Assembly: GCA_946479475.1 (NCBI GenBank)
Contig: CAMLGG010000020.1
Span: 1 to 35,946 of the forward strand
DNA: 35,946 bases
Direction: 5' to 3'
Source of the DNA: an uncultured Ideonella sp.
GTDB taxonomy: Bacteria; Pseudomonadota; Gammaproteobacteria; Burkholderiales; Burkholderiaceae
The translations under genes and the position numbers were made by a program. Each line of letters starts with the position of its first letter. The first letter of the stretch is position 1. Shown here piece by piece: positions 1-35,946 of the stretch. The notes below the pieces were generated by a model. The model saw only the letters and a program-made list of their open reading frames with translations, was not told the DNA's origin and searched no databases.

Positions 1-121
1 CCTCCGAGCGCTGGACGGCCAGATCCATCGCCTGGTCGAGGGAAAGCGGCGCCGCGGCGGCCCAGGCGGCCGGCAGCAAGGCGGCAGCCAGGGCGGCTGC
101 GCGCAGGAAAGTCGAGGGCAT
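1..121 (-). CDS. TolC/CzcC-type outer-membrane efflux factor, N-terminal fragment
   Basis: Only the first 40 codons lie in the window; the gene runs off the left edge. An ATG at 121 opens a Sec signal peptide (MPSTFLRAAALAAALL, then AWAAAA), followed by PLSLDQAMDLAVQRSE. That phrase is the usual start of the mature chain in TolC/CzcC/CusC proteins, the outer-membrane channels of RND efflux pumps. The gene lies 76 bp downstream of the small exported protein at 198-587 on the same strand, so the two are probably cotranscribed, with periplasmic adaptor and RND pump genes expected beyond the edge. The metal specificity cannot be read from this piece; copper or another heavy metal is inferred from the neighbours. 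Confidence 0.75.
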   Translation of the reverse strand, partial: MPSTFLRAAALAAALLPAAWAAAAPLSLDQAMDLAVQRSE

Positions 122-197
122 CGAAGACTCCGGGGACGAACGGAAGTGCGCTGAATGCGGCCATGCCGCCTCAGCACCGGTCAGTCGACGGAGGGGG

Positions 198-587
198 TCA
201 GACCCGGAGCCTGAGCGTGGAGAGGAAGAGCGGGTCGGGTGGCGGCCGGGCTTCCAGGACGGCCTGCGGCGCCACGGCATGGGCGGCACCGGCATCGAGC
301 ACCAGCGGCAGCTCGATCACCTGCACGATGGCCGGCAGGCCGGCGACAGGCAGCTTCAGCGCCTCGAAGGTCCTGGCCGGATCGGCCGAGTGCTCGTGGC
401 ACAGGGCGGGCTGCTGCGCGTCCATGCCGCTGCAGGGCTGGCCGGCTTCCATCATCGCGGCCATCGCCTCGACGTCCGCCTGTTGCGGACACACGTAGCT
501 CGCCAGGGCGAACTGCGAGAGCAGCAGCGACAGCACCAGGAAGATGGTGGTGCTCAGGCGATGGAAGTGGCGGCGCGACATGGGCAT
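198..587 (-). CDS. Small exported protein, probably metal-efflux associated
   Basis: A 129-residue protein of no family I can name firmly. It begins MPMSRRHFHRLSTTIFLVL, with a basic stretch and a hydrophobic segment to about residue 30 (signal peptide or membrane anchor). The mature part has two Cys (YVCPQQ, GQPCSG), a third in ALCHEHS and several His and Met residues, as expected of a periplasmic metal-responsive protein. The ATG at 581 is an equally possible start. It precedes the TolC-like gene on the same strand. Small proteins of this kind often lead cus/czc-like operons in Burkholderiales; that comparison is from memory. A divergent gene starts 87 bp away. Confidence 0.7.
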   Translation of the reverse strand: MPMSRRHFHRLSTTIFLVLSLLLSQFALASYVCPQQADVEAMAAMMEAGQPCSGMDAQQPALCHEHSADPARTFEALKLPVAGLPAIVQVIELPLVLDAGAAHAVAPQAVLEARPPPDPLFLSTLRLRV

Positions 588-613
588 CCGAAGTTTAGCG
601 ATGGCCGCCGGCT

Positions 614-630
614 GACGCCCGCCGGGCGTC
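614..630. promoter_or_regulatory. Perfect 7-bp inverted repeat in a divergent promoter region
   Basis: GACGCCC-GCC-GGGCGTC lies between the divergent genes starting at 587 (-) and 675 (+). It could be an operator or a stem-loop in the leader of the minus-strand gene. A plausible sigma-70 promoter for the plus gene follows: TTGAGG at 639-644 and TAAAGT at 662-667, spacer 17 bp. Confidence 0.35.
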
Positions 631-674
631 GGCACCGATTGAGGCGCGTCAACATCCGCCCTAAAGTGACACGC

Positions 675-1058
675 ATGACCAGCCCTTATGCCCTCGCCGT
701 TTCCCTGCTGCTCGCCGCCCCCGCCTTCGACGCGGCCGCCGCGGAGCTGCTGCCCTTGAAGTGGTCCGCCGATGGCCGATTCGCCGCCGAGGTGAAGGTC
801 GCCGCCGGCAAGTTCGTCGAGGCCTGCGGCAAGCTGCCCGCCAGGACCCGGGTGCGGTGGCGCTTCGAGGCCGGGGTGCCCATGGATTTCAACATCCACT
901 TCCACGAGGGCGAGGAGGTGCGCTTCCCGGCCCGGCAGGAGGGCGTCGCGAAGGCGGATGGCACCCTCGATGCTCCTTCGGCGCAAGACTACTGCTGGAT
1001 GTGGACGAACAAGTCGCCGGGCGAGGCGGCGCTGAAGGTCGAGCTGTCGCGTCAGTAG
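675..1058 (+). CDS. Exported hypothetical protein, probably beta-sandwich
   Basis: A 127-residue protein with a hydrophobic signal-like N-terminus ending near AAAA (about residue 23). The rest alternates beta-strand-like stretches with NIHFHEGEEVRF and DYCWMWTNKS. The His-rich NIHFHEG and the aromatic/Cys segment could bind metal, but no known motif is complete. A GTG at 666 would add an Arg to the signal n-region and is an alternative start; no clear ribosome-binding site favours either. It sits between the efflux genes and the copper ATPase, 87 bp before the latter's start. A copper-related role is inferred from position only. Confidence 0.65.
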   Translation: MTSPYALAVSLLLAAPAFDAAAAELLPLKWSADGRFAAEVKVAAGKFVEACGKLPARTRVRWRFEAGVPMDFNIHFHEGEEVRFPARQEGVAKADGTLDAPSAQDYCWMWTNKSPGEAALKVELSRQ

Positions 1059-1091
1059 GCAGCGGCCAAGCCCCTGCCGCCGGCACGGTGC

Positions 1092-1122
1092 TTGACCTTC
1101 CCACATGGGCAAGGTCCAGGCT
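1092..1122 (+). promoter_or_regulatory. CueR-type promoter/operator of the first copper ATPase
   Basis: TTGACC (-35, 1092-1097) and CAGGCT (-10, 1117-1122) are separated by 19 bp. The spacer region holds the interrupted dyad ACCTTCCCAC-A-TGGGCAAGGT. The overlong spacer and the ACCTT...AAGGT dyad are hallmarks of MerR-family copper promoters. The ATPase ATG follows 23 bp after the -10. Confidence 0.85.
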
Positions 1123-1145
1123 GAAGTCAGCACCAGGAGATCGTC

Positions 1146-3368
1146 ATGCCGGCTTCCGACCACGACCTGCACCGCCACGACCATCACCACCAAGGCCACC
1201 ACCGGCAGGCCGCCGAGGAGGCCCCGGCACCCGTGCCCCGGGCCGAGCAGGCCCAGGCCGAATACACCTGCCCCATGCATCCGCAGGTGCGCCAGCGGGG
1301 CCCGGGCCACTGCCCCATCTGCGGCATGGCGCTGGAGCCGGTGCTGGCGAGCGCCGAAGCCGGCGAAAGTCCCGAGCTGAAGGACATGACCCGGCGCCTC
1401 TGGGCGGGCGCGGCGCTCACGCTGCCGGTGTTCGTGCTCGAGATGGGGGGGCATCTTTTCGATCTCCACCACCTGATCGCGCAGCAGGCCTCGAACTGGG
1501 TCCAGCTGCTGCTGGCCACGCCGGTGGTGCTCTGGGCCGGCTGGCCGTTCTTCACCCGCGCGGCCGCTTCGGTGAAGAACCGCAGCCTGAACATGTTCTC
1601 GCTGATCGCGCTCGGGACGGGCGCCGCCTGGCTCTACAGCATCGTCGGCACCCTCGCGCCACGGCTGTTCCCCTCCGCCCTGCGCGGCGAGGACGGCGCG
1701 GTGGCCGTCTACTTCGAGGCCGCCGCGGTCATCACGGTGCTGGTGCTTCTGGGCCAGGTGCTCGAGCTGCGGGCGCGGGAGAAGACCTCCGGTGCCATCA
1801 AGGCGCTGCTCGGCCTGGCGCCGAAGACGGCCGTCAGGGTGAGGCCGGACGGCTCCGACGAGACCGTGCAGGTCGATGCCATCCAGGTCGGCGACCTGCT
1901 GCGCGTGCGCCCGGGCGAGAAGATCCCGGTCGACGGCGAGCTGACCGAGGGCAAGGGCAACGTCGACGAGTCGATGGTCACCGGCGAGCCCATGCCCGTG
2001 GCCAAGTCGGCCGGCTCCGGCGTCACCGCGGGCACCATGAACCAGACGGGCGGCTTCGTGATGCGGGCCGAGAAGGTCGGCGCCGACACCCTGCTCTCGC
2101 AGATCGTGCACATGGTGGCCGCGGCGCAGCGCAGCCGGGCCCCCATCCAGCGGATGGCCGACCAGGTGGCCGGCTGGTTCGTGCCGGTGGTCATCCTGGT
2201 GGCCGTGGTCACCTTTGCCGCCTGGCTCGCGTGGGGGCCGTCGCCGGCCTTCAGCCATGCGCTCGTCGCCGCGGTGGCGGTGCTCATCATCGCCTGCCCG
2301 TGCGCGCTCGGGCTGGCCACCCCAATGTCGATCATGGTCGGCGTGGGCCGCGGGGCGCAGCACGGCGTGCTGATCCGCGACGCCGAGGCGCTGGAGCGCA
2401 TGGAGAAGGTCGACACGCTGGTCGTCGACAAGACCGGCACCTTGACCGAAGGCCGGCCGCAGGTCGTGCACGTGGAGCCCGCCGAAGGATTCGATGCCGG
2501 GCTCGTGCTGCAGAAGCTCGCCAGCGTCGAGCGGGCCAGCGAGCACCCCCTGGCCATGGCCATCGTCCAGGATGCCGAGAAGCGCCAGCTGCCCTTGTCG
2601 TCCGTCACCGACTTCGACTCCCCCGTGGGCAAGGGTGTCATGGGCACCGTCGACGGCCGGCGCGTGGTCTGCGGCAGTGCCCGCTTCCTGGCCGAGCAGG
2701 GCGTGCCCGCCGACAGCCTGGCGGCCGCAGCCGAAGCCCAGCGCCAGGGGGCGGCGACGGTGGTCTTCGTCGGCATCGACGGCACCCTCGGGGGCTTCGT
2801 CGCCATCGCCGATCCGATCAAGCCCAGCACCGGGCCGGCCCTGCAGGCGCTTCGATCCGCGGACGTGAGGGTCGTGATGCTGACGGGCGACGGGAAGACC
2901 ACCGCGCAGGCCGTCGGCAGGCAGCTCGGCATAGCCGAGGTCATCGCCGAGGTCTTCCCCGAGGACAAGGCTTCGGTGGTCCAGCGCCTGAAGGCCGAAG
3001 GCCGCGTGGTGGCGATGGCCGGCGACGGGGTCAACGACGCGCCGGCCCTGGCGGCCGCCGAGGTCGGCATCGCGATGGGCACCGGAACGGACGTGGCGAT
3101 GGAGAGCGCCGGCGTCACCCTGCTGCACGGCGACCTCATGGGCATCGCGCGGGCCCGGACGCTCTCGCACGCGACCATGCGCAACATCCGCCAGAACCTC
3201 TTTCTCTCCTTCGCCTACAACGTCGCGGGCATCCCCCTCGCCGCCGGCGTGCTCTACCCGCTGTACGGCTGGCTGCTCTCGCCGGTCGTCGCGGCCGCCG
3301 CCATGGCCTTGTCCTCCGTCAGCGTGATCGGCAACGCCCTGCGGCTCAGGGCGGCGAAGGTCGGCTGA
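1146..3368 (+). CDS. copA: Cu(I)-exporting P1B-type ATPase with His-rich N-terminus and CPMHP metal-binding domain
   Basis: A 740-residue inner-membrane ATPase that would pump Cu(I) from cytoplasm to periplasm. The N-terminus is His-rich (residues 5-19) and lacks an HMA domain. It has instead the short heavy-metal-binding domain CPMHP...GHCPICGM (residues 42-61). Key P-type motifs are present: TGEP near 279, CPC in transmembrane helix 6 (384-386), phosphorylation loop DKTGTLTEG (from 428), SEHPLA and [10 protein letters not shown]. The YN of helix 7 (AYNVAG) and MALSS of helix 8 match Cu(I)-specific pumps. ATG 1146 follows a CueR-type promoter. Its stop is directly adjacent to that of the convergent cusF-like gene. 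This domain layout resembles the CopF-like branch rather than the HMA-type copA at 11646-13862. Confidence 0.9.
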
Positions 3369-3665
3369 TCAGCGCGCCGGCTCGATCGCGGTGACGGTCA
3401 ATGCGCCGTTGACGTTCTCGGCGCTGAACCTGACCTTGTCGCCCACCTTCAGCGGGTCGAGCATCTTCGGATCGGCGACCTTGAAGACCATGGTCATGCC
3501 CGGCATGTCGAGGTTCTCGATGCGCCCGTGCTTCAGCGTGAGCTTGGCCTGCTCCTTGTCGATCTTGCGGACTTCGCCGTCGGTGGTGGGCGCTGCCGCG
3601 GGGGCCGCGAACGTGGTGGCCGCGAGGCTCATGGCAAACGCGGCGAGGAGGTGGATGGCTTTCAT
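3369..3665 (-). CDS. cusF: CusF-like periplasmic copper-binding protein
   Basis: A 98-residue protein with signal peptide (MKAIHLLAAFAMSLAATTFAAP) and a small OB-fold CusF_Ec-type domain. CusF proteins carry periplasmic Cu(I)/Ag(I) to RND pumps. The ligand region reads HGRIENLDMPGMTMVFKV: His and the two Met of PxMTM are kept, but the Trp that caps copper in E. coli CusF is Met here. ATG 3665 is chosen because AGGAG lies about 6 nt upstream; an ATG at 3683 in the same frame would overlap the preceding gene. It is the last gene of the minus-strand oxidase operon, 14 bp after the cupredoxin, and it abuts the convergent ATPase stop. Confidence 0.85.
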   Translation of the reverse strand: MKAIHLLAAFAMSLAATTFAAPAAAPTTDGEVRKIDKEQAKLTLKHGRIENLDMPGMTMVFKVADPKMLDPLKVGDKVRFSAENVNGALTVTAIEPAR

Positions 3666-3679
3666 GAGGACTCCTGGTT

Positions 3680-4174
3680 TCATCGGACGACGATCCTGCC
3701 CACCATCCCGGCCTCGAAGTGGCCGGGGATGAGGCAGGCGAACTGGTACTCGCCGGGCTGGGTGAACTGCCAGACGATCTCGCCCTTCGCGCCCGGCTTG
3801 ACGTGCGCCATGTTCGCGTCGGCGTGTTCCATGTTCGGGAACCTGCGCATGAGCTCGGCGTGCTCCTTCAACTCCTGCGGCGTGCCGAGCACCATCTCGT
3901 GCAGCTGCTTGCCGCTGTTGCTAACGACGAACTTCACCGTCTCGCCCGGCTTGACCACCACGTCGGCGGGCGTGAAGCGGAAGGCGTCGCTCATGTCGAC
4001 CTGGATGACGCGGCGCACCTTCTTCGGATCACCCTCTCGGCCGAAGGCGTGCTCTTCGACCTTGCTGGCGTCGTAGACGTGCGGCCTGGCGGGGTGGCTC
4101 TCGTCGCCATGGGCGAGCGCGAGGCAGGGGCCGAGCAAGGCGGCCGTGAGGGTGATGGAGCTCAGGAGGTTCAT
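3680..4174 (-). CDS. Exported cupredoxin (plastocyanin-like copper protein)
   Basis: A 164-residue protein with signal peptide (MNLLSSITLTAALLGPCLALA) followed by HGDESHPARPH, a His-rich segment. The C-terminal two thirds is a cupredoxin fold with type-1 copper ligands visible as His in KQLHEMVLG and Cys/His/Met in FACLIPGHFEAGM. The function is probably periplasmic copper binding or electron transfer to or from the multicopper oxidase just upstream. ATG 4174 has AAGGA about 10 nt upstream; a TTG at 4192 would add six residues and overlap the oxidase stop. It lies 14 bp after the oxidase and 14 bp before cusF, so the three are cotranscribed. Confidence 0.88.
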   Translation of the reverse strand: MNLLSSITLTAALLGPCLALAHGDESHPARPHVYDASKVEEHAFGREGDPKKVRRVIQVDMSDAFRFTPADVVVKPGETVKFVVSNSGKQLHEMVLGTPQELKEHAELMRRFPNMEHADANMAHVKPGAKGEIVWQFTQPGEYQFACLIPGHFEAGMVGRIVVR

Positions 4175-4188
4175 GGGTTTCGGTTCCT

Positions 4189-5565
4189 TCAATGGCCTTC
4201 ATGGCCTTGATGGCCTGCGGGCTTGCGGACCTGCAGGGTCTGGCCATCGGCCTTCGGGGCGCTCGTTCTGGCCGGGGCGGGCAGCTCGCCGGTGTACTCG
4301 CGGGCGAGCGTGCCGGCCGGGTGCTTGTAAGGCCCGGGGTCCTTGTAGTCGCCGCGCGCGACGTCGTCGCGCACCTTGACCACGCTGAACATGCCGCCCA
4401 TGCCGACGGGGCCGAAGGGGCCGGTGCCGGTCATCATGGGCAGCGTGTTGTCGGGCAGCGGCATCTCCATCTCGGCCATGTCGTGCATGCCGCGGTCGCC
4501 CATGACCATGTAGTCGGGCACCAGGCCGGTGATCTTCTCGACCAGGTCCTTCTGCTCGACGCCGATCATGGTGGGCACCCCATGGCCCATCGCGTTCATC
4601 GTGTGGTGGCTCTTGTGGCAGTGGATCGCCCAGTCGCCGGCGAGCGCGTCGAACTCGATCGCGCGCATCTGCCCCACGGCTATGTCGGTCGTCACCTCGG
4701 GCCAGCGGGCCGGCTTGGGGACCCAGCCGCCGTCCGTGCCGGTCACCTCGAAGTGCGGGCCGTGCATGTGGATCGGATGGTTGGTCATCGTGAGGTTGCC
4801 GATCCGGATGCGGACCCGGTCTCCGGTGCGGGCCACCAGCGGGTCGATCCCGGGGAAGGCCCGGCTGTTCCAGGTCCACAGGTTGAAATCGAGCATCGTG
4901 TTCACGCGCGGCGTGGCGCTGCCGGGCTCGATGTCGTAGGCGTTCAGGATGAAGCCGAAGTCGCGGTCGACCTTGAACTGGCGCGGGTCCTTGGGGTGGA
5001 CGATGAACAGGCCCATCATCCCCATCGCCATCTGCACCATCTCGTCGGCATGCGGGTGGTACATGAACGTGCCGGCGCGCTGCAGGACGAACTCGTAGAC
5101 GAAGGTCTTGCCGACGCCTATCGGCGGCTGCGTGAGGCCGGTCACGCCATCCATGCCCGAGGGCACCAGGATGCCGTGCCAGTGCACGCTCGTGACCTCC
5201 GGCAGCTTGTTGGTCACGAAGATGCGCACGCGGTCGCCTTCCACCGCCTCTATGGTCGGCCCGGGGCTGGAGCCGTTGTAGCCCCAGAGCCGGGCCTTCA
5301 TGCCGGGCGCGATCTCGCGCACCACCGGCTCGGCGACGAGGTGGAATTCCTTCACGCCGTCCTTCATGCGCCAGGGCAAGGACCAGCCGTTGAGCGTGAC
5401 CAGGGGCTGGAAGGGCCGGCCATTGGGCGGCAACGGAGGCGGCAGCGTGGCGGGCGACGATTCGGCGGCGGCCTCCGGCAGGGAGGCGGCGCCGACGCGG
5501 CTGACGGCCGCGGCGCCGAGGGCCACGGCGCCGGCGGCGCGAAAGAAGTTTCTGCGGTTGGACAT
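4189..5565 (-). CDS. Tat-exported multicopper oxidase
   Basis: A 458-residue three-cupredoxin-domain oxidase. The N-terminus MSNRRNFFRAAG is a Tat-type signal, fitting a cofactor-loaded periplasmic enzyme. Copper ligand blocks occur in order: HWHG (first domain), HPHADEMVQ, HPIHMHG, and HCHKSHHTMNAMGHG, which supplies type-3 His, the type-1 Cys and His and an axial Met. Such enzymes oxidise Cu(I) to less toxic Cu(II) in the periplasm. Many CopA/PcoA-type oxidases are about 600 residues with a Met-rich insert; this one is shorter, with only modest Met enrichment (MGDRGMHDMAEMEMP) near residue 360. It sits between the outer-membrane factor and the cupredoxin, each about 14 bp away. The end, GHQGHEGH, is His-rich. 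Confidence 0.9.
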   Translation of the reverse strand: MSNRRNFFRAAGAVALGAAAVSRVGAASLPEAAAESSPATLPPPLPPNGRPFQPLVTLNGWSLPWRMKDGVKEFHLVAEPVVREIAPGMKARLWGYNGSSPGPTIEAVEGDRVRIFVTNKLPEVTSVHWHGILVPSGMDGVTGLTQPPIGVGKTFVYEFVLQRAGTFMYHPHADEMVQMAMGMMGLFIVHPKDPRQFKVDRDFGFILNAYDIEPGSATPRVNTMLDFNLWTWNSRAFPGIDPLVARTGDRVRIRIGNLTMTNHPIHMHGPHFEVTGTDGGWVPKPARWPEVTTDIAVGQMRAIEFDALAGDWAIHCHKSHHTMNAMGHGVPTMIGVEQKDLVEKITGLVPDYMVMGDRGMHDMAEMEMPLPDNTLPMMTGTGPFGPVGMGGMFSVVKVRDDVARGDYKDPGPYKHPAGTLAREYTGELPAPARTSAPKADGQTLQVRKPAGHQGHEGH

Positions 5566-5579
5566 GGTGTGCGGGTCGT

Positions 5580-6989
5580 TCAGTGCCCGCCGCCCTGGGG
5601 CTCGGGCGTGGCGGTCACGGCAGTGGTGGCGGCCGACTCTGGCGAGCGGCCGGTAAGCGCTGTCTGCAGGTTCGTCTCGGCGAGCCAGAAGTCGCGCGTG
5701 GCCTGCACGGCGCTCGCGACGGCGCGGACCTGCTCGCGCGCATCGGCCAGCAGGTCGAACACGCTGACCAGCATGCCGTTGTAGCGAAGCAGGTTCTCCT
5801 CGGAGATGCTCTGGCGCAACGGCACCACCTCGTCGCGGTAGTGCCGGGCGACGTCGTAGGCACTGCGGTAGGCGGCGTAGGACTCGCGGACCTCCGACTG
5901 CGCGCGCACCGCGACGTCGGCCGCCTGGTGCACAGCCCGCATGTACGTCGCCTCGGCCCGGGCGTTGCGCACCGAGCCGAAGTCGAACAGCGGCAGCTCC
6001 AGCTCGACCTCGTAGCCGCGCGACGTCGGGCTGCCGGTCTCGCTCTTGTTCTGCCAGCCGATCTCCAGCGCGTTGACGAATCTCGTGGCCTGGGTCAGGC
6101 CCAGCGATCGCGCGGTGGATTCGACCGAGCGCCTGGCCATGAGCACGTCCAGGCGCTTGTCGATGGCGGTTTGTTCAGCGGCCTGCGGTGCCGCCGGCTG
6201 TGCAGGCAGGTCTGGCAGGCGATCCGGCAGCTTGAAATCCAGCTGCTTGCCGGACAGGCCGAGCACCCGCGCCAGGCGCTCGCGCTCCGCGACGGCCTGC
6301 TGCTTCGCCCGTGTCAGGTCGGCGGTCGCGTCGGCCTGGAACGCCTGTTCGCGCAGGCGGGCCAGCTTGCTGAAGTTGCCGGCCTGCTCCATGCGGCGGG
6401 CGAGCTCGCCCGAGGCATCGGCCGCCTGCCGGACCTGCTGGAAGTAGCCCACCAGTTCCCGTGCAGCGACGGCGTTGAACCAGGTGCGACGGGCTTGCGC
6501 GGCCACGGCGACCGCCTCGTCGGCGGCCTCCAGCTGGGCTTGTTCGAACTGCGCCTGCTGCACATCTCGCGCGGCCGGCAAGGTCAACAGGCCCAGCACA
6601 TCGAACAGGATGGCGCGGTCGATCTCGACCACGCCCCCGCCGGCGAGGCGGCCGAAGCTCAGCAGCGGATTGCGCAGCCTGCCCGCCTGCACCAGGTCGG
6701 CCTCGGCGATGCCGAGCCGGCTGAAGCTGGCCTGCAGGCCGCGGTTGTTCAACAGCGCCAGTTCGACGGCCGAGTCGGCCGTCAGCGGCTGCTGCAGGAG
6801 CTCGGCAACGCGGCTGCGCGCACCGTCGGCTTCCTGCAGCGATCGTTGCGCGGCCACCGGGTGGCCGGTGCGCTCACGGGTCAGTTCGGCGACCTGCCCC
6901 ATCCCGCCATCCGGCGAGAAGGAGGCGCAGCCGGCCAGCGCGAGCGCCGCGGCCGCCGAGGCGGCCAGGCGAATCGGAAAGGTGTTCAT
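5580..6989 (-). CDS. TolC-family outer-membrane efflux lipoprotein
   Basis: A 469-residue protein with a lipobox signal (ALALAGC, Cys near residue 21), so the mature N-terminus should be lipid-anchored. The remainder is long and alpha-helical with the two repeated OEP (TolC) modules: LTADSAVELALLNNRGLQA near residue 70 and a second helical block ending in AVQATRDFWLAETNLQTAL. No inner-membrane pump lies next to it, so it either partners with a pump encoded elsewhere (perhaps the one cut off at the left edge) or works with the copper oxidase module. It lies in the operon between the DUF2946 gene (100 bp upstream) and the multicopper oxidase (14 bp downstream). Confidence 0.88.
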   Translation of the reverse strand: MNTFPIRLAASAAAALALAGCASFSPDGGMGQVAELTRERTGHPVAAQRSLQEADGARSRVAELLQQPLTADSAVELALLNNRGLQASFSRLGIAEADLVQAGRLRNPLLSFGRLAGGGVVEIDRAILFDVLGLLTLPAARDVQQAQFEQAQLEAADEAVAVAAQARRTWFNAVAARELVGYFQQVRQAADASGELARRMEQAGNFSKLARLREQAFQADATADLTRAKQQAVAERERLARVLGLSGKQLDFKLPDRLPDLPAQPAAPQAAEQTAIDKRLDVLMARRSVESTARSLGLTQATRFVNALEIGWQNKSETGSPTSRGYEVELELPLFDFGSVRNARAEATYMRAVHQAADVAVRAQSEVRESYAAYRSAYDVARHYRDEVVPLRQSISEENLLRYNGMLVSVFDLLADAREQVRAVASAVQATRDFWLAETNLQTALTGRSPESAATTAVTATPEPQGGGH

Positions 6990-7089
6990 CGTTCGAGGAA
7001 ATCCGAAGGGGCCGGGCCCGAGGGCGCGGGCGAAGCCCGTGCGGCAGGCGCACGAGCCCCATCAGGCCTCGCGCGGAGGCCTCGTCGGG

Positions 7090-7485
7090 TCAGGAGCTTC
7101 GTGGGGGCCGCTCCTGGCCGTCCGAGACGAAGCTCGGGGCGGGAACGGACAAGGCGGGAAAGGACGCCGCGCTCACTTCCAGCGGCGGCGGCACGCCGGG
7201 CATGGCGCTCGGCAGCGGGGTGAGGGAGCAGAAGGCCGAGCACAGGTTGCACTGGTCGTGATCCGGTGCCGGCGACGCTTCGTGGTGCGCCGCGCCTTCG
7301 TGGTGGTGCATCGCGGCCCGGGCTTCGGCCCGGTCATGCGCGTGATGCGCCTCGTGGCTGCCCGCCCGCCACTCGACCGGCATGGGCGCGCCGGCCGGCG
7401 GGCACAGCATGGCGGCAGCCATCGCGCCCCGGATGGGGAGCAGGACGGCGAGCAGGACCAGGAGCCAGAGGCGAAGGACTTTCAC
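7090..7485 (-). CDS. DUF2946-like exported protein, first gene of a copper operon
   Basis: A 131-residue protein starting at GTG 7485 (VKVLRLWLLVLLAVLLP, signal or anchor). After it comes a His-rich stretch (HEAHHAHDRAEARAAMHHHEGAAHHE, quoted in two parts: HEAHHAHD and MHHHEGAAHHE), then the Cys cluster DQCNLCSAFC near residue 90. Short exported proteins with this hydrophobic N-terminus and C-x2-C/C-x3-C pattern belong to DUF2946, often found in copper loci. The GTG lies about 20 nt after the expected transcription start of the CueR-type promoter at 7512-7542, which decides against longer upstream readings through that promoter. Function unknown; copper binding is inferred from composition and regulation. 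Confidence 0.72.
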   Translation of the reverse strand: MKVLRLWLLVLLAVLLPIRGAMAAAMLCPPAGAPMPVEWRAGSHEAHHAHDRAEARAAMHHHEGAAHHEASPAPDHDQCNLCSAFCSLTPLPSAMPGVPPPLEVSAASFPALSVPAPSFVSDGQERPPRSS

Positions 7486-7511
7486 GAAGGCAAGACTAGC
7501 AGACTGCCCGC

Positions 7512-7542
7512 AGTGTGGACCTTGCCACCGTGGCAAGGTCAA
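7512..7542 (-). promoter_or_regulatory. CueR-type promoter with a perfect 21-bp dyad
   Basis: Read on the minus strand: TTGACC (7542-7537), 19-bp spacer, CACACT (7517-7512). The dyad ACCTTGCCAC-G-GTGGCAAGGT is perfect in both 10-bp arms, the best of the four copper boxes in this window. It would drive the DUF2946 to cusF operon. Confidence 0.88.
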
Positions 7543-7548
7543 GAGGCA

Positions 7549-8616
7549 TCATTGCGCCGCGGCCGGCCTTTCCAGCTCCTGCAGCCGGCGTTGCATGGAC
7601 TGCTGGCGGCGAGGGTCGCGCTCGCCCTGCAGCATCTTCTCCAGTGCCAGCGCTTGCGCCCTGTCGAGGGCGCGATCCGCGTCCACCCGGACATCCGGCT
7701 GCACGCCGACGCCCTCCCAGTTGGTGTGCGTGACCGGGCTGACGGCGCGCCCGGTCGGCACGAACATCTCGAAGTGCGGGGTCAGCCGGAAATTGTCGCC
7801 CGGGTTGGCCCCGCCGCCGGTGACCTCGCCGACCAGGGTCGCGCGCTTCAGGTTCTTCACGTCGTAGGCGAACTCTTCGCCCCCCGAGAAGGTCTGGCCC
7901 GAGGTGAGCACGTAGACGGGCCGGGACTGGCCGAAGCGCTTGCCCGGCACCCACTCCTGGGTCCAGAACTGTTGGGTGCGGGCCCCTTCGCGCCAGTACA
8001 GGTCGTTCAGGTGCGTGCGCTGGTCGAAGAGGTAGCTGAGCGCGAAGGCCACCGTCGACGGGTCCCCGCCGTGGTTGTGGCGAAGGTCCACGATGAGGGC
8101 GTCGGTGCCGGCGACGAGGGTCATCGCCGCGGCGATGGTTTCGCCGGCATCCGCCAGCTCGGCAAATCCCCGCAGGTCGACGTAGCCGATGTTGAAGGGC
8201 AGCCGCTCCACGCGTTCGACGCCGAAGTTGTGCTGCCGCTCCATCTCGCGAAAGGCGGCCTTCTCTTCGGCGCTCGGCAGCGCGTCCTCGCGCGGCGGCA
8301 GGGCCTGTTCGCTGTACTCGACGCGGATGTGCTTGTCGTGGGTAAGTGCGGCGAGCTCGCTGGTCAGCTGCAAGGCCAGGTCCTCGCCCGTGGCGGCGGC
8401 CTCGAAGGCACGGTCACGCAGCTTCGCGCGCAGCCCGGCTTCGACCTTGCTCGCCACTTCGGGGAACACGTAGTGCTCGTTCATCTGCCGGATCACCGCG
8501 TCGACCACCAGCGCAGGCTCCGGCTTCGAAGGCGCGGGGGCGGCGTGGGCGAGCGCCGTGCCGGTCAGGCAGAAGGCGACGATGGTCGTGGCGAAGCGGC
8601 GGGTGGAGGATTTCAT
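7549..8616 (-). CDS. Exported S41-family serine peptidase
   Basis: A 355-residue protein with signal peptide (MKSSTRRFATTIVAFCLTG...ALAHA). An N-terminal helical region (about 35-130) precedes a tail-protease (C-terminal processing/IRBP-like) S41 core with YVDLRGF, LIVDLRHNHGGDPS and the nucleophile region LTSGQTFSGGEEFAYD, where the Ser of FSGG is the expected catalytic residue. The C-terminus is charged and helical (RDPRRQQSMQRRL). No PDZ domain is evident, as in the IRBP-like branch. The gene lies 128 bp downstream of the PQQ dehydrogenase and just before the CueR promoter of the next operon. Its substrate is unknown, and a link to copper is positional only. Confidence 0.88.
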   Translation of the reverse strand: MKSSTRRFATTIVAFCLTGTALAHAAPAPSKPEPALVVDAVIRQMNEHYVFPEVASKVEAGLRAKLRDRAFEAAATGEDLALQLTSELAALTHDKHIRVEYSEQALPPREDALPSAEEKAAFREMERQHNFGVERVERLPFNIGYVDLRGFAELADAGETIAAAMTLVAGTDALIVDLRHNHGGDPSTVAFALSYLFDQRTHLNDLYWREGARTQQFWTQEWVPGKRFGQSRPVYVLTSGQTFSGGEEFAYDVKNLKRATLVGEVTGGGANPGDNFRLTPHFEMFVPTGRAVSPVTHTNWEGVGVQPDVRVDADRALDRAQALALEKMLQGERDPRRQQSMQRRLQELERPAAAQ

Positions 8617-8744
8617 CGTGCGGTTGTCGGTCGTGGTGGCGAAGGGCGCACTGTCGCCGCTCGGGCGGTCCCGGGCCACCCGCCTGCGACGAACTGCACG
8701 GGCGTCCCCGCCAGCCGTATGCCGGCCCGATGGACGGCCGCGGA

Positions 8745-11111
8745 TCAGCTGCCCTGCCGCAAGGCGAAGGCAATCACATGGTCGCCGGCGCGAGTGCCCA
8801 GCGAACCGTGGCCGCCAGCGACGACCACCACCAGCTGCCGGCCACGCGAGTCGCCGTAGCTCATCGGCGTGGCCTGGCCGCCGGCCGGCAGGCGGTGCTC
8901 CCACAGCACCCGCCCATCGGCCACGCTGTAGGCCCGCACGTACTGGTCCAGCGACCCGCTGAGAAAGGCGACCCCGCCCGCGGTGACGATGGTGCCGCCG
9001 AGGCTGGGCACCCCGACGGGAAACGGCAGCGGCACGGGCGAGCTGTCCCTGACCGTGCCGTTCTTGTGCATCCACGCGATGCGCGCGGACTTCAGGTCGA
9101 CCCCGGCGACGTAGCCCCAGGGCGGCCGCTGGCAAGGGGCGCCGAGCGGGGAAAGGAACGGCCGCAGTTCGATGTCGTAGGGCGCACCCTCCACCCGCTT
9201 CACGCCGTTGGCCTCGCCGTGCTGGTGACCATCGGCCGACCGCTGCGCCTGCCTGGGGATGAGGCGCGAGACGAAGGCCATGTAGCTGGGGTTCGCGACA
9301 GCGACCTGGCGGATCGGGTCGACCGAGAGCCCACCCCAGTCGAACACGCCGAAGTTGCCCGGATACACCAGGCTGCCTTGCGTCGAAGGCGGCGTGAACG
9401 GCCCTTCGTAGCGAAGGCTGCGGAAAGCCACGCGGCACCACAGCTCGTCGAAGGGCGTCACGCCCCACATGTCGGCTTCCCTCAGCGGCGGCGGATTGAA
9501 GTTCAGCGCCGAGACCGGCTGGGTGGGCGAGGTGCGGTCGCCGGGGACGGCGCCCTGCGGGACCGGGCGCTCGGCGATGCCCACCAAGGGCGTGCCGTCG
9601 CGGCGATCGAGCACGTACACGCTGCCCTGCTTGGTGGAGGCGACCAGCGCGGGCCGGGGGCCGGAGGGCGTGTCGATGTCGACGAGCGAAGGCTGGCCGC
9701 CGACGTCCATGTCCCACAGGTCGTGGTGGGTGAACTGGCGGCTCCATCTCATCGTGCCTGTGCGCAGGTCCAGCGCGACGATGCCGGCGCTGACGCGCTC
9801 GGCGGCTTCGGTCCGCCCGGCACCCCACTGGTCCGGCGTCTGGTTGCCCATGGGCAGGTAGACCAGGCCGAGCTTCTCGTCCACGCTGGGCACCGACCAC
9901 ATGTTCGGCGATGCGATCTCGTAGGGCCCTTCGCGGCCCGCTTCGCCGGGCCGGTCCGGGCGACCGGAGTCCCAGGCCCAGGCGAGCCGCCCGGTGCGGG
10001 CATCGAAGGCGCGCACGACGCCGGGCGGCTCGCGGGTGTTGACGTTGTCCGAAACGTGCGAGCCCACGATGACGAGGCCACCCGCCACGGCGGGCGGCGA
10101 GGTCGAGTAGTAGCCACCGGGCTGGAAGGGCGGGATGCCCTGCAGCAGGTTCAGCTGGCCGTGCTGCCCGAAGTCTTCGCAGGGCTTGCCTGTCTCGGCA
10201 TCGAGCGCGATCAGCCGCGCGTCCGCGGTGGGCAGGAAGACCTTCGCGGCGCAGGGCTGGCCTGCCGCGACGGACGGGTCATGGAAGTAGGAGACCCCGC
10301 GACAGGTCATGTGCTCGAAGTGCTTGAAGCCGACCGGGCTCTGGAGCACGGGGTCATAGCGCCAGCGCAGCGCTCCGGTGGTGGCGTCCAGCGCGATGGC
10401 CCGGCTATGCGGCGTGCAGAGGTACAGGCGGTCCCCCACCTTGATCGGCGTGGTCTCGACCGTGAACTCCGCCGGGTCGCCGGGTCCGGGCAGGTCGCCG
10501 GTCCGGAAGTGCCAGGCCTCCTGCAGCTGGCTCGCGTTGGACGGCGTGATCTGCGAAAGCGGCGAATACCGGGTGCCCGAAGGCGGCCCTCCATAGCTCG
10601 GCCAGCTACCGCCGGCAACCTCTTCGATCGGTTCGATGGTGCCGAGCTCCATCCGACCCGGCCGGTCGTGGGGCCGCATCAGCGCCGTCGCGGCTCCGGC
10701 CAGGGCGAGGATGGCCAGGACCGCCACCAGGAGCCAGCGCGAGCCCGTGGCGGAACCGGCCCCGAGGGGCACCCACGCCCGCTCGAAGCGAGGCAGGGCG
10801 AGCACGCACCCGATCAGCCACCACCACCCCAGCCGCGGCCCGAGCGCCCAGAAGTCGGGACCGACCTCCTTCCAGGACCAGAGCGCGGCACCGGCGAGCA
10901 AGGCGGCCAGCACGGCGAGGGCGAGGGAACGACCGCGCCAGAGCAGCGCGGCGACGGCAAGCCAGGCCAGGCCGAGGACCAGGTGATACGCCGAGCCGCC
11001 CAGGCGCAGCAAGGCCACGCCGCCGGTCGCCAGGGCCAGGCCCAGGACTGCGCACAGCAGCGCAAGTGCCGCCACTGCGAACGGGCGGCCCGCCGGATTC
11101 TTCGGGTTCAT
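8745..11111 (-). CDS. gcd: Membrane-bound PQQ-dependent dehydrogenase (glucose/quinate/shikimate family)
   Basis: A 788-residue protein, close to the length of E. coli Gcd. The first 140 residues contain about five hydrophobic segments, the family's membrane anchor with quinone-binding role. After it comes an eight-bladed quinoprotein propeller: SWPSYGGPPSGTRYSPL, HMTCRGVSYF, GSHVSDNVNTREPPGV and VPQGAVPGDRTSPTQP are typical. These enzymes oxidise sugars or cyclic acids on the periplasmic side and reduce ubiquinone. ATG 11111 is used; a TTG at 11126 in the same frame has a GAGG too close to it. The gene starts 39 bp after cueR and may be read from the copA-cueR promoter. Exact substrate cannot be told from sequence. 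Confidence 0.87.
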   Translation of the reverse strand: MNPKNPAGRPFAVAALALLCAVLGLALATGGVALLRLGGSAYHLVLGLAWLAVAALLWRGRSLALAVLAALLAGAALWSWKEVGPDFWALGPRLGWWWLIGCVLALPRFERAWVPLGAGSATGSRWLLVAVLAILALAGAATALMRPHDRPGRMELGTIEPIEEVAGGSWPSYGGPPSGTRYSPLSQITPSNASQLQEAWHFRTGDLPGPGDPAEFTVETTPIKVGDRLYLCTPHSRAIALDATTGALRWRYDPVLQSPVGFKHFEHMTCRGVSYFHDPSVAAGQPCAAKVFLPTADARLIALDAETGKPCEDFGQHGQLNLLQGIPPFQPGGYYSTSPPAVAGGLVIVGSHVSDNVNTREPPGVVRAFDARTGRLAWAWDSGRPDRPGEAGREGPYEIASPNMWSVPSVDEKLGLVYLPMGNQTPDQWGAGRTEAAERVSAGIVALDLRTGTMRWSRQFTHHDLWDMDVGGQPSLVDIDTPSGPRPALVASTKQGSVYVLDRRDGTPLVGIAERPVPQGAVPGDRTSPTQPVSALNFNPPPLREADMWGVTPFDELWCRVAFRSLRYEGPFTPPSTQGSLVYPGNFGVFDWGGLSVDPIRQVAVANPSYMAFVSRLIPRQAQRSADGHQHGEANGVKRVEGAPYDIELRPFLSPLGAPCQRPPWGYVAGVDLKSARIAWMHKNGTVRDSSPVPLPFPVGVPSLGGTIVTAGGVAFLSGSLDQYVRAYSVADGRVLWEHRLPAGGQATPMSYGDSRGRQLVVVVAGGHGSLGTRAGDHVIAFALRQGS

Positions 11112-11150
11112 GCCGCACTGCGGCAAGCCTCGTTCCGGCTGCGCCGGGCC

Positions 11151-11630
11151 TCAGCGCGGTTCGGACAGGCGCCGCTGCCGGCCCGGCCTGAGGCCGCCGT
11201 GCGGGTGCACCGGGTGCCCTGCCTGTTCGGCCACCACCGGCTCGTCCGACTCCAGCGACTCGATGATCGGGCAGTCCGGCCGATCATCGCCATGACAGCA
11301 GTGCACCAGGTGCTCGAGCGTGGCCTTCATGGCCTGCAGCTCCTTGAGCTTGGCGTCGAGCTCCTCGATGTGCGCCTGGGCCAGGGCCCGCACGTGGCGG
11401 CTGGAGCGCTTGCGGTTCTGCCACAGGCCCAGCAGCTCGCGGATCTGCTCGATCGAGAAGCCGAGGTCGCGCGACTGCCGGATGAAGCGCAGCGTGCCGA
11501 TCTCCTTGTCGGTGTATTGCCGGTAGCCGGACTCGGTCCGGGTCGCCTCCGGGAACAGGCCCACGCTCTCGTAGTGCCGGATCATCTTGGCCGAGACGCC
11601 GGAGGCCTTGGCCGCTTCGCCGATGTTCAT
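11151..11630 (-). CDS. cueR: CueR, MerR-family Cu(I)-responsive regulator
   Basis: A 159-residue regulator. The N-terminus MNIGEAAKASGVSAKMIRHYE is the MerR winged helix (DNA binding), followed by the dimerising helix (about 75-115). The metal loop reads CCHGDDRPDCPI, giving the C-x7-C spacing of Cu(I)/Ag(I)/Au(I) sensors. A longer tail (GHPVHPHGGLRPGRQRRL) is richer in His and basic residues than in E. coli CueR. It lies 15 bp downstream of copA on the same strand, so it should be cotranscribed and autoregulated through the copA promoter. It is the obvious candidate to act at the four CueR-type boxes in this window. Confidence 0.92.
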   Translation of the reverse strand: MNIGEAAKASGVSAKMIRHYESVGLFPEATRTESGYRQYTDKEIGTLRFIRQSRDLGFSIEQIRELLGLWQNRKRSSRHVRALAQAHIEELDAKLKELQAMKATLEHLVHCCHGDDRPDCPIIESLESDEPVVAEQAGHPVHPHGGLRPGRQRRLSEPR

Positions 11631-11645
11631 GCTCGTTGCTCCGGT

Positions 11646-13862
11646 TCACGCCCCGCGCCAGCGGCGCAGGGTCAGGGCGTTGGTGACGACGCTCACGCTG
11701 CTGAAGGCCATGGCCGCGCCGGCGATCACCGGGCTCAGCATGCCCAGCGCCGCGAGCGGGATGCCCAGCACGTTGTAGCCGAAGGCCCAGAACAGCCCTT
11801 GCTTGATCTTCGAGTAGGTGCGGCGCGAGATGTCGAGCGAGTCGGCCACCAGAAGCGGGTCACCACGCATCAGCGTGACGCCGGCCGTCTCGGTCGCCAC
11901 GTCGGCACCGCCGGCCATGGCGAAGCCGACCGAGGCGGCGGCGAGCGCCGGGCCGTCGTTCAGGCCGTCGCCGACGAAGGCGACGACCTGCCCGCCCGCC
12001 TTGAGCTCCTCGACCACGCGGGCCTTGTCGCCCGGCAGCACCTCGGCGCGGAAGTCCTGGATGCCCAGCTGCGCTGCCACGGCCTGCGCGCTGCCGCGGT
12101 TGTCGCCCGTCAGCATCACCGTGCGGATGCCGAGCTCGTGCAGGCGCGAGACGGCGGCCCGGGCAGAGGGCTTCACCGTGTCGCCGAAGGCCAGCAGGCC
12201 GAGCAGCTCGTGTCGGTCGCCCACGCGCCGGAGCAGCCACGAGACCGTCCGACCATCCTGCGCGAGGCGCCCGGCCTCGGCTGCCAGCGGGCCTTCGCCG
12301 ACCCCGAGCTCGCCCAGCAGGCGCGAGCTGCCGAGGGCCAGCGCCTGGCCCTCCACCGTGCCCTCGACACCCCGCCCCGGCAGCGCCTGGGCCCCCTGGA
12401 CACCCGGCACCGCCACGGCTTCGGCCTTCGCCTTCTCGAGGACGGCCACGGCCAGCGGGTGGCTGCTGGTCTTCTGCAGGGCGGCGGCCAGGCGGAGCAC
12501 CTCGGCCTGCGCGATGCCGGGCGCCGGCTCGACAGCCACCAGCGAGGGCTTGCCCTCTGTCAACGTGCCGGTCTTGTCGAAGGCGACGACCGTCACCGCA
12601 TGCGCCAGCTCCAGCGCCTCGGCATCCTTGATCAGGATCCCGTGCCTCGCGGCCACGCCGGTGCCGGCCATGATGGCCGTGGGCGTGGCGAGTCCGAGCG
12701 CACAAGGGCAGGCGATGACCAGCACCGCCACCGCATTGATCAGCGCCCGCTCCCAGTCGCTGCCGACGCCGACCCACGCCAGGAAGGTGAGCAGCGCGAC
12801 GCCCAGCACCACCGGCACGAAGACCGCGCTCACCTGGTCGACGATGCGCTGGATCGGTGCCTTGGCCGCCTGGGCCGACTCGACCATGCGGATGATGCGG
12901 GCCAGCGTCGTCTCGGTGCCGACGGCGGTGGTGCGCACGAGCAGCGCACCCTCCGCATTGATCGAGCCACCGGTCACCTTCTCGCCCACGCCCTTGGCCA
13001 CCGGCAGGCTCTCGCCGGTGATGAGGGATTCGTCGACATGGCTGCGGCCTTCGAGCACCTCGCCATCGACCGCGATGCGATCGCCGGGCCGCACCACGAC
13101 GAGGTCCTCGAGCCGGACCTGGTCGACCGGGATGTCGAGCTCGGCGCCCTCGCGGCGCACGCGGGCCGTCGTCGGGCGCAGGGCATTCAGCGCGCGGATC
13201 GCATCCGTGGTCTGCCGCTTGGCCCGACCCTCCAGCCACTTGCCGAGCAGCACCAGGGTGATGACCGCGGCCGAGCCCTCGAAGTACAGGTGCGCCATGC
13301 CGTGGCCGGCGTGCCGCCAGAGCTCGTACACCGAAAGCCCGTAGGCGGCCGAGGTGCCCAGCGCCACCAGCAGGTCCATGTTGCCGCTCCTCGCGAGCAC
13401 GGCCTTCCAGCCCGCACGGTAGAAGCGTGCGCCGAGCCAGAACTGCACCGGCGTCGCGAGCGCCAGCTGCAGCCAGCCTTCGAGCATCCAGTGGATGCCC
13501 GCCAGCTCGAGCAGCATGGGCAGCATCAGCGGGATGGTGAGCATGGCGCTGGCCGCCACCGGCCACCAGTCGGGCAGCCGCTTCCGTGGCGCGGGCTTCG
13601 CCTTCTCGACCTCGGTCGCCCCGTAGCCGGCCTTCTCGATCGCCGCCTTCAAGGCCGAGACCGGCACGTTGGGCAGCGCCTGCACGGTGGCTTTCTCGGT
13701 CGCGAGGTTGACCGAGGCCGCGGCCACGCCGGGGACCTTCTTCAAGGCTTTCTCGACCCGCGTCACGCAGGAGGCGCAGGTCATGCCCTCGACGAGCAGC
13801 GTCGTGTCGGTGGTCGCGGCGGCCGAGTCGGCGGGCGCGGGGATGGCAGTGGCGGAGTTCAT
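11646..13862 (-). CDS. copA: CopA, Cu(I)-exporting P1B-type ATPase with HMA domain
   Basis: A 738-residue ATPase if it starts at ATG 13862 ([10 protein letters not shown]). One heavy-metal-associated domain with GMTCASC (about residues 29-35) is followed by eight membrane helices. Motifs seen: [52 protein letters not shown], helix 7 GYNVLG and helix 8 MAFSSVSVV, all typical of Cu(I) pumps. Start choice matters: the CueR-type promoter places the -10 at 13870-13875 and the expected +1 at about 13863, so upstream ATGs (for example 13871 or 13943) would lie in or before the promoter, and the mRNA may be leaderless. It is followed by cueR after 15 bp. Confidence 0.92.
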
Positions 13863-13869
13863 GGCCGGC

Positions 13870-13900
13870 ATGCTCAAGCTTCCCATCATGGTAAGGTCAA
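13870..13900 (-). promoter_or_regulatory. CueR-type promoter of copA-cueR
   Basis: On the minus strand: TTGACC (13900-13895), 19-bp spacer, GAGCAT (13875-13870). The dyad ACCTTACCAT-G-ATGGGAAGCT matches in 8 of 10 arm positions. It lies back to back with the copZ promoter at 13952. Confidence 0.82.
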
Positions 13901-13951
13901 TAGGGTCATCGCGATGCCCGGAGAGGCAGAATGGATTTGGCACCGCAGGGC

Positions 13952-13982
13952 TTTACCTTCCCACTGTGGAAAGGCGCACAGT
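13952..13982 (+). promoter_or_regulatory. CueR-type promoter of copZ
   Basis: TTTACC (13952-13957), 19-bp spacer, CACAGT (13977-13982), with dyad ACCTTCCCAC-T-GTGGAAAGGC (8 of 10 arm positions match). It drives the copper chaperone divergently from copA. Confidence 0.82.
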
Positions 13983-14012
13983 AGCCGCCATCGACACCCA
14001 TCGGAGACCCTC

Positions 14013-14216
14013 GTGATTGCATTCGAAGTCAAGGACATGAGCTGCGGCCACTGCGTCGGCGCCATCACCAAGGCCGTGAAGGAGGTAGACGCCGGAGCCA
14101 CCGTCCGCGTCGACCTGGCCACCCACCGCGTCGAGGTGGACGCCAGCGCCAGCGCCGAGGAACTCGGCCATGCCATAGAGGAGGCAGGCTACACGCCCGT
14201 GCCGCTGCCGGCCTGA
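14013..14216 (+). CDS. copZ: CopZ-like copper chaperone (single HMA domain)
   Basis: A 67-residue soluble protein that is one heavy-metal-associated domain: beta-alpha-beta-beta-alpha-beta with the Cu(I) site MSCGHCVGAI at residues 9-18. It would hand Cu(I) to CopA and possibly to CueR. GTG 14013 is the start because GGAG sits about 6 nt upstream and no ATG precedes the domain in frame after the promoter. It follows its own CueR-type box and is divergent from copA, the common copA/copZ arrangement. The final codons VPLPA extend just past the domain. Confidence 0.92.
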   Translation: MIAFEVKDMSCGHCVGAITKAVKEVDAGATVRVDLATHRVEVDASASAEELGHAIEEAGYTPVPLPA

Positions 14217-14233
14217 CGGCCCGTGCCGGCCGC

Positions 14234-14247
14234 TTGATCGTCATCAA
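14234..14247 (+). promoter_or_regulatory. FNR/Anr-type box upstream of the cytochrome oxidase operon
   Basis: TTGAT-CGTC-ATCAA is a perfect match to the FNR/Anr consensus TTGAT-N4-ATCAA. If it acts as a class II activator centred at -41.5, transcription would start near 14282, 31 nt before the GTG of the first cytochrome gene. This implies low-oxygen control of the operon at 14313-19473. Confidence 0.75.
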
Positions 14248-14312
14248 GGCGGCCGCTGCGGGCACGACCGTTGCCCGCACGCTGGTCCGGTCTTCACCGC
14301 GACCACGAGCCC

Positions 14313-15047
14313 GTGCCCCAAGCTGCCCCTGCGAAGCGCCCTCGCCGGCCACGCGCCCTCATCGCCGTCGCGTGGGCGTGGCCTGCGCTTGTGGCGGCGC
14401 AGAACGAGGCCACGCCTTCGTACCAGCAGCTCGACTCGATGGAGGCCCGCGTCCAGGGCTGCGTGACCTGCCATGGCCAGAGCGGCCAGGGCACCAGCAA
14501 CGGCTACTTCCCGCGCATTGCCGGCAAGCCGGCGGGTTACCTGTACAACCAGCTCATCGCCTTCCGCGACGGTACGCGGCGCTACCCGCCGATGAACTAC
14601 CTGGTGGCGTACCTGCCCGACACCTACCTGCGAGAGATTGCCGAACACTTTGCCGGACTGCGGCCGCCTTTCGCCGCGCGGGAGCAGGCCAACGCGGACC
14701 TCGCCACCCTCGCGCGCGGCGAAGCGATTGCCAGGCGGGGCGACCCCGCCAAGGGCGTGCCGCCCTGCATGAGCTGCCATGGCGCGGGCCTGACGGGCAT
14801 GAGCCCGGGCATCCCGGGCCTGGTCGGGCTGCGGCCGACCTACATCGCGGCGCAGCTCACCCGCTGGCGGGTCGGCGAGCGGCATGCGATGGAGCCGGAC
14901 TGCATGAAGCGCATCGCCGTCCGGCTGACCGACCCGGACGTCGCCGCGGTCAGCGCCTGGCTGGCGCGGCAGGAGCCGCCAGCCAATCCGTCGCCCGAGC
15001 CCGCCAACGTCAACCGCATGCCCCTGGCCTGCGGCAGCCAGCGGTGA
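14313..15047 (+). CDS. Exported diheme cytochrome c (c4-like)
   Basis: A 244-residue cytochrome from GTG 14313. The basic n-region KRPRRPR and a hydrophobic stretch (ALIAVAWAWPALVAA) form a signal peptide. Two CxxCH sites are present: CVTCH (near residue 50) and CMSCH (near 151), with c4-type surroundings (FPRIAGKPAGYL, IPGLVGLRPTYI) and Met residues as sixth ligands. It could carry electrons to the ba3-like oxidase. The expected start from the FNR-box position favours this GTG over a TTG at 14271. It is first in the operon and ends 6 bp before the triheme cytochrome gene. Confidence 0.85.
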   Translation: MPQAAPAKRPRRPRALIAVAWAWPALVAAQNEATPSYQQLDSMEARVQGCVTCHGQSGQGTSNGYFPRIAGKPAGYLYNQLIAFRDGTRRYPPMNYLVAYLPDTYLREIAEHFAGLRPPFAAREQANADLATLARGEAIARRGDPAKGVPPCMSCHGAGLTGMSPGIPGLVGLRPTYIAAQLTRWRVGERHAMEPDCMKRIAVRLTDPDVAAVSAWLARQEPPANPSPEPANVNRMPLACGSQR

Positions 15048-15053
15048 CGGGCG

Positions 15054-16340
15054 ATGCGCTGGGTCTTGCGCATCCTGATCCTCCTGGCGGTGCTTGCGGC
15101 CATCGGTGCCGGCGCGCTGCTGTGGCTGAGGCCCGGCGAGTTGCCCAAGGGCCGGCGGGGCGAAGTGCCCAACGCCACCACCCAGCTGATCGAGCGAGGC
15201 GAGTACCTCGCCCGCGCCGGTGACTGCGTGGCCTGCCACACCATGCCTGGCGGCCGCGAGTTCGCCGGCGGCCGGGCCATGCCCACGCCCTTCGGCGCGC
15301 TGTACGTCCCCAACATCACGCCGGACGAGGAGACCGGCATCGGCAGCTGGACCGCGGACGAGTTCTACCGGATGCTGCACACCGGCGTCTCGCGCAGCGG
15401 CGCCCTGCTCTACCCGGCGATGCCCTTCGCCTCCTACACCAAGGTGACGCGGGCCGACTCCGACGCCATCTACGCCTACCTGATGTCGGTCTCGCCGGTG
15501 AAGCAGTCCAACCGGCCTCACGAGCTGCGCTTTCCCTTCAACGACCGCGACCTGCTGCTGGGCTGGCGCACGCTGTACTTCCGCGAGGGCGAGTACGAGC
15601 CGGATCCGAGGCAGTCGGCGCAGTGGAACCGCGGCGCCTACCTGGTGCAGGGCCTGGGCCACTGCGCGATGTGCCACACCGCGATCAATGCGCTCGGCGG
15701 TTCCAGCAAATCCAGGGAGTTCGAGGGCGGGATGATCCCCAACCAGAACTGGTACGCGCCATCGCTCACCTCCAACCGCGAGGCGGGCCTGGGGGACTGG
15801 AGCCTGCAGGACATCAAGGACCTGCTGCAGACCGGCGTCTCCCGCCGCAGCACCGTCTACGGGCCGATGGCCGAGGTCACCTACAACAGCCTGCAGTACC
15901 TGAGCGACGAGGACGTCGAGGCGATGGCGGTCTACCTGAAGTCGCTGCCGCCGCGCGACTCCGAGCCGCCGCCCACCAGCCAGGCCCGCCTGGTGGCGCC
16001 GGACGTGATGGAGCTGGGCCGCCGGGTCTACGAGCAGCAGTGCGCCGTCTGCCATGGCGACGAGGGCAAGGGCCATCCCCCGGGGATGCCGCCGCTCGCG
16101 GGCAACCAGTCGATCACCATGTCGTCGCCGGTGAACTCGATCCGCATGGTGCTCAACGGCGGCTACGCGCCCGGCACCCGGAAGAACCCGCGGCCCTACG
16201 GCATGCCGCCCTTCAACCACATCCTCGACGACGCGCAGGTGGCCGCCGTCGTCACCTACATCCGCGTGGCCTGGGGCAACAGCGGGACGCCCGTCGCGCC
16301 GGCCCAGGCCAACGAGCTGCGCAAGCTCATCCCCGAATGA
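15054..16340 (+). CDS. Triheme cytochrome c, alcohol/gluconate dehydrogenase cytochrome-subunit type
   Basis: A 428-residue protein with an N-terminal hydrophobic segment (WVLRILILLAVLAAIGAGALLWL) that may stay as a membrane anchor. Three CxxCH heme sites follow: CVACH (about 59), CAMCH (about 204) and CAVCH (about 331). This three-domain pattern, with GGREFAGGRAMPTPFG and NITPDEETGIGSW, is that of cytochrome subunits of membrane alcohol or gluconate dehydrogenases. No dehydrogenase subunit lies beside it, so here it may relay electrons from another periplasmic enzyme to the oxidase. It sits between the c4-like gene and the small subunit gene (14 bp). Confidence 0.87.
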   Translation: MRWVLRILILLAVLAAIGAGALLWLRPGELPKGRRGEVPNATTQLIERGEYLARAGDCVACHTMPGGREFAGGRAMPTPFGALYVPNITPDEETGIGSWTADEFYRMLHTGVSRSGALLYPAMPFASYTKVTRADSDAIYAYLMSVSPVKQSNRPHELRFPFNDRDLLLGWRTLYFREGEYEPDPRQSAQWNRGAYLVQGLGHCAMCHTAINALGGSSKSREFEGGMIPNQNWYAPSLTSNREAGLGDWSLQDIKDLLQTGVSRRSTVYGPMAEVTYNSLQYLSDEDVEAMAVYLKSLPPRDSEPPPTSQARLVAPDVMELGRRVYEQQCAVCHGDEGKGHPPGMPPLAGNQSITMSSPVNSIRMVLNGGYAPGTRKNPRPYGMPPFNHILDDAQVAAVVTYIRVAWGNSGTPVAPAQANELRKLIPE

Positions 16341-16354
16341 GCCGGAGGCATCAC

Positions 16355-16516
16355 ATGGACGATCCGCTTGCCGAGGAAGACCGCCGGGTCGACGAGATCG
16401 TCTCGCGCGGCCCGCGAGGGGCCTTCGCGGTGGCCGGCGTGGCCACGGCCATCGTCGTCGCCCTGTACGTGCTCTTCTACTTCGTGGTCTACCTGCCGCG
16501 GGGGGCGGTGCAATGA
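16355..16516 (+). CDS. Small single-helix protein, likely oxidase subunit IIa-like
   Basis: A 53-residue protein: charged N-terminus (MDDPLAEEDRRVDEIV), then one membrane helix (GAFAVAGVATAIVVALYVLF) and a short tail. A one-helix protein encoded just before subunit II is typical of ba3-type oxidases, where subunit IIa supplies a helix missing from subunit II. Here subunit II has its own helix, so this may instead be an accessory stabiliser. GGAGG lies about 7 nt upstream of ATG 16355. The stop overlaps the next start (ATGA at 16513-16516), implying translational coupling. Confidence 0.72.
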   Translation: MDDPLAEEDRRVDEIVSRGPRGAFAVAGVATAIVVALYVLFYFVVYLPRGAVQ

Positions 16517-17073
16517 GGGCAGCGATGCACGCTTCGGAGGCGGTCTCCATCGCCGCCGAGCGGCGCTGGGCGTTCATCGTGATGGCCATCATCGGCCTGC
16601 TGGTCCTGATGATGGTCGTCACCGGGCTGCACTGGGCCGCGATGCCGCCTTCGCGTGTCGAGACGGTCGACGTGAAGACGCTGCACCTGCGTGGCGAGTT
16701 CATCGAGAGCAACCTGGGCACCGCGCTGGAGCCGGATGGCCAGGTCGTCGTGCGGCTCATCGCGCAGCAGTACTCGTTCGAGCCGCAGTGCCTCGTGGTG
16801 CCGGAGGGCCTGCCCGTCACCTTCCGCGCAACGGCCACCGACGCCATCCACGGCTTCGTCGTCGGGCGGACGAACGCCAACACGATGCTGGTCCCCGGCT
16901 TCGTGGCCACCTTCACCACCACCTTCCCGGCGGCCGGCGAGCAGCTCATGCCCTGCCACGAGTACTGCGGCACGGGACACGAGGCGATGTGGGGCCGGGT
17001 GCAGGTGTGGCCGCGGCAGCAGTTCCTCGACCGGGCGCGGCCCGGGGAAAGGCTGAGCTGTGTTGCACGCTAG
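16513..17073 (+). CDS. Cytochrome c oxidase subunit II (Cu_A), ba3-like
   Basis: A 186-residue protein with one N-terminal membrane helix (FIVMAIIGLLVLMMVVTGL) and a periplasmic cupredoxin domain. The Cu_A site is complete: CHEYCGTGHEAM supplies both Cys, Glu, His and Met, and the remote His lies in AIHGFVVG. It accepts electrons from cytochrome c and passes them to subunit I. ATG 16513 overlaps the previous stop; ATG 16525 has a better-spaced GAGGG and is equally possible. The single helix and short length fit the B-type oxidase branch. The 3' end overlaps the subunit I start by 14 nt. Confidence 0.9.
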   Translation: MRAAMHASEAVSIAAERRWAFIVMAIIGLLVLMMVVTGLHWAAMPPSRVETVDVKTLHLRGEFIESNLGTALEPDGQVVVRLIAQQYSFEPQCLVVPEGLPVTFRATATDAIHGFVVGRTNANTMLVPGFVATFTTTFPAAGEQLMPCHEYCGTGHEAMWGRVQVWPRQQFLDRARPGERLSCVAR

Positions 17074-18682
17074 CAAGCTCGTCCTCGCGCACTTCTGGGT
17101 GGCCTTCGCCGCCTTCCTCGGCGCGCTGGTGCTGGGTGCCTGGCAGATGTACATCCGCAGTCCGCTCGCCACCTGGGTCAACAACCCCGAGCACTACTAC
17201 CGCTCGGTGACGGCCCACGGCACGGTCATGGCCTACGTGCTGCCCACCCTCGTGGCGATGGGCTTCGGCTACGCGATCACCGAGCTGGCGCTGAAAAGGC
17301 CGCTCATCGGCCGGCGCTGGGCCTGGGCGGGATTCTGGCTGGTGATCGGCGGCACGGCGATGGCGGCGGCGACGATGGCGGCGGGAAAGGCCTCGGTGCT
17401 CTACACCTTCTACCCGCCGATGCTGGCCAGCCCGTTCTACTACTTCGGCGTGGTGCTGGTGGTGGTCGGCTCGTGGGTCTGGGTCGCGCTGATGTCGGTC
17501 AACCTGCACGCGTGGAAGAAGGCGAACCCCGGCGAGCCGGTGCCGCTGGCCATGTTCGGCAACGTCGCGGGCGCCTACCTGTGGGCCTGGACCTCGCTCG
17601 GCGCGGCCATCGAGGTGCTGGTGCTCATCCTGCCGGCCTCGCTCGGCTTCACCGACACCATCAATGCCGGCCTGGCCCGGGTGTTCTTCTCATGGACGCT
17701 GCATGCCATCGTGTACTTCTGGCTGATGCCTTCCTACATCGTCTTCTACACGATCGTCCCGCGGGCCATCGGCGGGAGGCTCTACAGCGACACCATGGGC
17801 CGCGTGGCCTTCGTGCTGTTCCTGGTCTTCTCGATGCCCATCGGCATCCACCACCTCTTCGCCGATCCGCAGGTCGGAGCGGGGTTCAAGTTCGTGCATG
17901 CAGCGATGACGGCCATGGTGTCGGTGCCGACCCTGCTCACGGTGTTCACCATCGTCGCCTCGGTGGAGATCGCGGGCCGGCTGCGCGGCGGCCAGGGCCT
18001 GTTCGGCTGGATCCGGGCGCTGCCCTGGGACAACCCGATGATGCTGGCGGTGACCTTCTCGTTCGTGATGCTCGGCTTCGGCGGAGCAGGCGGGATCATC
18101 AACATGAGCTACCAGCTCAACGAGACGATCCACAACACCCAGTGGGTCACTGGGCACTTCCACCTCATCTTCGCCGGCGCCATCGTGCTGATGTACTTCA
18201 TGGCCGCCTATGAACTGTGGCCTCAGCTGACCGGCTGCGTTCCGGTCCCGGCCGGGCGGGTCAAGCTGCAGGTCTGGCTGTGGTTCGTCGGGATGATGGT
18301 GCTTTCGATGCCGTGGCACCTGGTCGGGCTGCTGGGCATGCCGCGCCGCATGGCCTACTACGACTACAGCCACCCCCAGCTGCAGCCGCAGGCCTGGACC
18401 GTGACCGTGTCGGCCATCGGCGGCTTCATCCTGCTGGCGTCGGGCATCCTGCTCGTCGCCAACCTGGCCGCTGCGCACCGGCACAAGGCGACGACCGTGG
18501 GGCCCTTCGCCTTCAGCCGGGCCGCCCACGCCGGCAACCACACCCCCGCCTCGCTCAACGGCTTCGGCCTCTGGCTGGCGATGATGATCGGCCTGAGCGT
18601 CGTGAACTACGGCTATCCCATCGTGCAGCTGGCCTCGCTGAAAGAGGCCTCGGTGCCGGTGATCCCGATCGGGAGCCGCTGA
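17060..18682 (+). CDS. Heme-copper oxidase subunit I, B-family (ba3-like)
   Basis: A 540-residue membrane protein with about 12-13 helices, starting at GTG 17060 after GGGGAAAGG. Ligands seen: low-spin heme His in TAHGTVMAYV; Cu_B His and the cross-linked Tyr in LHAIVYFW; the His pair in GIHHLFADP; active-heme and low-spin His in TGHFHLIF. The HxxxY spacing with YFW and the absence of the A-family Glu motif place it among B-family ba3-like oxidases, which usually have high oxygen affinity and one proton channel. It would reduce O2 to water with cytochrome c electrons. It overlaps subunit II and shares a TGATG junction with the next gene. Confidence 0.92.
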   Translation: MLHASKLVLAHFWVAFAAFLGALVLGAWQMYIRSPLATWVNNPEHYYRSVTAHGTVMAYVLPTLVAMGFGYAITELALKRPLIGRRWAWAGFWLVIGGTAMAAATMAAGKASVLYTFYPPMLASPFYYFGVVLVVVGSWVWVALMSVNLHAWKKANPGEPVPLAMFGNVAGAYLWAWTSLGAAIEVLVLILPASLGFTDTINAGLARVFFSWTLHAIVYFWLMPSYIVFYTIVPRAIGGRLYSDTMGRVAFVLFLVFSMPIGIHHLFADPQVGAGFKFVHAAMTAMVSVPTLLTVFTIVASVEIAGRLRGGQGLFGWIRALPWDNPMMLAVTFSFVMLGFGGAGGIINMSYQLNETIHNTQWVTGHFHLIFAGAIVLMYFMAAYELWPQLTGCVPVPAGRVKLQVWLWFVGMMVLSMPWHLVGLLGMPRRMAYYDYSHPQLQPQAWTVTVSAIGGFILLASGILLVANLAAAHRHKATTVGPFAFSRAAHAGNHTPASLNGFGLWLAMMIGLSVVNYGYPIVQLASLKEASVPVIPIGSR

Positions 18683-19473
18683 TGCGCACGGCCGATCCCT
18701 GGGTTCGCCGGAGCGTGCTGTGGCTGTCGGTGCTGACCTTGGCCTCGCTGGCCGTCGGTTTCCTCTGGCTGCCCTCGGCGCAGGCCGACTTCAGCGCCAG
18801 GGGCCTGTGGGACAGCATCTGCCGGGCGGCTGGCGTGCCCTCCTCCTGGACGAGCGCTCAGCCGGCCAGGCCCGGGCCGCAGACGACCCGAGTGGTGCTG
18901 GAGCGGTCCATGGCGCGCGGCGGCACGAGCGAAGCGATCGGCCGCGGCGCCACCCTCGCCCTGAACTGCACGATGTGCCACGGCGCCCAGGGCATGAGCC
19001 AGTCGAATGCGCCCAACCTCGCCGGCCAGTACCCGGAGGTGGTCATCAAGCAGCTGCGGGACTACCAGGCCGGCCAGCGCCGCAGCGCGATCATGGAATC
19101 CCTGGCACGGCAGTTGTCGGAGCGCGACATCGCCGACCTCGCCGCCTACTACGCCTACCTGCCCAAGGCGCGCACCGCGCCCACCACCTACGACGAATCG
19201 CTGCCGGCGCTGGTGCGCGTCGGGGCGCCGCTGCGCAACATCGCGCCCTGCGTGTCCTGCCATGGCGGCATCGACCAGAAGCTCGGGGCGCCGTGGATAG
19301 AGGGCATGCCCAGGGACTACCTCGTGCAGCAGCTCGTCGCCTTCCGGGCCGGCACGCGGCGCAACGATGCCGAAGCCCAGATGCGCAACGTGGCGCGCGC
19401 CATGACCGACGGTGAGATCGACGAAGTCGCCGCGTTTTATGCCCGCAAGGCGGCAGGAATCGATCAGAGATAG
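18682..19473 (+). CDS. Membrane-anchored or exported diheme cytochrome c
   Basis: A 263-residue protein with one N-terminal hydrophobic segment (SVLWLSVLTLASLAVGFLWL), possibly uncleaved. Two heme sites are present: CTMCH near residue 95 and CVSCH near 192, in c4-like halves (APNLAGQYPEVVIKQL; EGMPRDYLVQQLVAFRAG). The ATG at 18682 overlaps the TGA of subunit I, so translation is coupled and this is probably the oxidase's dedicated electron donor. It is the last gene of the operon; 81 bp separate it from the chemoreceptor. The second half resembles that of the first cytochrome gene at 14313, suggesting a common origin. Confidence 0.87.
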   Translation: MRTADPWVRRSVLWLSVLTLASLAVGFLWLPSAQADFSARGLWDSICRAAGVPSSWTSAQPARPGPQTTRVVLERSMARGGTSEAIGRGATLALNCTMCHGAQGMSQSNAPNLAGQYPEVVIKQLRDYQAGQRRSAIMESLARQLSERDIADLAAYYAYLPKARTAPTTYDESLPALVRVGAPLRNIAPCVSCHGGIDQKLGAPWIEGMPRDYLVQQLVAFRAGTRRNDAEAQMRNVARAMTDGEIDEVAAFYARKAAGIDQR

Positions 19474-19494
19474 CCGAGGGGATCATTCAAGCTC

Positions 19495-19522
19495 TCAAGT
19501 TCGGTGCGGGCGGGACCGATTG
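19495..19522 (+). promoter_or_regulatory. Possible sigma-28 (FliA) promoter of the chemoreceptor gene
   Basis: TCAAGTTC at 19495-19502 and ACCGATTG at 19515-19522 resemble the FliA consensus TAAAGTTT-N11-GCCGATAA, but with a 12-bp gap. Chemoreceptor genes are commonly FliA-dependent. The TTG start lies 32 nt downstream. Confidence 0.45.
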
Positions 19523-19554
19523 CCCGATGACCACCCGACAAGAGAGAACGCCCC

Positions 19555-21126
19555 TTGAACTTCATCTCCAACCTCAAGATCGGCACCCGCCTGACCGCGG
19601 GATTCGCCATCGTGATCGCCCTGCTGGTGGCCATGGCGCTGATCGGCCTGCACAAGATCGACGCCGTCGACGACGACACGGAGGTGATCCTCCACGACCG
19701 CTTCGTCAAGGTCGGCCTGGCCCAGACCGTGGAGAACGAGGTCAACCGCCAGCTGCGCGCCATGCGAACCGCCATGCTGGCGCCGGAGCCGGCCATCGCC
19801 GAGCGGGAGCTGGCCAAGCTCGAAGCCTCGCTGCCCCTGGTGTCGCAGGCCATCGAGCGGCTGCTGGCCACGGTTCACACCGAGAAGGGCAAGGCGGCGC
19901 TGAAGGAGCTCGTCGAATCCCGGGCCCGTTTCAAGGAGCGGGAAGCGGAGCTGATCAAGCAGATCAGGGCCGGCCGGATCGACGAAGCCCGGAGCGACCT
20001 GGTCAACGTGGTGCTGCCGCTGCAGGACGCCTACCTGCACGCCATCGAGACCTTCAGCCGGTCCCAGTCCGACGGCATGGAGGAGTTCGGTCGCGAGGCG
20101 AGCCGGTCGGCCCACGAGGCCAAGATCCTGCTGGCCAGCCTGTCGGCCGCCGCCGTGCTGCTGGCCATCGGCATCGCCTGGATGCTCACGCGCTCGATCA
20201 CCCGTCCGATCGCCCAGGCCGTGCGGGTCGCCGAGACGGTCGCCGCCGGCGACCTCACCTCGGAGATCGAGGTGCGCAGCCGCGACGAGACGGGGCAACT
20301 GCTGGCCGCGCTGCGGACCATGAACGAAAGCCTGGTGCGCATCGTCGGCCAGGTCCGGCTCAGCAGCGATTCGATCGCCACCGGCACGACCCAGATCGCC
20401 AGCGGCAATGCGGACCTTTCGCAACGCACCGAGGAGCAGGCGTCCAACCTGCAGCAGACCGCGGCGTCGATGGAGGAGATCACCGCCACCGTCCGGCAGA
20501 GCGCCGATTCGGCCCGCAGCGCGGCACAGCTGGCCGCCTCGGCCCACGGCGTGGCCACGCGGGGGCGCGCGGTGGTCGCCGAGGTCGTCACCACCATGGG
20601 CGACATCACCAGCAGCTCGCGCCGCATCGCCGACATCACCGGCGTCATCGACGGCATCGCCTTCCAGACCAACCTGCTGGCGTTGAATGCCGCGGTCGAG
20701 GCCGCCCGCGCCGGCGAGCAGGGGCGCGGCTTCGCCGTCGTGGCCGGCGAGGTGCGGACGCTGGCCCAGCGCGCCGCCACCGCGGCCAGGGAGATCAAGG
20801 GCCTGATCGGCGAGAGCGTCGACCGCGTTGCCGCCGGGGAGCGCCTGGTGCAAGGGGCCGGCGCGACGATGGAAGAGATCGTGCAGCAGGTCCAGCGGGT
20901 GGCGCAGCTGGTCACGGAGATCGGCTCGGCTTCGGAGCAGCAAAGCGTCGGCATCGGCCAGATCGGCGATGCGGTGAGCCAGCTCGACCAGGTGACGCAG
21001 CAGAACGCCGCGCTGGTCGAGGAATCGGCCGCCGCGTCGGACAGCCTGAGCCGCCAGGCCCGGAAGCTGACCGAGCTCGTGGGCGCGTTCAGGCTCGACA
21101 AGAACCGCGAAGCCGCCTTCGCCTGA
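19555..21126 (+). CDS. Methyl-accepting chemotaxis protein
   Basis: A 523-residue receptor starting at TTG 19555 ([13 protein letters not shown], the usual opening of this group). Layout: membrane helix about 11-30, periplasmic four-helix-bundle ligand domain about 31-190, second helix about 190-210 ([20 protein letters not shown]), HAMP about 211-263, then the long signalling coiled coil. The hairpin tip is clear: [20 protein letters not shown] and [19 protein letters not shown]. The methylation segment holds [17 protein letters not shown]. No C-terminal CheR-tether pentapeptide is seen. Ligand unknown. Placement after the oxidase might hint at energy or redox taxis, but the four-helix domain has no visible cofactor motif. 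Its stop lies 10 bp from a convergent gene. Confidence 0.92.
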
Positions 21127-21136
21127 ACCGGCTCGC

Positions 21137-21850
21137 TCAGCGAACGGCAGGCAGCAGCGGCGCGCCCCACCCCGCCGCGATGCGCAGGAGGCCGGGCGCC
21201 GCGCGCCAGGCGAATCGCCCGGCCTGAACAAGCAAGGCCCCGGCGCTGGCGCGCCCTTCGCGCCGGTCCTGCCGGCACAGGGCCCAGGTCAGGCTGAAGG
21301 CATCGGCCGCCAGGTACAGGCTGGCGAGGAGCAGGGCCGCCAGGCGCAAGCCCGGCACGGGCCGCATGGCGCTCAACAGGTCGTCGGCCACGTGGCAATG
21401 CGCGAGTTCCTCGGCGCAGTGCCAGCGCCACATCCGGCATTCGCGCCGGGGCGTGTCGTCGACCCAGGCATCGCCCCTGAGCACCTCGGCCGAGAGCAAG
21501 GCGGTCAGGTGCTCGAAGGCGCTGGCCAGGGCCAGTCGCATGGGCAGCCTGAACCGGTCCAGCTCGGCGACCACCGCCGCGATGCGCAGCTCGCATTCAC
21601 GCGCGATGGGCATGGCCTCGTGAAGCCGGGCGTTGTAGCGGCGGTGCGCCCGCTGGTGCGAACGCTCCTCGCGGATGAAGCGCTGTGCCTCGGCCCGCAG
21701 CCGCCGATCGGCCGATGGATGGGCGTCGAGCCAATCCTGGGCCGCGCGGATCACGAACTCCTCTCCCGCCGGAAGCAGCAGGGAAAGGCCATCGAACAGG
21801 CGCGTCCTCAGGACATCGCCGTTCCACAATGGTGCCGCGGTGCCGTTCAT
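21137..21850 (-). CDS. PF10118-like metal-dependent (ferritin-fold) protein
   Basis: A 237-residue helical protein. Glu/His motifs fit the family annotated as predicted metal-dependent hydrolases (PF10118): EERSHQRAHRRYN (EExxH near residue 72), FEHLTALLSAE and CAEELAHCHVADDL (EExxH). These could form a di-iron centre in a ferritin-like bundle. The later part (GLRLAALLLASLYLAADAF) is hydrophobic, suggesting membrane association, as expected for family members acting on lipids; true substrates are unknown. ATG 21850 overlaps the upstream GNAT-like stop, so the two are coupled. It converges with the chemoreceptor gene. Confidence 0.75.
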   Translation of the reverse strand: MNGTAAPLWNGDVLRTRLFDGLSLLLPAGEEFVIRAAQDWLDAHPSADRRLRAEAQRFIREERSHQRAHRRYNARLHEAMPIARECELRIAAVVAELDRFRLPMRLALASAFEHLTALLSAEVLRGDAWVDDTPRRECRMWRWHCAEELAHCHVADDLLSAMRPVPGLRLAALLLASLYLAADAFSLTWALCRQDRREGRASAGALLVQAGRFAWRAAPGLLRIAAGWGAPLLPAVR

Positions 21851-22593
21851 GCCGCGCGGCTCCCGCTCAGCACCTGGGAGATCAGGCCGGACATTGCCTG
21901 CAGCGTCGACATCGGCATGCGCCGCCACAGCGGCCACAGGTTCGACAGCGGGATCACCCCGCGCAGGACGGCGCCGTGGTCCAGCGACGCCGCGTGCGGG
22001 AAGTAGTCGGGCTTCACCGCGACCAGGTCCTTGAAGCCGCGCTGGTGGTAGTAGCGCAGCTGAGGGTCCTGGGGCAGGCCGCGGCGCTTCATGCGCGCGT
22101 AGGCGTCCGCGGACAGCGCGGGCGTCGCGCGCACGGCCCGTGCGTACCCGGGCACGGGCGATCCGAGGTAGATCTCCCGCCAGCCCTCCTTCAGGGCGTG
22201 GGGCCAGAAGAAGCGGATCAGCGCCCACACGGCCGCACCGTCGGTGCTGGTCAGGCTGATGCCGAACAGGCTGCGCGTGGACGATGGGCGGGCCCGGCCG
22301 TCCAGGGCGGCGCAGTCGTACCAGCTCTCGGCCCGCGCGATGTCGTCGGCATGGATGGGCTTCATGAACAGCGAGGCCAGGGCCTCGCCAGTGCGGGTGC
22401 AGAACGCGCCGACGCACAGCTCGGGATGGGCCTTGATGCGCCGGCACATGGCCGTCGCGTCGGCCGATTGCTCCGCATCCCATTGCCGCGCCTCCAGGCG
22501 CAGCAAGGCGGGGATGTCTTCGGTGCTGAGGAAGCGGGCCGTCAGGGCGGCGGCCTGCGCCGCGGCGGCAGATGGGGACGACAGGGTCGGCAT
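21847..22593 (-). CDS. GNAT-fold acyltransferase-like protein
   Basis: A 248-residue protein. LTARFLSTEDIPALLRLEARQWDAEQ resembles the start of GNAT N-acetyltransferases (quoted core: DIPALLRLEARQWDAEQ). IYLGSPVPGYARAVRATPAL and YYHQRGFKDLVAVKPDYFP fit the later part, the last being like the common C-terminal YxxxGF motif. The acyl-CoA binding loop (Q/RxxGxG/A) is not classical. It overlaps the ferritin-like gene by 4 nt and lies 115 bp after the Cupin_8-type gene on the same strand. Substrate unknown; it could acylate a small molecule or lipid also processed by its neighbours. Confidence 0.65.
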   Translation of the reverse strand: MPTLSSPSAAAAQAAALTARFLSTEDIPALLRLEARQWDAEQSADATAMCRRIKAHPELCVGAFCTRTGEALASLFMKPIHADDIARAESWYDCAALDGRARPSSTRSLFGISLTSTDGAAVWALIRFFWPHALKEGWREIYLGSPVPGYARAVRATPALSADAYARMKRRGLPQDPQLRYYHQRGFKDLVAVKPDYFPHAASLDHGAVLRGVIPLSNLWPLWRRMPMSTLQAMSGLISQVLSGSRAA

Positions 22594-22708
22594 GGATCGG
22601 CATTCGGGCGAATGCCGGCATGCTCCCCAGCGCGTGTTGCAGTGCCGTGAAAGATCCGTGACGTCGGCTGCGCGCCGCGTGCTGGTCCTTCGTTCAGCGC
22701 GTGCCGGG

Positions 22709-23515
22709 CTACCGCGCTGCCGCGGGATGGCAGGTGCAATCGCCCCGGCCGAGCGTGCCCCAGCGATGACGCAGGTTGCGCACGCCCACCCAGGCCCAGC
22801 GGGCGAGCACCACAGGGGCCGGCCCGTGGAAGCCCCCGAACAGCAGGCTGGGCGAGAGGTTGTGGACCTCGTGCCACCACCCGGCCGGCACGTGCAGCAC
22901 GTCGCCCGGGCCGGTCTCCACCTCGAACAGGTCTTCGGCGGACGCACCCTGCCCGGCGAGCTGCATGACGCTGCCTGCAGCGAGCACCGCCCACGGGTCG
23001 TACTTGGGCGACACCGCGCCCCGCCGCTCCACCACGCCGCGGCGCGCCAGTCGCCAGCGCTTGCGACCCAGCACCTGCACGGCGATGTTGTCGAGGTAGT
23101 CGTGGTGCAGCCCGGTCGATGAGCGGGCCGGCCCTATCCAGCTGCGCAGCGACGCGAGGTTGCCGCGTGGCAGCAGCTCGCGATGCCGCAGGTCGGCCTT
23201 CAACGCCGGCACCGCCTGCAGAAGGTCGAACTCCTTGAGGTAGGCCGCCCGCACGCTCGCCCCGGCGCCGTCGAGGCCGGCGATGTAGCGCCGCAGGCTC
23301 GTGCGGGCGAACTGCGTCGCGCCCTCCTCCCGGTTGCCTTCGACGAGCGTGACCGGCTCGTCGGGCACGCAGCCGGCGAGCCGCTCGAAGGTCCATTCGC
23401 GCACCGCCGGCCAATCGGCGGCGTGGCCACGGAAGACGGTGGGACGGCTTCGGCCGGCGAGTTCGTCGCGGCCCGGGAAGGCCGCCTCGTCCACGGGTTG
23501 GAGCGTCGGGGTCAT
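22709..23515 (-). CDS. Cupin_8/JmjC-like Fe(II)/2-oxoglutarate oxygenase
   Basis: A 268-residue protein. The iron site is visible: HHD at 137-139 (HxD) in TGLHHDYLDNIAVQVLG and the distal His215 in HVPAGWWHEVHNL, on a cupin (double-stranded beta-helix) core. VLGRKRWRL and DPWAVL complete the usual pattern. N-terminal RPTVFRGHAADWPA is the typical opening of Cupin_8/JmjC hydroxylases (family PF13621), many of which hydroxylate protein side chains or small molecules. ATG 23515 has no strong ribosome-binding site. It heads the minus-strand trio with the GNAT-like and ferritin-like genes and is divergent from the T3SS-associated genes. Substrate unknown. Confidence 0.82.
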   Translation of the reverse strand: MTPTLQPVDEAAFPGRDELAGRSRPTVFRGHAADWPAVREWTFERLAGCVPDEPVTLVEGNREEGATQFARTSLRRYIAGLDGAGASVRAAYLKEFDLLQAVPALKADLRHRELLPRGNLASLRSWIGPARSSTGLHHDYLDNIAVQVLGRKRWRLARRGVVERRGAVSPKYDPWAVLAAGSVMQLAGQGASAEDLFEVETGPGDVLHVPAGWWHEVHNLSPSLLFGGFHGPAPVVLARWAWVGVRNLRHRWGTLGRGDCTCHPAAAR

Positions 23516-23604
23516 GGTCGAACGAAGTAGGGGCGGACGCGAATGTACTGCCCTGGAGCCGAACGCCCGCCGGATGCCTGCGGGGCGGGCGGATCCGGCC
23601 GCGC

Positions 23605-23660
23605 TTCGCATCGCTGCGACTCGCATCGCGCCGGCGCCCTGCCGGCCGTGCACGCCGGCA
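23605..23660 (+). promoter_or_regulatory. Direct repeat and hairpin in the gap before the 547-aa gene
   Basis: The 9-mer TCGCATCGC occurs at 23606-23614 and 23621-23629, 15 nt apart. Together they create a near-PIP box, TTCGC-N15-ATCGC (one mismatch), on the plus strand. A perfect inverted repeat TGCCGGC-N7-GCCGGCA follows at 23640-23660. The 246-bp gap (23516-23761) holds no open frame I would support. Activity as an operator is unproven. Confidence 0.35.
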
Positions 23661-23761
23661 GACAGTCGACCGTGCCGCAGCGCTCGCCCTGGAGAAGAAG
23701 GTGACGGCGCGCTCGGTCGCGTCATCACTGTTCATTCAACTTGCAAGAGGAGTCATCTCGA

Positions 23762-25405
23762 ATGGGTGCAATCAAGAACGCCTTCAAGGCCATAGCCAAG
23801 GGGGTCGAGAAGGCCGTCCACGGCGCGGCCCAGTTCGCCAAGGGCATGGCCACGCTCAACCTCAAGGCCGCGGCCCAGGGGCTCAAGGAGATCGCGCATG
23901 CGGGGACGGACATCGCCCGCGGCGTGATCAATCTCACCCCGGCGGCGCTGGCGGCCAACACCTTGCTGGACGGGGCGCTCGACAAGATGCTGAAGAAGGC
24001 CTCCAAGGTGGTGGACAAGGTCGCCGACACCATGGTGGACAGCGTCGAAGGTGGCCTGTCGAACATCAAGAGCGGGCTGGAGAACACGGTCAAGGGCCTG
24101 GCCACCGGCGACTTCAGCAAGGTCGCGAGCGGCCTGAAGGACCTGGCCCTGGGCGCCGTCGAGACCGCCTCGAACTTCGGCCCGGGCGGCATCGCCAAGA
24201 ACGTCGCCCGCATGGCGGTGGACGCGGCCATCGACGTGGCCTCGCAGCAGGCGATGACCGCCGCTGCCAAGGTGCTGGACCCGAACGGCACCTCCAAGCT
24301 CGGCGGCATGGCCGTCGACCTGGTCGGCGCCGGCGTCAGCGGCGGCATCGGTGCCAGCCGCGCCGGCAAGTTCGCCAACGGCGAGGTCGACACGCTGCGC
24401 AAGCGCCCGGGTGTCGACGATGGCCTGGACGCCTGCGGCCCGAGCGGCTTCAAGGCCGGCGCCCGCAACGGCGTCGAGAACGCCGCGCTGGACATGGCCG
24501 AGACCATGATCCACCAGGCCGTCGGCGAGCTGATGACCAAGCTGCAGAACACGCTGGACCCGAACGGCAACTCCAGCGCCGTGGACAACGGCGTCAACTC
24601 CCTGTCCAACCTGCTGGACACCGCCGCCTCCGACGCGATCGACCGCCGCCGCCAGCGCATCAACGATGGCCCGCAGACCCGGCAGCCGCACGGCCCGAAC
24701 GGCCCCGAGCCGACGCACGCCTCGCACCAGAGCCTGCGTGCCGACGTGCGCGATGCGGTCGAGATGGCCGTCATGCAGGCCGTCGAGGCCGCGATCCAGA
24801 CGGCCGTCATGGCCGCCATCGACAAGGCGATGCAGTCGCTGCCGAATGACCAGAAGGGAGCCTTCGGCGCCCTGGCGCTGATGGCCGCCGGGGACGCGAT
24901 GTTGAACGCGACCCACCGCGCGACCACCGGCCGGGTCGAGAACCGCATCGACAGTCGTGGCATGGGTGGCACGCCGGGTGCGAACGGCCCGAACGGCTCC
25001 GGTGGCGGCACGATGCGCGACATCGCCCAGGGCTTGAAGCAGGACCTGCGCGGCGCGATCGAGACGGCCGTGCAGATGGCCGTCGAGCTGGCGGTCCAGA
25101 CGGCCGTCCAGGAGATCACCGAGCAGGTGCTCAAGCAGGCAGGCCAGCCGGGCGCCAAGCACTGCATCGGCCACGAAGGCAGCCCGCTGCACGACGGTCT
25201 GCGCGGCGCACTGCAAGGCGCGGTGGAACGCGCTGCCGGGCAAGCCGTCGCGGCGACGGTCGAGGCCGTCGGCGCGATCGCCGCCCGCGCGCTCGCGGCC
25301 GGCTTCGGCAAGGAGCTGGACAAGCTCGCCCACGGCGGCCTGCCCCAGGGGCTCGGCCACCAGCACAACGCCGACGTGAACCTGCACATCCACATCCGCG
25401 CCTGA
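23762..25405 (+). CDS. 547-aa repetitive amphipathic protein, candidate T3SS substrate or translocator
   Basis: I recognise no family. The protein is rich in Ala, Val, Gly, Asp and Asn, with no signal peptide. The N-terminal 130 residues are amphipathic helices (AIKNAFKAIAKGVEKAV; LSNIKSGLENTVKGLATG). Two blocks end in VLDPNGTS (171-178) and TLDPNGNSS (264-272). Two later blocks begin at GPNG (311 and 409) and contain RDAVEMAVMQAVEAAIQTAV and RGAIETAVQMAVELAVQTAV. A fifth, weaker copy lies at 478-515. The end, HQHNADVNLHIHI, is His-rich. Long Ala/Val helices recall harpins and translocators, but no motif proves it. GAGGAG lies 9 nt before ATG 23762. It heads the run 23762-29418, followed 7 bp later by a YscG/HrpB1-like gene. 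Confidence 0.8.
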   Translation: MGAIKNAFKAIAKGVEKAVHGAAQFAKGMATLNLKAAAQGLKEIAHAGTDIARGVINLTPAALAANTLLDGALDKMLKKASKVVDKVADTMVDSVEGGLSNIKSGLENTVKGLATGDFSKVASGLKDLALGAVETASNFGPGGIAKNVARMAVDAAIDVASQQAMTAAAKVLDPNGTSKLGGMAVDLVGAGVSGGIGASRAGKFANGEVDTLRKRPGVDDGLDACGPSGFKAGARNGVENAALDMAETMIHQAVGELMTKLQNTLDPNGNSSAVDNGVNSLSNLLDTAASDAIDRRRQRINDGPQTRQPHGPNGPEPTHASHQSLRADVRDAVEMAVMQAVEAAIQTAVMAAIDKAMQSLPNDQKGAFGALALMAAGDAMLNATHRATTGRVENRIDSRGMGGTPGANGPNGSGGGTMRDIAQGLKQDLRGAIETAVQMAVELAVQTAVQEITEQVLKQAGQPGAKHCIGHEGSPLHDGLRGALQGAVERAAGQAVAATVEAVGAIAARALAAGFGKELDKLAHGGLPQGLGHQHNADVNLHIHIRA

Positions 25406-25412
25406 GGCCTCC

Positions 25413-25826
25413 ATGACCTACCCGATTCCCCCCATGCCGGTCCACGAGGCCGCGACCCTCGAGACCGAGGACCCGGTCGTCGCCCTGGCGACGGCCCTGG
25501 TCGAAGCCATCCGCGACGACCGGCTGGACGAGGCCGAGACCATGCTGGAGGAGCTCAACGCGATGAGCCCCGAGACCGAGGAGTACCTGATCTTCCCGGT
25601 GCTCATCGCCATCCAGCGCGGCTACATCAAGGAGGCGCTGCAGTACCTCAACGAGCACCTGGAGGAGGACGCCGCGCCCGAGCTCAAGGCCCTGTGCCTG
25701 AACATCCTCGGCGACCCGACCTGGCACCTGCACGCGCAGCGCGGCCTCGAGAGCGAGGACGAGCACGTGCGCCTGGCCATGCGCCAGCTGCTGCAGATCG
25801 AGCCCGAGGCCGGCTCGGTCCACTGA
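25413..25826 (+). CDS. TPR-like T3SS protein, YscG/HrpB1-like
   Basis: A 137-residue acidic, all-helical protein. Two to three helix pairs are visible: DDRLDEAETMLEELNAM, RGYIKEALQYLNEHLEE and ELKALCLNILGDPTW. The pattern IxRGYxxEAL...KALCLxxxGDPxW recalls HrpB1/HrpK and YscG-type proteins, which are TPR-like needle or substrate chaperones. It starts 7 bp after the 547-aa gene, so it may be that protein's chaperone. It shares the GDP-x-W feature with the gene at 35374-35781 and the two could be paralogues. Assignment rests on pattern and context rather than a firm family match. Confidence 0.68.
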   Translation: MTYPIPPMPVHEAATLETEDPVVALATALVEAIRDDRLDEAETMLEELNAMSPETEEYLIFPVLIAIQRGYIKEALQYLNEHLEEDAAPELKALCLNILGDPTWHLHAQRGLESEDEHVRLAMRQLLQIEPEAGSVH

Positions 25827-25847
25827 CGGCACGCGAGGTCCGAAGCC

Positions 25848-26303
25848 ATGCTCAGGCTCACCCAGGAAGCCGACCTCGGCGTCATGTACGACGCGGATGC
25901 GGCGCGTTATGCCGACGCGGGCAGCGAGTGCCTGCAGGTGGTCACGCGCGACGCCTTCGTGTCCTTCTACCAGGGCTGCCCGAGCATCGGCTTCGAGGCC
26001 GACGGCCAGGCCATCGGCGGGATCCTGTTCGACGGCGAACAGGCCCACATCGCCGTGCTGCCCAGCCACCACGGGCGCTGGGCGCTGCTGCTCAAGCCCG
26101 CGCTGGACTGGCTGTTCTCGCTGCAGGCCGAGATCCTGGTGGAGGTGGAGCGCGACAACACCCGTTGCCTTCGCTTCCTCGATCGCCACGGCTGGCCGCG
26201 CGTCGGCGAGACGGAGGACGACATCGTCTTCCGGCTCGTCCCGCAGGACGGACAGCGCAAGACCGCCTATCCCTTCTCCGGCCTGCGCCACAGGCCCCAC
26301 TAG
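25848..26303 (+). CDS. GNAT-fold-like protein in the T3SS island
   Basis: A 151-residue protein with GNAT-like order: a strand pair (SIGFEADGQAIGGILFD), the core strand and loop AHIAVLPSHHGRWALLL in place of the usual V.P..RG.G loop, then VEVERDNTRCLRFLDRHGWP, which matches the N..A..FL...GF motif. The acetyl-CoA loop is degenerate, so it may bind another acyl donor or have lost activity. It lies 21 bp after the YscG/HrpB1-like gene and 10 bp before the 270-aa gene. A role in modifying a secreted protein or host target is speculation. Confidence 0.65.
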   Translation: MLRLTQEADLGVMYDADAARYADAGSECLQVVTRDAFVSFYQGCPSIGFEADGQAIGGILFDGEQAHIAVLPSHHGRWALLLKPALDWLFSLQAEILVEVERDNTRCLRFLDRHGWPRVGETEDDIVFRLVPQDGQRKTAYPFSGLRHRPH

Positions 26304-26313
26304 CCATCACGCC

Positions 26314-27126
26314 ATGCAAGCCCATACCCACGCCCCCACGCACTTCCCGCCCCTCTTCCCCGGCGTCATGCCGACCGTGCCCACCCCGCCGCGACGGCCC
26401 GGCCGCGGGATCACGCCGCCCTCGCGAGGCAGTCGCCCCGGGCTGCAGCTGCGCCGGCTCTCGCTGATGGACCCGCCCGTGATGATGGGCGAGGGGGATC
26501 CGCGCGCCGCGGGCGTCTGGGTCTCGGAGGACATGTCGGTCGCCGGCGGTGCCACGGGCCTGACGCGCCGGCATCTCGCGCTGCAGGGCGTGCTGCTGAG
26601 GCTGAGCATGCTCGGCGGCAGCGACGGCCTGGCGACCAACCGCATGCTGCGCACGCTCGTCAGCAGCGAGCTGACCCACGTGCACGTCAGCAGCAGCGAC
26701 TTCCAGTACCTCGCCGCCGACTTCACCCCGCTCGGCAGCGAAGAGCCGGCGCAGGTCGGCGTGGCCTTCATCGACGAAAGCCGCGACTGGCTGGTGCTCG
26801 ACGCCGAGCGTTGCTTCTCGAGCCAGCACATCGACCCGACGCCGGCGCTGCTCGCGTCCCTGGCCCGCCTGGCCGAGCTGCCCTACCCGGCCCGCCGCCG
26901 CCTGGCCACGCCGGGCGAATCGCTGGAAAGCATCGAGACCTGGCGTCCGCTGATGCTCGAGGCGGCCCGCAAGCTGATGCGGCGCAGCCTCGGCGAGCCG
27001 GGCGTGGGCCTGTCCGAACGCGCAGCCGAACTGGCGCGCCAGCTGGGCCCGGCGCCGCTGATCCACTGGCTGCTGTCGGACCTTCCGATGCCCGTGCCCG
27101 AGCTGCGCAACGAGCGCATCCGCTGA
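26314..27126 (+). CDS. 270-aa hypothetical protein of the T3SS island
   Basis: I do not recognise a family. The first 50 residues are Pro/Thr/His/Arg-rich and probably disordered (HAPTHFPPLFPGVMPTVPTP), like many secreted T3SS proteins. The rest looks folded: a helix LALQGVLLRLSML, a strand-rich part (HVHVSSSDFQYLAADF; QVGVAFIDESRDWLVLDAE) and a helical C-terminus (LMLEAARKLMRRSL; ELARQLGPAPLIHWLLSDL). No signal peptide or membrane helix is seen. ATG 26314 is in tight order after the GNAT-like gene; 39 bp separate it from the 750-aa gene. It could be a chaperone-like or effector protein; neither can be shown. Confidence 0.72.
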   Translation: MQAHTHAPTHFPPLFPGVMPTVPTPPRRPGRGITPPSRGSRPGLQLRRLSLMDPPVMMGEGDPRAAGVWVSEDMSVAGGATGLTRRHLALQGVLLRLSMLGGSDGLATNRMLRTLVSSELTHVHVSSSDFQYLAADFTPLGSEEPAQVGVAFIDESRDWLVLDAERCFSSQHIDPTPALLASLARLAELPYPARRRLATPGESLESIETWRPLMLEAARKLMRRSLGEPGVGLSERAAELARQLGPAPLIHWLLSDLPMPVPELRNERIR

Positions 27127-27165
27127 AGGCGCACTTTCTCCCTTGGTCGCCTGCAGGAGTCACGC

Positions 27166-29418
27166 ATGGTCAACCGGATCCATCCGCTCAGTTCGTCGTC
27201 AGTCAGCTCCGGGCGAATCCAGTCGCCTGGCACGGGCCAGACCCAGGGGCCACGCGGCCCGCAAGGGCCCAGCCCGACCCATCCGAAGACGCTCGAGCGC
27301 ATCGGGCCCCTGGCCGGGCTGATGAGCCGGGGCATGCGGCCGGCGAAGGAAGCCGACACCCGCCGCGCCGAGCTGCCGCGCGGCCGCGATGCCGGCGGCA
27401 GCCGCTCCTGGATGTCGTCCATGAAGCACGCAGCCAGCAAGACCGGCCAGGCCATCAGCTTCGGCTTCAACCGGGCGGGCCAGGTGGTGCACAAGTTCGG
27501 CCGGGCCATGAACGAGCCCCACGGCGAACCGGCGTGGATGCGCCACATGAGCCAGGAGGAGCGGGCGCACTACGACTACTACGGAGAGCTTCCGGCCGAG
27601 TCGTCGCACGCCTCGCACTCGTCCTCTGTCGCGCCGCCGTGGGAGCAGCCCGGCCCTGCCTCGCCGTCACGCCGGCAAGAGCAGGTGGAAGTGCGGCACC
27701 GCCCCATGACCGCGCAGGAGCAGGCCGCCGAGAACGAGCGGGCCGAGTACTACAACGAGAGGCCGCAATCGACGATCACGGAGCACGTCAGCCGGCCGTC
27801 CTCGACTCCGGTTTCGCCCAGCACCTCGCCCAGCGCCTCGCCGGGCCGCACGAACGTCGCGCCGCCCGAGGCGCAGCGCCCGGCGTCGCGCCCGACCGGC
27901 ACCGGCCGGGATGCCTTGCTGGCCAACATCCGCCACACCATTCCCCGCATGGACCTGAACCGGCTCAACCACGCCGAGCCGCAGGATTTCGTGCGGTTCG
28001 CGCTCCACCTTTCCCGTGGCACCCGCTACGAGGAGGGCATGAAGCAGCGCGCTGCCGGCGAGCCCGGCCTCGGCGGCGAGATGAGGACCCGCTGGATCGC
28101 CCTGCAGAACCACCTCAACGGCCTGCGGGCTCAGGGCCACGAGAACGTCCCGAGCGCGGAGTGGCTCTTCCACAACCGGTCGGTCCGCATGATGAGCTTC
28201 CTGGTGGATGGCAGCGGGGGCAGCAAGCTGGTGGAGCCGACTGCACCGCGCACGGCGGCCGAGAACCCTGCTTCGGCCGCCCACGGCTCGCCCGCACGCC
28301 CGAGCCGGCCCCAGCCCGTGGCCCAGAGCCAGGCGCCGGCGGCCTCCACTGGTTCGCCGGTCCATACGCCTGCGAACCGCGCGCTGCGAGGCGAAGTGCT
28401 CAGGCAGGTCGAGGCCTTCGTGACCGACCGCAGGCGCAGCGCGCCGACCCGCGAGCGGCCACTCGCCGCCATGCAGGCGCTGGACAAGCTGTCCGACCAC
28501 TTGACTTCGCCGGCGCAGTACGGCGAGCTGCTCACGGAGCTGAAGACACTTCTGCGGACTTCCAGCAGCGCCCGGCGCAACGAAGGCTTGAAGGCCTTCA
28601 CCGACAAGGTGACGCGTTTCACCGCGAACATCGAGCGGGCCCGGACCGAGCCCCAGCCGCGCCCGCAGATGCAGGCCCCGGCCAGCCCGCCGCCCCGGCA
28701 CACCGCTGCGGCGCCGTCCGTCCTGGACTACGAAGACTTCAAGCGCATGGAACAGGAACGGGCCGACTACCACCACGAGCGGCCGGACTTCGCGGCGGCC
28801 AGGGACGAGTACCAGGACTACCTGCGCCGGCGGGCGCAGGCGGAATCGCCCGCCGCGACGACCCATCAGCCGGCAAGCCCCTCCCGAAGCGAAAGCCCCG
28901 TTGAGACCGCTGCCCCCGAGCAAACGTACGACCGGCCGCTCGCGGAGTTCCATCGCGACGAGGAGGAGTCGGCCGCCTATCACGGCGTGCAGCCGAACTA
29001 CGCCGAGGCGCGCTGGAAGTTCGAGACCCAAGGTTCGAGTGCTTCGCAGCGGGCCGAGCCCGCGCCGCTGCCCGGCCCGGTCGGCCAGGCGGTCCAGCAG
29101 TACCGCGCCTGGATGTCGTCCCCCGGATTCGGGCAGCGCTTCGGATCGACGGGTCGGAACCTGATGTCGGATGCCTTGGGCGCGCTGGAGCAGCATGGCG
29201 CGAAGCTGCCGCCCGCCAAGCTCGAATCACTCGTGCGCGACCTCGGCCGGATCGTGGGCGAGAGCGTGAACAACCCGGTCAGGCTCGGACAGCTGCGAGA
29301 CTTCGTTGCCGACCTCCGCGAAGCCTCGCGGCCATCCCAGGCGCAGCCGGGCTCGCGCCTGGATGAGCTCCGGCGGCAGCAGGAAGAAGCGCGCTACTAC
29401 GGCCACGAGCCATACTGA
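27166..29418 (+). CDS. 750-aa candidate effector with five Tyr/Pro repeat motifs
   Basis: No family recognised. The protein is hydrophilic and Pro/Ser/Arg-rich with no signal peptide. The N-terminus (VNRIHPLSSSSVSSGRIQS) is Ser-rich, as in many T3SS secretion signals. Five motifs follow the pattern A-x-Y-[YH]-x3-P: ERAHYDYYGELP (132-143), ERAEYYNERP (191-200), ERADYHHERP (531-540), ESAAYHGVQP (601-610) and EARYYGHEP (741-749), the last ending the protein. Between them are folded-looking helical parts, about 245-345 (RDALLANIRHTIPRMDLNRL), 400-490 and 636-722. GCAGGAG lies about 8 nt before ATG 27166. It is last in the plus-strand run and is followed by REP-like hairpins. Effector status is inference from context and composition. 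Confidence 0.8.
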   Translation: MVNRIHPLSSSSVSSGRIQSPGTGQTQGPRGPQGPSPTHPKTLERIGPLAGLMSRGMRPAKEADTRRAELPRGRDAGGSRSWMSSMKHAASKTGQAISFGFNRAGQVVHKFGRAMNEPHGEPAWMRHMSQEERAHYDYYGELPAESSHASHSSSVAPPWEQPGPASPSRRQEQVEVRHRPMTAQEQAAENERAEYYNERPQSTITEHVSRPSSTPVSPSTSPSASPGRTNVAPPEAQRPASRPTGTGRDALLANIRHTIPRMDLNRLNHAEPQDFVRFALHLSRGTRYEEGMKQRAAGEPGLGGEMRTRWIALQNHLNGLRAQGHENVPSAEWLFHNRSVRMMSFLVDGSGGSKLVEPTAPRTAAENPASAAHGSPARPSRPQPVAQSQAPAASTGSPVHTPANRALRGEVLRQVEAFVTDRRRSAPTRERPLAAMQALDKLSDHLTSPAQYGELLTELKTLLRTSSSARRNEGLKAFTDKVTRFTANIERARTEPQPRPQMQAPASPPPRHTAAAPSVLDYEDFKRMEQERADYHHERPDFAAARDEYQDYLRRRAQAESPAATTHQPASPSRSESPVETAAPEQTYDRPLAEFHRDEEESAAYHGVQPNYAEARWKFETQGSSASQRAEPAPLPGPVGQAVQQYRAWMSSPGFGQRFGSTGRNLMSDALGALEQHGAKLPPAKLESLVRDLGRIVGESVNNPVRLGQLRDFVADLREASRPSQAQPGSRLDELRRQQEEARYYGHEPY

Positions 29419-29436
29419 AGCGCTCCATCATCTCCG

Positions 29437-29720
29437 CTCAAGCTTGTCGAAGCCCCTGCGCGCGGGGCCCTTCGACAGGCTCAGGGCGAACGGATGGTGG
29501 TGTGGGGATGGTGGTGTGGCAGCCGATCGGCATCGCAGCCCGGTCGGGGTGAACAACTCCCCCGTTGGGCCGAGCCTGTCGAAGCCTCATCTGCCAGGGC
29601 CCTTCGACAGGCTCAGGGCGAACGGTTGGAGGGCGCATCCGCTCCATCGTTTCCGTTCAGGCTGAGCCTGTCGAAGCCCTCATCTGCCAGGGCTTCCACA
29701 GCCCCAGGGCGGGCGGTTGG
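29437..29720. repeat. REP-like palindromic repeats between convergent genes
   Basis: TTCGACAGGCTCAGGGCGAACGG occurs exactly twice (29471-29493 and 29603-29625; core TTCGACAGGCTCAGGGCG). Each is preceded by the complementary arm AGC[C/T]TGTCGAAG (29441-29452 and about 29573-29584), so each unit folds into a hairpin. A third, degenerate unit (CCGTTCAGGCTGAGCCTGTC at 29653, then a decayed arm to about 29720) is inverted. Such REP/BIME-like units often end transcription between convergent genes. The 309-bp gap 29419-29727 holds nothing else I can support. Confidence 0.82.
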
Positions 29721-29727
29721 TGGCGGG

Positions 29728-30414
29728 CTACAGCCCTTCGTACAGGCGCCGCACCTTGCGGACGTAGTCCTGCGTTTCCCGGTAAGGCGGGACCTGGTAG
29801 CCGTGGCGCACCACCGCGCCCTCGCCGGCGTTGTAGGCGGCCAGCGCCAGGTCGGTGCGGCCGAAGCGGTCGAGCAGCTCGCGCAGGTAGCGAACGCCGA
29901 TGTCGACGTTGACGCGCGGGTCGAACAGCGACTCCACCGACTCCGCGCCGAAGCGTGCGGCCGTGGCCGGCATCAGCTGCATCAGGCCGATCGCCCCCTT
30001 GGGCGAACGCGCGTTGCTGGCGTAGTTGGACTCGACCTGGATCACTGCGTGCACCAGGCGTTCGTCGACACCATGGCGGTCGGCCGCACTGGCGATGAAA
30101 TCCCACCACTTGCTCGACGGCAGCCACGCCGGAGCCGGTGCGGTGCCCCAGCGCGACGTGACCACGCGCACCTCGGTGCCGCCTGGCGGCAGCAGAGGCG
30201 GCCGGGGAGGCAACGGCGCCGACGCCGGCTCGGGCGCCGGTGCAGCCACGGGCCGGCACTCGCCCACCGCCGCCGGGAAGCGGGCGGCGAGATCTTGCGA
30301 GACGGTGCGCCAGGTGTTGCTCTCGGCGATGCGGCATTCGAAGCTCGCGGCCCAGGCGCTGGCGTGGCTGCCGGCCAGCCAGGCCAGCGCGAGGGCGAAC
30401 CGCGGGGCGCTCAT
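29728..30414 (-). CDS. Exported lytic transglycosylase (SLT domain), T3SS-associated
   Basis: A 228-residue protein with signal peptide (MSAPRFALALAWLAGSHASAWA). A Pro-rich linker (about 55-85, with APAPEPASAPLPPRPP) leads to a C-terminal SLT catalytic domain: VIQVESNYASNARSP contains the catalytic Glu of the ES motif, followed by GAIGLMQLMPATAARFG and ALAAYNAGEGAV. Such small enzymes (IpgF/HpaH type) locally open peptidoglycan for secretion machines. ATG 30414 is 5 nt past the methyltransferase stop; a GTG at 30426 in frame would overlap that gene. It is probably cotranscribed with the methyltransferase from the box-bearing promoter at 31974-31998. Confidence 0.9.
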   Translation of the reverse strand: MSAPRFALALAWLAGSHASAWAASFECRIAESNTWRTVSQDLAARFPAAVGECRPVAAPAPEPASAPLPPRPPLLPPGGTEVRVVTSRWGTAPAPAWLPSSKWWDFIASAADRHGVDERLVHAVIQVESNYASNARSPKGAIGLMQLMPATAARFGAESVESLFDPRVNVDIGVRYLRELLDRFGRTDLALAAYNAGEGAVVRHGYQVPPYRETQDYVRKVRRLYEGL

Positions 30415-30419
30415 GGCGG

Positions 30420-31907
30420 TCACCACAGGCGCAGCAGTGCCATCAGCGGCACGCGCCGGTCGAGGAAGCGCTCGGCGCTGGCGTAGCAGTCTTCACGGCT
30501 GCCGCCGAACTCGGCGTGCATGGCTTCGGCCAGCTTCGCCGGGCAGACCTCTTTCAGGCCGCGGTAGGCGCCCAGCTGCACCAGCGCGGGTGCGCTGAAG
30601 CCGAGCGCCTGGCCCGTGCCCGCGCAAGCCAGGTGCAGCAGACCGTCGGCCCCCTTGCGGGCAATGGCCACGGCGTTGAACCGCTCCACGCTCGCCTGCG
30701 CCGCCTCTGCCAGGCCGTCGGGCAGCGCAGGGTGAACGAGGCCGCGGCCGGACAGCAGCATCAGCGCATCGAGCAGGCTCCGCGCGCCCCGGCCTTCGAA
30801 GCGATCGTGGCCCAGCAGTTCCCGGACGCTGCGGGGCTCGTTCGACAAGGCGTCGAGCAACGCTGCCGCCAGCGTCGGATCGACGACGCTCGCGGCGCGG
30901 CCGACCAGCACCTCGCGCGGCACCTCGGCGCGAGCCACGGCCAGGGCCCAGCGCCTGTCGAGCAGGCGATCCTCGTGGGCGGCGCTCGGCAGTGCCTCGG
31001 CGTCGCGCACGTAGAGATCGCGCCGGAACGCCTGGTTGACCATCACGTCGCGCCAGGTCTCGCGCCACACCGGGTCGGGCTCGGCGAGCAGCCTGGCCTG
31101 CGCCGCCTCCTCCATCCAGGCCGCGTCCACGTGCTCCTCCAGCAGCGACGAGGCGGCGCGCGTCAGGCCGGCACTGCCCATCTGGTCGGCCACCTCGTAC
31201 ACGTACTGCGGTTGCCAGTAGGGATTGAAGTACTCGTGCGCCGCGTAGCGAGGATCTGCTTCGCCGAGCTCGGCCAGGCGCGCCGCCGCCGAAGGGCTGG
31301 CCTCGAAGTAGCGCGCGCCCAGGCCCTGCAATTCGTTCATCACCTGCAGCACGTCCGTCAGCTGCTCGGCCGGGCTGCGGTGCACGCCCGCGCGGATGAC
31401 GTGGCGATGGATCAGCTGCCGCAAGGGCATCTGCGCCGCCCATCCCGGCAGGGTGTTGTGGCTGACGTAGACGACGCCGCCGGGCTTCAGTCGCCGCTCG
31501 ATGAAATCGAGGATCACCTGCCGCTGCGCCGGGCTCACCCAAGAGTACACGCCGTGCATGGTGATGAAGTCCATCTGCGGCAGGTCGCGCTGCAGCAGTT
31601 CGTCGAAGCCGTCCTCGAACAGCTCCACGTTGTCCAGGCCCGCGTCGCCCGCCAGCTTGCGCGCGTAGGCGACGTGCTCCGGATTGAAGTCGTTGCCGAA
31701 GAAGCGCATGTGCGGGAAGCAGGCCGCGTTGGCCAGCAACGAGACGCCGTATCCGAAGCCCAGCTCGCAGTAGTTCAGCGGCGCGGCGAGGTCGGGCGGC
31801 GCGATGCCCTTGCTCTCGAGGGCGGCCGCGATCATGGTCGGCGACAGCTCGCGGTAGTAGCCGTGGGTGTAGGCCACGTGGCGGATGGACGGTTCGTTCG
31901 TGCTCAT
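30420..31907 (-). CDS. Class I SAM methyltransferase with PF10119 regulatory domain
   Basis: A 495-residue protein. Residues about 40-190 form a class I methyltransferase: motif I CELGFGYG (47-54), acidic post-I segment GNDFNPEHV (71-79), then DFITMHGVYSWVSP and LKPGGVVYVSHNTLPGW. The next part (about 215-310, with HEYFNPYWQPQYVYEVADQM) matches the methyltransferase regulatory domain PF10119. The C-terminal third is helical. Rickettsial protein-lysine methyltransferases PKMT1/2 share this architecture, so a protein substrate is possible. AGGA lies 6-9 nt before ATG 31907. It is divergent from sctC and apparently in an operon with the lytic transglycosylase. No signal peptide. Confidence 0.87.
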   Translation of the reverse strand: MSTNEPSIRHVAYTHGYYRELSPTMIAAALESKGIAPPDLAAPLNYCELGFGYGVSLLANAACFPHMRFFGNDFNPEHVAYARKLAGDAGLDNVELFEDGFDELLQRDLPQMDFITMHGVYSWVSPAQRQVILDFIERRLKPGGVVYVSHNTLPGWAAQMPLRQLIHRHVIRAGVHRSPAEQLTDVLQVMNELQGLGARYFEASPSAAARLAELGEADPRYAAHEYFNPYWQPQYVYEVADQMGSAGLTRAASSLLEEHVDAAWMEEAAQARLLAEPDPVWRETWRDVMVNQAFRRDLYVRDAEALPSAAHEDRLLDRRWALAVARAEVPREVLVGRAASVVDPTLAAALLDALSNEPRSVRELLGHDRFEGRGARSLLDALMLLSGRGLVHPALPDGLAEAAQASVERFNAVAIARKGADGLLHLACAGTGQALGFSAPALVQLGAYRGLKEVCPAKLAEAMHAEFGGSREDCYASAERFLDRRVPLMALLRLW

Positions 31908-31973
31908 GGCGAGTCCTGGTGGATGAATGCCGGCGCATTGCATCGCGCGCGGGGCCGCCCGCCGGGCAGCGTG

Positions 31974-31998
31974 TCGAAGCGATGGCGTGAAAGACGAA
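31974..31998 (-). promoter_or_regulatory. PIP/hrpII-like box facing the methyltransferase gene
   Basis: On the minus strand TTCGT (31998-31994), N15, TTCGA (31978-31974). This satisfies the hrpII form TTCG-N16-TTCG and differs from the PIP form TTCGB-N15-TTCGB only in the last base. TGCAAT lies 31 nt downstream (31942-31937), one mismatch from the YANNNT -10 motif. Confidence 0.55.
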
Positions 31999-32060
31999 GG
32001 CGCGCGCCAGGGCGTTCTCGCTCCGGCGCTCACGCACTCGCCGCCTTCGGACTCGCCGCC

Positions 32061-32122
32061 TTCGCACCGCTCCGCGCGGCTTCGCGTCAGGCCCTTGCCG
32101 CAGCGGGTCCGCGGCCTACGCT
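32061..32122 (+). promoter_or_regulatory. PIP box and -10 motif of the sctC operon
   Basis: TTCGC (32061-32065), N15, TTCGC (32081-32085) is an exact PIP box. TACGCT (32117-32122) fits the -10-like YANNNT and starts 31 nt after the box, inside the 30-32 nt window known for HrpX-regulated promoters. It predicts control by an AraC-type HrpX/HrpB regulator. The expected start is near 32129, 30 nt before the sctC TTG. Confidence 0.7.
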
Positions 32123-32158
32123 GCATCCCAGATCGAAACACGAACCCGGACCACAGCC

Positions 32159-34057
32159 TTGAACCACCTCGCCACGCTCAACAAGCCAAGCCGCGCTCCG
32201 CTGCGCGCCGCCAGGCTCACGCTGGCGATGGCGCTGGCGGGACTCGGCGGCGCAGGCCTCGACGGGCAGGCAGTCGCCGCCGAAACGGCCCCGTTGAAGC
32301 TGAGCCAGGATCTTTCCGGCAACACGCCCGTGCGGCAGAAGACGGCACTCACGAGCCGGGCCGCCGTGGCGTCGGCCACCGCGCCGGTCGCCCAGGCCGC
32401 CCGTTCGTCGAACGCCCTGGACCGCGGCCGCTTCGTCTACCGCGCCGAGGGCAAGCGCCTGTCGGACGTGCTGCAGGACTTCGCGGCCAGCCAGGGCGTG
32501 CCGGCCGTGGTGGCCGACGGCGTCGAGGGCGTGGTCAACGCGAACTTCGATGCGCGCCCGAGGGAGTTCCTCGACGGCATCTCGCGCGCCTACAACCTGC
32601 TGTGGTACCACGACGGAACGGCGTTGTACTTCTACCCCGGCCGCGCGGTGCAGAGCCGCCTGTTCCGCCTCAAGGGCTTCCGCCGCGAACAGCTCAACGG
32701 CCTGCTCGACTCGCTGCGCCTGGGCGACAAGCGCTACCCGATCCGCTACGACCAGGCCAACAGCACGCTCTACATCTCCGGCCCGCCGCGGCACGTCGAG
32801 CTGATCAGCGCCGCGCTCGACTCGCTCGACGCCGGCGTGAGCGAGAGCGCCGAGCGGACAGTCCGCGTGTTCGAGCTGCAGTTCGCCTCGGCTGCCGACC
32901 GCCAGATGGGCGACACGCTCGTTCCCGGCGTGGCCTCGACGCTGCGCAAGCTCTACACCGGGGAGGACAGCGGCACCGGCCGCGCATCGGCCGACGCGAT
33001 CGACCAGATCAAGGCCAACGTGCGCAAGAAGCAGAGCGCCTCGGTGCCCATGCCCAAGGCCTCGCAGTTCCTGCCGCCGCTGCCTCGCGCCAATGCCAAG
33101 GACGGCGGCAACAGCTCCGACCCGATCTCCATGAACCCCAAGGGCGCGCCGGACGAGGACGACACGCCGCCGCGCTTCGAGGCCGACGAAGGCACCAACT
33201 CCGTCGTCGTGCAAGGCCGCGCCGACCGCATGGCCGAGTACGAGGGCCTGATCCGCCGGCTCGACCAGAAGCCCCGGCTCGTCGAGCTGGAGGCGACCAT
33301 CATCGAGGTCAACTCCGACAGCGTCGAAGCGCTCGGCGTGAACTGGTCGATGCGCGGCTCCAACGGCTCCTTCGGCGTCACCACCCCGGCGCCCGCGACA
33401 CCCGGAGCATCGAATGCCTTCACGCTCAGCACGCTGGTCTCCGATGCCGGCCGCGAGCTGCTGGCCCGCGTCAATGCGCTGCAGGGCGAAGGCAAGGCTC
33501 GCGTGCTGTCCAAGCCGTCGGTGCTCGGCGTGGCCAACCGCGCCGCGGTGATGCGCGAGAAGCGCGTCGCCTCGGTCCGCGTGGCCGGCGAGCGCGAGGC
33601 CAACCTGTTCCAGGTCGAGGCCGGCACGCTGCTGGAGATGACGCCGCAGGTCACCGACGGCGACCTGGGCGACATCAAGCTGTCGCTCTACATCGAGGAC
33701 GGCAACTTCGAGACCCGCCAGGTCGACCAGGTGCCGGTGGTCAAGAAGACCGAGATCCGCACCGAAGCCCACGTGCGCGAGGGCGAGAGCCTGCTCATCG
33801 GCGGCATCACCGTCGAGAGCGAGCAGACGCAGGACAACAGCGTCCCGGGCCTGTCGAAGATCCCCCTGCTGGGCGGCATCTTCCGCAGCACGGAGCGCCA
33901 GGTCACGCGCACCGAGCGCCTGTTCCTGATCACGCCGCGCCTGGTCGGTGCCGGGGCACGCCCGAGCACGGTGAACTCCGCCCCGGTGTCCGACACCGTG
34001 TCGGCTCCGAACGCCACCCAGCAGCAGGTCTTCGCGCAGGAGGTTCGCAGGCCATGA
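32159..34057 (+). CDS. sctC: T3SS outer-membrane secretin SctC (HrcC/YscC)
   Basis: A 632-residue secretin starting at TTG 32159, which gives a good signal peptide (RAARLTLAMALAGLGGAG...AVAAE). The N0-N1 region (about 90-165) has FVYRAEGKRLSDVLQDFAAS and SRAYNLLWYHDGTALYFYP, typical of SctC rather than type II or pilus secretins. A linker rich in Lys/Pro (about 280-335) precedes N3. The secretin core includes RLVELEATIIEVN, QVTDGDLGDIKLSLYIEDG and the hallmark VPGLSKIPLLGGIF near residue 560. It forms the outer-membrane ring of the injectisome. ATG of residue 24 would cut the signal and is rejected. The end overlaps sctD (ATGA). Confidence 0.93.
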   Translation: MNHLATLNKPSRAPLRAARLTLAMALAGLGGAGLDGQAVAAETAPLKLSQDLSGNTPVRQKTALTSRAAVASATAPVAQAARSSNALDRGRFVYRAEGKRLSDVLQDFAASQGVPAVVADGVEGVVNANFDARPREFLDGISRAYNLLWYHDGTALYFYPGRAVQSRLFRLKGFRREQLNGLLDSLRLGDKRYPIRYDQANSTLYISGPPRHVELISAALDSLDAGVSESAERTVRVFELQFASAADRQMGDTLVPGVASTLRKLYTGEDSGTGRASADAIDQIKANVRKKQSASVPMPKASQFLPPLPRANAKDGGNSSDPISMNPKGAPDEDDTPPRFEADEGTNSVVVQGRADRMAEYEGLIRRLDQKPRLVELEATIIEVNSDSVEALGVNWSMRGSNGSFGVTTPAPATPGASNAFTLSTLVSDAGRELLARVNALQGEGKARVLSKPSVLGVANRAAVMREKRVASVRVAGEREANLFQVEAGTLLEMTPQVTDGDLGDIKLSLYIEDGNFETRQVDQVPVVKKTEIRTEAHVREGESLLIGGITVESEQTQDNSVPGLSKIPLLGGIFRSTERQVTRTERLFLITPRLVGAGARPSTVNSAPVSDTVSAPNATQQQVFAQEVRRP

Positions 34058-35061
34058 AGCAGCTTCGCATCCTGACCGGCACGCACGCCGGGGTCCACGT
34101 AGATTTGATCTCGACGCGCTGGGTCATCAGCGCCGACGACGAAGCGGACATCCAGCTCCTCGACTGGACGTCCGAGCCGATGGTGATCGAGGTGGACGAC
34201 GACCAGATGCTCCGATTCGCGATGCTGCCCGCAGGCGCCGCCGAAGCCGCGGCCGATGCGTTCGCCCCGCTGGCCGACCTCGCTCCGCGCCGCTTCGGCG
34301 ACGTGGTGCTCTGCGCCGGCCCCGCCGATGCGCCGTGGCCCGCCGACGTGGACCTGATCGCTTCGCTCTCCGCCCCGGTGGCCGTGTCCGTGCCGCAGCC
34401 TGTCGCCGAGCCGGCCCGCAAGCGCCACTCGCCCTACCTGCTGCCGGCCTTCGTCGGCACCGCGCTGATGACGGCCGCGCTCGGCGCCGCCGTGGCGCGA
34501 CTGGGCCAGGGCTCGGACAGGCCCGCCAGCGGCAAGGCCGCCGTGGTCCTGCCGCTCGAGACCCGCATCGGCCGCGCGTTGGCCGACATGACGATCGATG
34601 GCCTGGAAGTGCGCAACGAAGGCGGCAGCGTCATCGTGCGCGGCCTGGTCAAGCAGCCCTCCGACGCCGATGCCGTGCGCCTGCGCCTGGCGGCGTTCAA
34701 CGGCGAGCGCGTGGTCCATGCCTACGCCGCGGCCACCGAGGTGGCGCAGAGCATCGCCGAGGCGCTGGCCCGGCCGGGCCTGAGCGTCACCCACCGCGGC
34801 AGCGGCCACTTCGTGGTCAGCGGCGAGACCGACGACCTGCCCCGTCTGCGTGAGAGCGCGCAGCGCGTGGCGGCCGACCTGGCGCCGCTGGTGCGCTCCA
34901 TCGAGGTCAACGCCGCCCAGCTGCCGCCTTCCGGCCACGCGCCGCTGTCCGCTGCGCTGAACGCGGAGGGCCTGCAGTACGTCCAGACCCGAGACGGCGT
35001 GAAGCACCTGTCCGTCACCTCCACCGAACCGGCCGAGCAGGCCGACCCCTACTCCCGCTGA
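34054..35061 (+). CDS. sctD: T3SS inner-membrane ring protein SctD (YscD/HrpQ family)
   Basis: A 335-residue protein with the SctD plan: cytoplasmic FHA-like domain (residues 1-110, starting MKQLRILTGTHAGVHVDL), one membrane helix (about 127-150, YLLPAFVGTALMTAALGAAV) and a periplasmic part of BON/ring-building repeats (IGRALADMTIDGLEVRNEGG; QSIAEALARPGLSVTHRGSG). SctD forms the outer of the two inner-membrane rings and contacts SctC. The length is slightly under the usual 360-430 residues. ATG 34054 overlaps the sctC stop by 4 nt, so the two are translationally coupled. The next gene starts 12 bp after. Confidence 0.88.
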   Translation: MKQLRILTGTHAGVHVDLISTRWVISADDEADIQLLDWTSEPMVIEVDDDQMLRFAMLPAGAAEAAADAFAPLADLAPRRFGDVVLCAGPADAPWPADVDLIASLSAPVAVSVPQPVAEPARKRHSPYLLPAFVGTALMTAALGAAVARLGQGSDRPASGKAAVVLPLETRIGRALADMTIDGLEVRNEGGSVIVRGLVKQPSDADAVRLRLAAFNGERVVHAYAAATEVAQSIAEALARPGLSVTHRGSGHFVVSGETDDLPRLRESAQRVAADLAPLVRSIEVNAAQLPPSGHAPLSAALNAEGLQYVQTRDGVKHLSVTSTEPAEQADPYSR

Positions 35062-35073
35062 CCCGACACCACC

Positions 35074-35337
35074 ATGAACGACACCTTCGAGCAAACGATC
35101 TTCAGCGACCTGGCCAACCTCGAGCAGGCGCTGACGGAAGACCGCAGCGGCGAGCGCGCGCGGGCCATGATCGGCTACTTCGGCGACGTCGCGAAGGAGA
35201 GCAGCTCCATGCTGCAGACCGCGCAGGTCGGTGCCGAGCGCCAGCTCGTGTCGCAGCTGATCGAGGCCTTCTACGCCTCCCAGCGCGTGATCCAGAAGGT
35301 CTGGGAGTCGCTGCACGGCAGCGCCCTGCCCGCCTGA
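35074..35337 (+). CDS. Small helical T3SS protein, YscE-like by position
   Basis: An 87-residue protein of two or three helices (TFEQTIFSDLANLEQALT; GAERQLVSQLIEAFYASQ) with no signal or membrane segment. It lies between sctD and a YscG-like gene. In Ysc-type systems the order is yscC-D-E-F-G, where YscE and YscG together hold the needle subunit YscF; the gene order here suggests a YscE/EscE/SsaE-type co-chaperone. Sequence similarity in such small proteins is too weak to claim by eye. ATG 35074 follows the sctD stop by 12 bp. Confidence 0.68.
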   Translation: MNDTFEQTIFSDLANLEQALTEDRSGERARAMIGYFGDVAKESSSMLQTAQVGAERQLVSQLIEAFYASQRVIQKVWESLHGSALPA

Positions 35338-35373
35338 CCCCCTGCATCCAAGAACGCCACCAGAGGTCCAGAC

Positions 35374-35781
35374 ATGACAGGCGCAGCAAGCACCAACAGG
35401 CCCTATCCGGTCATCTACCGCAACCTGATGAGCGTCGGGCTGCTGGGCACCGTGTACCGCGTGGGCGACGACGCCCAGGCCATCAGCGACGCCGTCGCCC
35501 TGACCCTCGACGAGGGCGGCAGCTTCGAGGTCTACCGCGCGGTGGCGCTCGCCATGGCCGGCCAGGTCGACTACGCCCGCGAGACGCTGGGCGCCAAGGT
35601 CGAGCAGGACCCGCAGGACGACGCCAGCAAGGTCGCCCTCGCGATCGCGATGCTCTTCGGCGGCGATCCGGAATGGAAGCAATGGATAGACAACGTGCTG
35701 GCCACCAGCATCGACACCGACGTCCGCCAGGCCGCCCACGGCGTGCTCGGCTACCTCGGCAAGCTGGCCCACGCGCACTGA
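35374..35781 (+). CDS. YscG/HrpB1-like TPR chaperone of the T3SS
   Basis: A 135-residue helical protein. Helix pairs fit a TPR-like array: DAQAISDAVALTLDEGG, EVYRAVALAMAGQVDYARETL and SKVALAIAMLFGGDPEWKQW. The central pattern of a short helix, Gly, A..TL, then A.A....GDP.W recalls HrpB1/HrpK and YscG/SsaH proteins. YscG binds the needle protein with YscE; here the preceding gene is YscE-like by position and the following gene starts 117 bp on. The gene at 25413-25826 has the same size class and GDP-x-W signature. AGAGG lies about 9 nt before ATG 35374. Confidence 0.72.
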   Translation: MTGAASTNRPYPVIYRNLMSVGLLGTVYRVGDDAQAISDAVALTLDEGGSFEVYRAVALAMAGQVDYARETLGAKVEQDPQDDASKVALAIAMLFGGDPEWKQWIDNVLATSIDTDVRQAAHGVLGYLGKLAHAH

Positions 35782-35897
35782 ACCGTACCAGGTGGTGACG
35801 GCCCCGCCAGGCCGCCATCGCCAACCGAACGAAGGCAGCGAGGTGCGGCCTTCTTACCCCGCGGACATCCGCACTTCATTGATAGGAGAACTTCACC

Positions 35898-35946
35898 ATG
35901 GCAGGTCCCGACATCGACACCAAGAGCGCCATCAAGCTGCAGGAGC
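35898..35946 (+). CDS. Start of a further T3SS-region gene, cut by the window edge
   Basis: Only 16 codons are visible: MAGPDIDTKSAIKLQE. AGGAGA lies 8 nt before ATG 35898, a stronger ribosome-binding site than most here, suggesting a highly expressed protein. By gene order the needle subunit (SctF) is one candidate, but the visible residues do not identify it. The 116-bp gap before it (35782-35897) holds no clear promoter element that I can see. Confidence 0.6.
   Translation, partial: MAGPDIDTKSAIKLQE

Follow-up and report, generated by a model that had tools for sequence, protein, structure and literature searches.

Divergent Hrp-type promoter boxes probably couple a PKMT-like methyltransferase gene to the type III secretin gene sctC

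Two promoter boxes that face away from each other in a 251-bp gap very probably switch on, by one and the same signal, the secretin gene sctC on one side and a methyltransferase-transglycosylase gene pair on the other. The gap lies near the right end of the window (the whole stretch of 35,946 nucleotides analyzed here), in a locus that, judged from its predicted homologues of HrpD5, HrpB1, and SctC, is a class II (hrp2) type III secretion system (T3SS) cluster. The boxes as such belong to a classical promoter type, and both this type and the hrcC arm are already known. It would be new for the Hrp regulon to include a surface-protein lysine methyltransferase: in the literature searched, we found no paper on a PKMT-like enzyme as a probable Hrp-regulon member standing beside sctC, as it does here in two arrangements.

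Divergent boxes between sctC and the methyltransferase gene

The features of the two arms are as follows.

29728 to 30414, minus strand: lytic transglycosylase with SLT domain (PF01464, E 4e-29), second gene of the leftward arm
30420 to 31907, minus strand: PKMT/KmtA-like methyltransferase of 495 aa, a probable protein lysine methyltransferase (PF10119 and Methyltransf_25)
31937 to 31942, minus strand: -10-like TGCAAT, exactly 31 nt after the minus-strand box; the methyltransferase ATG (31907) lies 29 nt on
31974 to 31998, minus strand: PIP-like box toward the methyltransferase-transglycosylase pair, TTCGT-N15-TTCGA
32061 to 32085, plus strand: PIP/hrpII box toward sctC, TTCGC-N15-TTCGC
32117 to 32122, plus strand: -10-like TACGCT, 31 nt after the plus-strand box; sctC starts at 32159
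32159 to 34057, plus strand: sctC secretin (TIGR02516, above cut-off)

The plus-strand box, TTCGCACCGCTCCGCGCGGCTTCGC (32061 to 32085), faces sctC, and the minus-strand box, TTCGTCTTTCACGCCATCGCTTCGA (31998 to 31974), faces the methyltransferase gene; a sequence-only reading of this DNA had reported the letters and coordinates of both, together with TACGCT at 31 nt, correctly. The PIP/hrpII promoter, as defined in the accessible text of PMC3285194, includes a YANNNT element 30 to 32 nt downstream of the box. The strict form TTCGB-N15-TTCGB is found in the plus box and in a third box farther right (described below), and each is followed by YANNNT at 31 nt (TACGCT and TAGATT, respectively). The minus box has the form TTCG-N16-TTCG and departs from the strict consensus at its final B, where it ends in A; its TGCAAT is one letter off and thus falls outside the YANNNT rule.

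An HrpX/HrpB-type AraC activator would bind each TTCG-N16-TTCG box and bring RNA polymerase to the -10 element 31 nt downstream, and the same signal would turn on transcription of sctC to the right and of the methyltransferase-transglycosylase pair to the left. The transglycosylase, whose ATG (30414) lies 5 bp past the methyltransferase stop, probably opens peptidoglycan during assembly of the apparatus. Given that the methyltransferase gene stands between the box and the transglycosylase gene in this lineage, a probable lysine-methylating enzyme would be expressed together with the injectisome. We infer the activity of the leftward arm, and likewise the binding of an HrpX-type protein to the boxes in this organism, from the comparisons that follow.

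Chance matches in GC-rich DNA have next to no probability as the origin of the boxes. TTCG is itself common in the gap (three copies on the plus strand and four on the minus strand); against this, 2,000 dinucleotide shuffles of the 251-bp gap contained a mean of 0.015 boxes, two or more boxes arose in one shuffle, and the boxes are kept in 14 of 14 genomes (see below). Shuffles and conservation both speak against a chance origin. The expectation of 0.004 boxes in the gap calculated in the sequence-only reading is lower than the shuffle mean, and the conclusion is unchanged. Across the whole window, five exact TTCG-N16-TTCG matches were found, compared to 0.75 expected from shuffles; only two of the five, at 32061 and 34044 and both on the plus strand, have YANNNT at 30 to 32 nt, a combination that did not occur in 40 whole-window shuffles. 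When one mismatch was allowed (with YANNNT still at 30 to 32 nt), the window scan returned one extra site, at 3834 within an unrelated frame, which was rejected as a further promoter, being within shuffle expectation (mean of 0.4). The T3SS genes to the left (23741 to 29418) contained no site by this relaxed rule, and the exact box on the minus strand at 23563 to 23540 has no YANNNT at 25 to 37 nt. The divergent boxes are real and look functional.

Conservation of both arms and of an HrpX/HrpB-type regulator

A search with the sctC protein yielded a first set of 11 loci (L001 to L011) from Paracidovorax oryzae, P. valerianellae, Acidovorax sp. SUPP3334, four Roseateles/Mitsuaria, two Aquabacterium, Methylibium, and Hydrogenophaga. 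In the window and all 11 loci, two exact boxes pointing in opposite directions lie upstream of sctC, and the plus box is followed by YANNNT after 31 nt in each case (12/12). The transglycosylase gene lies leftward of sctC throughout this set and in the window; the methyltransferase gene adjoins sctC in 3 of the 11 loci. Where it does not (L004 to L011), the transglycosylase frame starts near the box in four of eight loci (L004, L006, L008, and L010), so the proposal that it is the box-adjacent gene in all eight was dropped as true for four only. Another frame, of ∼138 to 178 aa, fits between the leftward box and the transglycosylase gene in L005, L007, L009, and L011, where the window has the methyltransferase. 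The box-adjacent frames differ among these eight loci, and the first place in the leftward unit therefore varies.

To this set we added loci from a family search of 399 genomes, 45 of which had an sctC match at E 1e-60; each of these with an sctD match contributed a single locus to the scan, weaker secretin hits being excluded, and together with the first set this gave 24 genomes. In 19 of the 24, an exact plus-strand box with YANNNT at 31 nt lies within the 900 nt that precede sctC. Among the other five, three have no such box and -10 element upstream of sctC, one locus is cut, and in G106 the box precedes the methyltransferase gene instead. A minus-strand box occurs within 900 nt upstream of sctC in 17 of the 24 genomes. 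Conservation in relatives had been proposed as a check in the sequence-only reading, and it supports that reading: both boxes are kept in all 14 genomes that have the methyltransferase gene beside sctC (13 relatives and the window).

In these 14 genomes the minus box always starts TTCG(C/T)CTTTC and ends TTCGA, and its -10 element, always at 31 nt, is TGCAAT in 11 and TGGAAT in 3. That the leftward arm has a conserved -10 element of its own is new here, and its two departures from the strict consensus, the final A of the box and G for A at position 2 of the -10 element, are themselves conserved. The aligned gaps of the relatives are 47 to 56% identical to that of the window, and invariant columns are concentrated in the four elements (37 of 62 columns inside versus 4 of 158 outside, leaving out the ATG and columns without a window letter). 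By element, 18 of 25 columns are invariant in the minus box and 5 of 6 in its -10 element, compared to 10 of 25 in the plus box and 4 of 6 in its -10 element; the four invariant columns outside are adjacent to, or at most 2 bases from, the plus-strand elements. Invariance of the plus-strand elements is partly by construction, because the aligned gaps were cut at the match to the plus box and its -10 element. The figures for the minus arm are free of this choice, and the plus-strand elements were found without it in the 24-genome scan. For a divergent Hrp promoter, the gap offers a clean phylogenetic footprint. One feature of it stands apart: the spacer of the minus box (31974 to 31998) shows much more conservation than a PIP box requires, for which the divergent-promoter model gives no reason, and this long conserved spacer may hold a second, overlapping site.

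The regulator, for which the sequence-only reading had suggested a genome search, was sought in relatives of the window, and an AraC-family protein of ∼500 aa of the HrpX/HrpB type was found in 21 of 21 genomes searched (11/11 in the first set and 10/10 others). In every one of these genomes the best match spans 433 or more of the 509 query residues, and in 17 of them it is on the sctC contig. The label HrpX/HrpB-type rests on size, on a C-terminal HTH_18 domain (domain search of two of the proteins), and on linkage to the T3SS; no hrp name for the protein appeared in the sources searched or among the 15 of 329 plasmid records listed. In the genus of the L002 genome (G001), which includes the L001 and L003 genomes, the methyltransferase, sctC, and the regulator are present in the same 13 of 17 genomes, so that every sctC-bearing genome of the genus has the regulator (13/13), and the remaining 4 genomes have none of the three at the E-value limits used.

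The sctC arm has further support from a published regulon. According to the accessible part of PMC6913199, HrpX (APS58_2298) of Acidovorax citrulli M6 controls hrcC in RNA-Seq, and TTCGC-N15-TTCGC precedes hrcC there as it does in the window; the printed hrcC box is identical to the plus box of L001. M6 hrpX is presumably the same gene as the regulator found in the relatives. Unlike the arrangement in the window, no leftward TTCGA box is listed in Table 2 of that regulon; the M6 search used TTCGB, and a TTCGA box therefore could not be listed, which makes this absence neutral as evidence on the leftward arm. The word methyltransferase is absent from the main text of PMC6913199 as far as it was accessible. 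Another of the closest known systems is the HpaT-HpaH operon of Xanthomonas translucens, in which, by the available portion of PMC5483457, the first gene encodes a putative translocon protein, whereas the first gene of the leftward arm in the window encodes a methyltransferase. Taken together, box and regulator conservation support the view, put forward in the sequence-only reading, that one Hrp regulator serves both arms and that the methyltransferase belongs to the T3SS regulon; HrpX dependence of the methyltransferase arm is suggested by this conservation and by an operon in one other genome, described next.

The methyltransferase and its place beside sctC

The window enzyme resembles the surface-protein lysine methyltransferases of Rickettsia in sequence and in predicted fold. 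Over residues ∼19 to 300, it matches Rickettsia PKMT2 (E 6.8e-25) and PKMT1 (E 2.6e-17). A predicted model (pLDDT 94) was compared to known structures with Foldseek, and the eight best PDB chains were all PKMT1 or PKMT2 (query TM 0.67 to 0.72; 16 to 18% identity); for the model, the match runs over the whole length (536 to 554 alignment columns; rmsd 5.6 to 6.5), and the next fold, Rv2067c, follows at TM 0.47 to 0.49. Asp73 and His118 of the enzyme align with Asp74 and His118 of RtPKMT2, which contact AdoMet (PMC11784438, accessible text), and give it the conserved Asp and His of a SAM-methyltransferase core; neither residue varies across the 65 aligned rows, which represent the window and 64 of 120 relatives listed. 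In this comparison, which covered Rickettsia PKMT1 and PKMT2 from the class of outer-membrane protein lysine methyltransferases that also includes Acinetobacter KmtA, the window enzyme shares a methyltransferase core, a predicted whole-length fold, and, with PKMT2, the AdoMet residues. What sets the window gene apart is its link to a T3SS secretin gene and an Hrp-type promoter.

A second arrangement was found in G106 (L102:6607-10213). There a canonical box, TTCGC-N15-TTCGC, is followed by TAGTCT at 31 nt and ends 71 nt before a methyltransferase gene of the same family as that of the window (506 aa; PF10119), the stop of which lies 4 bp before sctC. By its predicted genes, G106 has box, methyltransferase, and sctC in one operon, and an HrpX-type gene lies ∼9 kb from sctC. 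The enzyme is absent from all four other genomes of that genus (E 1e-40). In a tree of 132 methyltransferase rows (quick method; SH-aLRT only), starred branches separate the G106 enzyme from the window/Paracidovorax group. Two separate recruitments of the enzyme beside sctC are therefore probable, the second resting on one genome; they are unproven, because gene context was seen for a minority of the tree rows.

As described in the accessible portion of PMC11784438, surface proteins are methylated at many lysines by KmtA and the PKMTs, and the substrates of the PKMT1/PKMT2/KmtA class include OmpB and a trimeric autotransporter adhesin. Flagellin, the adhesin AtaA, and outer membrane proteins of rickettsiae are the targets of such methylation named there. 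Since enzymes of this class methylate surface proteins, an injectisome or other surface protein is the first candidate substrate of the window enzyme, and we infer that it methylates such a protein. SctC itself was not enriched in lysine when 7 genomes with the enzyme were compared to 15 without (leaving out L011, with a split SctC match, and L078, which is cut). A fuller but tentative reading, possible rather than probable, is that the Hrp regulon took in a PKMT/KmtA-type enzyme on at least two occasions, each time beside the secretin gene, and that this enzyme methylates lysine residues in an extracellular part of the injectisome (secretin, pilus, or translocon) or of a co-expressed surface protein, tuning assembly or host recognition. 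The injection machine may then be chemically modified by its own regulon, and if this is true the type III apparatus would be a new methylation target, with consequences for assembly or host recognition. In the literature searched, which mostly lay outside subscription papers, we found no earlier report of a methyltransferase in an Acidovorax hrp cluster, nor one of lysine methylation linked to type III secretion or a secretin.

Other readings of the leftward arm were weighed against a shared Hrp promoter. HrpX might drive the sctC arm alone, the leftward element being a look-alike (a site for some other regulator or part of a weak constitutive promoter) that is conserved as such. The element does carry TTCGA rather than TTCGB and TGCAAT or TGGAAT rather than YANNNT in 14/14 genomes, and more columns are invariant in its box (18 of 25) than in the plus box (10 of 25). 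However, TTCG-N16-TTCG and the 31-nt spacing are exact in the same 14, L004 to L011 hold a TTCGB-N15-TTCGB minus box at the same position although the methyltransferase is absent there (with YANNNT at 30 to 31 nt in five of these eight loci), and in G106 a canonical box precedes a gene related to that of the enzyme. We therefore regard a look-alike as quite unlikely.

A shared Hrp promoter could also serve the transglycosylase, the methyltransferase being a passenger that lies between without a role in secretion. This would fit L004, L006, L008, and L010, with the transglycosylase near the box, and L005, L007, L009, and L011, with a different frame between them. Yet within one genus all 13 genomes that carry sctC also have the enzyme and the 4 that lack sctC do not, and in G106 sctC is linked to a distant member of the family, which makes a passenger unlikely. 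An enzyme that is itself injected into host cells as an effector and acts on host proteins is also quite unlikely. Although its Hrp-type promoter beside the apparatus and the next fold match, Rv2067c, a histone methyltransferase described as secreted (in the accessible source text), would suit an effector, the nearest sequences and folds are PKMT1 and PKMT2, which, in the part of the literature available, modify the bacterium's own surface proteins. Relatives of the enzyme are, moreover, widespread with no T3SS link seen: in 38 of 43 genomes with an enzyme match, the match is not beside an sctC hit. Among plasmids, 34 records match the enzyme. Expression of the methyltransferase with sctC from the divergent Hrp promoter remains the preferred reading.

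A third box at the sctC/sctD junction and the neighboring genes

Rightward of the gap, the following features were found.

34044 to 34068, plus strand: third PIP box, spanning the end of sctC and the beginning of sctD; its exact form occurs in 21 of 24 genomes
34054 to 35061, plus strand: sctD, HrpD5 family (NF041525, 311.9 bits; cut-off of 300)
34100 to 34105, plus strand: -10-like TAGATT in the sctD coding sequence, 31 nt downstream of the third box
35074 to 35337, plus strand: HrpD6-like gene, first whole gene past the third promoter (NF041505, E 2.5e-7; 30.8 bits, below the cut-off of 100)

YANNNT follows the third box at 31 nt in 20 of the 21 genomes in which the box is exact. The residue at sctD codon 16 can be Val, Ile, or Leu, but 20 of 24 genomes encode it by NTA, compared to an expectation of 0.37 from these genes; CTT stands at codon 4 in 23 of 24, compared to 0.92 expected. 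As a control, the other Val/Ile/Leu positions in the first 30 codons of sctD have NTA in 0 to 1 genome, with the exception of codon 6 (5/24). Rare NTA and CTT codons are kept, and therefore the DNA, not the protein alone, seems to be under selection. That the third box seems to force rare codons at the sctC/sctD junction is new here, and it offers an example of a promoter constraining codon choice.

Transcripts from the third promoter would start inside sctD, past its ATG, and would therefore serve later genes or a shorter SctD (internal start candidates are found from 34180 on). In the accessible part of PMC6913199, an M6 box identical to the third box of L001 is assigned to the HrpX-regulated gene APS58_2329; there the printed distance is 7 bp, and the printed coordinates are 1007 bp apart. 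By our own reading of these data, 1007 bp would place APS58_2329 just past sctD, at the position of the HrpD6-like gene.

The HrpD6-like gene is followed by an HrpB1-like gene that, like it, falls below its profile cut-off. A match to HrpB1_HrpK (PF09613) at 25413 to 25826 is above the Pfam cut-off, though TIGR02561 is below its own. This match is part of a region (25413 to 26303) with HrpB1/HrpK-like and GNAT-like genes, the GNAT-like gene being just under the Pfam cut-off, that is 68 to 81% identical in L001 to L003, L103, and L104. To the left of the T3SS, 8745 to 18682 contains PQQ-dependent dehydrogenase, copper-type P-ATPase, and cytochrome oxidase-like genes, with no link to the boxes seen. 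A 750-aa frame in the T3SS region (27166 to 29418) appears by eye rich in Pro and Ser, with repeated Tyr-rich stretches; it had no Pfam or NCBIfam match and no tblastn match in L001 to L011 at E 1e-4. Just past the transglycosylase gene, 29441 to 29690 holds several inverted repeat copies (GAGCCTGTCGAAG / CTTCGACAGGCTC), which may be a repeat element or a terminator.
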